Part shown: positions 1 through 64,000 of the stretch, in pieces
Layout: every line of letters starts with the position of its first letter
Position numbering within the stretch: position 1 is the first letter of the stretch
Source: Siphonodentalium dalli
Taxonomy: Eukaryota; Mollusca; Scaphopoda; Gadilida; Siphonodentaliidae
Length of the DNA stretch: 64,000 nt
Reading direction: 5' to 3'
Assembly: GCA_032622095.1 (NCBI GenBank)
Contig: CP136068.1
Coordinates: forward strand, 15,047,729 to 15,111,728
The notes under the pieces: model-generated
What the model saw: the letters and a program-made list of their open reading frames with translations, nothing else
The model's database searches: none
Told to the model about the DNA's origin: nothing
Position numbers and translations under genes: made by a program

Positions 1-24
1 TTGCTCAAACGTGTCCAATTGTGT

Positions 25-106
25 CTACGAGATAACTCGTAGTTGGCACTGGTGGTGGGAATACCAAAATTCCTTCCGCCAGTGCCGGCTACGAGTTATC
101 TCGTAG
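25..106. repeat. Imperfect long hairpin
   Basis: CTACGAGATAACTCGTAG at 25-42 is the exact reverse complement of the 18-mer at 89-106. Just inside them GGCACTGG (45-52) pairs with CCAGTGCC (79-86), so the whole interval can fold into one long hairpin. The same ACGAGTTATCT core recurs in two orientations around 39150-39560. This suggests a small foldback family. A TTAACACGTTGAGTGCC-like end (reverse of 244-260) is also shared with the 39560 copy. Confidence 0.6.
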
Positions 107-260
107 TACTATCAATCGCCGTTTCTGTCATCTAAAGTCGCGACGTCATCCAATTTTTGCTTCATTGAAGCCAAATTATGGTCTACTAAGGGTATCTATC
201 TTGCCACGATTTGGCAAACTGGCGAGATTACTAATTGATTTCTGGCACTCAACGTGTTAA

Positions 261-478
261 AGGTACTCAATCCGATCAGACGCTCCTAAATTAGTATTTC
301 TTTGGCTTCTGGGTTAAAACATATTTGAATCGAGTCAAGGAACCTACCTGTCAAAGCTCAGCGTGATCAGATATAGATATAGTAAATTATTACCGCTCGA
401 GTTTTCTGTTTAAACTACTTAATAACCCCGAAGCCAAAGAAATAGTAATTTAGGAATGTCTGATCGGATTGAGTACCT
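261..478. mobile_element. 218-bp TTAA-flanked MITE (piggyBac-like by target site)
   Basis: The element begins AGGTACTCAATCCGATCAGA (261-280) and ends with its exact reverse complement (459-478). The terminal inverted repeats extend to about 50 bp with only a few mismatches, up to TTTCTTTGGCTTC. TTAA lies immediately outside both ends (257-260 and 479-482), as expected for a TTAA duplication. No ORF is present. TTAA targets are known for piggyBac and Kolobok families; choosing between them is inference. Confidence 0.8.
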
Positions 479-482
479 TTAA

Positions 483-2156
483 GCCAAATTCATTGCAAAA
501 ACAGTCAAAAAACATGCAGGAAAAAGTTTTTTCAGTTGCGGAATTTTTGGTCCCATCGACAACACACCCACCCCGGCATACATGCCCTGAAAAGAAAACA
601 CCCCCCCCCCCCCCCCCACCAAGAGAAATGTTTGTCTGATGATTTCCCAATCATGAAGTAATGTGGATTAGCTGGATTACGAACTGACAGCGGGTAGAGT
701 GGGTCGATTACAATATTACAATAAAATTTGGTGTGATTTCAATGTCAACTCAACAGGCTCAGCTGCCCCAATTGAATTTCAACAATTGCGGCAGCCCTCT
801 ACTCCTTGCCCGATATGTGGTATAGGCCTGCACTCCCTGTCGCACCACATCTCCACCAATGTGGCCTCATTTTTGTAAGTGCAAGAAGTTTGTAAACTTT
901 GCGCCATTTTTGAATGTTTTCTTTTCGTGGTATTTACAACATGACCAGTGCTACAGTGGTCATGTGACAGCTACGATCGCGCACATTGCCAAGGTCAGGC
1001 CACGAATTTCCTGGTAAAATCAAACAGCGCTTGATTGCTACGATTTGGCTACGATATTGTCGTGGGCATGCGCATTGGATGCTTCCTCCTGCGATATTCC
1101 CCACTTACGATTTTAATCGCAGCGTGTGCGGTGGCACTTAGCCGGCCCAACCCGGTCTGCCGGGTGCCTCGGTCCTCTGTGCTTTGAACTCTTTCTCACT
1201 AAAATAATGGTGTGCTATTACATGAGCCGGGGCAACTCGGCAAACCGAGTTGTCCCATCCTGCCTAATCGGGACAACTGGGTTAGCGGGAACAGCTTGGC
1301 TTGCGTAACAGCGAGTCATCCCAACTAGCTGGGATGAAAGTCTGGAACATAAACCCATTTATTGTAACATGATGTGACGTTAGCCAATAAAATGCTCGCA
1401 TCGTGTGAGTGACATTTAATCACTACCAAAGCCACTCAGTTATGGGCGTGCTGACATTATGTCGTGACGCGTGATTCAAAGACAGCTAGATGATTAACTA
1501 GATGCGTGAACGTCAACCGAGTTGTCCCAGCTAACCGAGTTAGAAAACAAGTGAGGGTTTTGATTTGGTTGAGGGTGGCCGGAGAATATGGTAGCCTGAT
1601 TTTGATGCAGCAAATTAGCACTTCTAGTGTATTATAAACAAACAGCCGGTTTGAGAGTATAATATATAGCTGAATACAGCTAGGTTAGCTGAATACAGCT
1701 ATTGTAGCTGTATTCTCACATTTGCCAGACCTGTTTGTATGCCGTAATTTTCTGCCTATATGATCTTACCTGTTTGCGTCCGTGGGCATTAAGTAGACAC
1801 AAGTGAGCTCAGTGGGCTTGCAGCATGTGCTAATTTCATAATTTTCAATAATTCTAAAATACGAATACATGTAATATTTTTTGTTTTGCAATTCGTTGCA
1901 TGATTAAAATAGGCCGTAAATATCGGGTCCATTCATTGAACGATGCAGGTATGTTGATATACATATTGCATCATACAGCTGATGTTACCATCAGGTTATT
2001 ATATTCAAAACAATAAATATTCAGTGGGTGGGGGTGGTATAAGTAACCCCTTAGCTTTAGTAAGCCCATCTTTTTGTTATGTCTATGTTGTGACAATTAT
2101 CTTCATTTTGATTAAATGATTAATTAATGAAATATTATAAAACAGGTCTGGGTGAT
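483..2156. other. Non-coding interval with a poly-C run and a GTTGTCCC hairpin
   Basis: I see no gene here. There is a 17-base C run at 601-617. At 1230-1256 GGCAACTCGG and CCGAGTTGTCC form a short hairpin, and the GAGTTGTCCCA motif recurs near 1515, so part of 1130-1550 is probably an old repeat. The remainder is AT-rich unique-looking sequence. Confidence 0.5.
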
Positions 2157-3555
2157 CCATTTGTGCTTAAGAATAAATGATAATGATTTGTGCTCATTTG
2201 TAAATAATTTGTGCTCAAGCGTAAATAATTTGTGATCAAGAGTAAATAATTTGCACTTTTGCGCAAATAAGGAATAACTGTGAAAATGCTTTCCTCTGAC
2301 ACACCTACTGACCTACATTTGGGAGTTCCTTCTCTTACAATTTAGTTAGACCGGTGTCAGAGAAGGTACTAACAGGAAGAATTTAGACAGATTGGTCTAG
2401 ACTTTTTAGACCGATCGGTCTAATAAAGTACATTCGGTGGTTCGCCCTTATGGGATGCGATTTTAACATGTGTACCTTATTTGCGCTTGAGCATAAATAT
2501 TATCAACAATTTTTCGCTTCTAAAGTGTAAGTAATTTGTGGATGGCCTCCCATACACCTATTCACCTATACCTGATAAATTGCCATGAATCATGATAGTT
2601 TTCAAACGGAATGACAACTTTTTATCAAATAAACCGTCAAATGTCTTTTTTCAACTTTAAGATTTTTTTTTTGGAAAATTTTATGTCTTATATATTGGCA
2701 AATTGTCAACATTCAATCTGTTTAGACTGATTGGCCAACAAATTTAGACAGATCGGTCTAAATAAAGATTGATTTTCGATTGAGGTTCACACATATTGGT
2801 ATGGGAGGCCAAATTCACACTTAAGCGCACTGCCATTACGCTTAAGCATAATAGATGTTCATAGCATTATTACCTTACATATAATGATATCATCTAAGCT
2901 AGATATTTGTCAAAAGTTACTAGCATCAGGAATTGGCTGCATCCATTTCAGCTTAATGGGAGTTTTCACATATATATGGAATATGAATTACGCTTAAGCG
3001 TAATGACATTGCGCTTAAGCATATATATATAACGACATTACATTTAAGCGTAATGGCTTTACGCTTAAGCGTAATGGCTTTACGCCTAAGTGTAATAAAT
3101 TATGCTTTGAAAAGCATAATGGAAATCTGAATTACGCTCAAGCATAATGGCTTAATGCATTACGCTTAAGCGTAATTGGATATTAAATGTGAATTCGAAC
3201 TCCCATACAATATGGGAAATGGTTTTAATATTCACTTCTTATTTGCACATAAGCATAAATATGAAAATTATGATCCTTTTGTGCTAAAGCATAAATCAAT
3301 TGCATTTAAGCATAAATAATTTGCATTTACGCGTAAGTGATTTAGCCTTAAGCGTAAATAAGGAATAAATGTAAAAGTACATGCCATTCCATATACATGA
3401 CCTAAAGTTCTAAACCTGATAAGTTGCTGTGGACAAGACCAATTTCAAACAGCATGACAAATGTTTATCAAATATACTGAGAAATTTCTTTTTCAACTTG
3501 AAGTCTTTTTGATGAAAATTTGTTATGTCTTCAAGTTATCCATTGACAAAGGCAT
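2157..3555. repeat. Diverged duplication rich in AAGCGTAAT/AAGCATAAAT motifs
   Basis: Short motifs of the form GCTTAAGCGTAAT or AAGCATAAATAATTTG recur many times at 2160-2260, 2990-3180 and 3240-3360, some forming the palindrome TTACGCTTAAGCGTAA. In addition, 2525-2710 (ACCTGATAAATTGC..., TTTATCAAATA..., TTCAACTT..., ATTTTATGTCTT) aligns in order with 3380-3555. A larger unit was therefore duplicated and then diverged. TTTAGACAGATYGGTCTA also occurs twice (2383 and 2742). No coding potential is seen. Confidence 0.55.
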
Positions 3556-3893
3556 AATCTTATTTGTTGAGTTTGAAATGTTCGATCACTTCTCCATCGT
3601 GTTGGTGCCCATATATGAGCTTGTGTGCTGATACAAAATACGTGTGAAGATTTCGTGTAAAGTTGAAGTCGAAACTGAAAGCATCCTATAATTAATAGTT
3701 AGTAGATACATACATGTCAAGATTCCCGAAGATAAGACTATCCGGCCATCGGGAAACATATCTGTGATCACCCATTGAACCAGTCTAAGTTATTTGCTGT
3801 GATTTTAACACTAGAATGTGTTTCAGTCGCTTCGAAATTAAATGGCGACTGCCAGTCTGGCCATGTGTTACACGGAAACAGTAACGATAACTC

Positions 3894-4091
3894 TTGAAGA
3901 CTATCAGTCAAAACCAATATATGGTATTGAACATGTCCTCAAAACCAAGGGAATCAGATTGGGTATTGATCAATACCAATAAAAACCGAATATATTGTCA
4001 GTGTACTTGTCCGATCGGGTCATATGTTAACACATGCATGTGGTATCAAGCATTTGAGGCAGTCAGCAAAGTGAGTAAATATTTATCCTAG
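3894..4091 (+). pseudogene. Possible SWIM-like zinc-finger fragment
   Basis: A 65-codon frame contains a segment (about residues 33-52) in which Ile-Tyr-Cys-Gln-Cys-Thr-Cys-Pro-x-Gly is followed by Thr-Cys-Met-Trp. The CxC ... Cx(H) layout resembles the SWIM finger found in MULE transposases and some invertebrate proteins, where the last ligand is His; here that position is Trp. There is no neighbouring coding sequence. It may be a decayed exon or transposase piece, or chance. Confidence 0.22.
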
Positions 4092-4699
4092 ATTAAACAC
4101 GCCTTGTGGTATCGGCATGCTATACTTATCTCCTGGTATATACACAGAGCAGCACGTGTCAGAAATACACGGAATCATCTCGCATACTGAATGAATAAGT
4201 CACCGCCACAGAAACCCCTCGATCTCAACTTCAATTTTCAATTCTTTGATCTCAATTAACCAATATACATGGTATCTGAGACACAAATAAATGACAAAAG
4301 CACATTTAAGACGTACATAATTATATTATAGTAGTATGTAATATTAATGTATTGATTAAAGGCACATTTACCCAACACTTATGTTATGAAACCGTTAAGT
4401 GCGATTGAGACTCTTCCTTATTCGGCAGTACTGTGAATATCGCAACGTTGTTGATATGGCATCATTGGGCATAATAATGAAAAATAGAAACAAATCATTG
4501 AATAAAAAGATAAAGACTAAGGCAGGGTGGATGTGCCCGTTACTATATGAAGACTATCTATTTATTTGATACAATCGCGTCATTCACACAGAATTTACTG
4601 TCATAGCGACATGAAATGCATATACATAAATGTATAAATGTTGACTTGAGGCGATGGGTCACATGAGCTACAGACATAAGTTTGAAAATTTGAAATTGA
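4092..4699. other. AT-rich interval, nothing recognised
   Basis: No ORF, tandem repeat or inverted repeat that I can support was seen in this stretch. Confidence 0.4.
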
Positions 4700-4860
4700 T
4701 AAATAGAGGATCTCACATGAGTTTCTATTTTATACGGAATTTATCAACCGAGTTCACTAAATTCGATTTGAGCCGAGGTTTACCGAGGCTCAAATAGAAT
4801 TTAGTGGACGAGGTTGATAAATTGCGTATAAAATAGAAAATGTTTGAGATTCTTTTTATC
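4700..4860. repeat. Foldback hairpin element
   Basis: TTTCTATTTTATACG at 4722 pairs with CGTATAAAATAGAAA ending at 4839. Pairing continues inwards through AATTTATCAACC/GGTTGATAAATT, CACTAAATT/AATTTAGTG and TTTGAGCC/CTCAAA, and outwards through GATCTCA/TGAGATTC. It is a near-complete palindrome of about 160 bp, typical of short foldback or MITE insertions. Confidence 0.75.
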
Positions 4861-5195
4861 AAATGATCATATAATCGCTAAACTTTTATCGAAAAGAACC
4901 GAAAAGAACAACAGTTAACTGCAGCCAGCGAACATTGTCACAAAGAGCAGCGTGACGTCATTGCACGCGACGATATTACACGTGTCTATTACGCTCGAAT
5001 ATTACATCGGAAAATAGTGCTAATCTTGTGATAAAAGTCTGGTATGTTTTGACCATCCTATAACTCGAAGTTGTGTGTGTATTCGAATGGTGATGTTTAG
5101 GATAAAGCGTGGCTACAAATAAACTGACAAAGACCTTGTTGCTGATAAGCCCCATCGCATCAAGTGCATGTCCACATCAAGTAAATCCTGCGTAC

Positions 5196-5441
5196 TGTAG
5201 TAACCTGGCTACAACTCTTGCCCGCAATACCAGATATACTTACACTATCTATTGTCTGTGTATTGTATCTTGGTTCTTTCGCCTGCAGGCAACCTTCACT
5301 ATTGTATTTCTTGTATCATTTCTATGCGTCTGTGTGGTTCATGGTCTGGTGTCAAAGAGTGGCGGGAAATCGGGCTCTAGCCTTGACCTCTCTGACGCCG
5401 GTAAATTTACCGGCGACAGGGAGCGTCCAAAAGATGCCACA
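5196..5441 (-). repeat. 3' LTR
   Basis: 246 bp, TG...CA, identical to the other LTR except A versus T at 5358. It contains a perfect 20-bp palindrome, CGCCGGTAAATTTACCGGCG, at 5396-5415, repeated at 17235-17254 in the other LTR. I see no convincing TATA box or polyadenylation signal. Confidence 0.95.
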
Positions 5442-5453
5442 AATCCCCCCAGT
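5442..5453 (-). other. Candidate polypurine tract
   Basis: Read on the minus strand the bases touching the 3' LTR are ACTGGGGGGATT. This run of purines ends directly at the TG of the LTR, where plus-strand DNA synthesis is primed in LTR retroelements. A second purine run (AAAGGGGAG) lies about 20 bp further upstream. Confidence 0.65.
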
Positions 5454-7374
5454 TTTCAAACTAAGGCTCCCCTTTAAGGACTAGGGTTTTCAAGGGCCAG
5501 CTTGGGGTTTCATTTCAATTAATTTTATCTGTTAAAAATGTCCACCCCCCAAATACTCGATATCTTGCAACTACTATAAATGTCCACCCCCCCCCCCCCA
5601 CAAATGACTAGAATTGACATATAATAAATATATATAAAAATAAACTTATATCAAAACATAACAGGTGAAATACAGGACTACAAAAAATATTGACTCCGGG
5701 AGGGCTGTCAAAAATGTTTCCAAGTCCCAAATTTGCCATATATATCTCGGGCTTGATATTTGCCCCCTAATCTGATCCCAAATTTAATTTCGGGCTTTAT
5801 GCCCCTACCAGCCAAAAAGTCCTACGAGGCCTTATGCCTAGGAATTCCAGATACATGTAGGGCTTTTTGCCCATTTAGTTTTCCACCGATTGGGAAGGGT
5901 ATCTCTCATCATTCTAGAAACTAATTATAACTAGCCCTCCCAAAAAATAGAGCCATGCGTTAATTGCCACCTGAGGAAATAGCACCCGTATTTCTGGACT
6001 AATTGTCCATATCACAAATTATATCACAATTTAAAATCTACATGATTTAGCTATATACAACCTCCCTGGACTACTTGTCCTTGACGGGAGTACAATTCCC
6101 CTGTCCGGGGTAAACATAAATCAGCATTGGGACCTACGAAGGTCCCGTATCGGGACCCGCACCGGTCCCACCGCCATACCTACACGTACGGCCTCATAAA
6201 TAATCATGGAATCTAGTAAGCCTGGTAACCTTTGTACTCGGGAATAGCCTTCTGGGCTTAACTTCGGAGCCCATTCCCCTTAATCCTCACTCTCTACCAT
6301 GCCGCTCATGCCCTGACCCGTATATCTATATACGCTCACTTCCCTCCAATATAATTAAATCAATTTCTTCTTTCCTAATGTCATCTTTCTACATAGACCC
6401 TTTCCTAATGGGATGTTTCCTTTCTTCTTCAATAACCCAGCCCTTGAAACTACATGTATCTCGGGTCTATGCTGTGATCAGAGCATGAGTCACCTCTTCC
6501 ATACATTCAAGTATATACCAGATATTATGACTAACTCCCAGGGTTACCAAGGCTTACTAGTGGGATAAATAGTAGTGCGGGTTGTTTAGGCTATGTGCTG
6601 GAGTTGTGGCTTGGCCATCTCACGTCGGAACGGATCAACCCAACAACTGGACGGGCAATAGGGGAATCCCCTATTCTAGCCCTCCGAACGTCCTTTAAGA
6701 ACTAATCCAATCTTGTATGAATGATTCCCTGCCCAACAATATCCAAACAATATCCAAAAGTCATAACTGATACCCCCAAGAAGGGTTATGGTGTACTCCA
6801 TGACCCCTAATCGTGTCGTAATGAATCGAGCAAGGGTGGAAAGAGGGCAGGAGGCTACCCTACTAATTCCCCGAAAAAATCTCAAAGTCTTGTGTGATCC
6901 AAAATTTTGAACCAATAGTAACTTTACTGTTTGTTAAGAAACCAACAAATTCTGTTAACCATATCTGGACTCACTATGTGAACAATAGATGATTTGTCTT
7001 TTCTATTGTTATCCCCAAAACAATAATTTAAATACTAGTTTGATATCTGATAGTTCCGGGCCATGCCCAATACATTATGGTTCTACTAATGCTAACAGGG
7101 AACTCGTTCCCATACCTAGAATTTAGAGCCCCAATATTTCAAGTCTTTGTGCCTGCCTATCTGGACGTATTACCTTAGTGTGGGTCGAAACCCTCATCAG
7201 GAGCCTCGGTCAAACAAACAGTTACTACATAGTGAAGATGCGGGCCGAAGCCCTGTTCACTTGTGTAACCACTCGACCATTCAATTAGTTAACAAATATC
7301 CATCGACCGAGGACTCCGAAAACTGCAACCTGTGAGACAGCCACTCCCAGCCTAGTACTTATTTACAACCCCCA
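5454..7374 (-). other. 1.9-kb 3' untranslated region of the element
   Basis: Between the ORF3 stop and the polypurine tract no ORF looks like a protein. It holds a C run at about 5586-5601, and two short hairpins made of alternating GGGACC/GGTCCC hexamers at 6129-6169. A pair of inverted repeats with the core CTAGTAAGCC and GGTAACC lies at about 6213-6232 and 6541-6560 and could close a ~350-base loop. The length is unusual for a Gypsy element, so it could hold regulatory structure or the remains of another gene. Confidence 0.5.
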
Positions 7375-9627
7375 CTACCGGTTTGGGGCCTGAAACCTGA
7401 ACAATTGTTCAGCATTTCTAGCCGCCCACCTTACGACATTGACCGGGTCAAGGTTCCGCATTCGGGCAACAAGGTCCACTATGGACCCCATGCCGCTAAA
7501 TGGGAGGAAATGAAACCCTCCCGCCACTTGCAGAACGTTGCAAGTCAGTAACAGCCGGCTCAACGGGATGCTATCCAGACCCACATAGTGGTCCAGATTA
7601 GCACGCGTCGTGCTGGGCCCCAATGCAAAATACACATTGTTGGGCGATACTCCACTCCAACTTGAAACTGTAGTGGCATCGCCCACAAAATCCTGCAGTA
7701 TTACCGGGCCCCTAAAGCCCGACTCCCTGACAATTGATCTGGCTGCGCTGTGGGCATCTAGCCCAAATGGGTCGCAACCAGGACCCTTGACGGCCACATA
7801 CAGTGGCAATCCATTAGCCCCTGCCAGACGGGCGAACTGCCCCAAAGCCCAGTTTTGCAACTGATGGGTTGAGGGCGGGGCAGTTCTGTCCAGACCAGCA
7901 GGACCTATGGCGTCCAACCGGGTAGCCATTTGGGTGATGGCAAAGACCACGTCCTCCAACTCACCCAGATCCGTTCCTATAAAATCCGGGCTCATGCCCA
8001 TGGCTACCCGAAAATTCAGTGGTACTGTTGGTACATGGATGGGAGCGGCCCTACCGGGCCAATCCCCAAACAGCAGCACGCCACCTGCGGCCACTAGAGG
8101 ATATGGATCCCCAGGCCTCGGAACTGCCGACAACAGATCGTCGGGCAGCACCAGGGTGCCCGCGGGAAACCCCACCCGGACCTGGTCCAGGTGCATCCCC
8201 ATGTCCCAATAGTACTCGGATGCCCACTGAGCGTCCGAGCTCCACCGAAAACGTGGCTGACCCATGCATGTAAAGAGCAACTCTGGTGGTGACTGCTCAC
8301 GTGAGTTTGCCCTTACCGAGGCCTCAGGTGATGCCTCACGAACCGGGCTAATAGCCCTTGGGTCAGCCCTAATAACAGGCTGGGGCTCCGGACCCCTTTG
8401 AGGTTCGGGCTCCAGCCCCCCATCAGCATTTGGAGCAAGCTCCGGGTGTTCCAATACAGGGCCCTGGACTGGGGCCTCCAACTCTACCTCCTCCTGGACG
8501 GGCGTTACTGGGCGACTATACCCAGATGGGAGACCGACAGGGGCCACACGCCCGTCCAGCCACATGCGGAGCCACAAAAGGACCCGCCAGTGGCACAAGA
8601 AGGTGAAGTTGGTGACCCCAGAGGCCACCAAGGTACCATCCGTAGTGAAGGATGTTGGCCGGAGATCGTAGGTCCCCTCCATGTTCCGGATGTGGGCCCG
8701 CATCAGCGGGCTCACTAGGAACGGAAGAGGGCCCCCGTTCTCTAGCACCACCTGCGTTATAGCCTCTAGGCTCAACCCGAGGGGCCTAACGAATTCCAGG
8801 AGCGCGTTCGTCTGAACCGACACGGTAACAGCCGAACGACGCTCCAAGGGTTCCCACAGAAGCCTCGGCACGTGTTGCTCGCAGTGACGTCTAATGCCAC
8901 GGACCGACTCCCCACACAGGCTACAGATGGAATCGTTGCCCCGTTTGGTTTTACGACCGGGCCTAGGCTCCGCCCAGCCCGGTGTAACACCTTCCTCACT
9001 GACTGTCCCTGTGGGAGGACGGCCCGTGGCCCCAGCAGCCACGCAAACAACCTCTGTTGCCTTCCTGGTTTCACGGGGAGGCGGCATATCACCTGTGTCG
9101 GTGGGCCGAACCCCCGCATAACCACCCCCGTTGTCCCCCTCACTTGCAGAGCCCCCTACTGGGCCCTCCACTGGGACATCCACCAAGGGCTCCATTTCCT
9201 CAGGTGGAGGACTAGTGCTGCCCGATGTTTTGGGCTTCACTTTAGGCCTAGCACCGTCCCCAATGACTGGGTTCGGCTCTAGTCTATACACTTTGGGCCT
9301 AGCACCGCCCCCTACTACGGGGTTCGGATCTGGTCCATCGTCCCGGGATCCCAAGGTGATCCCTCTCCCCGGAGTACCCCTTACCACTTTAGTGGGAGTA
9401 GATGCCGTCCCACTCTTCGGTGAAGTGTGGGGGCGTTTAGCAACTTCCATTTGGGCGCCCGACAGGGGTAGCTGGGCCTCCAAGGGCCCTTCTACCACTG
9501 CCCCGCCCACATACACTACTGTCTGAATGTCAGACGGGCTTGTCGTAGGTGCGGAGGCCCGTGCGGGCTCCGACCTAGGGGCTTTTTCTAGGGCCCAAGC
9601 CCGTTTCTCCTCCTCGGAACTTGACAT
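7375..9627 (-). CDS. ORF3: C2H2-type finger plus catalytically degenerate TatD-like domain
   Basis: A 750-aa protein with a true ATG (9625-9627). Residues 1-230 are Pro/Gly/acid-rich and include an imperfect repeat of PNPVIGDGARPKV (about 101-113 and 118-130). A C-x2-C-x9-H-x3-H finger follows (C235, C238, H248, H252), then a helical stretch (270-360) and a Pro/Glu-rich linker. Residues ~470-746 follow the TatD DNase order: D475-x-G-x-H479-LD for D-x-H-x-H, VAMGMSPDF (541-549) for VGIHPH, AIGPAGLD (573-580) for xIGExGLD, GLPL (606-609), PVILQDFVGD (641-650) for the HxFxG strand, RLLLTCN (691-697) for RLLLETD, and RNAEQLF (737-743) for ENARRLF. The fold is recognisable, but of the metal ligands only H479 remains; G477, S546, P576, A612, Q645 and N697 replace His, His, Glu, His, His and Asp. 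ORF3 starts 48 nt after the integrase stop. A pseudo-nuclease with a nucleic-acid-binding role is my inference. Confidence 0.78.
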   Translation of the reverse strand: MSSSEEEKRAWALEKAPRSEPARASAPTTSPSDIQTVVYVGGAVVEGPLEAQLPLSGAQMEVAKRPHTSPKSGTASTPTKVVRGTPGRGITLGSRDDGPDPNPVVGGGARPKVYRLEPNPVIGDGARPKVKPKTSGSTSPPPEEMEPLVDVPVEGPVGGSASEGDNGGGYAGVRPTDTGDMPPPRETRKATEVVCVAAGATGRPPTGTVSEEGVTPGWAEPRPGRKTKRGNDSICSLCGESVRGIRRHCEQHVPRLLWEPLERRSAVTVSVQTNALLEFVRPLGLSLEAITQVVLENGGPLPFLVSPLMRAHIRNMEGTYDLRPTSFTTDGTLVASGVTNFTFLCHWRVLLWLRMWLDGRVAPVGLPSGYSRPVTPVQEEVELEAPVQGPVLEHPELAPNADGGLEPEPQRGPEPQPVIRADPRAISPVREASPEASVRANSREQSPPELLFTCMGQPRFRWSSDAQWASEYYWDMGMHLDQVRVGFPAGTLVLPDDLLSAVPRPGDPYPLVAAGGVLLFGDWPGRAAPIHVPTVPLNFRVAMGMSPDFIGTDLGELEDVVFAITQMATRLDAIGPAGLDRTAPPSTHQLQNWALGQFARLAGANGLPLYVAVKGPGCDPFGLDAHSAARSIVRESGFRGPVILQDFVGDATTVSSWSGVSPNNVYFALGPSTTRANLDHYVGLDSIPLSRLLLTCNVLQVAGGFHFLPFSGMGSIVDLVARMRNLDPVNVVRWAARNAEQLFRFQAPNR

Positions 9628-9675
9628 GTCTGTCCGTCAAGGTCAATCTTTTTCTGGAAAAGCGAAATGCATAAT

Positions 9676-11391
9676 TTAGGTGCTAATCATACAATACGGG
9701 CAAAGATAGTTATCAATTTTCTCTGCCTCCTGTTTGTTAATTTTTATGCACCCCCCATGAAACCAGTCTGCACACTTGGCACATTGAATCATGAACCCCT
9801 CCTCGGGTCCCCGACAGATACAAAACAATGGAACGGGTGATCCCCGTATTTGAGAAAGTGCCCTTTGTCTCTCAATCCAGGGTGGTAGGACCCAATCTTT
9901 ACAATGTTTTATGTGATCATGATTCACAGTCTGGGTTTTGGTGCAAAACTGAATCTCAAATAGGAATGTGCTGAACTTTTTGGTTATAATCCCCGGGCCC
10001 TTCCAGACAGGGTTTAGCTTCTTGGCTTGCCCCTTTTTGGTCCCAAAGTCCAGAACATACACCAAGTCGCCCGGTACATATTTGTTCATTCGGGCCGACT
10101 TGTCACATCGCTTCTTTTGGTAGCGTTGTTGCGTTCTCAGTTTCTGTCGGGCAAATTCATGTGCCTCTAGCATTGAATTCTCTAGCAAATTCACCAGTTC
10201 GCTGGTGGTATGACACGGTTGCTTTGGCGGGGGTCCAAACACTAGATCCGCGGGCTGATAGACTTCGCGACCCAACATGAGTTTATTGGGCGTAAAGCCC
10301 GTGCTCCTGTTGACGGAAGAGCGTATCGCGCCTGCTATTTGTGGGACGTAAAGGTCCCAAGTATTTTGTTTGGTACCCAAGTAGCACCGTACGGCGTCCA
10401 TTAATGTTCGGTTCATACGTTCGATTTGTCCATTAGAACTGGGCCTCCAGGCTGTGGTCCTGGTCTTATTTATTTGTAAGGCCCGACAGATATTTTGAAA
10501 TAGCTCGCTTTCAAAGTTGGAACCGCGATCGCTATAGATTTCCAATGGACAGCCAAAACGTGAAAAAACTTCGTTGACCAAAGTTGTCGCTGTTATCTCT
10601 GCTGTTTGCGAAGGCAGGGGCAGACACTCAATCCACTTGGTGAATTGGTCGGCCACCATTAAAACATGTTCATTTCCTTTGGCCGTTTTAGGCAACGGCC
10701 CTAAAAAGTCAATATGAAGCCTTTCCATGGGCGCCCCTGCATGATAACTAATTAGTTCATGTTTGACTTTGCGCACCGGACGTTTACATTTACTGCACTT
10801 CGGGCAAGAAGCCACATAATTCTCCACATCGGTCCGAAGCCCTATCCAAAAATATTTCGATTTAACTTTTTCTAGGGTTCGTTGCATACCCTGGTGACCA
10901 GATGTAGGCGGTTCGTGATTTAAGGTTAAAACCTCACCTTTCAGGGTGTATGGGATTACTAACACCAAATCGCCATATTTTCTTTCTTTATAAAGTAACC
11001 CACCCTGTAGTGAATATTTCTGTTTACTCGCCCACATTTGCTTAGTTTTGGAACTAGCTAGAAATAATTCAGATTTCCCGGGCTCTGTTTTTTCCAGGGC
11101 CCACTGGTATATTATTGCCAAATCAGAATCATCTTTCTGGTGTTTTTCAATATCTTCCGGGGACTGATCTCCCATTGGGTTAGTCAAATCCAGTGTTTTA
11201 GTCGCTTGGGAGCTAGGGTCATTCACGACTTCTGCTCCCAATAGGTGAGTGTTGAACCGATTTTCGCCTTGCGACGTTTCCCATGGTGAATCTAGTTCAA
11301 AACCCTGACTTATTTCTATCAGTTGGTTTACATCTAGCGTATCTAGCGTTGGGTTAATTTCTGGGGCTAATCTACTGGTTGTAGCCCCCTG
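9676..11391 (-). CDS. Integrase with C-terminal PHD finger
   Basis: The frame is open from 11391 without an ATG, so it is best read as a -1 continuation of Pol; the residue numbers used here count from the TTG at 11241 (521 aa). It has the HHCC zinc domain (H109, H116, C146, C149), a DDE core with D178, D238 and E274 (D-x59-D-x35-E, the canonical spacing), and a GPY/F-like segment around 411-419. At the C-terminus, where chromoviruses carry a chromodomain, lies a complete C4HC3 PHD finger: C474, C476, C487, C490, H495, C498, C514, C517. The DWFHG motif with W493, plus M484 and F473, resembles the methyl-lysine cage of KDM7/PHF2/PHF8-type fingers that bind H3K4me3. The protein inserts the cDNA into chromosomes; steering by histone marks is inference. 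All catalytic residues are intact. Confidence 0.93.
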   Translation of the reverse strand, partial: QGATTSRLAPEINPTLDTLDVNQLIEISQGFELDSPWETSQGENRFNTHLLGAEVVNDPSSQATKTLDLTNPMGDQSPEDIEKHQKDDSDLAIIYQWALEKTEPGKSELFLASSKTKQMWASKQKYSLQGGLLYKERKYGDLVLVIPYTLKGEVLTLNHEPPTSGHQGMQRTLEKVKSKYFWIGLRTDVENYVASCPKCSKCKRPVRKVKHELISYHAGAPMERLHIDFLGPLPKTAKGNEHVLMVADQFTKWIECLPLPSQTAEITATTLVNEVFSRFGCPLEIYSDRGSNFESELFQNICRALQINKTRTTAWRPSSNGQIERMNRTLMDAVRCYLGTKQNTWDLYVPQIAGAIRSSVNRSTGFTPNKLMLGREVYQPADLVFGPPPKQPCHTTSELVNLLENSMLEAHEFARQKLRTQQRYQKKRCDKSARMNKYVPGDLVYVLDFGTKKGQAKKLNPVWKGPGIITKKFSTFLFEIQFCTKTQTVNHDHIKHCKDWVLPPWIERQRALSQIRGSPVPLFCICRGPEEGFMIQCAKCADWFHGGCIKINKQEAEKIDNYLCPYCMIST

Positions 11392-13988
11392 TCAATAACT
11401 GTCTTGATGTTAGTCCCATTGCTAACCAGTTTATCCTGTGATGGTGGTTCCAATGGCCATGACCTCCCCTGTATCGTCTTATGGACAAATTTGTGCGGCA
11501 GTGGAACTACATCATCCACTTCCTCAAAAAACCGAGCCCAGTTTTGATGTACTCTGGTACAGTACTTACACCCAGCACATGGTAAGTTTTCTAAGGGTAC
11601 CCCAGCCCGGTAATTTCCACACTCATCCTCCTCTGGAATTCGAGATAGAATATCGGCATTCAAATGTTTAGACCCCGCCCTATGTATGACCGTAAAGTCA
11701 TACTGACTTAGTTCTTCTAACCAACGGGCAATTTGCCCTTCGGGTTTTTTAAAACCCAATAACCACCTTAAACTAGAATGATCTGAACGTATTGTAAACG
11801 GGCGGCCTAATAACCAATACTTGAATTGCCGGGTAAATTTGACAACGGCTAGCAGCTCGAGACGAGTTGCACAGTACTTCTTTTGTTCCGGGGTAGTTCC
11901 ACAACTTCCATAGGCTATTACCCTTTCCTTGCCATTCTGTACTTGAATCAATTCCCCACCGAGCCCTCTTGCCGACCCATCTGTATCGAGGATAAAGGGG
12001 TCTTCTGTATTTGCAAATGTTAATACCGGAGGGGTACTCAAAGCTAGCTTCAGGGCTATAAAAGCCCTTTCTTCTACCTCGCCCCGCGCAAAAAGGTTGT
12101 TAGCAGTTTTCGCATACAATGGCGCGGCTAAGGTAGCGAAATCTTTGCAAAAAACCCGGTGGTAGTTACAATATCCCAGAAAACGTTCCACGTCCTTGGT
12201 ATTACCCAGCCTAGGCCATTCCCGTATAACCCGGGAGGCCTGTTCTCCCATTTCCATCCCTAGGGGCGAAACTGTTCGACCTAGAAATTCCATTTCCTGT
12301 TGAAAAAGCACACACTTTTTGGGCTTTAGGCGAAGCCCATATTGTCTAAATCGATCTAAGACCTCTCGCAGATTTCGAAACATTGACGGAACATCTAAAC
12401 TCATCACTGATACATCGTCAATAAATGCCAAGGCAGTATCCCATAATAACCCCTTAAGCACTAGGTCCATAACTCTCATGTAAGTACTAACCGCACCACA
12501 TAAGCCGTAACTCATTTTGGTCCATTCAAAAAGCCCATATTTTGTTATAAATGCCGTTTTATTACGGTCTTCGGGCCTAATGTTGACCTGAAGGTACGCC
12601 TGATTTGAATCCAGTTTGGACCACCATTTATTCCTAGAAATCGTCTGTATACAGTCATCGACTAGTGGTAACGGGTAAACATCTTTCGTAGTGACCGAGT
12701 TTACCCCGCGAAAATCTAATGCCCACCGTACCGCCCCACATCGCTTACGTATCAACACTGGGGCCGAGCTCCATTCAGAAACACTAGGTTGAATAACCCC
12801 AGATTTGAGCATGTTTTTCAACAACTGCTCTTCTTCATCAGCAAAACAAGCGGGCGTACGACGCATTCTACATTTGATGGGTTTTGCGTCTCCTGTCGGA
12901 ATGGTATGTTCAATGGCCGAAAATTCGCCCAAGTCGTCATTATTTTTCGCAAAGACATCACTATATTCCACAAGTAATTCCCGTAATTTCATTTGTTCCA
13001 AATCTGTGAGCAGCTTTTTAGAGCGCTCAAACAAATCCACTAAATGAACGGGTAACTCGTCGGAGCTATTTATACTCATATCTGGGTCATGTCTTGGGGG
13101 TTCCATCTCTGAGTCGGGAGGTTCGGCATTGATACCACTGTTAGATAAAACCTCCCGTGAAACTGCAACATTTCCCACCGTAATGTCAGAAACCGGGGCC
13201 CCTGCAAAAGATTCCAATCCCTCACTTTCATAAGCTATGCCGATGGCCCACCCTGCCTTTAAAATTACGGGCTGTTCTGTTGGATTTATGAAAACCAAGA
13301 CTGGATCCTTATTGGCTTGCTGCCATGTTCGGGGTATCAAAAGCTTCCCCCTATCAAAGGGTTCTATAAGGTAATTGACCGGAATAGAACTTACTTTACA
13401 AGTTACATATTTGATTGAAAGTGGCGGGAACTCTTCACGAGTTCCCAAGGTTACTGTCATTTTGGCCATTTGTCCTTCACTTGAAAGCATGATGGGCACT
13501 TGTTCCCCTGCTAAATACATTTGATTATTTTCCAAATCTAACTGGGCCCCGAATTCCTTTAAGAAATCCAAGCCCAAAATCATTGGTGTGTTTATCGGCG
13601 CAACATAAAAGGTTCGGATATACCACTTTGTTCCCAGTTTCATTTTTAAAGGACCAACGACTTTACCCGGCAAAGTGTTTAAGTCGCGCCCCACCGTACG
13701 GACCTCAATGGTTTTGATCACAACAGGCTTGGGCTCGATCAGAGCCAAAACTTCATCTGCAATAATACTGACTTGCGCACCGGTATCTATTAAAGAATCT
13801 AATTGTACATTGCCAAGAATTGTGGGTACGGTAAAAGACAATTTTTCAGTTAATTGCTGTATAGTTATACTATCCGGGAAATCCGTTTTATGAAGGAATT
13901 CCCGTACCGGTATCTCTGAGCTAGGTTCAACATCAGGGCTGGCCGGAGAAGCACCTAGGCCTCCTCCGACCCGCTGTCGTTTAACTCG
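11367..13988 (-). CDS. Pol part 1: aspartic protease, reverse transcriptase, RNase H
   Basis: The frame is open from 13988, overlaps the gag end and has no ATG of its own; residues here count from the TTG at 13841 (824 aa). The protease active site DTGA is at 19-22 and the flap/second half ILGLDFL at 88-94. RT motif A is SKLDSNQAY (D411) and motif C is FIDD (473-476), a Phe variant of the usual YxDD. RNase H keeps all four acidic residues: D621, E662, D687 and D730. After RNase H comes a short Cys cluster (C755, C758, C761) that I do not recognise. It copies the RNA genome to DNA in cytoplasmic particles. All catalytic motifs are intact, which fits the near-identical LTRs. Expression is presumably as a Gag-Pol fusion through the -1 site at 13979-13985. 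Confidence 0.95.
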   Translation of the reverse strand, partial: RVKRQRVGGGLGASPASPDVEPSSEIPVREFLHKTDFPDSITIQQLTEKLSFTVPTILGNVQLDSLIDTGAQVSIIADEVLALIEPKPVVIKTIEVRTVGRDLNTLPGKVVGPLKMKLGTKWYIRTFYVAPINTPMILGLDFLKEFGAQLDLENNQMYLAGEQVPIMLSSEGQMAKMTVTLGTREEFPPLSIKYVTCKVSSIPVNYLIEPFDRGKLLIPRTWQQANKDPVLVFINPTEQPVILKAGWAIGIAYESEGLESFAGAPVSDITVGNVAVSREVLSNSGINAEPPDSEMEPPRHDPDMSINSSDELPVHLVDLFERSKKLLTDLEQMKLRELLVEYSDVFAKNNDDLGEFSAIEHTIPTGDAKPIKCRMRRTPACFADEEEQLLKNMLKSGVIQPSVSEWSSAPVLIRKRCGAVRWALDFRGVNSVTTKDVYPLPLVDDCIQTISRNKWWSKLDSNQAYLQVNIRPEDRNKTAFITKYGLFEWTKMSYGLCGAVSTYMRVMDLVLKGLLWDTALAFIDDVSVMSLDVPSMFRNLREVLDRFRQYGLRLKPKKCVLFQQEMEFLGRTVSPLGMEMGEQASRVIREWPRLGNTKDVERFLGYCNYHRVFCKDFATLAAPLYAKTANNLFARGEVEERAFIALKLALSTPPVLTFANTEDPFILDTDGSARGLGGELIQVQNGKERVIAYGSCGTTPEQKKYCATRLELLAVVKFTRQFKYWLLGRPFTIRSDHSSLRWLLGFKKPEGQIARWLEELSQYDFTVIHRAGSKHLNADILSRIPEEDECGNYRAGVPLENLPCAGCKYCTRVHQNWARFFEEVDDVVPLPHKFVHKTIQGRSWPLEPPSQDKLVSNGTNIKTVIDRGLQPVD
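11385..11389 (-). promoter_or_regulatory. Candidate -1 frameshift site between RNase H and integrase frames
   Basis: The Pol frame stops at a TAG (11367-11369) while the integrase frame is open from just after a TGA (11392-11394), so any shift must occur in this 22-base window. It contains AGGGGGC: a GGG codon that can re-pair on GGG after slipping one base back. The relation between frames is -1. It is not a standard X-XXY-YYZ heptamer, so the exact slip site is inference. Confidence 0.45.
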
Positions 13989-16369
13989 TCATCGGAAAAA
14001 TGCACATTTTGTGATCGTATAGTAGACGTTCGGGTCTGATCGTTTTCCGTATTGGGGTTTGAGCCTTTATTGCCGGGGCGCTTAGTGGGACACTCTCGCG
14101 AGTAATGCGAAGACGACCCACAGGTCCAGCAGCCCTGTCGTCGGGGTGATGGAGAACGCCCCCTGTCATTACGCGGTTCGGGAGACCGTGACAGCTTAAG
14201 AGTCAATGTCGCCATGTTTTCGGTCATGCGCTCCACCGAAGTTTGCACCCCCTTCATGCTATCTAACATACTAGTTGTCAAAGTCTCAAGGTTCGAACTT
14301 AGTTTACTAAGTTCGCTCCTTTCGTGAGGCTCCGAACCGTTGTTTCTCGCAACTATGGTTCCTGTTGATTGCATTAATTGTAATCTAGGGCGACCCGATT
14401 GGTTTTTGCCCTTTGTATCACTAGTTATTTTATCCGGGTCCTTACTCTGACCGTAAATCGCAAGCGAAGTATGTTGATACCATTTAACGCTATCGATGGC
14501 CTTTTCGATTGATCGCGGGCGCGCATTTGCAGCATACAAGCCTGCCTCCTTATCCAGACCCCCATGACAAAATCTCAGTATTGCTTGGGCAAACATGTGC
14601 TCCTCTGGCAAATTACCATAGGCACGTACGGCCAATGTTAACACATGATCTGCCCATTCTTCCAATTGTTGACCTGTTTGCTGTTGCGCTTGCAAGAATT
14701 GTATTTGCGCCGTTTCGGGCAAATCAATCATCCCAAATCGTTTTTCCAATTTGCGCATAATGTTTCGCAAAGACATCCAAGGGTCTTGTTTCAACATTGT
14801 CGCAAAGTACTCGCTGGCCTTACCTTGTAAGCACCAGCACAAACAATTAATGCTTTCCTGTTCATCCCAACTTTCATAGTCCCTCATGTGTCTAAATTTC
14901 AGTTGGAAGGGCTGCCAGCTTTGACTGCCATCATACTCCAAAGTTTTGGGGATTCTCGGAGCCCGTCTCGGTCTAACATCCCGATTATTGTTTGGACCTA
15001 ATCGGTCATTATCACCAGACCTGATATCTTGAGGGCCCCGGCCCATATGAAAGGCTGGGCCCGGACGACCCCTTTCCCGATCCCACTGATTATCATCATT
15101 TTCTCGGTCACGACGGCCCTCAAATTGGGCCTGTCTTCTGGGCGGACGGTCTTCAAAATCCGAATCTTCGCGATCGTCATATTCGTCGCGACCCCTATTC
15201 CGGAGGCGCCTATTTGCACCACCCCCATCGGATGGAGACCGGTTGCGGCGAAACCTATCTGGATGATCATTATTACCCGATCTATCTCGATCCCTAAACC
15301 TCGGTCGCCCATCTACATGATTGTCACGGGACTGCGACCGTCCCCGTGGAAATCTATCACGGTTATGCTCAGCCGACCTTTCTCGATCTCGATATCGAGG
15401 TCGCCTATTCGAATGATTGTCTCGGGACTGAGACCGTCCACGTGGAAACCCATCCTGTATAAGATCTTCCCTGAAATCATGCATCTCCCTAACCCTTCGC
15501 CCACCTGTTTGTTGGCCACGCGGACTGGGTGGGGCGTTATTCGACCGTTGACGCCTTTCTTGATGTTCCACAGCCCTGCTTACTGGGCTATGTTGCCGAC
15601 CACTATGCGAATGGTGCACATTTGATCTCTCGCGTCGGTGCGTCTGGTCACGATTTCTACTATCGCGACCCCGTGATGGTCGAGAGTTACGATCGACGCG
15701 AAGATTGCCAAAATCCTGTTCCAAGTCGAAATCAACTGGGCTTGTAGCCTTTATTTGTCCCCACACGCCCCCTCCCCGAAACCTCGGTATTAGAATTGGC
15801 GGGGTAAGGATCGCGAGACATGTGGCGATTATGACGGTCGCCATCGTATTGGGCGAAATCATCTGACTGATTGCCGAGTGGAACCCGGGACTTAGGACGC
15901 GTTCGACCTTGGGCTGGGTGCCTCCGTGAATCCTCATATGAGGGGGCGGCTCACCGTATGGTGGTCCGACATCTATCTGGTCACTCCTACGGCGGACAGA
16001 ATCGGTAGCATGTAACCAGGGCGGCACGATACGAGCATCACTACTGGAATGCGGGGGAACGTCGCCCTCAGAATCCGATGAAAGTGCTCGCCTCAATGGC
16101 GCATCCTGGATTGAAACTCGGCTATCTCCCCGAGATGGCAAAACAACCGAGTTATTTGGGTGTGGGAGCAACTTGAACTGCCCCCGATCCCTATCAGAAT
16201 TTGATGGCTGCTGCTGATCATGTTCAGCAGCTCTGTCTGCATCACAGGAATATGAGCAGCGGGATCGTGCATCATTATCCCCATTTGAATGCGGGAACCA
16301 ATCTATTAGTGCTAATAAACCCTCGTGATCTTGACTTCCCGAACTGCCCGTAAAGTGTCTTCGGACAGA
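13955..16369 (-). CDS. Gag with SR-like arginine-rich tract, capsid and CCHC knuckle
   Basis: The frame is open from 16369 and its first ATG is only at 15935-15937; residues here count from the TTG at 16171 (738 aa). Residues ~108-130 are hydrophobic. Residues 160-405 are dominated by Arg, Asp and Ser, with two copies of a ~33-aa unit starting FPRGRSQSRDNH (242 and 274), resembling SR-protein RS/RD tracts. A helical capsid region of the Retrotrans_gag type covers ~405-575 (W419, W446 and the acidic/aromatic helices after it). A CCHC knuckle C681-x2-C684-x4-H689-x4-C694 follows and should bind the RNA genome. The frame overlaps ORF0 by 58 bases in the -1 relation and no ATG lies in its first part, so Gag may begin by frameshift from ORF0, at a non-ATG codon, or at the internal ATG. 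Confidence 0.9.
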   Translation of the reverse strand, partial: SVRRHFTGSSGSQDHEGLLALIDWFPHSNGDNDARSRCSYSCDADRAAEHDQQQPSNSDRDRGQFKLLPHPNNSVVLPSRGDSRVSIQDAPLRRALSSDSEGDVPPHSSSDARIVPPWLHATDSVRRRSDQIDVGPPYGEPPPHMRIHGGTQPKVERVLSPGFHSAISQMISPNTMATVIIATCLAILTPPILIPRFRGGGVWGQIKATSPVDFDLEQDFGNLRVDRNSRPSRGRDSRNRDQTHRRERSNVHHSHSGRQHSPVSRAVEHQERRQRSNNAPPSPRGQQTGGRRVREMHDFREDLIQDGFPRGRSQSRDNHSNRRPRYRDRERSAEHNRDRFPRGRSQSRDNHVDGRPRFRDRDRSGNNDHPDRFRRNRSPSDGGGANRRLRNRGRDEYDDREDSDFEDRPPRRQAQFEGRRDRENDDNQWDRERGRPGPAFHMGRGPQDIRSGDNDRLGPNNNRDVRPRRAPRIPKTLEYDGSQSWQPFQLKFRHMRDYESWDEQESINCLCWCLQGKASEYFATMLKQDPWMSLRNIMRKLEKRFGMIDLPETAQIQFLQAQQQTGQQLEEWADHVLTLAVRAYGNLPEEHMFAQAILRFCHGGLDKEAGLYAANARPRSIEKAIDSVKWYQHTSLAIYGQSKDPDKITSDTKGKNQSGRPRLQLMQSTGTIVARNNGSEPHERSELSKLSSNLETLTTSMLDSMKGVQTSVERMTENMATLTLKLSRSPEPRNDRGRSPSPRRQGCWTCGSSSHYSRECPTKRPGNKGSNPNTENDQTRTSTIRSQNVHFSDDELNDSGSEEA
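13979..13985 (-). promoter_or_regulatory. -1 programmed frameshift heptamer GTTAAAC between gag and pol
   Basis: On the minus strand the gag codons read GAG TTA AAC, so the heptamer G-TTA-AAC is in the correct phase for a -1 slip. It lies inside the 34-base overlap of gag (stop TAG at 13955-13957) and pol (open after a TGA at 13989-13991), and the two frames differ by exactly -1. GTTAAAC is a known functional slip site in arteriviruses. I did not fold the downstream RNA, so the stimulatory structure is unverified. Confidence 0.7.
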
Positions 16370-16533
16370 TTACCCACCCGGGCCCTTTGCAAAATAATAG
16401 ATCTTGCTCTACGCCGATCAATTCCCGGTAAGACCAAAAGAGCCTCGTAATGGCATGTATTTATCTGAACACGGGGCTCCGCGGGTTCAATGTCAACCCC
16501 AGAACCCGAGCTTACGGAATGATTCGCTGCCAT
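16312..16533 (-). CDS. ORF0: small helix-hairpin-helix protein upstream of gag
   Basis: An ATG-started frame (16531-16533) of 73 residues. About residues 23-66 match the ComEA-type helix-hairpin-helix pattern: INTCHYEALLVLPGI followed by DRRRARSIILQRARVG and LSEDTLRAVREV, i.e. the IN-A-x-x-x-EL-x-x-LPGI hairpin and the following AxxII-x-x-R helix. Such modules bind the DNA backbone non-specifically. It is the first protein frame after the leader and overlaps the gag frame by 58 bases (16312-16369) in the -1 relation, so it could be made alone or as the N-terminus of Gag. I see no standard slippery heptamer in the overlap. HhH domains are not a usual part of Gypsy elements; function is inferred only from the fold. 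Confidence 0.75.
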   Translation of the reverse strand: MAANHSVSSGSGVDIEPAEPRVQINTCHYEALLVLPGIDRRRARSIILQRARVGNLSEDTLRAVREVKITRVY

Positions 16534-17018
16534 TTCGAAAAAAGTGGCCACCACAAATACTCCAAATCAAAAAAGCAAAATTGGAGGGCAAAAATTGTTG
16601 AAAAATTGTACAAAAAATGCCACAGACAAAAAAACATGTAAAGCTGGGATGAAACTCGGATTATATCCAAGGAAAATCCCTTCACGACGTGTGGACAATA
16701 ACAAAACGTGTAGACGAAGACGTATTGAGGACAACGACGTAATAGGACAACACAATGTGATCTGCTTGACAAAATCTATCTCAAAAAGTTGCAAGTAAAT
16801 CTGGAAATAACGGGCAAGTAATTATGCGCCAAACTGCTGTAATGTAGCAGAAAAGGTATCGGTAAGTACCAATATTATATAGGAATCAACCAACGATTCA
16901 ACAAGGGACGGATGTCCCCGGATTTAAAAACGGGACTTAAGAAAAATCCCGACCTCAATGACGGCCATTGCTGTCAGACGCATTGTCAACGCGAGAATTA
17001 CGGTAGCAAATTCGGTTT
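16534..17018 (-). other. 5' leader of the element
   Basis: About 485 bases lie between the primer-binding site and the ORF0 ATG. Several short frames occur on both strands but none resembles a protein. By position it should hold the packaging and dimerisation signals; I cannot identify them. Confidence 0.6.
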
Positions 17019-17031
17019 ACTCACAGCGCCA
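17019..17031 (-). other. Primer-binding site, complementary to a tRNA-Ser 3' end
   Basis: The plus strand reads ACTCACAGCGCCA three bases before the LTR. It equals the 3' end (acceptor GCTGTGA arm, G discriminator, CCA) expected for an animal tRNA-Ser of the CGA type, so on the minus strand the template begins TGGCGCTGTGAG. The match weakens beyond about 13 bases. The assignment to Ser rests on my recall of tRNA sequences. Confidence 0.7.
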
Positions 17032-17034
17032 ATT

Positions 17035-17280
17035 TGTAGTAACCTGGCTACAACTCTTGCCCGCAATACCAGATATACTTACACTATCTATTGTCTGTGT
17101 ATTGTATCTTGGTTCTTTCGCCTGCAGGCAACCTTCACTATTGTATTTCTTGTATCATTTCTATGCGTCTGTGTGGTTCATGGTCTGGTGTCAAAGTGTG
17201 GCGGGAAATCGGGCTCTAGCCTTGACCTCTCTGACGCCGGTAAATTTACCGGCGACAGGGAGCGTCCAAAAGATGCCACA
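17035..17280 (-). repeat. 5' LTR
   Basis: 246 bp, one mismatch to the 3' LTR. It drives transcription leftwards. It is followed on the plus strand by GTAC (17281-17284), the right-hand target duplication. Confidence 0.95.
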
Positions 17281-17284
17281 GTAC

Positions 17285-19041
17285 TCAGTGAGGATCAGTC
17301 GAACCCTGTCAAAACTCGTGCTCAAGTCAACTGAGCGGCACGCATCAGATACTATATCAAGCAATCGATGATCGATGATTACTTTAAGGACGCGGCCGGT
17401 TATTCCTATGTCAAAAAGTTTTGTCCATAAACCAACTCTATACGTTATCAAAAGCTTTCGGCAGGTCTATAGATGCACAGTACAAGCTCTCAAGATCGTA
17501 TTCGGTTTAGTCGGTAGCGATAATAATAGAGTGTTTATACTTCGCCGGATAAGAATTACGGCTATCCGGATACTCAGCTATGGGTGGATACACACATGCA
17601 TGTAATGTCTGTATGTAAAATACATGTATTTTACATGGTCACACCAATCATTGATAGCATTAATCGCCTGCGCGCGATCGTTCCAATTCAACAGGCGAGA
17701 CCGGTGAGTAGTTATAAGCCAAAATCAAACTAACTGTTATCAAGAGATTTCAGGCCAGTCATAAACATGACTTTTTTCATGGGTGCCGAAATGAATAAAT
17801 CCTGTCTGATATATGTTGCTGTTTTTCACGAGTTTTAGTTCATTTCGAAAAGTGGATTTGAGTCTGTCGATTTTATACTTGATTTGTTTCTCGTCATTTC
17901 TTGGAAACAGGGTCATCCAAAATAAAAATAAATGTGTAGACTTTTGAAGCTATTTTAGGACGATTGTGATACATGAGTGTTTAATGCACCACACACTGAC
18001 TCCCAATTTGATCTCGTCCTGCAGAACCCGAACAGCTTTCTTGCTCCACATTTTGGAAGTGCTATATTAATACACATGGCAATCAACTAACTCATACATG
18101 GTGAATTCCATGTTATAAAGTGATTTAGTCTAATCGGACAACGCCGAATCGAGTCAGGATAAGGATATTTGTTCCTCGACTATGCATGGCCTCAGTTCAA
18201 ATTTTAACAATCCGATATGGTGCTCTCATGCCTTGAATACAGGCATTGGATCATTAAGACAGACAATACCAGTTTGTTGAGATTGCTCGGATAATTTGAG
18301 GGCGAGCTCATGTTATAACTTTCAATTGGGATTTCTTTGCATATATCCATTACAGCGCCAAAAACATTAATGCGGGTACAACGTTGAAAGAAAAAAGATT
18401 CACCCCCCCCCCATTTTAACCCAGAATTTACAGAGCAGTATATGTTTCTCAGGCCAAAGGATGAACAAGTTCCTAACTGTCACCAGTTTAGCCTGTACAG
18501 GCTTGAATTATCACATTTTGGACTATAATCCATGATTGGGGAGGGGGCTGGTTCTCGAAAGTTTCGAATAACTAAGGGATTTAGTTGAATGTATCGGCCG
18601 GGATTATCTGGGCAAAAATGTACAACATAATGTTTTACTTAAATATTCCATAGTTGTAAATTGTGTGTATATAACACAAGAGAGGAAAGGTGACGTAGTT
18701 GTGGACTCGTAGCTGGACAACCCTTTTCCCGAATGAAGACACACATGCAGCAACACCACCTTCTGTATACTTTCAAATTTAAAGCTGTAATAATATGTTC
18801 ATAATTATATGAATAGCATCAATTGCTGCATATGAGATTAATCACTCGTAGCAAACAGGCACGGCAGATATCAGTCTGGGTGAACGTCGACTCTATATTT
18901 GAAATCTAGAGTCTGGAGCTAATGTCGCCAAAACCATTTCTATTCAGCGAAGAGCTTCCCCAAAATGACGTCACGGATTTTAAAAAATGCATCGATGATT
19001 GACAGGTGTCCCCACGTGTTATCTGTTGTGCTTCGCAATAG
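17285..19041. other. Intergenic AT-rich interval
   Basis: No gene recognised. There is a short C run near 18402-18411. No tandem or inverted repeat that I can support. Confidence 0.4.
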
Positions 19042-19233
19042 CAATGGCCCGTGTCGCGACATAAACTTACAGAAGATAATATTTGTCGTGTGTGCGACTA
19101 TTCTTTTTCGGGAGATGAACTCGCTGCATCAACCGGAAAGCTGCATCCGAGAGCAAAAAATAAGGTCGTCATCAAAAATGATGCTTTAGAACTATTTAAA
19201 AGCATAAAATTAAGTCATTTCCTCGGTGTTTAA
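19042..19233 (+). pseudogene. Exon-like frame resembling the CRxC motif of the RAG1 N-terminal region
   Basis: The frame opens directly after an AG (19040-19041) and has no ATG. Its start reads like a coding exon: a Thr-Glu-Asp-Asn-Ile-Cys-Arg-Val-Cys-x3-Phe-Ser segment, then a Lys/Arg-rich linker and an amphipathic Leu-Glu-Leu-Phe-Lys helix. The same layout (CRxC, SF, DE, basic linker, helix) is present at the N-terminal zinc-binding region of RAG1 and in molluscan N-RAG-like mobile elements. Only one pair of the Cys ligands is visible and the frame ends at a TAA. It could be an exon of such an element, a host gene exon or chance. Confidence 0.28.
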
Positions 19234-20593
19234 CTTTCAGATGACTTTTTTACGACAAATAATTTGCAAACCATGTTACAATAAAGTAAATCAAATACAC
19301 GGACACGAGTGAGTTCTATTTATATTTATGGGAGGCCAAGTTGATACCATGCGCAGGCATATCTATCAGGTCTAGCACATCCTTCAAATTAATCCGAATC
19401 GTACCGAATATATAATTTCGAAGCCATTTTTTCTGTCTCTGTTGTATTTGCAAGCATCGCATTCGATCGGAGAAATACCGACTCTGTTACTATATTTAGA
19501 GGTGACATTATGGGAGTCTCCGCCCACTAACACTTGTTTATTAACCCATGCGGTTTCATTGGACGGAAAATAATTTACGCAATCAATCAGATTACGGAAT
19601 CCCGAGGACTTGGAAATGAGATAGCGATGTTATCCGTCAGACCTAATATTCAATGTTGTAATGAATATTTAGGTATGAGTTTACCCAGACTGGGCAGATA
19701 TGACTGTCAACTACAATATTTACAAATCAGGAGTGGCTTCGTGGCTTCAGGGGGGTAGGCCTCATGTTGCTGCATGCCCCCCCCCCCCTCCGGTCGATGA
19801 AATATGTAATGGTCAGTCCGGTAGCTTCCGGTATAATATAGCCCCTGCATTGTAGAAATCCTGGGACCATCACTGGTATACAACCAAAATAAGACTGACA
19901 ATGATTTAAACAGAACGTCCAACATTTGGGTTATCGCGCAAACAATTATTTTAAGCGGCCTGACGACTTCGTCCAGTCAACGACACTCTACACGTTCAGA
20001 GCGTTACTCACTGTGGTCAAACATAGCCGCAATGATTGGGTTATCAGCAGACACATATTACATGGTCTGTATGATCCATGTAAAACGCCAAATACACGAT
20101 ATTTACAGAGATTACATGCATGTGTGTATCCACCCTATACGGTTTTCAACTTTTGAATAAAATGATTTAGTACAAGCACCTGATTGTCGTATGGATTATA
20201 ATTCGCTCTGCGGTTAAGTTAGATGTTTATCTGGGGTCATGCCGTCGTGGGTGATTTCCTTTCAACAATTAACTCGAACAATATTATTGTGCAATCGCTG
20301 ATGGACCATCCCGTTTTTCACCTGTGTATGTATTGGTCTGTGTGCCAGTTTGGTTGTCTCTAATCAGCTGTCCGTCGGTGGTCACGGACCTTGGTTATAA
20401 GCTATTATTATACATACTAACTGATGAAGGTACATCTAATCTGCATGTGCTTGGTACATTTGTTGCGCATTCGAGGGAATTAAATATGCGTGTTCATGTA
20501 CATGTATGTTCATATATTTATATATACGGAAGAAATGTGGTGGCACGTTTTAATTGATTCAAACTTAATGGACAATTAGTTAATTAATCTAAA
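19234..20593. other. Intergenic interval
   Basis: Nothing coding that I can support. There is a C run at about 19779-19792 and a short AT microsatellite near 20510-20530. Confidence 0.4.
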
Positions 20594-23500
20594 TAGTACA
20601 GCGGCCAAACGCCAAAAGTGGTCGGGTACCCCTACCCACGGTAGAACAAGTTAAAACCAACTTTTTTTGAAGGAGAAATATATACTGTAGACGAAAACGA
20701 TAGTGAAAAATAACGGAATTGGTGGTGGCTATTCTCAAATCGACGATGAACGATACCCACCAGTGACTTTTCCCAGAAATTAACGATTTTGGTAAAGTGA
20801 GCCCTGCGGCTATGTCCTAAGTTATTAGCCCACATTGTAGGCGTTAAAATGACTACAGCATACCATATATGTACCTGATATGCAAGAAGTGTTGGTTAAT
20901 TTTGATTTTCGTGCCATTTGGAGCCGAAACATTTATTTTTTGTTGAAAAAACGCTCTTTTTCAAAAAATTTATATATTTTCGAACATTATCATTCAAACG
21001 GATATTGCAATAATATTGAAATATTTAGTTCATATGGTGTAGTAGTTATCTAACAAGCATATGAAGAAAGAAGTTAACAATAATAATGAACGGTTTGCGA
21101 GACATTGGATTTTAGCTACCCCTCCCCCAAACACGTTTTTGGTCGAAAAAAATACATATTTTTGTAAATGACATTACAAACATTTTCGAATTGATCTGAA
21201 TGGGACCCAACATGAATCTTGTACTGAAAGTGTTGTCCAGAGATGCCGTTTAATCGATTACAGATGTGTTCAGGCTTTCAGACCCCAGTTACAACAACAA
21301 CAATTATTTTATTGATAACAGGTAATTTTGCTTGCATTAACATCGATGTTAAGTACTAAAATCTTTGTTATAAATAATACGTGACCAACTATATAATTCA
21401 TATGGCTCAGTAGTTATCTGGACATCACAAGTAGAAAGAATTTGACAGAAATTGTCAACGGTTTTCAAGATATTGGAATTAGGTACCGCTCCCCCGGACT
21501 CGATTTGGTAGAAAAACTACATATTTATGATAACAAGACAGACCTTTCTAAATTATTCTAACGAGCATCTAATCATTATTCGTGTGATGAAAACCTGATC
21601 CGTAGACACCGCGAGCCTGGTTTTAGATGACCTAAGGTTTCCAATTAAACCCCCAGTTACAACAACAACACAATATTTTATTTATGACATGTAATTTTAT
21701 ATTAACACATATCGACTTTGAGCAACTGAAGTATTTGTTCTAAAGGACACATAATATAGAATAACATAATCATACAGAACAAAATTATTGTGGCTCCCCC
21801 GCCCTATTAGACGTCCTGAACACACCACGAACTGAATAAAATATTATTTCAATATTAAGAATCATGTAATTATAAAGGACAGTTACATAAGGAAATATAC
21901 AATGTTTATGGATGGGTTTGTTCCCGAAACAGTGTGGCACTTTGCTTGGCAAATATGAAGGGCGAATTTGCTATATATTTTCAAGAACACTATACCCAAT
22001 TTAAAGACTTCAAAGCAATACGAAATTAATCTATATGATCTCTAATTCTCTATATTAAAGGCACGTGAGGCCTTAGTTGTCGAAAATATTCATATTTGTT
22101 CCAATCACCGTAAACAGAAAAAACAGTAAAACGCATACAGTTTCGTTCATATATACCAAGACCATCGCGTAAACAGCATGTTAACATAAAGACCTACTAT
22201 ATTTTACCTAAGCAAGAGCCTGGTTGTGTTACAGAAGAAAGCACAATGCTACTGGCTAATCACACACAAATGGCATAAACGCTCTTTAGTAGTTCCGTAT
22301 CAGGAATTCACCCACAAAGAACGCTCTTTATGTTTACCATTATAATATAAACAAACACCAGAAAAGTAACTTTTTCTGCTTTTGTTTACATAACAATGGT
22401 CAACTATATGACAATAACACACTGTTTATGCGATATTTCTTATTTGTATACGGACAAAGTCTGTCTACATTTTGATGTTCTTTCTGTTTGTGGTGGTTTT
22501 TGACGGTTGGAAATATTTTCACAGGATACCCACCGTCAAGGCCAACCGTACCTTTAACCGAGAATGTGACGGGAATGTAGTTCTATCAGAGAATACATCA
22601 TTTGTATGGATGGGTTGTGCATGTGTCGCTTTACACAAAGTGGCTGATAAATAAGAAAGACGAATTTGCTGTTTTAGGCCCCCCTACACAATTGACGTGT
22701 TAAAGTTGAACAACTCACGAACTGAAATGATGTAAATATTAACTGAGGATGTGGGCAAAAAATAGTCATATCGGGGCGCATACATGGTGTTGATGGATGG
22801 ATTGGTTGGATCCCGAAAGCATTTAGCACTTTACGAAAATCGGATGGCAAACTCCAAAGGCGAATATTTTTTTTTTGTGGGACCCCTTTATATGTCCATT
22901 TAAACTCTTGAACACACCATGCGCCGAATATTCATGCTTTTATTGTTAAATCACAGTGTGAACGAAAGGTAGTGCTATGAGGGAATATACACGTTATATG
23001 GGTAGTTTGGTTCCCAAAATCCTAGGGTACTTTACAAAAGGCGGCTGGCAAAAACCAAAGCTGAATATTTTCTTTGAGCACCCTACCCCATTAAAAGTCT
23101 TAACCACACTAATGGATGGACATGTTCTCAATATTAACTGGGCTGTGGACAAATGGTATGTAATTCAGGAGATATACCTCTTCATGGCACGATGGGTGGG
23201 TTGGCTGGCTTCCCAATGTCTAGGGCACTTTACAAAAATAGCTAGCAAAGAGAAGGCGAAATCTCACTGTTTTGGGTACCCATAACCCTTCTAAACTCTT
23301 TAGCACACACTGAACCGAATCTATATGATCTCATGTATTATTTACAATTTGTATGGGTGGTTTTGTTCTCGAAATCCTGGAACACTTTACAAAAGGCGGC
23401 TGGCAAATACGAAATGTAATGTCTTGGGACACACAATGAACCGAAAGGATGTGCTCCCATTATTAACTGCGTGTGTAGAGAAATGGACGCTATATAAAGA

Positions 23501-26500
23501 GTATAGTATACCAGGGTCTTGAATGTCTGGGTCACTTTACAAAAAGTTGTTGATGAAAGAGAAAGGCGAATACTCACTGTTTTGGGGGGGGACCCCATTA
23601 ACCCATTTAATATCTTGATCAGAGCATGAACTGAAATTATATTCTCTCATACTTAGCTGAGTGCGTGATCGAAAGGTATTGCTATCATGGAATTATTAAT
23701 TGATATATGGGTGATTTGGTTCCCCCGAAATCCTGGAACAGTTTACAAAAAGCGGCTGGCAAACATGAAGGCGAATTCTCTATGTCTTTAGGACGCCATT
23801 ATCCAACTTGAAGTCTTAACAAAATGATATTCTCTCAATGTTAACTGAAGTTGTGCACACATGGGATTAGTATCTGGCAATACGAATCTGTTATGGATGA
23901 GATGGTTTCCGAAAGCCTATGTCACTTTACAACAAATGGTCAGGAAATGAAAGAGCTAAATTTTACTCTCAGGGGACTCCATCCCTATTTGAAGTCTTGA
24001 ACACACCACAAACTCAAGGCATAAGCTATCCATATTACCCGAGATTGTGGCCGAATGGCTGTTCTGTCAGAAAAGATGCAATGGTCTCGCGAGCCCGCCG
24101 TTCGCGAGAACACAGTGGTACCTTACACAAAGCAGATGGCAAACGATGAAGGCGAATTTTAAGGGACCCCTACCCCATGTAAACCATTGAACCTACCACG
24201 AACTGAATGGATGTGCCCTCAGGGTGGAAACGAAGATCTGGACAAATGGCTATTCTTTTAAGTAATACACAATTGTTATAGATGGGTAATACCCGACAGT
24301 CAGGGACACTTTACAAAAAGCGACTGAAAAATAAATAATGCGATTTTTCAATGTTTGTATTACCCCCTTCCCAATTTGAAGACTAGAACACACCACGGAC
24401 TGGAACGATATCATCATTGACTGCGTGTATGGACAATGGCGAGTTAATTGTACAAGGACGTAAACAATGTAAATAGATGGATTTGGGTTCTGAAAGAATG
24501 AGCACTTAGCGAAAAGTGACTGGAAAATAAGAAAGGCAAAATTTTGAGGACCCCTACTTTATTTGAAGTCTTGGAAGACACCACATGGTGAAATGATATG
24601 ACCCCAATATTAATTGAGGGCTTGACCAAAGGTTAGTTTTTATCAGAATATACATATGTGTTGGTTCCAGAAAGTCTGCATCATGTGGCACTCCACAACA
24701 AGCGGCTTGCAAATGTTCACTGTTGTATGTACCCCTACCCTATTTGAAGTCTTGAACACATCATGTACTGAAGGGATTATGAATTCAATATCAACATATA
24801 TTGTGGCCGAAACTATGCGATATATAAGTATGTGGTAGTTCTATCCGGAGGTAAACAATTTATCTGGGAGAGAGTTGGATGGGGAAAATTAGGATGTAAT
24901 CCAGTTGGAACTGATTGGATACAATGATATACACATAGTTTCGTTGGAGCTGATTGGACGCAATGCTACACAGATAATGTTGTTTTCGTCATTGATACGC
25001 CCGTCGCCGTGAGATTGCAGACGATCTGGTGGTGGTAAATTTCGCGCTCAGCAGGATTTCAATGCTTTTCACGAAGTTTTAACAAATGGCAGCGTTATGG
25101 AAATCGCTTTGTCTGAACCCCGTCAACTATTTTAATATTTTCGCGATGACTTGAGTTGCTGTACATCAAAATAGTATTTCTGATAAAATTAGAAGTTCAG
25201 TCTTAGGACCACTGTTTTCCAAAAAGTAATGATATGCCTTTTCTATTTGCCACAATGACAGAGAGGGGACGTTTTAATGTGATTACTCAATTGGCCATAG
25301 TTCAAACTACTGCATTTCAATCTTAAACGCGAATGGAGTACTTGTGCATCTATACGTCGGACATGCTGGTAATCTCTGTATACCATTATTGTTTTTTTGA
25401 GAATAAACTATTGATTGGTTTATTGATATGCTACACTTATTGTATGTAATAGCAAATACAATGCGTTGTTGTTGTAATTTGGGGTCTGGAAGCCTGAACA
25501 CGTCTTTAATCACTTAAGCAATGTCCCCGGGCTCAATTTTCAGCAAAAGAATTATGTTGGGTCCCAGTATGATCAATTGGGAAATTTGATAAAGTTCTGA
25601 ACAAAAATATGTAATTTTTAGACCAAAAATGTGTTTGGGGAGGTGTAGCTAAAATCCATTATTTCGCAAATTGTTCTAAATTTCTGTTAACTTCTTCCTG
25701 CATATGCTTGGCAGATAACTGCGTCACCATGGGAAATAAATATTTGGGCATTATAACAATATCCATTTCAATGATAATATTCGAAAAACAATATTTTTGT
25801 GAAAAAGTGCGATTTTCAGCAAAAAATAAATGTTTTGGCTCCAAATGGCAGGAAAATCTAAATTAACCAACACTTTTTTTCATATCAGGTAGAGGTATGG
25901 TATGATGTAGTAATTTTAACCCCAAAAATATGGGCAAATAGGCTAGGACATAGCCACAGGGCTCGCTTTACCAAAATCGTTAATTTCTGGAAAAAGTCAC
26001 TGGAGGGTATCGCTCATCGTCGATTTGACAATAGCCACCACCTATTCCGTTATTTTTCAATTTCTGTCAAATTCTTTCTACTTGTGATGTCCAGATAACT
26101 AATGAGCCATATGAGTTATATAGTTGGTCACGTGTTGTTTATAACAAAGGTTTTAGTACTTAACATCGATGTTAATGCATGCAAAATTACCTGTCATCAA
26201 TAAAATAATTGTTGTTGTTGTAACTGGGGGAATGAAAGCCTGAACACATCTGTAATCGATTAAACGGCATCTCTGGACAACACTTTCAGTACAAGATTCA
26301 TATTGGTCCCATTCAGATCAATTCGAAAATGTTTGTAATGTCATCAAAAATATGTATTTTTTTCGACCAAAAACGTGTTTGGGGGAGGGGTAGCTAAAAT
26401 CCAATATCTCGCAAACCGTTCAAAATTTTTGTTAACTTCTTTCTTCATATGCTTGTTAGATAACTACTACACCATATGGACTAAATATTTCAATACTATT

Positions 26501-26922
26501 GCAATATACGACTGAATGATAATGTTCGAAATATATAATTTTTTTGAAAAAGAGCGTTTTTTCGACAAAAAATAAATGTTTCGGCTCCAAATGGCACGAA
26601 AATCCAAATTAACCAACACTTCTTGCATATCAGGTACAGATATGGTATGCTGTAGTCATTTTAACACCAACATTGTGGGCAAATAACTTAGGACATAGCC
26701 GCAGGGCTCACTTTACCAAAATCGTTAATTTCTGGGAAAAGTCACTGGTGGGTATCGTTCATCGTCAATTTGAGAATAGCCACCACCAATTCCGTTATTT
26801 TCACTATCATTTTCGTAAAGAGTATATATTTCTCCTTTAAAAAAAGTTGGTTTTAACTTGTTCTACCGTGGGTAGGGGTATCTCGAAAACTAGAGCTCTT
26901 TTTCGATTTGGCCGCTGCACTA
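20594..26922. mobile_element. 6.3-kb foldback element with long inverted arms around a satellite core
   Basis: Both ends read TAGTRCAGCGGCCAAA inwards (20594 and, on the minus strand, 26922). The left arm (about 20594-21770) is repeated in inverted orientation on the right (about 25300-26922), for example ACCCCTACCCACGGTAGAAC (20629) against its reverse complement near 26865, and ACATCGATGTTAA in both. The right arm holds two direct copies of a ~745-bp sub-unit (compare AATTAACCAACAC near 25860 and 26610), and the left arm shows traces of the same. Between the arms lies a ~195-bp satellite array. There is no transposase. The architecture is that of FB/Galileo-type foldback elements, but I cannot assign a superfamily and no clear target duplication is visible. 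Confidence 0.75.
21780..24860 (+). repeat. Diverged ~195-bp satellite array inside the foldback element
   Basis: Landmarks recur in order in each unit: CACTTTACAAAA, GGCTGGCAAA, AAGGCGAAT, ACCCCTACCC, TTTGAAGTCTTGAACACACC, ACTGAAATGAT, ATTAACTG, TATGGATGGG and a GTTCCCGAAA-like box. CACTTTAC-type landmarks occur near 22629, 22820, 23028, 23230, 23387, 23536, 23736, 23925, 24120, 24309, 24504 and 24690, so most spacings are 185-205 bases with two shorter units. Roughly 13 copies are present and all diverged. Apparent ORFs here are repeat shadows. Confidence 0.8.
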
Positions 26923-28226
26923 AAATATGAGTGCGCCGTGGACATATATACACAGGGACGGGTCTAGAGGGCTTGATTTGGAGGTGTGGGACTGTTCAAC
27001 TTTGGAATTTCCAACTGCACCAAACCTTGAATCTCACCAAATTCACAAGTTCGCGTAAATCCATGTACGCACCACGTTGGGAACGTGGGCTCTAATCTAA
27101 CTTTCCACTTACAGTAATCCTCTAGACGACCCCGTATTGAGCGATTTCCTTTAGATTTGAACCTGTGTCTAAACCTGGAAATTGGCCAATCATAACATGT
27201 TTAGTGGTCTGACGTCAAGCTTTAACCCAGATTTGATTCAGTTAAATTAAATTAGATAGCTGTTTAACTGACAACGGGGGCGGGACCAAGGCCTAATATT
27301 ATCGACCGACCATGGTTATGGCCAGGTGTGAGAATTTTTTTTAATCTGAACCCTGGAAATTGCAAAATCCTAGCATCCAGCCGATTTCCAATTGTTGGAC
27401 ATTTTCCAAACTTGACACACCTCTAAGGTTGGATCATTTCCAACTGATGGCCATTTCAGTCCAACAATTTGGTAAAAAAATAAGCAAATGTTGCCTAAAG
27501 AAATCACCAATAATAAATTGATGAAAATAAAACTACGAGAACAATTTCAACATATTGCTGATGTCAAATTTCCAACTAATGCCGTATCAGGTATGAAATT
27601 TCCAGCTTTTGAATATTTTGATTAAAGTTGGGATGAGACACCCCCATCGCCACGGCCCTACATATGACATGGGCGTGGTGAACGCCCAACTAAAATGAAA
27701 AACATATTTTATTGTATAATGTGCAAACGGAAAATGTGTCACATATGATTCGCGATGTTGAAACTCATACATGTATATATAATATATAATCCAATCCGAA
27801 TGATTATACACCAATTTGTAGATGTATGCGACGAAAATGTCTCAAAACTGACAATGACCATGCTTTTGGCGCGACACTCATTTCACAGGCTGTCTATGAA
27901 CTCAAACAAACCATTAACAATGTTGTTTAAATATCTTCAAAATTACCAGTAGCAATACTTGAATATTTGAGTTGGATATTAATAATATCGGCATGTCCAT
28001 TTCTAAAAAGTGTTACTTCACTATACTGCCCAACCATACCTCTAACAGGAAGCGACTATATGTTTACAAGTGTACAGCAATATCATATTGCAGTTCAGTG
28101 AGAACTAAAATGAAAACTATTAACAAGTAAAGGAGACACATGAATATAATTATGCGTATCTTCGCCGGCGATGTGTAAACACTCTGCCTAGCCTTCGCCG
28201 GTTAACGGGTTCGCCGGGTAACGGCT
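26923..28226. repeat. AT-rich interval with a dispersed TTTCCAACTAA repeat
   Basis: About 27500-27645 (AACAATTT, ATTTCCAACTAA, CGTATCAGGT, TTTCCA, GAGACACC) aligns in order with 39600-39735, so this is a dispersed family rather than unique sequence. Near 28160-28245 the words TTCGCCGG and ATGTGTAAAC each recur, forming a small GC-rich repeat. No gene. Confidence 0.45.
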
Positions 28227-28863
28227 TCACCGGCTATGTGTAAACGTCACCTCAGGTATCAGGTTGAAAAGACGGAAATATACTGGGGCCATGAGGTCAA
28301 ATGTTACCTTGATGTACTCATTTCTAACACCATTAACGCCCGGCGATTTACCTTGTTTAATGAACTTGACCGCGTCATGAATTTCCTGTAGCGTAAAATC
28401 AGCATTAAGTGGTGATATTATTGATTGTGAGTCTAATTCTACTTTTTCTTCCTGGTGTGGGAGAGATTTGTTTTTCTGTTTGAAATAATCATAGAATTCC
28501 GGTAATAATGGCGTACTTTTACAAGTGTTTTTACCATTAACTGAGTGGAGTAGCTTCCAGTAGTCACGGGCATTTGCTGATTTTGCTTGTTTTTTTCTAT
28601 CAACCATGTTGGTATCATATTGCTGTTTACTCAAACGTAGCGTCCGTTTGTAAATATTTCTGGCGTTGAGCATTTCATGTTTATTCAGAGCGGTCGGATT
28701 ATTTCTAAATATTTTACGGGATTTACGGTATTGGCGCCTGGTATTGTTACAGTCTTTTGACAACCATGGCAAATGTGTACGTGTTTTATTTTGTTTATTT
28801 GTATATGGCTTTGGTCGCGCACCACATACAGAACATGCAGAATTCATATACAAACATTTTAAT
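28227..28863 (-). pseudogene. LINE fragment: EN-RT linker and start of the reverse transcriptase
   Basis: The 208-codon frame ends with a typical non-LTR RT N-terminal block: FTLQEIHDAVKFIKQGKSPG, then NGVRNEYIK, matching the LKxGKSPGxDGIxNEYIK box of CR1/Jockey-like LINEs. It is preceded by a basic linker with PWLSKDC. The homology stops at about 28250, so the catalytic FADD region is missing and the copy is truncated. Its upstream part is cut by the hAT-like insertion at 28864, and the endonuclease of the same copy continues at 30001. Confidence 0.85.
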
Positions 28864-29992
28864 TAGAGGTGCCACGATTATTTATTTTGATAATCGATAA
28901 TCGGTCGTCTACATCGACTATAATCGATTAATCGTACATAATAATAATAACATCAGTAGAAGTATTCCGTAATATGGCCTATTGCCATATTGGCTGGTGC
29001 TGGTTAACTGCTATCGCTGCTTGTTTGAGGCATCGGCTGATGTAATTTTTCTGTTAATAAAGTGCATCATAAACCACCGGTACTGACTAATGAGCACAAT
29101 GTGTTCAATGCAAGCACAGTTCTCGGCGATGTCATCATCATGGTTATAATATTTGTGAGTTCATTGGAACGAACACAGCGATTAATTTAACAGCCAAATA
29201 TACAAGCAATATAAAAGTAGGAATGTACGACGGACCGACGGTGGTTCCTAAAAAAAGGAATCTAATGTTACGGAAACTATAAGTTTCAGCGAACTTCCAG
29301 AGCATGTATAACAATTACAAAGGTGGCCCCCTGCCCGCAAATTTCAGGACTCAGAACAAGTTAAGAATTTGGTAATAGTTAATTTCATTTAGCAGTCACC
29401 ACACTGTAAGCGACAGCCTGTACTGGTACAAACATCTAAGTATACTTATAATACAAACAAAGTATACTTGCTGCAAATGACACCACCGATAATATTGCTG
29501 AATAAAATGCTGTAGGTTCCCTGATTTCGAGAGAATGTCAATCAACTCCCCTTTGGTCCAATGAGATTCAAGGGCGACGGCATTCAGTTCACTGACAGTC
29601 AGCCCATTTCGAAGACGTAGTGCCACCTTTCTTGCAGAAATATACAACGATGTCGGCATAAGTTCAAAGCTGCAGTGCTGCCATCATGGTGCCATGCAAT
29701 TTGAAGAATATACAATGACTCGAAAGGTAACCATGTCATCAAATGAACTGCCGGCTGTTTGCAACATATACTAGTAGTACTCAAGTTGTCGGAATTTCTT
29801 TGATACATGATCAAATGTTGTTAACCCCTAAGTTGTGTATTAAACTGTGTAAAACAATCAGGGTATTCAACAATAACCGGCATTTTCCAATGTCCGAAAT
29901 AAATAACGCAGATTAATTGACGACGGAAATGGTAATAGATTATCGGCTTTATCAACGGTTCATCGATTATACGATTAATCGTGGCACGCCTA
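28864..29992. mobile_element. 1,129-bp hAT-like non-autonomous transposon nested in the LINE
   Basis: The ends are TAGAGGTGCCACGATTA (left) and the reverse complement of TAGGCGTGCCACGATTA (right), followed by ATAATCGATTAATCG-like inner palindromic sequence. Immediately outside, ATTTTAAT occurs at 28856-28863 and again at 29993-30000, a perfect 8-bp duplication. Eight-base duplications and A/G-GGTGCCACGATTA ends are characteristic of hAT elements. No transposase is recognisable in the interior frames. It lies exactly between the endonuclease and RT parts of a LINE, so it is younger than the LINE. Confidence 0.88.
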
Positions 29993-30000
29993 ATTTTAAT

Positions 30001-30925
30001 TTATCATTTACATCAGAAATTCCCGATGGCGCAACACACTGTCTATCATCTATGTCATCTAAATATGCTATGGGCCTCATGGTCAAGAGCATGTGTAAAA
30101 TCATCAACCATTAAGGGGTCACATGGGTTAATTTTAACGGGCATTGAGTTATTTCTTTGATCTGTTGTGTCTATAGAGTCGGGGGTTGGTTCGCGACTAT
30201 AAGAGTTCTGGGCTAACGATAATCGGAATGTGATTGATCCGTGGACGTCGGACAAGAGATTATTGTATGGTTGTACAGATGATATGGATCAACGAACTCT
30301 CATTGAACAGAAGATAATCAACCACGCTAACATTCCTGCATGTCACGTGGCCGATACGTTTGTCTGATCCTAGTCTGCCATTTCCGATATACAGGTCGGC
30401 GGATTTGCTTAAATCGATCAAACTGTACCCAAAGTTATCAGTTTTCTTGTCCTAAGAGGCTCTTGGCTCAAGTGATTTGGAAAACTAATTTTCGGATGGA
30501 ATATGATCAATAAGTTTAGCGGTTCTTGAATTAAAGTCTCCAACCAAAATTTAAAAAAGTACTACCTTCGGGTGGTATATACACGTTACCAATTATCAGT
30601 GGTTTTATTCCACATATTTTGAACCAGACGACATATTCACAAGCATATTCTATTTTCTCAACTAGTCCAAATATTTCATCTTTTACCAAAATTGCAAGTC
30701 CACCCGACCTATACTTCGAAATAGTTTTTCTATTCTGAATTAATAATGTTTGACAACCAGGTACATGTATATGAATATCATCTGCACTATCAGTTTTGGT
30801 CTCCTGAATGTATAAAATGTCATACATGGAAACAAATTCATGGAATTCGGGGTCATTCAGCTTAGATAGAATACCACCAACATTCAGTGATAATATTTCT
30901 AACCCTGTACATACATCAGAATCAC
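30001..30925 (-). pseudogene. LINE fragment: apurinic-type endonuclease domain
   Basis: Reading leftwards, the domain starts near 30920 with a LSLNVGGI...DPEFHEFV-like segment, then ILYIQETKTDSADD, SGGLAILVKDEI and IIGNVYIPPEG (30531-30827). It then has GDFNSRTAKLIDHIP (about 30490-30540) and a GNGRLGSDKRIGH...SVVDYLL end (about 30310-30400). These are the N, QETK, GDFN and VVDYLL motifs of LINE endonucleases. Several shifts of frame separate them, so the copy is dead. The LINE is interrupted at 30942 by a foldback element and at 29993 by the hAT-like element. Confidence 0.85.
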
Positions 30926-30941
30926 AATCCCTTAGGAGCTA

Positions 30942-33900
30942 TAGTCTGGTCGATAAACTCAAATTTTAGGGTCAACCTAGAAAAAATTCGGACTAAGTTA
31001 GTTTTGATACCAATTTGAAGAGGAAGCTCCCCTCTATAACATATCCAAAATCCGCTAAAATCCGCTTTGAGCATTTTTTGTAATTCAAGATGGCGTCCAA
31101 GATGGCTGCCATTTTCCTATAAGTCAGCTTGATGCAATTATAGTGAGAACATCTTGTCATATGTATACACATGTATACATTGTTGTGAAGCTAAGACATA
31201 ACGTCACCTTTATTTGCCAAATTGGAACTCCCCGTCCAAGATGGCCGCCAAAATGGCGACCGGAAGTGGAATTTTTACGTTTTTTACTAATACCTTTAAG
31301 ATAAGTTTACGTGGTTTGTAACTGGTTGAGAATTGTGACTTTATTTTGTATTTAGCATGTTAACTGACCATTGGAGCAATAAAATATGCTGTTCGTGGGG
31401 TCCATACCCCTTCCTATCACTAAAAAATTCGATTTTACAAAACGCGGTATAACATTTCACAAAAGATCCCCATTGGGATTCTGGTCATATTTCATCAAGA
31501 AGTGGGAAGAATCTGCAATGTAAGTGATGCATTCTATATCTTATTGATATTAGAACTCAATGGTGTCAAAATTGTCACTTTGGCTCAAAATGTCTGCCAA
31601 AATGGCCGCTAAAATATGGAAAATGGTAATTATTATCACAGCGTGCCATGCAGCCGCTTACAAATTGTGGTGATGCTCACAATTGACTATTCTGTCTTAT
31701 ATACATTGAATACCAACATTTCTTATGCACCTTGATTAATTTTTACTATTTACTATTCTGAAATTACCAGAATTATGGGATATTTCTATCACAAACCGCA
31801 TCAAACTCGGCAAAAAAATCACTTTTCATGTTTAGACCATTTTTTTCAAGTAAAATGGAACTATCTTTAGTATCAAAGGTTCTTTTTATTTGATATGCCT
31901 TAAATATGTCATAGTGTGGTGTTTTAGACAATATTACTCAAGATGACTTGTAAAATGGCAACCAAATTTGGTAAAAAGTTTATATTCCGAACATTATTCT
32001 CTGCTGCTCCGAAATGGTAGCAAATTGTGATTCACTTGGTTATTAAATATGCTACTTAATCAACTGACAACTAAATCTTATATTCTGTTTGTCCCACACC
32101 TTATGAGGTACCACAAATTCATTTTGGGATTCTGTCCATGTTTTTAACTGAAACGGACATACGTTGAAACTGAACTGAAAGGGATCGTATTATGTGGCTA
32201 CTCTGGCCCATTAGCATCAAAATTGATTAACTTATAAACTATTGTCAGGAAAACCGTTTTCTTCACATTGCATATAAAACGCAATTAATGTGGAGAACAC
32301 TCTGATATTGCCTCTATCGATTAACATATCCCTGAGTTATTGTGGAAAGCGATAGTCACCCAATGGTGCACCAGTACAAATCACACATGAGCATGCAGTC
32401 ACTCCATACATACGTGAACACCACATAAATGGCCATGTGCCACTCTCTGTATAGACATACACCTCACCCATTACCATACAGCCACACTTGGGTTTATCCA
32501 TACACCAACGCATGACCCTATAGCCGTGAATAACCATGCAGACACACCAGGTATACCCCTACACATCACACGACCTGTATACATATTCACTACATACATG
32601 AACATAAAGTAACCTCTTGTATACCTATTCGCATCACCATAGACCATACAGTCACTCCATGTATATTTATTTGCCAGATGCATAGCTTTATAGCCACTAA
32701 AGATATACATATACACGTCACTCCTGGTATACCTGTTCGCTACATCCATGATCATACATCACTTCTTGTATACCTATTTGTCTCACCAGTGGTCATACAG
32801 TCTCACTCCCTATATATACATATATGCGACACCCGTGGCCATACACCCAACCCAAAACCATAGTGTCACTCCAGGTATATACATATAGACCTCACCAATG
32901 GCCTTACAGTCCTTCTAGATATATCAATGTCCCGTACCGCGCACACGGCCATTCATACACCCCAGACTTGCATATACACCTGACCCATGACAATTCAGCC
33001 TCTCTCTGTATACGCATAAACCACGTTCGTGATCATAGTCACTCCTTGTATATCAATTCACCCCACCATTAATGTTGCCATACTTCAATTCCTATATACA
33101 TATTGGCCATGTCATGGCCATATAGTCACTCGTGATATACATATACACATCACCCATGACCACAGCGTCAGTCCAGTTGTATATATACCTCATCAATGAC
33201 CATAAGGCCTTCTAGATATACCAATACCCCGCACACACGGCCATTTGTACACTTCAGACTTGCATATACAGCTCAACCGTGAAAATGCAGCCACTCGCTG
33301 TATACTTATACACCCTCTCCATGAGCATTCAGCTATTCACTGTATGCTTGTACACACCACCAACGACAATACAATAGACCCTACATATAAACATACATCC
33401 CACCCATCACCATGATGCCACTCTATATATACACCAGCCGCCAATGGCCACCAAAGTGTACTCCATATATGCATATACACTTCAACAATGACCGTGCAGT
33501 CATTCCATGTACACATATACACATTGCCCATAACCATACAACCACACCCTATTTATACATACACCATCCATTACCATACATCCAACATATGTATACATAT
33601 ACATCCACCATGACAATACAACCACCCAACGTACATTTGTACAGCCAACCCCTGACCACACAATCACTCCATATATACATACAGGACAGAATAGCCACAT
33701 AATATGATCCATCTCAGTTCCATTTCAACGTTCTACCCATTTCCGTTCAAAAACAAGGAAGTTTTTGACAAAATCCATATTGCATTCCTCAAAATTAACT
33801 TGTCATGCCTCGTAGGATACCGGGACAGAATAGAACATTTAGTTGATTAAGTAGCATGTGAGTCACAATTGATTATGTATACATATACACCACGTATATA

Positions 33901-34953
33901 CACATCTGTATGTTTATATAATAATGTTTACCAAATTTGGTTGCCATTTTGGAAGCCATCTTGAGTAATTTTGTCTAAAACAACTCAGTGTGACACATAT
34001 AACACATATCAAAACAATAAATATCTTTGATACCAAACATAGTTCCATTTTACTTTTAAAAAATGGCTCAAACATGAATAGCGATTTTTTGCGGATTTTG
34101 ATATCAGGTTTGTGACAGAAAATTTCGAATAATTCTGGTAATTTAAGTGGTTAAAATAGTAACAAATACCCAAGGTGCATCAGAAATGTTAGTAGTCAAG
34201 CTATATAAGACAGAATATTCAATTATGTGCATCACCACAACTTGTAAGCGGTTGCATGGCACGCTGGGATAATAATTACCATTTTCCCTATTTTGGCGGC
34301 CATTTTGACAGCCATTTTGAGCCAAAGTGGCAATTTTGGTACCATTGAGTTCTAATATCAATAAGATATAGAATGCATCACTTACATTGCACAGTTCTTC
34401 CCACTTCTTGATGAAATATGACTAGAATCCCAATGGGGATATCTTGTGAAATGTTATACCGCGTTTTGTAAAATCGAATTTTTGAGTGATCGGAACATGT
34501 GTGGACCCCACGAACAGCATATTTCATTGCTCCAATGGTCAGTTAACATGTTAAATTCAAAATAAAGTTACAATTCTTAACCAATTCAAAACCACAGAAA
34601 CTTATCTTAAAGATATTAGTAAAAAACGTAAAAATTCCTCTTCCGGTCGCCATTTTGGCGGCCATCTTCGACAGGGAGTTCCAATTTGGCACATAAAGCT
34701 GGCGTTACATCTTAGCTTCACAACAATGTATACATGTGTATACATATGACAAGAAGTTCTCACTATAATTGCATCAAGCTGACTTAAATAAAATGGCAGC
34801 CATCTTGGACGCCATCTTGAATTACAAAAAATGCTCAAAGCGGATTTTAGCGGATTTTGGTTATGTTATAGAGGATATATTCCTCTTCAAAATGGTATAC
34901 AAACCAACTTAGTCCAAATTTTTTCTAGGTCAAACCTTTTATCGACCAGACTA
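30942..34953. mobile_element. 4.0-kb foldback element with ~1.26-kb inverted arms
   Basis: The left end TAGTCTGGTCGATAAA is matched by TTTATCGACCAGACTA ending at 34953, and CTA lies outside both ends, a possible 3-bp duplication. The arms (about 30942-32200 and 33690-34953) pair along their whole length, including GATGGCGTCCAAGATGGCTGCC, AATGTATACATGTGTATACA-like and GGACCCCACGAACAGCAT segments. The centre is a degenerate minisatellite. No transposase is seen. It interrupts the same LINE: ORF1 lies to its right and the endonuclease to its left. Confidence 0.8.
32330..33690 (+). repeat. Degenerate minisatellite in the core of the 4-kb foldback element
   Basis: Words such as GTATATACATATACACCTCACC, CCATGACCATACAG and TCACTCC recur in order every ~45-60 bases, with individual units heavily diverged. 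Stretches of two neighbouring units (CAATGGCC..CTTCTAGATATA..CCCCGCACACACGGCCATT, near 32900 and 33200) repeat at a ~300-base higher period. Apparent ORFs are repeat shadows. Confidence 0.7.
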
Positions 34954-35109
34954 CTATTCCATCTCTTCCTGTTCACGATGAGAGAACATCCCATCAACAT
35001 ACCAGTAAGAGGGTTTTCTCATCTGGCTGTGATTGTTCGTTGTTTACATAAATCCCCCCCCCCCCACTACATGGACTTTCTTTCCCGCGACCTTGGCTTG
35101 CTTTCTTAG

Positions 35110-35378
35110 TGGCTTGCTTTCTTTGGCGTTTTCGACTCGGAGAGCGTCAATTTCGGCTACCATGCGACCTTGTTTACATTCCATGCGATCGCTTTAGATA
35201 AATCAACTTCATTAGTAATCACCTCACTCACATTTTGTGCAGCTATTTCATATGTTTCCTTAGCAGTGTTTACATGTTTATCGATGTCACCAACAGTGGA
35301 TTCTACCTTGTCAAGTCTTGTTTTTACGGAACTGAATTCGCGTTTCAGGTCGTCTAAAGTGTCCAGTTTACTGTTCAT
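35110..35378 (-). pseudogene. LINE ORF1 fragment, coiled coil
   Basis: A frame from a true ATG (35376-35378) gives 73 residues of heptad-patterned coiled coil (MNSKLDTLDDLKREFSSVK, then RLDKVESTVGDIDKHV). After a frameshift near 35160 the coil continues as VAEIDALRVENAK. This is how ORF1 of CR1/L2-like LINEs starts. It is on the same strand and in the expected order relative to the endonuclease at 30001-30925, so I take it as the 5' part of the same LINE copy. Confidence 0.6.
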
Positions 35379-36486
35379 CGCCAGTAGTTAGATAAGAACA
35401 ACTTATCGGGGTCCAACACACGTGACAAACCTGAGATGAAACATAGGTTAATCGTACCAGAGAGATACACAAAACACGTGCGTTCACAAACGACAACCAG
35501 ACAATAATAAATCAGGTCACACGCAGCAAAGACCGTAACAAGACGCTCTCGGATATTACACATACATGTACCAATCCACAATACAACACTAACAAGGCAT
35601 ACGATCTTGACAATAACAAGCTATTTTTGCGACATTTATTTTTTGCGTTTTTCTACAAATTTCCCGTCAAATCAAGTGTTTCTTTTTTGTCAAAAAACAT
35701 ATTTCTATGAATAAAACACCGATTTGACTCTGGAAAATTTTATATGTACAATTTTACTATTATCCCATAACATATTTCGCTGAAAGGTAACTTCTACAAG
35801 TACATTTTACAGCGCTAGCGTCTTCGAATCTATTCGAAGACTTTCGCTTTTGTTAAAAATGCACTGGTAAAGTAGCACAATTTACCAATGCTTCGATTAT
35901 TTCTCGGATTCTAATGGCAGTGTAGTAAGCGAAGGGGAACGACATTCGCGTACCACAAGTGCTGCCATTAACATCCGAGAAAAAATCGAAACATTAGTAA
36001 GTTATTCTCTTTTCTGTCAAAACTCTTCGAAGTGCTCACCTTACTCTTTGGAATCTAACACAACTGGACCGATGCAACCATGGGCGGCCACTCTGCCCCA
36101 CCCCTCGCTCGGAGACACTCTGGTCCATGGGTCAGAGTGTCCTACCCATGTTCTGGGACACTCTACCCCATGGCTGGCACTGTGACACACCGCACGGGGT
36201 ACTCTGGAAAAAGAAACACACTTGATTTGACGTCCGGGGAAATTTTTGTGGAAAATGCAATGACATCGTCAGTGGCGTCCGCGCGATTCATATACTGTGG
36301 AGTGCAGTGTAGCGTTTTTTATCTTCAAAATGTTATCTAAAATGAAACATAAAATTTTGCTAAAATTCTCCCGATGCTCGATTAAAGCATTGGCAGAAGA
36401 ATGTCAGAGATTCGGAGAGACACAAGTTAGAGATTAGAACTGGAGTTCAAGAATTCCTGCAAAGACGGAGATCTAGTGCTCCCAAG
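35379..36486. other. Intergenic interval with two hairpins
   Basis: GTCTTCGAAT and ATTCGAAGAC form a perfect hairpin at 35820-35841. A larger foldback follows at 35882-36001. Around 36090-36180 the word ACACTCT and its complement AGAGTGT recur in a GC-richer stretch. A C run lies at about 35047-35058, just left of this interval. No gene. Confidence 0.5.
35882..36001. repeat. Short foldback (MITE-like)
   Basis: ACCAATGCTTCGATTATTTCTCGGAT at the left pairs with ATCCGAGAAAAAATCGAAACATTAGT at the right with few mismatches, and TAATGGCAG pairs with CTGCCATTA further in. Arms are about 40 bp around a ~40-base loop. Confidence 0.7.
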
Positions 36487-36729
36487 ATGTATGTGGAAAC
36501 TCCAGAGTGGAAACCCACGTATAAGGAGGGAGCATTATATCCAGATTTGTCTGAATATAATCCTCTAAAACCACTGCTAAGGTGGATTACCACTGAGGCA
36601 GCGGAATATGTGCGGTATCCATACTGGAGGCCCACTTACAACAAGGGAGGGCTTTATCCTGATTTGTCTGAATTTTATTGGCTCAGCAAACAGTTTAAAC
36701 GGCCATTTTCAGGGATAATCGTTGTCTGA
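36487..36729 (+). CDS. Small ORF with two copies of a W-[KR]-P-T-Y...LYPDLSE motif
   Basis: An 80-codon frame carries PEWKPTYKEGALYPDLSEYN and, 38 residues on, PYWRPTYNKGGLYPDLSEFY. The DNA of the two units is also similar over ~60 bases (spacing 114), with changes mostly at third codon positions, which hints at past coding constraint. I do not recognise the family. It lies just upstream of the DNA polymerase B fragment on the same strand and could be part of the same mobile element. There is no start-site evidence. Confidence 0.35.
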   Translation: MYVETPEWKPTYKEGALYPDLSEYNPLKPLLRWITTEAAEYVRYPYWRPTYNKGGLYPDLSEFYWLSKQFKRPFSGIIVV

Positions 36730-36759
36730 CGTGTGCGTCCAAGTAGACTTTCCGTGAAA

Positions 36760-37263
36760 ATAAAACCGATATTATAGAACCACATCCATCTGCCGATGTA
36801 GTTATTGCATCACTTGGCACAGCATATGCACGCTTGGAGTTGTATAAAGTTTTAGAAAAACTCCAAGATAGGTTGTTGTATTTCGACACCGATAGCTGCA
36901 TGTATATTTTCGATCCAGAAAAAGAAAATATCAAAACCGAAGACCGCTACCTTGGTAAAGGACTGATGAACATCCGGATGCTAAAATCATAAAATTTGTA
37001 GGACTAGGACCAAAACATGGATATCAGTGCGTGAATGATAGTGTCATAAAATCTGTATGTAAGGTCAAGGGTATCACTCTTCAACGGTCGAATGTGTTAA
37101 CGACCGGTCAAACTTTCAACGTGTCATAAACTATCCATGCAGAATTAAACGCACAAAGAACCGAGAAGTAATTAACGAAGAGCAAACAAAAATATTCCGA
37201 TCTGTGTACACCAAACGACTTGGTGTGGGTGAATACAACACAATTCCTTATGGATTGAATTGA
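36760..37263 (+). pseudogene. Broken C-terminal part of a Polinton/Maverick-type protein-primed DNA polymerase B
   Basis: The first frame reads DVVIASLGTAYARLELY and then LLYFDTDS (near 36880), the palm motif C YxDTDS of family B polymerases. After a frameshift near 36962 a second frame gives DAKIIKFVGLGPKHGYQC and CKVKGITLQRSN, and after another break the C-terminal NREVINEEQTKIFRSVY and YNTIPYG. This order matches the end of Polinton (Maverick) polymerases. At least two frameshifts make it non-functional. Polintons are large self-synthesising transposons related to viruses; no integrase, ATPase or capsid gene remains nearby. Confidence 0.82.
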
Positions 37264-38284
37264 TGTGTTAACAGCAGAGATGCTTTTGACACTATATAAT
37301 AACTAGCAGGGTTACCCGGCGTTGCCCAGGTTAAAGTGATGTGAAACTCTCTGTGGATATGTGGTGGGAATAGAGAATACTCTTACTCCCAAAGTGTTAC
37401 ACATATTCTCATAAATTGAATATCCAAATGGCATCACAAAATATGATTCTTACACATGAAATATAAGTAGTGGCTCACCTTGTCAGGTCGGAGCGATTAT
37501 CATTTTGTTTATCGCGTTTAATCCGTCCCACCAATAAAGAAGTATTTATTGATTTACAACTGCGTATACTTCAGACGCCTCGGGGTTCAAAATCGACATC
37601 CAGGTATTAAATCTCCATATACCCCCGATGTTGCCGAAGATAACTAATAATATCCCCTGCCAAATGGTTGTTATGTAATCATTTATATTATAGCGAGCAT
37701 CTCTATCAAGCAAATGGTTGGTTTCACTAAAAGCGTGATATAAAGAGCGTTTACTAATTCAATATGTCCTTGCTAACTAACTTGATACAGCAGCCTTGCC
37801 GTGCATACTATATAGAACAAACTTCTTGTAAATCATGATATATATATGTACATGAAAGGTTTTCAAATATATTTTGTCGATAAAACATTGTAACAAGGAT
37901 AACATAGTCTTGAGTTTAAAACAATTCGTCGAATTTAGAGAGCATTATTCTAATAATATATAATGGCTACATACTAATACTGCAGTTTATAGAACAAAAA
38001 TAAGTCTTCTTGGTGGAAAAATTATACTACGCAAAGATAAAAACTGGGCTATTATATAGCAGGTTGCATGTGTGTCACTACATTTTCGACCAAAACATAA
38101 GTCGAATCACAAAGGCAATAAATACACCAAACATCAACATATATAGTCAACTATGACCACAACAACTGATAGTAGGACTTCATGTCACGTCGGCCTACAC
38201 GTTTCTTTGTGGTCAATATCTACTACATGTACGACAATGCACAGTGTATTTATATCTTAAATCTAAATGCGTTATCTCTTGCAG
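37264..38284. other. Interval between the polymerase fragment and the Ig gene
   Basis: At 37305-37332 lies a GGGTTACCCGGCGTTGCCC segment of the sort found in dispersed repeats. The rest is AT-rich. If the Ig gene has a signal-peptide exon it could be here or further upstream, but I cannot identify it. Confidence 0.4.
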
Positions 38285-38638
38285 ACTGCAATTCTCAGGT
38301 GGTCAGTTCTATATACTGTAACGAGGAAGATAATTGTCTCATTACAATTAACACACCAACCTACACCAGCTCAGTAGTTGTTCGTGTGGCAAGAAGATCG
38401 TCAGTCAATGGTCATTCAGGTTGGTCATTCAGTAATGTCCTATTCAGTGTGATGATTGGTAATCCCAATAAAATTTTAATCACTGAAGATCGAATACATG
38501 AACAAGATATTAAAATTGAAGGCAGTGGATCCATTTCCTTCAGATTACTTGAAGTGCAGCTGTCTGATGCTATGAGTTACACTGCAGGTCAGAATGAAGT
38601 TCAGATGAATCAGTTTCGGAGGACTCTTGTTGTACTAG
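38285..38638 (+). CDS. Ig-superfamily gene, Ig exon 1 (V-like)
   Basis: An acceptor TTGCAG ends at 38284 and a donor AG|GTATGT starts at 38639. The 354-base exon is phase 1 at both ends, the hallmark of Ig-domain exons. It encodes a strand-rich domain with a Cys in the B-strand position (DNCLITI), a long C'-D region (FSNVLFSVMIGNPNKI), and an F-strand region LSDAMSYTAG where the usual YxC has Ala instead of Cys. The domain therefore appears to lack the canonical disulfide partner. It joins in frame (G|CT) to exon 2. Probably an extracellular receptor or adhesion domain; ligand unknown. Confidence 0.72.
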
Positions 38639-41480
38639 GTATGTCATTGTTATTCAAAACAAGTTTTAGACAAGGGCCAGATGAATAGGAATTATGCAAA
38701 TTTATGGCTAAATTTACTGATAGTATACTGAATATTAAGTAAAACAATACGGACGCTCATCACACAATGATAGTTGCTTTCTGTAGTTTCTACAATTAGT
38801 AGATATATTTTCCAGCGAAGTGACCCCTTTCAAAACGTTAAAGATGTTGTCTTGTGTATTCTCTTATATACGCGACTCCCATCTGGAGCTTTGCAAGGTA
38901 AATATTGGTAGTCCAGTGTATTCTTGCATGGGAGACTCGCGTACATAAGAGAATGCACTGGCGCAGGATTTTCGCAAAATTGCTGGAAACTCGAGTCATG
39001 AAAGTGTATAAAATTATGAATAAGCCAAAAAATATTGAGTCAAAAAATGGTAACACCCGACTCGAAATATTGGGAAAAACCCGACCCAAATTCCCACTGG
39101 ATTGGGTTGTCGCAGGGCCAGGATTAGATGGGTGGCGCTATGAGATGATGACTACGAGTTATCTGGTACCTTAAATTTTACAAATGCAATCTTACATGAG
39201 TGATCGTGCTGCACCAAAATTGATGTCTACTATTCAAATACATGAACTAACTCAATAATCTGGAGTGCAATATGTTAGGGCCTTTTGTGGATCTTATCAT
39301 AAAATGCCCATTCAGCCGACACAACGGAGTTAGGGGCCAATGCGTCAGTATAACCATACTTTCGGCCTCAATTAGGTTGCTTTATTACAGTGATACAGTG
39401 GCATCACTCTCATCACATATGTATTTGAGCTTCCTAAGATGGTAGAAATCATGTTTATGTGAATTTCTCAAATTTCTACAATAGACTGTAAATACCCCAT
39501 ATAAAGTATGAGATAACTCGTAGTGGTACCCTGAAATAGTATGAGATAACTCGTAGCCAGAATTTAACGTGTTAAAAACAATAAATTCCCTGCTGATAAC
39601 TTACAGGAAAATTAAACAACGAGAACAATTTCCATCGTTTTGGTCTGTGAAATTTCCAACTAAGGTCGTGCCAGTTAAGAAACTTCCAACTGTTGCAAAT
39701 TTTTACCTAAGTTGTATGTGAGACACCACCCATCTCAACACCTGTTTCCATGTCCCTGGTTGCATTTCATGAAAATTGGTCAATTGCGAAACTATGACAC
39801 TCTTTTCATTGGATATTTAGGAGATAAACGTACCCTGTTGAGTTGTACTTTCTGGGATTCGAGCATGAAATCAGTTTGTGAACGAGCCGACTTACGTTTA
39901 TCTCCATATTGTAATTCCATCTAGCAAAAAACTATAAAAAGTATAATTTATTCATTTTCATGACACGAATCGAGACTTTCCTTTTGCCGTTGTCACCGTG
40001 CACAAATCGTTGGGTTTGTTCATTGTGTTACTCGGAACACTGCTGCTCCGTAATAGTTTCCTGTTGGGCGGGTTGGCTCGTTTCGCTACTCCGTTCTGCG
40101 TCAGTGAAATTTTACCGTGCTACATTCAGATTTGATGCACGCTGAAGCGGCCAATGTCGGTGAATCGAAAACTAAAGTTAGCCACCCTCGGCCAAGCAGA
40201 ATGCTTGTTTTTAGTGACAAACACTCAATTGAATTACAATGCACATTCTAGATGTGGAAGACAAGCAACTTTTAATGAAATATAACTTTTTAGCGTGAAC
40301 ATTTCTGCAGTTTAGTAATCTCGCGTGCCTATTAATAGTGTCAGTGCATTTATTAATTTTTGAGAAAATTCTCAACAATCACTAATATTTGGCATTGAGA
40401 CAGAGAGTGAAATTGCCATCACTATTATTAATTTCAGCCTTAATCCACACTCCTCACTATTATAAGGCAGTACAGTACAGTATTTTGCTGGCAGTCGCTC
40501 AGGAAAAGGAGGAAATATCTTCATACAATGCCTCTTCAAAACAATCCATTCACTATTGTTTTCAAATGGACTGTTTCAATATGATATGCACCATTCTAGA
40601 ATTATTAATGACAATTTCATGTGCTCTTGATATGACATTTAGAATAAAAGTTTTGACCAAAAAAATATTGATAGGTGCTTTATTGGTTCCAAATACTATG
40701 CAAACAATAACATAACGATTACCGAATTAAGAACGGCAGAAATATCCATTTCTATATAACCAAACAGTAGTGTTTTATGTTCGCCAAGCATTCACATTGT
40801 GATCATTTTATATATAGTCTATTTGATTTGGCTATAATAGATTTAACCACCACAAACAGTGTTTTAATCCATAACAGAATTTGGTATCCAGTTATATCTG
40901 TGGCCCATTACAGACATAGCACATCGATGACTATTCAATTAGATCGGATGAACGTGCGATAAACCTAGTTTCGTTACAGGTGGTCGCGCATTCATCACAT
41001 CGAATACAATTGAGAAGTTGTATCGGCATGATGTTCGTCGCGAACGATGAAGTATTAAAAAAATGGATTCTCCAAAGCACTTCTAATGTCATATTTGCGG
41101 CAAATTGTGGGCGCCAGCACTATATAAATTTTGTCTAAGTGTTTTGGATGCCACAATGTATCGCACCTTTCCTTTATTTTAATGAATATTTTATCAATTG
41201 TTTTCTACAAAGTCCCCGTGGGATAAATCCAATACAAACAAACAATTACATGTATAATGGTATTACCCGCATATACTAGTAGCTTGAGTTGCAAGTACTG
41301 TAACCCGTTACTTCTGAAGCCCTTTAGTAGTTTTCTTAGTCATTTGTTGTTTATTCACTTTATTCATTTTTGCTGTATAATTCATTTCAATTATCAACTT
41401 TATGATGAATATGACATTCATGAGCCATTGCTTGAAATTCAACAGCTATTAATTTACAGTTATTTGTTTTATTATTTCAG
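38639..41480 (+). other. Intron between Ig exons 1 and 2
   Basis: GTATGT...TTATTATTTCAG borders, 2.8 kb. It contains the repeat cluster at 39140-39740. A 108-codon frame at 40389 has no domain signature and I treat it as chance. Confidence 0.65.
39140..39740. repeat. Intronic copies of dispersed repeats
   Basis: ACTACGAGTTATCTGGTACC (near 39152) faces the inverted GAGATAACTCGTAGTGGTACC (near 39511), and a further GAGATAACTCGTAGCCAGAATTTAACGTGTTAA follows (39542-39574). These match the hairpin and TTAACACGTT end seen at 25-260. From 39600 the sequence matches the repeat at 27500-27645. Confidence 0.55.
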
Positions 41481-41789
41481 CTCAGCCACACAATGCTGGA
41501 ATTACTCCTTCATCGCCACATCCAGAAGTCGGGAAACCATTCACTCTGTCCTGCAGCGTTGTATCTACCAGCAAGCCTGATAATCATGGACTCACCATAG
41601 ATTACAACTGGACCCACACATACAACGGTCAGCTGGTAGCAGATAACAGGTACACAGTTAGTGGTGATGGGACCCACATCGTGTTGAATCAGGTTCTCAA
41701 ATATGATGAGGATCACATACTAGGATGCAGTGGTACAGAGGAACACGGACAGACATCTGTCGTGAAATATGTTACACTTAAACCTTATT
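41481..41789 (+). CDS. Ig-superfamily gene, Ig exon 2
   Basis: A strong acceptor (TTATTATTTCAG) and donor (ATT|GTAAGT) bound a 309-base phase 1-1 exon. It encodes a complete Ig domain: GKPFTLSCSV with the B-strand Cys, YNWTHTYNG with the core Trp, RYTVSGDGTHIVLNQV, and EDHILGCSG with the F-strand Cys. All canonical residues are present, and a potential N-glycosylation site is NWT. It joins exon 3 as T|GG (Trp). This is the best evidence that the gene is real. Confidence 0.85.
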
Positions 41790-42735
41790 GTAAGTTACCA
41801 TTTTAATGTTTTAGTTTTTTTTCGAAATTATTGACATGGCCATAATAGGAAATGTATGAGAAGCACTCTTTATTGGTTTTTCATGTCATAAAATGGGATT
41901 TCCCTTTTCAATACATATAATCCATGGGTATTTTCCATGCAGTTATAAACATTTCCAGCACAACTTTTTTCATATGCGTTTTTCAAAAATCTGTTATGGA
42001 ATGGAACTACTTATCATCTGGAATAATTTTTCATCATCTTTTTGTCTTCTTCAATAATATCCTAACAATTTCTGAATAGTGCTGTGGTTGAGCGCTCAAA
42101 GTTGTCAGTCTATGCATCAAAATATCGTAGGTGAAATTCAAAGATGACATCGATGATTACTTTCACCAATCTTCAACTGCGGCGATGCTATTCCATCTAA
42201 AATTGTTTTATGCCGGTGAATGAAATACTGAAGTTGAACTTATCAACTAATAAGAATTTGCATTTTAAAGGAAATATTCAACTCGACAATATTACAATAT
42301 GACATGAATGTGCTATTCCATTGACCATTCCATGACAGGAGCTTCTAAAATGTTGCGAAAACCATGTGGCAATGCATTCTCTTATATATGCAAGTCTCCC
42401 TATGGGATACTCACATGTATAATAGAATGCACTGACATATGATCTTTAATGCACCAACGCAGTTCCCGTCATGAAAGGATTAATATCTCATGAGGCCATG
42501 TATATTGTTTCTATGCACATTTCTGATTTTGTATTACAGTCATTTTGCTTCAGATATTACCAATCATTAGAAAAGAAATTAACTTTACAAAACTTGACCC
42601 TCCACTATTAAGTTGGACATGGATGGATGGATGATAACTCAATAAATCGTTCCAAATAATTATCAGGTGAATATTCACCATAGTTAGTTCTAGATTACTG
42701 TTTTCATGATCATGTTCTCATCATTTATAAATCAG
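41790..42735 (+). other. Intron between Ig exons 2 and 3
   Basis: GTAAGT...ATAAATCAG borders, about 0.95 kb, AT-rich. A stretch near 42380-42430 (GCATTCTCTTATATATGC, ..ATAATAGAATGCAC) resembles one near 38850-38960, so it carries a diverged dispersed hairpin. Confidence 0.65.
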
Positions 42736-42987
42736 GGTCTCCAGTCGTGTCGACCTCACCAAGTGGAAATGTAGTAATAGTGAGAGGTGATAAGATAACA
42801 CTGACAGTAACAGCTCAAGATGGGAATCCGAACAGCTACACATACCAATGGACAAAAGACAAGATTCATATTGGCAGCGCCCAATCAACTACCCTGACAG
42901 TGAGCACACCTGGCAGTTATACATGTGAGGTGCGCAATGGAGGACGACTCAAAATTACACCTGCAACAGTGGTTGTGGAGCAGCATT
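42736..42987 (+). CDS. Ig-superfamily gene, Ig exon 3
   Basis: An acceptor AATCAG ends at 42735 and a donor ATT|GTGAGT starts at 42988. The 252-base exon is again phase 1-1. It encodes an Ig domain with core Trp (YTYQWTKDK), F-strand GSYTCEVRN and G-strand ITPATVVVE. The B-strand reads DKITLTVTAQD, with Val where the disulfide Cys should be. So domains 1 and 3 each lack one canonical Cys while domain 2 is complete. A further exon must follow because the donor is strong, but I see no transmembrane or additional Ig exon downstream in the window. Confidence 0.8.
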
Positions 42988-45214
42988 GTGAGTTTCTAGT
43001 TTTTCTTCATAATATGCATACAGGTAATGCTTGGTGATAACGCAATCTGCTTGATTAATCTTGCGGACTGTTTGGATGCGAGTAGACTCCGATATACCTA
43101 TGGTTTAGTCATATAATCACATTCCACACATGTTGTTTTACGGTTCGCAAGCAACGCAAGTATACTTGTGACGTCACTAATTTCTGTAGTCTATCAACAT
43201 GTTTTGTTTTTACATCCGGGCGATTCGGACCTATGGTCACATATGTGACCCTATAGGCAAATAACATCGAACCAGCCTGTAAAATGAATTGAAAATATTA
43301 GCAAAACGAATTTATTTTTCTTCTTCGATCAGCCTCCCCATAGCAACACTATTAAATTTGAAAAAACAAAATCACCCTTATTCAAAATTAAATGATTAAT
43401 GTGGATTTAATTGACCTAGTCGCACACCATGCGTCAAACATCGTCAGATTCCGTAATGTTTCAGCTTGAAATTACGTTCCCTGGCCTATAGCAACGTTGC
43501 AAATGGTGACGTAATTTTCGTTAGTTATTGGCGAATGCGATTAAATTTTCTCCATTGTGGTTCTCGTGCTGAATTTTGTTGGTATATGATTAGACATACA
43601 TTGTGTGTGAAGCCTCCAGACTTCTGAAGTTTAACAGTGAAAGTGAAACTCAGTCAGTCGGAAAGAAATTGAATGATGAATCTGTGACTGAATAAACATT
43701 GAACATGAATGTCACTGGTGTCAGTGGTGACTGGACAGAGGGCTGGTCTGTGGTGATTTGATTTGTTCTGTTAATTTTAAGTCTGTATTACCTGGACTGG
43801 TTGGTGTTGCAAGCGGCAAAATGTGCCTTCTACTTCTCCAAATTGAATTGTTAATAGCTGACACGGGTCAAGGAAATCAGAAAATGGACATTTTAAACCT
43901 GACTGGTTTACTCATTTCGTGATTAGTAAATTTAGATTTAAACGACTTCAGACTCAGCCTCAATCACTCACTGTGACTCGGGTCAAAAAACAATTCCAGC
44001 CATCTACAGACTAGTCTACATGCAAACGTGACAAACACGTGACGTCGTGTGAACTGCTGACAAACTAAATGAGTCAATTAACTTGGTTAGTGAAGGAAAA
44101 GAAAAACATCTCCCATTCGGTCTCGGCACACTGCAGAGTGTAGTGACTAGTGAGAGGGTATGTTTCCAACTTTCAATCTGTGAATTCTGAATCATGTGAT
44201 GGACAAATCAAGTTAAACATAATAAATATAATGCATTAACCGTTTAATGGTGATTTGTTTTACCATTCTCACCTAATATATATTTCATGATTCTGACACT
44301 TTGTTCTCAGTTTAAATTTAAGCATTAAGCGGGAGCATGACCTGGCTTCGGTTTAATGTGAAATCCGCAAACGTGTATGCATGCGCTCCTGATTAATGAG
44401 TAGTAATCGTATAGAAAACGCCCCGAAGCTACCACTATTGCACAATATAAGTGCCTGTCATCTACTGAATGTGGTCCGAAATTATGTCTCATTAAGTCAT
44501 TGTGCCCCACCCCACGTAACTCGCTGAAAGTCAAGCATACATACATTTCTATAAATAAATCAGATGTGGCAATGTGAAATATGCAAAATTGTATTTTCAA
44601 AATATGAACATCAAAATATTGAAGTGTGACAAAGAGGGACAATTTTTCCCTCGCTTTTTCAAAATACGGACATAAAAATATTGAAGTGTGACAAAGAGGG
44701 ATATTCATAAACTTCGAACTCAGAAAGTTGTTTCAGTGGACAGGGATATCTTTCTCACAGTGGACATGGATACAAACGATATATGTTTTTAAAAAATGGG
44801 ACATTTTGAAGTACAAAGAGGGAGAGTCAAAATTAGAGTGAAAATACACGCGATTTGCTGACAATATATTTTCCTTTTTAAAATTTAATATCTGAATAAC
44901 GGTGATATGTATACGAATATACGGGCAATATCCAGACACGACGTCGTCTCAAGATTGGCCAAATCCCTTTTGTTCTAAATATCTAATTGTTATACTAACT
45001 GACCTATCATGTACGTACTCTGCATTGGGAATAAAAACAAACATTACCTTGCATTGTAGTTAGATGCTTTAGACTGTAGATAGCATATACTGAAAATATC
45101 AATGATACACTAGCTTGACTTACGACAATGACTATGAATTGAATTCAACCTTGTCAACCTCCATGACAAAATTCATGATAATATGAATGAGTGTCCATGA
45201 CACTGAATATGCTT
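42988..45214. other. Downstream interval, mostly AT-rich
   Basis: No exon recognised. Near 44590-44710 the sequence AATATTGAAGTGTGACAAAG is repeated twice ~70 bases apart within a GTCCxxxTTTTC-type repeat that is also seen near 49370-49460. Confidence 0.4.
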
Positions 45215-45796
45215 GATGTTCTCGTTGGCTCATTGCACTAGCAAGTTTCGAGAAAATCGGTTCATAAATGCAACCTGTAGGGAGTTCCGAAGAAATTCAA
45301 GATAGCTGCCATGGCGCCATTTTGGATTTCGGAACGGACTCAAAATAGGACGTTCTCGTCAACTCATGGTACTAACTAATCCTAGCAAGTTTCGAGAAAA
45401 TCGGTTCATAAATGGAAACTATAGGGTGCAAAAGAAATTGAAGATGGCTGACATGGCGGCCATTTTGGAACGGACTCAAAATAGGACGTTCTCACTTAGT
45501 CATGGTACTAAGTAATCCTAGCTGAAGTTTCGAGAAAATCCGTTCATAAATTGGACCTGTAGGCAGTGTAGGGTGTGCCAAAGGAATTGAAGATGGCTGC
45601 CATTTTGGATATCTGAACGGACACAAAATAGGACGTTATCATCTACTCTTGGTACAAAGTAATCCTAGCAAGTTTCGAGAAAATCAGTTAATAAATGTGA
45701 CCTGTAGGGTGTGCCAAAAACATTCAAGATGGCGGCCATCTTGGATTTCGGAACAGACTAAAAATAGGACATTCTCATTTACTCATGGCGCTAAGT
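45215..45796 (+). repeat. ~137-bp minisatellite, four units
   Basis: Each unit holds AATAGGACGTTCTC, CTCATGGTACTAAGTAATCC, TAGCAAGTTTCGAGAAAATC, a GGTTCATAAAT box, CCTGTAGGG and GAAGATGGCTGCCATTTTGG. GTTCTC-type landmarks lie near 45219, 45354, 45488, 45634 and 45772, giving spacings of about 135-146. The GATGGCGGCCATTTTGG box is shared with the arms of the foldback element at 30942-34953. Confidence 0.8.
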
Positions 45797-46979
45797 AAAA
45801 TGGGTCCCCTACATGGGCAGATGTAAACCCACTGAGATAAGTCATTCTATATTTCAAATGATACACATATCAATTCATAAGCAAACATCATATGAGAAAT
45901 AAATGGCCACTGCATTGCCATTGGTAATAAATCGCCTTGTACACAGAATATTCAGTAAACAGAACCTCTGCAACAAATAGCAGTGGCCCTTTGAGTGGGC
46001 CACCAATTTCTGGAAGGGTCTGATACTGAATTGTAGGCCTTATAACTCATTAAAGTGTTGGCCTTAAACAAATATGAAAGTAGTTATCCCTATGATGCAC
46101 AAAACCAAATTTGGAAAGAATCCACAAATGGTTCTTGATCAGAATTGTCTTGAAATTCCCAATCCTGCATAGTTTACAAATTTGTCCTATTATACGGTAT
46201 TTGACCAATAGCCTTCATAAATAGAGAATAAGCTATTTTTCTAAACCAAGTAACCAAAACTATATGAACCCCCATACTCTGGCCCATAATTAATATATTT
46301 GATCCTAAAACCAAATTCACCAATAATGCAGGTAAATGCCTCCATAGTATTAGCTCTACAGTACGCTGAAAATTTTCATGAACAGTTATAGGTTCAGCTC
46401 AAAAGAGCATCGAAGCAAAAACTACTTAAGTCTGAGTTCTACCTATAATTCCACTATCAGACTTGACATGTATCATTCTGAAAAAAGGTTGTTGAAGCTT
46501 TGTGGGTTAAATCTGGTGTATTGCAAGACACTCTGCATACTGGTTGCTCATAATCATATCACATGAAATTATTGTCATTCTCTGAACAGGGAATAAACTC
46601 AAATGGCACATATCTACAACTATAGGGAATCACTGTTCAATAGGTTTTTTATAGTGTCCTATAATAATTCTGGTTCTAAAATCAAGAGAGTTAATAACAA
46701 AATGTATTGATGTAGAACTGAATGCTCTTTTTATTTATTTAATCTTGCTAATGACATTTACGTTACACAAGGAACAGTCATTAATAGTAAACAAACCAGA
46801 TATATGCCTTGTCAGGAGATGATTAATGACCTCTGTGCCCATTGATAACTGCTATAAACAATAATACTATTATCAGAGCTAGATGCTAGATACACCATTC
46901 ACAGGTAAGGGTTATTATAGCACCTGGAGAAGTGCATATTTGTCTGTTCAAGATGGTTCAATGCACCATAAGTTCACCT
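45797..46979. other. AT-rich interval, nothing recognised
   Basis: No gene or clear repeat structure supported by inspection. Confidence 0.35.
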
Positions 46980-48000
46980 CTAATCAACATATTGGGACCT
47001 TTTCAACACATTTTATTCCCCGTCACCAAGGAAACTAGCTCACTGAATTTGAGTTAACGGGCCAAGTGGATTTTGAGGTAAAAAAAAAGAAACTGGCAGA
47101 AGAAACTAAGCTCCCCAATCCACCACTGATTAGCATATAGGCAGTGAATTAAATCCCTCCATCATATCACAAACATGTAGATAAAATTTGAGCTAAATCG
47201 ACCGTGGGGTTTCTGTGAAGCCACTTGAAGAAAAATTCACCCAAAATACCACACATGCCCTTATAGCCACTAATTGGTGAGCCAGTCACATGCGAGAAAT
47301 AGAGCAACATATTCATGAGTATTGTCCACAGGTAGAATTTGAAATTGGTATCTCACACCATCCTTGTATCAATTAGAGAATGAAACTAATTTTACCCACA
47401 ACAAACCCCACCCATCTGCCACTAATTGGCTGACAGGTCCCATGGATGAACTCAATCCGCTGATGAGTTTTATCCATATTTAAACTATTGAGTTGATACC
47501 TTGATACCATTTTGAGTTATAATAAGTGTCTAGAAGGGCAATTTACCTCCCATATTTCGGCCCCTAATTCACGGGCCGACCCCATGTGATGATATTGGCC
47601 TGATTAAGTATCATACACATAACGAAATTAGAATTGATACCTTTATAACCATTCTTCAGGTTTACACTTCATAAGTATAAAAAGGAACATTCTACCCACA
47701 AAGACCTCGCCCCTCGCCCCCTGATTGGCGGGCGGGTCACATTTTCGAACTCAATCGGCTTATTAATCAAGTTTTATTCATATTTAAAATTTGGAATTGA
47801 TATCTCAAAACTTTCTTGAGTTGATAGCATACCGAGCAATGAAAATCAACATTTTACTTACAAAACCCCCACCCCTAACCCCCTAATTGACGAGCAGGCC
47901 TCATTATTTTCGAACTCAATCGGCCTATTGATAAGTTTTATCCATATTTAAAATTTGGAGTTGATATCTCAAAGTTTTTTCAAGTTATCGGATACCGATG
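46980..48000. repeat. Degenerate ~140-170-bp tandem repeat
   Basis: GAACTCAATCGGCTTATTGATAAGTTTTATCCATATTTAAAATTTGGAGTTGATATCTC-like blocks occur near 47448, 47590 (diverged), 47748 and 47917. Between them are CCCCCACCCC and CTAATTGGCGRGCNGGTC blocks. Weaker copies extend left to about 46980. Confidence 0.65.
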
Positions 48001-48670
48001 GAGCTCGGACGATACTACCGACATTAGAGGTTTATGGGGTACACCAACTAAGGGCTACTTTTTGTCCAAGGATGATGGGCTATCCCCTGTGTCCATGTAA
48101 GGATAATGGGTTATTTACTGTGTCCGTGTAATTTTGTTCCCATTATAATGGACTAAATAGCCCATAAATATGTCAAAAACCGGCCAGGACTCCCAATGTT
48201 ATCCCATAATGTCTAAATCGTAGCCCCCAAACCGGTGACAGTACAATGACAGTCCTAAAAAAAAAATACCACTGCTTGAGTGCTATTTTCGAAATCACTT
48301 TTTAAAAACTTCTACCCCCTCCAAGGATTAATTTAAAATGAGCACTACTTCTGAAGGATTATGGGCTCTAGCCCATAATCAAAAATAGCCCATAAACCTG
48401 GGGTGTGACTATTTTAGCTCCTAAACCGCAAATGTTAACTCAGACGGATGGACAGACGCCGGAAGACGGTTCGTCAAATAAGATGCCGACATTATGTGTA
48501 CCACTGATGTGGGTACACATAATATAAACGTTTTCGAGAAAATCGGTTTATAAATATCACTGCACAGACGGACGGACGTACGGACGAACGCCAACTGACG
48601 ACAATAGCTCATCTTGACTTTGTCAAGTTGAGCTAAAAATGAACTATTTATGACAAAATCTATTAACATA
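48001..48670. repeat. Dispersed repeat with GACGGACGGACG and GTCAAGTTGAGCTAAAAATG
   Basis: The phrase TAGCCCATAA recurs at 48150-48400. At 48530-48640 a GAGAAAATCGGTTTATAAAT box is followed by GACGGACGGACGTACGGACG and TTGACTTTGTCAAGTTGAGC. This combination is familiar from dispersed repeats in marine invertebrate genomes. Confidence 0.5.
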
Positions 48671-49039
48671 TATTTTTATTATTCATAGTTAAATTTCAAT
48701 TTTGACAGGTCATGGACAATTCGGTAACTGATATTCACCTTAATTATTTCATACTTGGTAACATAAATTCAAGTTTAAATGCATGCATATTCAATCAGAC
48801 TTTTCGCTCGTGTGACATGCCATATGGGCATTATCTTATAAATAGCCATGACAGATTGACATTTACTTCTGTTATCTTTCAAAATGTATTTTAATCTTTT
48901 AGTCATTTACATATAACTATTAAAAAAATTAAAGCGTCAACGACACTGTAGCTTAACTTGCTTTTAATGAATAATTACTGATAACTGTCGGACATCAGAA
49001 CATGGTGAGGATACCTGTGCTAAAATAAATGCATTTTGA

Positions 49040-49305
49040 TGTTAACCACGTTGATGGTTGTGGATGAGAACATTAACTGTAATGAGAAAGCAAGCATATG
49101 TTTACCTCCGTTATTTAATATTGACAACATTAACTTCCATGACAAAACATGCAGGCCAACGTTAACCTCCTTGATGCCTGCAGATGACAACGTTAACATC
49201 CATGAAACCGCAGGCCAATGTTAACCTCCCTGATGCCTGCAGACGACAACATTAACTTCCATGACAAAACTTGAGAATATTAACCTTCTAGATGCCTGCA
49301 GAAAC
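49040..49305 (+). repeat. ~60-bp minisatellite
   Basis: Units contain AACTTCCATGACAAAAC, GCAGGCCAACGTTAACCTCC, TTGATGCCTGCAGATGACAACG. About four copies, the outer two diverged. A 62-codon frame through it is a shadow. Confidence 0.75.
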
Positions 49306-49905
49306 ACGCACACATGCAATATACAGGACCGTAAACATAAAAATGTCCCCAGTCGTTAAGCAGTGTTATTCTATTTTTAAAAAATTATGTCCACAGTCTG
49401 GATTATTTTGATGTCCACATTTTGAAAACACACGAAAAAACCATTATGTCCCTTATTGGAAAACACACAATAAAGTGAAATTGTTTAATGAGAATGTTGG
49501 ACACCGACACACAAGTTATGTGCATGTAGGATGTTACTAAAAATATATTTTATACACATCCTCTCAGAATGTTCCGAAGAGGGGACTTTTCAATAAGGGT
49601 TATTGGATTGGTCAATAAGGGTCGCAGAACGCCAAATCAGTACTCATCACGACAGGGGACGTCCCCGTTTGGCTAGTGTCACACACACAAACACACACAT
49701 ATATATATATATATATTAGTTATACAAGTAGAATCTCTGTCCGTCCGTCAGTCTGTCCGCATTTTCTCACAGACATTATAATACGTTTATTCTCTTGAGA
49801 TACAAGTAGAAGACTGAGCAGATTTCAACCAAATTTGGTGTGTTGACTGGGAATACCCCGGCGTAGGTTATACCGGCGTTAGTCTCTCAAACAATTTGTT
49901 TAAAT
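49306..49905. repeat. Microsatellite and CTGTCCGTCCGTC dispersed repeat
   Basis: ACACACACA followed by (AT)n at about 49682-49717, then a CTCTGTCCGTCCGTCAGTCTG box and AGATTTCAACCAAATTTGGTG. The latter is typical of an abundant invertebrate repeat family. The left part has GTCC-rich sequence related to 44590-44710. Confidence 0.5.
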
Positions 49906-51670
49906 AAAAACCAAAAATAAGCTCACTATGGGTCTATTGCAGAATAAAATAAGTCCAATATGAACCATTTTGCACGAGGATATGTTGCAGCAGATATGAC
50001 GCCCTTATAATTATGTGAAATCACTATTGCCCCAGCCATCCAACGGAATAAGGGTATAAATCATCTTGGATTTGGAGGTCACGTGACATTAAAAACTTGG
50101 AATAGAGTCCAGTTATTTACACAACACATCCCGATGTTGAAGTATACATCCCTTGCCTCTACTAAAAAGTATACAAGGATCCAGTTTTTGAACAGTTGCC
50201 CCCACACTAGAGAAATCTATTTCATTCCTCCCATTGTCTTTAACGTGTTTGACGAATGTCAATTAACCACAGTTAGAGATAGAACAAAATTGACGAAGGT
50301 TAACTAGGCATACAACTCTAACGGCAAAATGCACAATGACTGGTTTCAACTAAATTGGGTCTTGTGTACAATGTTATAAATCTATATTTGTTTGCTGTAA
50401 CATGACATTGTTGTGACTTTGATTGCTTGGAGTTTATGTCCAACCGAGTCGCGAAGCTACTAGGCTGAGCACAGGTTATATGTCGTAAATATCATATATG
50501 TTACCGTCAATCAACCGCAATAACGCATATGTTCTGCCGACATTCCTGGGGATTTATTCTAAAATTTATTCCGAAGAATGATCAGCACAAATGTCAGAAT
50601 CTCCATAACATTGTTCAGTATAAATGATGTCTTGAAAATAGCAAGCATGTGAGAGACGATGGAAAGGTTGTCGTGGTATTCCTCGTGTTGACGACTCTAT
50701 AAATAAACATCGGATATATTATGAGACTATCTGACCAATCAAAGACGTTGTTTCTTACTGAAGGCAGAAAATAGGGGTGTAATATAATATAAGTTTACTG
50801 TATACAGTGTATCCAGAATTATTTCCAATCTGTCAGAATTGTCGACACGGTAAATACGCTAAGAGTGTCTCCTGTTGTGTGGTATACCACCGAGTCTCGA
50901 CGCGAAGCGAATGTTTGTAGCACACCCATGGACAAACTGTATTTACCTGTTGACAATCGTGCCCGATTGGAAATAATGCTCGGCATATGAGTTTGCCAAA
51001 CAATACCTATTGGAAGATTGTTTTCGCGTTAAATCTGTTAACATATCCGGGTTTATTGATGTGATGTTAGGTTTATTTACCATATGTATATACTCATAAA
51101 ATACTCATTCAAAATGACATGTAAAGTAGAAACAAGTATAAGTGGATTGTGCGATTTATCCATAGCTTCCGAAGATCCGACAGAATCACATGTATATTAG
51201 GACACACTTGCAAGCTTGTTAATGTCAATCGTTTCTGTTTCTTCAGCATCTGCTGATAGTTGCCATGTCGTTTTTGTTTTGTTTGTTTTTTAAACAAGGT
51301 CGTAAATAATATATCCTTGAACTGCCCTCTCGGGAATTATGGAAATTAACACCGGATACTTGCTTGCCTAAGAATATCATGTGGTTAATAGCCATGTACA
51401 CTTTTCCATCGATGTAGTTATACAAAATGAAATGGCCGGTTGATTTACCCTAGAAAATTCTACACCACAATAATTAGTAATGGTATATGGGTCACAGCCT
51501 GGAAATCTAATCTATTACTTAAGATTACAATTAGTAATGGTATATGATATACCCGAAATAATAACACACATTGAATGTGTTATCAGTTGTACATTATACC
51601 TTTGTATCGACTTTGGGATCAATGAAATCAATATGAATGATCTAATTCATGTGTCTTGGTAAATTTGATA
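49906..51670. other. AT-rich interval, nothing recognised
   Basis: Several frames of 60-75 codons occur but none shows a domain, splice context or codon pattern that I can support. Confidence 0.35.
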
Positions 51671-51678
51671 TTTGTTTT

Positions 51679-51792
51679 CAGAGGTTATGTGATTACTGAA
51701 AGTAATATCCAGATACATGGGTAAATATTAGATGTGTGTATACCTTTATTCGTGTATCTGGATATTACTTTGTGAACACATAACCTCTGAAA
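51679..51792. repeat. Hairpin element with CAGAGGTTATGTG ends
   Basis: CAGAGGTTATGTGATTACTG and AGTAATATCCAGATACA at the left are matched by TGTATCTGGATATTACT and CACATAACCTCTG at the right. Diverged half-copies are near 51865-51915 and 52205-52450 (TGTATCTGG, AAGTACTTGTC). A small MITE-like family. Confidence 0.75.
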
Positions 51793-52639
51793 AACAAATC
51801 CAAAACCTTTCCAACAACTTGTGGATCTGCATAGTCAATGTATTGTGAAATACATACAAAATGTATATATCTTCATTCGTGTATCTGGCCATTACTTTGC
51901 GAAATCATACCCTCTGAAAACAAAACCCTAATTGTTTCCAGATATATTTGTTGAACAAATTTGAGTTTGTTGGTTGATTGGTTTAATTTTTCGTAGTGTA
52001 TGCCGAAAGTGGAGGAATGACCATACAGAGAGTAAATTTCACAATGGAAATCAACTTGCCTAAATACACGGATATGATTATCCTCCCTTCGTTTGGATCA
52101 CGAATCCGCGCCTGTCGCGGTTCAAACAAGTTTTATCGGTGCTATACAGCATATGACCGCGTAATGTACTGATATCACTAATGACTGAACAGGTATTTGA
52201 GGTATGTTGAGGTTATGTGATATCTCAAAATACTCATCAGATACACGAATTTAATTGATTTAGGTTAGTTCGTGTTCTACACATATGTGTACACCTATAT
52301 TCTTGTATCTGGAAAGTACTTGTCTAGAAACGTCTATATACATATGTGCACCTATATTCCTGAATCTGTGCGTACTTGTCTGGATACTTATTTAACATGT
52401 TAATATTCTCAAAGTAATGTTCAGATACACGAACTGAGTTATGCATACACAAAATGAATTATTAATAGTTTGCATGGAACACGAATAATTATATTTTATT
52501 CACAAATCTTCCACATAATGAGGCAGACTATATATCTGGAATTATACAAACTAGAACTTAATTTTTGCTTATTTTATTTAAACTCGAACTGATCTTAAAA
52601 TACAACACAATTTAATTTATATACGTTGTTTCGTGTTCT

Positions 52640-52800
52640 ATACAAATGCGTATACCCATATCCGTGTATCTGGACGGTACTTATATTGATACTTCTATAC
52701 AAATGTGTGTACCTATATTCGTGTATCTGAATGGTACTTATATTGATACTTCTATACAAATGTGTGTACCTATATTCGTGTATCTGAGCAGTACTTATAT
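52640..52800 (+). repeat. 57-bp tandem repeat, about three units
   Basis: TGTGTGTACCTATATTCGTG begins at about 52703 and 52760, with a diverged first unit from 52646. Each unit continues TATCTGAATGGTACTTATATTGATACTTCTATACAAA. The unit is a multiple of three, so it yields a spurious repetitive ORF. Confidence 0.85.
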
Positions 52801-52805
52801 AGATT

Positions 52806-53470
52806 CCCTAATAATATTAAGATTCAGAATCAATTTATAATTTAAATTTGATTCAGTGGAAACATCATGAAATAAACTGAGACAGTAGTTACTCTATATA
52901 TCTATCTTTTTTAAAGCGATATGGCGGCCTGTCTCCATAATACACCATATTATTCGCTTTTGAATTTTTCTCAGTATCGAGATAGGTCGATAAATATCTG
53001 AACTACCTTTCTACGAGCATTATGTAACCAAAAAAGACGAATTGAAATAATGCAAAATACAACTGTGAATACGGTGTTTGGGTCCGAAACACAAAACAGC
53101 CATTGGAGCGACGTGGAACAGAAAAGACCGTTCCGTGGTAGTATATTTATTTCGTATATTTATCGGCTTATCGTCGCTCCAAAATATGTAGAAAAAACTT
53201 GGTGGTTCGAATGAATGAATAAATATTTATTATGTTAAGACGCAAGCGCTGGAAGTAGAGCAAACAAGCCATTTCCATAATAATATTAAGATTCAGAAGC
53301 AATTTTATTTAAAGTTGATTTAACGGAAATATCACGAAACAAACTGGCAACAGAGGAAACAAACCTTTTCCTAATAATATTAAGATTCAGGAGCAATTGT
53401 ATTTAAAGTTAATTCAGTGTAAACATTGCGAAACAAAGTGGGACAGTGGTTACACGAAATATTAAAGCAA
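52806..53470 (+). repeat. Three copies of a ~95-bp TAATAATATTAAGATTCAG repeat
   Basis: Copies start near 52806, 53276 and 53370; each continues with AGCAATT, TTTAAAGTTGATT, GGAAACATCA-like and GAAACAAACTG. The sequence between the first and second copies is unrelated. Confidence 0.7.
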
Positions 53471-53484
53471 AATGAGGTATACAA

Positions 53485-53640
53485 TTACCAGAGTATACTC
53501 ATTTACCATATTGTTTGGAAGGCCACCTAGGTTTTCCAAGGTATGTTGCCAATCAAATTGGTGATACCACATTAAATTCTCAATTCGCAGGAAGATTTTC
53601 AGGATAAAGAATATGATGTGTTATACTCTGGTAAACTCAA
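53485..53640. repeat. Possible small inverted-repeat element
   Basis: TTACCAGAGTATAC (53487-53500) is matched by GTTATACTCTGGTAA (about 53620-53634), enclosing ~120 bases. No flanking duplication was confirmed. Confidence 0.4.
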
Positions 53641-53859
53641 GAAAAACAATTGTAAAATTAGTATTTACGATGGCAGACTAGTGTAGCTGGAGAACACCCT
53701 TGTAAAAATACAGAATTTACCATGCTTTTACCAACTCAAGGCGAGACTTACATTAACTGACTCTCAAGCACTCTGACAAAACGGTGCAAGTCCCATATTA
53801 CACAAATATTAGGAATTTATAATCAATCAGAACTGAATTCGTGTGCTCAGGTATACATA

Positions 53860-54480
53860 GCGAAACACCAAAGTAGAATCAATATTTACTTCGGTATTAT
53901 CGTGATGAATTCTCACTCACCCCAATAAACCTATTTAAACCGCGATATACCTAGTTTACATTGGTTGTGCCTGCGTGTTTTGAACCGCCCTATAGTATAA
54001 TCAATGAAAGCTTCACAATACCTTGGTATTATTACCCATGTAAACCCAATGTAAAGCGTGAGTAACACTGGTTTATATTGGTTTTACCAGCGTCTTTTTG
54101 AAACAGCCAAGTAGAATCAATATATAGGCCTCAAATTGTTTGGTGGTGTCTTTCATGATGAATTCTCAATTCACCCCATTAAACCCATGTAAAGCGTGAC
54201 TTATACTGGTTTATATTGGTTTTACCAGCATGTTTTGAAATACCTATTAGAATCAATGTAAAACCTCACATTACTTTTGCATTATCATGGTGAATTCTCA
54301 ATTTACCCCAGTAAACCGTGATCTACATTGGTTTACATTGGTTGTACCAACGTGTTTCAAACACACAAGTAGAATTAATATTTAACACCTCACATTACTT
54401 TGGTATTATCAATACTTTGGCTAATTATCAATTCACTTCAATAAACCCATGTAACGCGTGATTTCTAATGGTTTACAATT
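53860..54480 (+). repeat. ~130-bp minisatellite, five diverged units
   Basis: Units contain GTAGAATCAATATTTA, CCTCACATTACTTTGGTATTATC, GTGAATTCTCAATTCACCCC, AATAAACCCATGTAAAGCGTG and CTGGTTTATATTGGTTTTACCAGCGTGTTTTGAAAC. The AAACC landmarks lie near 53937, 54043, 54182, 54313 and 54442. Confidence 0.8.
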
Positions 54481-54877
54481 GTTAAAATAATAGCCAGTGA
54501 CCGTTGTTATGTATTTAACTAGTATAAGTGCGATATGATATTCTTGTTCTTGCTAATAATATTTAGTAAACGCTATGCTTATATATACCACCGATTCCAC
54601 CGTCAATAATATAGACCTACCATTGGCACATATTCAGGTATTATATTGATACAGCTGGCGGTCTAGAGATATATTGTTAATTGCGGTGAGAAAAAAAATC
54701 ATTTTTGTTGGCAAAGATAACTACAGACTATTGAGGCCTTATATATCATATACTTGGTTATAAGGTGAGCAATGTCCATTGAAACGTACGCCGCCAGAAG
54801 TTCACTTTCGGTTGATTCAGTTGGTACAATATATGTAGCCCATTGTCGATGCACTTAAGTAAATTCAAACAAAGAGT
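54481..54877. other. AT-rich interval before the LINE ORF1
   Basis: Nothing recognised; it may include the 5' untranslated part of the LINE that begins at 54878. Confidence 0.35.
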
Positions 54878-55772
54878 ATGCCAGATAAGCGAAATACAGA
54901 AATGAGTTCAACCTCAGATGTAGACGACAGTATGAACAAGGAGACCAATAAACATTCCAACAGAACAAAGACACAAGCTGGGCCACCCGAGAAACAACAA
55001 CAAAACAAATCGACCTTAAACTTCGCAGATGACAAACAAATAGCTCCACAAGCCACCTAACAGAACAGCTCGTTCCAAACTATCTTGGCAGATATCAATT
55101 TCAAACTTGGACTTAGACTCCATAGTAGGTAATCTGAAGATTTAATATGAGCAAAAGATTACAGATGTTAAGGAGGCGTTCAGAAGTTATGCGTATGACA
55201 TGCAGAAGAGAATGGATCAGTTAGACAACAAATGCGATGCAATGAATGATGCAGCCAAACAGTGCGATGACGTAATACAATATCTAGAAGGGAAATGCAT
55301 AGATTTACAGCAAGAAAACAAAAGACTAGAACAGGACACAAGGAAGGACAGCCATCAGAGTATAAGAATAGATGGAGATAGCAGGACCGCGATATCTTGT
55401 GAAAGTGAAAATAAAATTATTGCAGCACTGAACAGCAAGCTGGGAATTAAACTCAATAATGGTGACATATCCATTGCGCACAGGCTTGGTGAATATGTTT
55501 CTGGGGCCACTGGGCAGAAAAATCCTAGAGGTATAATTGTTAGATTTATGTCCAGAAAAAAGAAGGGTGCGGTAGTTAGACAAAGGAAACTGTTCAATTG
55601 GTCCAATATTGTGGTTAAAGAGGACCTGACTCAAACCAACTCCAACATTCTCAAAAAAGCTAAGGAACACCAAGCAGTTGAGGATTCGTGGGCTATAGGA
55701 GGAAAACTGTAAATTAAATATCACGCCAAAGCCAAGAGAAACAAGAAGATAGGATCTCTATCTGATATATAA
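54878..55772 (+). pseudogene. LINE ORF1 (coiled coil plus nucleic-acid-binding C-terminus), inactivated
   Basis: From an ATG at 54878 a polar N-terminus runs to a TAA at 55058. After a frame change near 55100 a coiled coil begins (DSIVGNLKI, in-frame TAA, YEQKITDVKEAFRSYAYDM) and continues from 55200 as a 170-codon frame with NKCDAMNDAAKQCDDVIQYL. A C-terminal part contains SIAHRLGEYV, GIIVRFMSRKKK and NIVVKEDLTQ. The AHRLG / IIVRF order matches L1/CR1-like ORF1 proteins. A further in-frame TAA at 55710-55712 precedes IKYHAKAKRNKK and the natural end near 55772. With three stops and a frameshift it cannot work. Confidence 0.75.
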
Positions 55773-55839
55773 CTGACAGTGATATTTGATACAATAACAA
55801 AGTGTAAATAGTTCTTGGAATATGAACATATTATTCTGA

Positions 55840-57286
55840 TCAGTTTTCCATGAATTTCATTGAGTACTGCCTCAGTTGTCCCAATGAATGAGTAAATCAG
55901 TTTATATTCTTCACTAACAGTCACTGATGTATGATAAAAAGAGAATTGATTTATACCTCAAGCAAACCAATTAGTATGTTATGTCCTGACTCTAGGAGAT
56001 GTTATATGAAAAACAAATATTCTGTTCTGCATGATATTCATTGCATAATACCTCTCTATGAGAAACTAGAATTCAGTTTTCCATGATTTTCATTGAATAA
56101 AGTCTCAGTTGTCCCAATGAATGAGTAAACCAGAATATATTCTTCAATGGAAGTCATTGATTTATACCTCAAGCAAAAGGATATGTCTATTATATTTCCT
56201 TCTTCTTGATGTTGTCATATGAAAAACTACAATTAGCTTTCCATGATTGTCATTGAATAATGCCTTAATTGTGCCCATGAATAAGTAAACCAGGATATAT
56301 TCTTCAATGAAAGTAACTGACTTAATAGAAATAAAACTGAGTTTATCATGATTGTCACCGAATAATGCATTTGTTGTCACAGCGAAAGAGTAAACAAGCA
56401 TATATTCTTCAATGAAAGTCATTGATTCATGAGAAGCAGGATTTAAGTTGTCCATGATTTTCATGCCCATACAAAAAGAAAAAAGAAAACATTTAATCCA
56501 GATGTTATATTATAAGATTCAGTTTTCCTTGATTTTCATTGAATAATGACTCAAGTGTGTCAATGGATGAGAAAACCAGCAGATTTATATTGTTTAATGA
56601 AAGTCATTGATTCATGAGACACTAGAGTTTAGTTTTCTGTGATTTTCATTGAATAATGTTTCAAGTGTACAGAAAATATGTTTTCAATTAAAGTAACTGA
56701 TGTATACCTCAAACAAAATAATTTCTTAGTACATCAAGTGAATTTATATTGTTTAATGAAAGTCATTGATTTGTGAGACACTAGAATTTAGTTCTCCATG
56801 ATTTTCATTGAATAATGCCCCCAGTGCGCTAAAGAATGAGCAAACCAGAAAATATTTTTTCCATTTAAAGCCACTGATGTATACATTAAGCAAAATAATT
56901 ATATAATGCCTCAAGTGAATGAATAAACCAGCATAATTATATTATTCAATGAGTCATTGATTTATGAGACGCTATAATTTAGTTTTTCATGATTTTCATT
57001 GAATAATGCCTCAAGGGTGCCAAAGAATGAGCAAACCAGAACATATTTTTTCATTTAAAGTCACTGATGTATACCTCAAGCAACATAATTATACAGTGCC
57101 TCAAGTGAATGAATAAACCAGAATAATGATATTCTTCAATGATAATTTAGTTGTCCATGATTTTCATTGAATAATGTCTCAAGTGTACCAAAAATGAGTA
57201 AAACAGAATATTTTTTTCAATTACAGCCACTGACTTCTACCTCAAGCAAAATAATTATAGTGCTTCAAGTAAATGAGTAAACCAGC
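55840..57286 (+). repeat. Degenerate ~110-185-bp tandem array, interrupted by the foldback element
   Basis: TTTTCCATGATTTTCATTGAATAATGCCTCAAGTGT, GAATGAGTAAACCAG, ATATTCTTCAATGAAAGTCATTGATTTATGAGACACTAGAATTTAG-type blocks recur about ten times (landmarks near 55843, 56072, 56238, 56345, 56447, 56521, 56631, 56790, 56975, 57149). Two more units occur at 61290-61490, beyond the inverted-repeat element, showing that the element inserted into the array. Confidence 0.8.
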
Positions 57287-58888
57287 ATAATCACCCCCGT
57301 GTACGTGGTACGGCCAAAGCCGAGGATACGGCCAAAGCCGAGGAAATGGGAAAGTCATTTTCACGTGTATGATATGGGGATATGTTTGTTTCTCATTGTA
57401 AAACAGACATCGAGCATCGTATGTGTATGATTACACGAAGCAGAAGTATTTATCCACCAGTGGTCAATCAATTTTCCCAGATCAGACCATTATTTTTTTT
57501 TTGGCGAATTTTTTCAATGGTGTTTTTGCTTTTACTCACTCAAATTTTCGAGAACATCCATTCACTAGTATAGTTCCTGGACTTCCACGCTTCCAAAACA
57601 AATGCCGGGATATAGTTGAATCTGTCAATGAAGCATAGGATTTGACAGAATTTAAAAAATCCGTATTGTTCTCAATATCCGCGCGATATGAAGGGACCAC
57701 TGCCGGTCCAGAAAGATCCGAAAGGCACAGATGAAGATCCGACCAAACGCCGAGTTTCTGTGCAGTAAATATGCGTATTACTTAAGGAGATCTGGTGAGT
57801 TTTCGAGTGTTTACGTGTATCTGAGACTGATCAATTGGACTGCGAATGACATCGAAAATATGAATCCATAAGATATTCGAAATATTGTGTGCATATATAT
57901 TATGAATATGTTTCAATTGAAATTAATTGAACATCCATCTCAGCATTCAGATTTGCGATCTCAAGAACGTGAACGAATGATAACGCGATGCCTTGATCAC
58001 ACGCACGTGAATGCTGCCGTTCGCATGCATGCAGCTACTCGGATATTCGTTTAGTATTAACATGCTTGTTTGTTTGTATATATACCACACATGCCGGACG
58101 ACACGGCGTATCAACGATTTGTTCTAATCATGTTTATTGTACATACTTTATGACTCGTTCCCACTCGAGTAGATATTGCTCCAAATTACCCAATTCTGGC
58201 TTTTTAAAGAGTCATCAGATAAAATTGTAACGATTCTATGTTAACACACTAAACATCCGAACATATATCATCACAATGTGCTATGTGTGGCACACGTGTG
58301 TGCCTTCTTATCTGGACATCGATGGGCCTCTGTATTGTGTCTATGTACCACATGTAGTCAGCCTACCAACCTACAACACCATGTTTAAACAAAATCAAAC
58401 CAGACCATGCGGTTTTGATAAATAGCGTATCTTCCTCAGATGAAGCTATATATATATATATCGCGGATAGAGCACGTATAAATATTTATCTTTTTTTCTT
58501 GTGATGTTTTGTATAAGAATTATCATTGGAAATTTCTCGCCTGACTGCCACCATGTGCTATGGTATACAGTTTTCTCTGTTGAATGGTTTGACAGAGGTT
58601 ATGACCCCCCACAACAAAACAAATACTCTCCCTGAAGACAAATAAATTTATGATGCATGACACGTTATACTCATCATCGGGTATCGTGAATGTTTGCACG
58701 AGTTGAGCTATAATCACAACAATTATCTCTGTCTGTGAACAATGCAAAAACAGCCAGTCCGCATTAAATCACCGGGCACTGAATGCTTAATTAAAGTATA
58801 ATTAATCCCTTGATCGGTCAATTCATCCGGTCCCTTATGTGTTGTGCGGATATTTTGTGGCATCTCGGATTTAGTATTATGAAACACC

Positions 58889-59195
58889 ATGTCTGAATCA
58901 GACGCACCATTGGATATTGTGCCTATAGAGGAAGCGTTAGGGAAAGCCAGATGCGACTTGTGCGGAAAATATTTTTCTACAAATTACAATTAACCTAAAG
59001 CGGCATCTTAAAATACATGTTGGTGACGAATCCCCGAAATGTTCGGCGTGCACTCAGTTTTTTTCAACAGAAGAAGAATTAACGAGCCACAATCGCTCCA
59101 AGCATGCATATCACAGCCTCCGTTCGGAGTGAGGACACACATTTAGGAGAAAGCGTGATTTGAATACACATGTCAGACGGAAACATTGTTCTAAA
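58889..59195 (+). pseudogene. Broken three-finger C2H2 zinc-finger gene inside the inverted-repeat element
   Basis: An ATG at 58889 opens a frame with a short acidic N-terminus (SESDAPLDIVPIEEALGKA) and finger 1, CDLCGKYFSTNYN. A one-base shift near 58985-58991 moves to LKRHLKIHVGDE and finger 2, CSACTQFF...ELTSHNRSKH. Finger 3 has lost its first Cys (now Arg, CGT) and has TGA at 59130-59132 in place of the second, followed by GHTFRRKRDLNTHVRRKH. It lies in the core between the inverted arms. It may be a captured host gene or the DNA-binding part of the element's own protein. Confidence 0.78.
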
Positions 59196-60245
59196 AAAGA
59201 CCCCTTATTGCATCATCATTGTTCGGGTAGTACTGCCCTGACAATACCAAATACCAATATATTTCAACATGTGCATAGAATTGAAATTGAAACCAACAAC
59301 TCGTGATACAGTCGAAATAAACGAGGCCACGTGTTGCAAAGGTTGATTAATTGAACAGTGCGTGTGTACAGATCCACTGGCCAATCAACCTCGACGAATT
59401 TATGACGTTATTTGATTAAACGATAATTAGATTGTTTTGAGCGACAACGTGTCACAGCTACTGTATGACTTGGTTGTCGGAAATAATATAAAACTTTTGC
59501 GGTCGTTTTAATTGTACTGTCTACTTTGGCGACTCTCTTATGAAATAATGCGTGGTATTATGAGAAATAAATATTCATATTAAGCCTATGCAGTTATAAG
59601 TTATCATATAACACGCTGGGCGTTGTAGAATTTGTTTTCAAACTTTTCGGTTATATCTGCAGACCATTAATCGAAACAAGAATCAATTCTGACCTCGTTA
59701 AACTAAGAATGATAACGTTAACATATTGAATCTACCAAAACAACAACAACACATGTATATACGATGAACCCATGTAATAGTTCCCAAAATGGTGGAGATT
59801 TATGCACAATTTCATTTAGATTGTTGTGTGCAAATCTTAGCGATATTAAGTTTTTTCAAAATAGGTGAAAAAGAATAATTCTAGAACTTAACAAGCCGAA
59901 AACTAAATCTGCAAACAATACGAATTGAAAGTCATCGTGACGCTGAACATCCATAAAAAATTTGGTTAAAACCATAAACCAAACTCAGGACGGAGACCCT
60001 GATAAGATAAGATTCATTTCGGTTAAACATACATATCAATTACAGTACATGCAACCTATACGATAACATAATGAAGTCTTGTGTAAATATTATGCCCACT
60101 AAATATGTTGTCCTATAGGACTGAATTAGAAAAGTTATAAACTATAGTGTAATTTACATGTGCACATAACAATCATGGCAGTATACACATGTTCCACAGT
60201 GAAGTGTTTATTATAAATATAAATAACTTTGTTGTGTGTGTACAT
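59196..60245. other. Core of the inverted-repeat element, right of the zinc-finger remnant
   Basis: AT-rich, no ORF or repeat that I can support. Confidence 0.4.
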
Positions 60246-61289
60246 ATATGTTCGGATGTTTAGTGTGTTGACATAGATAGACTCGTTACAATTTTATCTG
60301 ATGACTCTTAAAAATGCCAGAATTGCATAATTTGGAGCAATATACGATATATGCATATTCGATAAGATGATTCGGTTTCATTGTCGCGTAACGGTCTACT
60401 CGAGTGGGAACGAGTCATAAAGTCTGTACAATAAACATGATTATAACAAATCGTTGATACGCCGTGTCGTGCAGCATGTGTGGTCTATATACAAACTCCA
60501 AGCTTGTTAATACTAAACGAATATCCGATTAGCTGCATGCATGCGAACGGCAGCATTCACGTGCGTGTGATCAAGGCATCGCGTTATCATTCATTCACGT
60601 TCTTGAGATCGCAAATCTGAATGCTGAGATGGATGTTCAATTAATTTCAATATATATAATATAATATAATATATATGCACACAATATTTCGAATATGTTA
60701 TGGATTCATATTTCCGATGTTATTCGCAGTCCAATTGATCAGTCTCAGATAAACATACACACTCGAAAACTCACCAGATCTCCTTAAGTAATACGCATAT
60801 TTACTGCACAGAAACTCGGCGTTTGGTCGGATCTTCATCTGTGCCTTTCGGATCTTTCTGGACCGACAGTGGTCCCTTCATATCGCGCGGATATTGAGAA
60901 CGATACGGATTTTTAAAATTCTGTCAAATCCTATGCTTCATTGACAGATTCAGCTATATACCGGCATTTGTTTTGGAAGCGTGGAAGTCCAGGAACTATA
61001 CTAGTGAATGGATGTTCTCGAAAATTTGAGTGAGCAAAAGCAAAAACACCATTGAAAAAATTCGCCAAAAAGAAATTAATGGTCTGATCTGGGAAAATTG
61101 ATTGACAACTGGTGGATAAATACTTCTGCTTCGTGTGGTCATACACACACGATGCTCGATGTCTGTTTTACAATGAGAAACAAACATATCCCCATGTCAT
61201 GTACGTGAAAATGACTTTTCCATTTCCTCGGCTTTGGCCGTATCATCGGCTTTGGCCGTACCACGTACACGGGGTGATAATTGTATTCT

Positions 61290-61490
61290 GCAATGAACGT
61301 CATTGATTTATGAAACACTATATAATTAATTTTACCATCATTTTCATTGAACAATGCCTCAAGTATGTCCACGAAAGAGTACACCATCATAATTATTTTC
61401 CTAAATGGAATTCATTGATTTTGGAAACACGAGAATTCAGTGTTCCGTCATTTTCATTGAATAATGCCTCAATGTGTCTCAATATCATAT
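61290..61490 (+). repeat. Right-hand remainder of the CATTGAATAATGCCTC tandem array
   Basis: Two units with TTTTCATTGAACAATGCCTCAAG and TTTTCATTGAATAATGCCTCAA continue the array of 55840-57286 after the inserted element. Confidence 0.75.
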
Positions 61491-62554
61491 ATATTATGTG
61501 CTATACCATGTTTATTTCGCTTATACCAGTTGTTTCCAGACTTGAGCAAATTCAAAATTACGCACATGTTCAATATGCATTAACATTCAATTTTTTACTC
61601 AATTTAATGTGAAATCGATATGATACAGAACAAGGGAAGTAACTCTATTTTCAAAACCAGAATATATTATGGCAGATAGGATTACACTAGGCAAAATTTA
61701 GCGAGATAATTCTTTTAACTTTGCTTCACGATACAACGGACCACAAACGGATGATCCAGAAGTTAAGACCGACATCATGTCGCCATACAGCGCAATAAGC
61801 CATTCTTGTGAATAATATGTCCCAACCCAGTTGAAGGATAAACTGACAGCATCCAAAACTAATGTGTCTATGCTTGGTCTTAATTATCGTAACCTTAATT
61901 CTAACTGGGACTCAATTTAGATATTTTGACCGATTGTCATAGCCATGAACATTCGATTGATTGATTGAATGTTTATTGGTGATATAACACAATACGTATG
62001 TGTATAACAATTACAACACAAGAAGAGTATAACATTATATCACCAGTGGATGTCATATTCTCGAGGACTGTCTTCCTGACATCCCCTGGCGCAGATTTGG
62101 TGATCAAGGCATGAATATATAATCAACGCATGTACAAAAACATGTGAGTGATTTAAAGTGGTGTCTCTGGTCCAAAACTAAGCTCTTTTCTTGAATGAGT
62201 AATTGGGGGTTGCAGGAGAGATGATGCTCGGATATAAAGGTGAGTCAATTATCTTAATCACAAGCTATGCGTCTTATATAGTATATTCATGCGAGGCATT
62301 GGTGTTTCTACAGTCAGTACATCGGGGGTTATCGCAATTTACTATCAGTTGATAATGGCAGATAGCATTTTTAGTGTATTCAGTTTTGAAAACAGATTTG
62401 CTCCATATATATTTCGCATCACAACTGACGTCTGACCAAATATTGATGAAAGAAAAGACTGGTAGTTCAGAGCTAAATGCTGTTTTCGGAGTACGTGATA
62501 TTAATTGACAACATTGTCTGGTTGTGTTTTTTGACGTTTCAAAATAATTAATAA
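61491..62554 (-). repeat. Probable LINE 3' tail and unassigned interval
   Basis: At 61952-61977 the plus strand reads GATTGATTGATTGAATGTTTATTG. On the minus strand this is AATAAACATTCAATCAATCAATC, the usual 3' terminus of CR1-like LINEs with short tandem tails. A LINE 3' end on the minus strand is therefore likely, but I cannot identify its RT upstream. A 110-codon minus frame at 62274-62603 has no recognisable domain. Confidence 0.35.
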
Positions 62555-64000
62555 ATGAAGTTCGTAGCCTATCATAGTGACGAATCGATTGATATACTAG
62601 CACTGCCCGAAATATTTAGAATTAGCGAAGATTATTCATTACCAGATTATCACAACCTCATAACTAATTTGCTACCTGAGAATGAAGATGGGCGAGACGG
62701 CGTTGTTATCATTGTAAAGATATTTTCTCTTTTAAAATTCGACATGTTCTATCTGTATTTATACCACATGTCACTGAGACCCTATTTGTGGAATTGGATG
62801 CTGGACGAAAATCAAAACCCTTCATTGTCGGTTCTATTTATAGACAAAACACTGCACCGTGAGCAGACATAGGCGTTTTTTTCGTCAGAAATTACAAAAA
62901 TTGTAAAATATCTAAATGACACCGACATTAAGGCATATTTATTGGGCGATTTCAATATTGATATATTGAATTCTCAGTCTCACACCAAAACGAGCAATTT
63001 TATCGATATAATGATTGGAAATGGATTCTTCCCACAAATAACACGATCGACACGAGTAACCGATCATGCAGCAACGCTGATTGATCATATATACACCAAT
63101 ACACTTGTAGCTAACGCCACTACGGACGTGTCCAATCATTTTGCAACATTTAATCAGAATATAGTACCAGGAACTACACGACTGAGCATCAAACAGATAT
63201 TGACAGAATAATAATGAGCCAACAAAATATTGAAAAATTAAAAAGTATTTTATAGCAGCAAGACTTTCAATCGCTATATAATTGCACTTCACCGAATCAA
63301 GCCTGTGACAATTTCTTATCTGTCTACGTGTGAGCTTTTAATGAAGCCTTTCCTGTGGTAGATTCCAAGCCTCCAAAAAATATATCAGAAGAGAACCATG
63401 GATGACAAATGGCCTAATCAATTCATCGGTTACAAAAAATAAATTATACGTTCAAAAACTTTAGGATCCATCGGAAGTCAACACAGGGAAATACAAATTG
63501 TACTGTCAAAGTTATAACTGACTCAAAGCAAAGAGCAAACAGTTGAAACACGCGCCGAAGCTGTCAAGCACTATTCCACAATTACCAAAACACAATCATG
63601 CACGGGGATAATATTATTTTACAACCAACATAAATTGCTAAGACATTAAATGATTTCTTTTCTCAGATAGGACAAAAAACGAACGATTAAGTCCAAATTA
63701 AGTATAATAAAGCATTTACCGACTACTTGAGTAGTACCAATGCAAAAACATTTTATATATTTCCGACTGACAGCAATGAAGTGCTTGCTCAACGTTTCCA
63801 AAAGTAATTGACTTATATATTCAACTTGTATTTTAAACACCGAAATTTACCAGAAAAAATGAAAATCGCAAAAGTTGTTCCACTTCATAAAAGTAATTCC
63901 TGTGATGAAATAAAACATTACAGTATTCTTCCCGTATTTTCAATTTTTTTTAGAAAACTTAATACAAAAAAAGAATATTCTCATTTCTCTCTAAACATCA
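62555..64000 (+). pseudogene. LINE endonuclease and start of reverse transcriptase, degraded, cut by window edge
   Basis: The sequence IDILALPEIFRISED, YHNLITNLLP and GRDGVVIIVK (62590-62730) corresponds to the TETW region of LINE endonucleases. After a frame change AFFSSEITKIVKYL leads to LLGDFNIDIL (62939-62975) and THAATLIDHIYTN-like sequence at about 63050-63095, the GDFN and IDHI motifs. A linker follows, and near 63840-63960 comes RNLPEKMKIAKVVPLHKS and EIKHYSILPVFSIFFRKL, the RT finger region. Frameshifts and stops throughout show a dead copy. It continues beyond the window. Whether the ORF1 at 54878 belongs to the same copy is uncertain. Confidence 0.8.

Follow-up and report, generated by a model that had tools for sequence, protein, structure and literature searches.

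Genomic organization of the element

The window, as the whole 64,000-nt stretch of Siphonodentalium dalli DNA analysed here is called, carries a Ty3/Gypsy LTR retrotransposon on its minus strand at positions 5196-17280 (Table 1). The LTRs are 246 nt long with a single mismatch between them, GTAC target-site duplications flank the insertion and the reverse transcriptase precedes the integrase. A preliminary description of this DNA had likewise named a Gypsy-type element with LTRs one base apart. In the direction of the element, Pfam profile matches give the order gag, protease-reverse transcriptase-RNase H, integrase and ORF3, and ORF3 occupies the envelope position previously assigned to it, downstream of the integrase. 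The element is a young Ty3/Gypsy with near-identical LTRs, and its third ORF encodes a finger plus TatD-derived protein.

Table 1. Features of the Ty3/Gypsy element and of its third ORF (positions in the window)
Feature	Position	Strand	Basis or remark
Target-site duplication GTAC, one side	17281..17284	.	Read directly from the letters
5' LTR	17035..17280	-	246 nt; differs from the 3' LTR at one base
Putative primer-binding site (TGGCGC...), directly 3' of the 5' LTR	17014..17031	-	Function inferred from sequence
gag-like ORF	13955..16171	-	PNMA match; CCHC knuckle under cut-off; start codon is a mechanical TTG
pol part 1: protease, reverse transcriptase, RNase H	11367..13841	-	Pfam; protease matches under cut-off
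pol part 2: Gypsy integrase ending in a PHD finger	9676..11241	-	Pfam; frame differs from part 1
Possible splice-acceptor AG, TGCATTTCGCTTTTCCAG followed by AAAAAG, exon from 9653	9654..9655	-	Between integrase stop and ORF3 ATG
ORF3, 750 aa	7375..9627	-	Open reading frame
50-nt repeat, two units 82% alike, 51-nt step	9238..9338	-	N-terminal part of ORF3
C2H2-like finger, residues 235-252, after basic patch RKTKR at 225	8872..8925	-	Pattern match
HWR motif, residues 346-348	8584..8592	-	By eye
TatD-like domain lacking the catalytic residues, about residues 470-747	7387..8220	-	Profile, alignment, model
Putative polypurine tract (..ACTGGGGGGATT) ahead of the 3' LTR	5442..5454	-	Inferred from sequence
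3' LTR	5196..5441	-	LTR pair alignment
Target-site duplication GTAC, opposite side	5192..5195	.	Read directly from the letters

The putative primer-binding site overlaps a possible splice donor (GTGAGT, first base 17024). Two GTRAGT donors are found in the first 3 kb of the element, one of them just after the 5' LTR. The splice-acceptor candidate ahead of ORF3 (TTTCGCTTTTCCAG, exon from 9653) ties for ranks 3 to 6 among 391 [CT]AG sites by pyrimidine count.

The RNase H and integrase frames differ in the window copy (11367-11391) and pol is a single frame in a related element (L125); this break is either a lesion or a frameshift signal. The 1933 nt between ORF3 and the 3' LTR (5442-7374) hold no internal frame of 110 codons or more. 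The GC content of ORF3 is 59.6%, compared with 44-51% for gag and pol and 37% for positions 18000-64000 of the window, which could reflect another origin or different codon use. Elsewhere in the window, three fragments resemble non-LTR retrotransposon proteins (28227-28853, 30534-30938 and 62873-63208), two of them with weak Exo_endo_phos matches under the cut-off and the fragment at 28227-28853 with no Pfam match. An exon-like frame at 42684-43034 has an Ig domain match, which hints at an animal genome, and inverted repeats lie at 257-482 (73-nt arms, 86%) and 4722-4839 (58-nt arms, 88%). Scans of the window for tRNAs and Rfam families gave no match.

The ORF3 protein

The 750 codons of ORF3 contain no stop, as described before; the longest stop-free stretch in 500 dinucleotide-model sequences was at most 342 codons. 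The 51-nt step of the repeat in its N-terminal part identifies this repeat as an in-frame 17-residue duplication. The C2H2-type finger reported ahead of the TatD region is present as a pattern (C235-x2-C238-x9-H248-x3-H252), with comparable fingers in other ORF3 families, and no Pfam model matched this region. Other ORF3 families also have HW motifs between the finger and the TatD domain, which were identified by eye; a scripted pattern matched nothing.

A TatD-like C-terminus had been proposed from motif order, and the Pfam model for TatD (PF01026) agrees: both the whole protein (28.4 bits) and residues 445-750 (31.4 bits) score above its cut-off of 27. The score against TIGR00010 is 19.1 bits (E 6.8e-4), far under its cut-off of 206. 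A 70-TatD profile gave 14.0 bits for the ORF3 domain, compared with no more than 2.0 for 300 shuffled sequences and -3.2 for the reversed sequence. The structure predicted from the ORF3 sequence alone is of low confidence; it exhibits the strand-helix alternation of a TatD-type TIM barrel, the fold proposed for this region, and its best alignments are to TatD structures. Chance similarity to TatD was rejected on the basis of the profile score relative to the shuffled and reversed sequences together with these structural alignments. Class I and class II TatD profiles score alike on ORF3 (9.1 and 10.6 bits respectively) in a comparison that contained no TATDN2 sequence, and the copy has GxH.

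Using phmmer, no match to ORF3 was found among PDB sequences, and a protein database searched with residues 445-750, 530-710 and 220-365 returned no relatives. Viral contigs searched with ORF3, pol part 1 and the integrase yielded no ORF3 relatives, nor did GTDB contigs. Searching viral contigs with the TatD domain from each of five ORF3 families brought up five relatives at 27-30% identity.

Active site residues

ORF3 was aligned with 44 bacterial TatDs (of 80 fetched), in which 37 columns are conserved at 88% or more. ORF3 retains 20 of these columns and alters 17, the catalytic ones among them. S546 stands where 43 of the 44 sequences have H, and all 44 agree on the residues replaced by P576 (E), A612 (H), K614 (R), Q645 (H), T695 (E) and N697 (D). 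H479, D580 and Q591 are kept. TatD DNases bind metal through E, H, H and D plus an HxH or GxN motif, and the corresponding residues of ORF3 are P576, A612, Q645 and N697 with GxH.

The preliminary description had listed G477, S546, P576, A612, Q645 and N697 as replaced metal ligands. The last four losses stand. S546 is changed as well, at what we take to be an active-site position and not a metal ligand, and G477 alone does not prove the loss of a ligand, because 18 of the 44 bacterial TatDs carry G there and N at the position of 479 (class I, GxN). The GxN motif of class I is described in passages of PMC10085689. All 25 TatDs aligned from the same genome have HxH, in contrast to the GxH of ORF3. 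L699 is private to the window copy, the other eight intact copies having P.

Copies of ORF3 and selection

The S. dalli assembly (2.23 Gb, 9 contigs) was searched with ORF3 and 60 of 378 first-look candidates were scored. There are at least 73 matches, and many copies are broken. Among the matches listed, nine are full-length, stop-free and 98-100% identical, including the window copy, and two are relatives at about 32% identity, referred to as family 2 (L092 and L093). In L093, a PHD integrase 57% identical to that of the window lies ahead of ORF3 in the same order as in the window. The reverse transcriptase of L092 is 56% identical to that of the window, and its ORF3 is 33% identical in the C-terminal part and 40% in the N-terminal part. 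Both family 2 copies that were read are damaged, with ORF3 in pieces in each. This family is also ligand-poor: it lacks the E, two H and R of the TatD centre and retains the D at 697.

The ligand losses are mostly common to the diverged ORF3 copies. Position 576 shows the changed state in 5/5 readable copies, 612 in 7/7, 645 in 6/7 and 697 in 7/8; L096 carries D at 697 and L at 645, and L095 carries R at 614 and W at 479. In the window lineage, the metal site was lost before the present copies diverged.

The nine intact copies differ by 20 silent and 26 replacement changes in ORF3, with a neutral expectation of about 26% silent (p 0.006, a value that ignores shared ancestry). Their TatD part has 8 silent and 8 replacement differences (p 0.03, again ignoring shared ancestry), and for comparison the integrase piece, from eight of the intact copies, has 10 silent and 4. 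The dN/dS of the TatD part against diverged copies, down to 61% identity, is 0.24-0.40 in seven of the nine window-versus-copy comparisons tried; L097 gave no value and L092 was saturated. For the N-terminal part, five of six comparisons gave 0.15-0.63 (L095 gave none). Four of five active-TatD pairs used for comparison were saturated, and the remaining pair had a dN/dS of 0.053.

ORF3 of the window lineage is under purifying selection. Since the ligand losses are common to most diverged copies and dN/dS is below 1, the losses are old and the protein has been kept. The preliminary description had suggested comparing related copies and their dN/dS, and both comparisons support its proposal that the domain is maintained for something other than hydrolysis; binding to nucleic acid or protein would be one such role. 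The outcomes named there as fatal to the proposal did not occur: the TatD profile match exceeds its cut-off, the models, though of low confidence, are TatD-like, and nine full-length copies carry no stop.

An array at G000:C5:259651840-259706381 contains six equal-scoring ORF3 fragments in tandem at steps of about 10.83 kb. The array unit holds a piece of the window element.

TatD ORFs of other Gypsy elements in the S. dalli genome

The assembly was also searched with PF01026, and the best 150 of 529 candidates were scored. At least 150 TatD matches are present, all above the cut-off, with 112-188 bits among the matches listed. ORF3 of the window is absent from this set, and ligand-poor TatD families are under-represented in it because only the best of the 529 candidates were scored. 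As read from the list, 138 of the 150 matches are free of internal stops. Many belong to open frames 700-1492 codons long that recur with the same score on several contigs. From 41 loci (L103-L143), 25 representatives were picked, leaving out near-copies and partial ones; they include four CCCH-finger TatDs with no pol shown and two of another lineage (L111 and L129). The alignment shows HxH, the H of GxHP, E, H, R, H and the acid pair in every one of the 25. Several exhibit a finger like that of ORF3 and, by eye, an HW motif before the TatD domain.

Eleven upstream stretches were hand-picked from the score and frame-length groups of the TatD matches. A Gypsy integrase is encoded upstream on the same strand in nine of these, and a PHD finger in eight. 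The other two (L158, and L159 upstream of a CCCH-finger TatD) show no integrase within 3-4 kb. L124 and L125 encode reverse transcriptase, integrase and PHD finger followed by a TatD ORF3. In L123, TatD and pol share one frame that lacks the PHD finger, and this is perhaps an internally deleted copy. A finger-TatD ORF3 is a frequent third gene of Gypsy elements in the S. dalli genome.

Two further groups were observed. The TatD copies at L103-L108 have an intact active site, a CCCH-like finger in front and frames of about 300 aa; the 4 kb upstream of L103 (L159) contain no Gypsy pol, and these copies are either host genes or another mobile family. L109-L113 and L129 form a second TatD lineage with C2H2-like fingers and 513-aa frames in L111 and L112. 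Upstream of this lineage, an integrase C-terminus is found in L111 and L112 and a Gypsy reverse transcriptase in L113.

The ORF3 of L124 also contains a KptA/Tpt1 RNA 2'-phosphotransferase domain (PF01885, E 7.6e-48), which is in the same frame as TatD (L124:625-5100, minus strand). A search of the assembly with PF01885, scoring 150 of 154 candidates, identified at least 83 matches. When the two lists were compared side by side by contig, strand, neighbourhood and frame length, 23 of these paired with a TatD match, in frames of 693 to 1492 codons. ORF3 of the window has no Pfam match to PF01885.

Descent of the TatD domain

A tree of 35 TatD domains was built, including ORF3, family 2, bacterial TatDs, CCCH-finger TatDs and the pair L111/L129. 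ORF3 and family 2 pair at 100/100 support, and the pair belongs to a 21-row set (100/99); the ligands are kept in the remaining 19 rows. A Gypsy pol has been shown upstream for 11 of these 19, and eight are placed by the tree alone. The bacterial TatDs, the CCCH-finger TatDs and L111/L129 fall outside the set. Grouping the ligand-poor pair, whose branches are long, with the bacterial rows is disfavoured (p-AU 0.025); the same test does not separate a place inside the 19 ligand-keeping rows from one beside them (p-AU 0.243).

With integrase and PHD finger upstream, then finger, HW motif and TatD domain, the window copy belongs to a grouping made here, the finger-TatD ORF3 of PHD-integrase Gypsy elements. 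TatD-bearing ORF3s are frequent and the active site is kept in all 25 representatives, so the window copy looks like a catalytically lost branch and not a one-off. TatD could have entered such elements on more than one occasion, because integrase C-terminus (L111, L112) and Gypsy reverse transcriptase (L113) also lie upstream of the second lineage.

Predicted function of ORF3

We consider it probable that ORF3 is the finger-TatD protein of a Gypsy lineage that has lost catalysis and is selected for a binding or scaffold role, the binding part being predicted from domain content. ORF3 lacks clear membrane features and bears a finger as well as a basic patch; these traits suggest that it binds nucleic acid, perhaps through finger and barrel. 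It could be made from a spliced, envelope-style RNA whose donor would lie near the primer-binding site and whose acceptor would follow the integrase and precede ORF3. Where relatives keep the ligands, TatD would probably trim or nick DNA or RNA-DNA hybrid as cDNA is made, at integration or in repair, and abasic sites are another possible target, guessed from TatD biochemistry. Passages of PMC10085689 describe TatD enzymes as 3'-exonucleases and AP endonucleases. In the window lineage, ORF3 would act as a non-cutting binder or scaffold, for example shielding cDNA ends or recruiting host repair factors.

A useless domain whose frame is open only because the copies are young is an unlikely alternative, although the nine intact copies are so similar, many other ORF3 copies are broken, both family 2 copies read are damaged and ORF3 exceeds the dN/dS of the sole unsaturated active pair. 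Against such decay, the seven comparisons down to 61% identity remain well below 1 even though broken copies raise the value, the shared ligand losses go with retention of more than half of the strongly conserved TatD columns, and family 2 retains integrase-PHD and then ORF3 at 33% identity. Slightly less probable again is an inhibitor or decoy, in which inactive TatD would pair or compete with the active TatD encoded by related elements or by the host. Ligand-keeping and ligand-poor forms do coexist in one genome and ORF3 retains both finger and barrel, but BLASTP aligns ORF3 with three ligand-keeping forms at no more than about 24-27% identity.

Some other chemistry, metal-free or with metal bound differently, is improbable: ORF3 retains D580, Q591 and H479, and the D at 697 survives in family 2, yet both ligand-poor families lack the E, two H and R of the TatD centre. 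An envelope-like protein with a fortuitous resemblance to TatD would suit the position of ORF3 and the possible splice acceptor ahead of it. This reading is very improbable and was rejected on a hydropathy scan, which found no clear signal peptide or membrane span; the highest 19-residue mean (1.41) lies inside the TatD domain, the first 30 residues are polar, there are two N-glycosylation motifs and the TatD match is well beyond chance.

The selected binder or scaffold remains the preferred reading for the window lineage. A wider reading, held tentatively and at slightly less than an even chance, is that Gypsy elements acquired a TatD nuclease as a third gene, in part fused to a KptA/Tpt1-like 2'-phosphotransferase, that these proteins act on the elements' own RNA-cDNA or against host defence, and that at least one lineage turned the nuclease into a selected pure binder, a pseudoenzyme born in a mobile element.

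Relationship to known systems

Most accessory genes known from LTR elements encode an envelope protein or are short additions to the integrase. Env-carrying Gypsy elements (errantiviruses) have a third ORF after pol that is possibly spliced; ORF3 likewise follows pol and is possibly spliced, but lacks the features of a membrane protein by hydropathy. The window element shares its LTRs, GTAC duplication, gag and protease-reverse transcriptase-RNase H-integrase order with invertebrate Ty3/Gypsy elements. It differs from them in that its integrase ends in a PHD finger and its third ORF is a finger-TatD, and some of its relatives add the KptA/Tpt1-like domain in frame. The main texts of mollusc and annelid surveys (PMC6238403, PMC8556966) contain neither 'PHD' nor 'TatD'. 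Ginger1 elements resemble the window element in having a Gypsy-type integrase with extra C-terminal domains, PHD included, but are DNA transposons with OTU or Ulp1 proteases, and TatD is absent from the relevant passages (PMC2836005).

The TatD DNase family (PF01026), compared here through its class II members with HxH (TATDN2, TATDN3), shares with ORF3 the profile match, motif order and modelled strand-helix alternation; ORF3 differs in lacking the catalytic residues, in the finger in front and in being borne by a retrotransposon. ORF3 has a long N-terminal extension, as TATDN2 does according to passages of PMC10085689. The preliminary description was aware of no role for TatD-like domains in LTR elements; correspondingly, the literature covered, with most subscription papers and Repbase falling outside it, holds no report of TatD in a retrotransposon and nothing joining TatD with an LTR retrotransposon or with a pseudoenzyme. 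Within that coverage, Gypsy elements with a nuclease as third gene, and a pseudoenzyme lineage among them, are new.

A TatD nuclease is encoded by several Gypsy families of a single genome, in some of them together with a domain of RNA-repair type, and selection preserves a catalytically lost form in one lineage. This makes it possible to test how a retrotransposon benefits from carrying a nuclease and by what route a mobile element can give rise to a pseudoenzyme. Some gene calls of 'putative deoxyribonuclease TATDN2' in invertebrate genomes may be transposon ORFs; in passages on the giant squid Hox cluster, a putative deoxyribonuclease TATDN2 is listed among transposon-like genes (PMC6962438).
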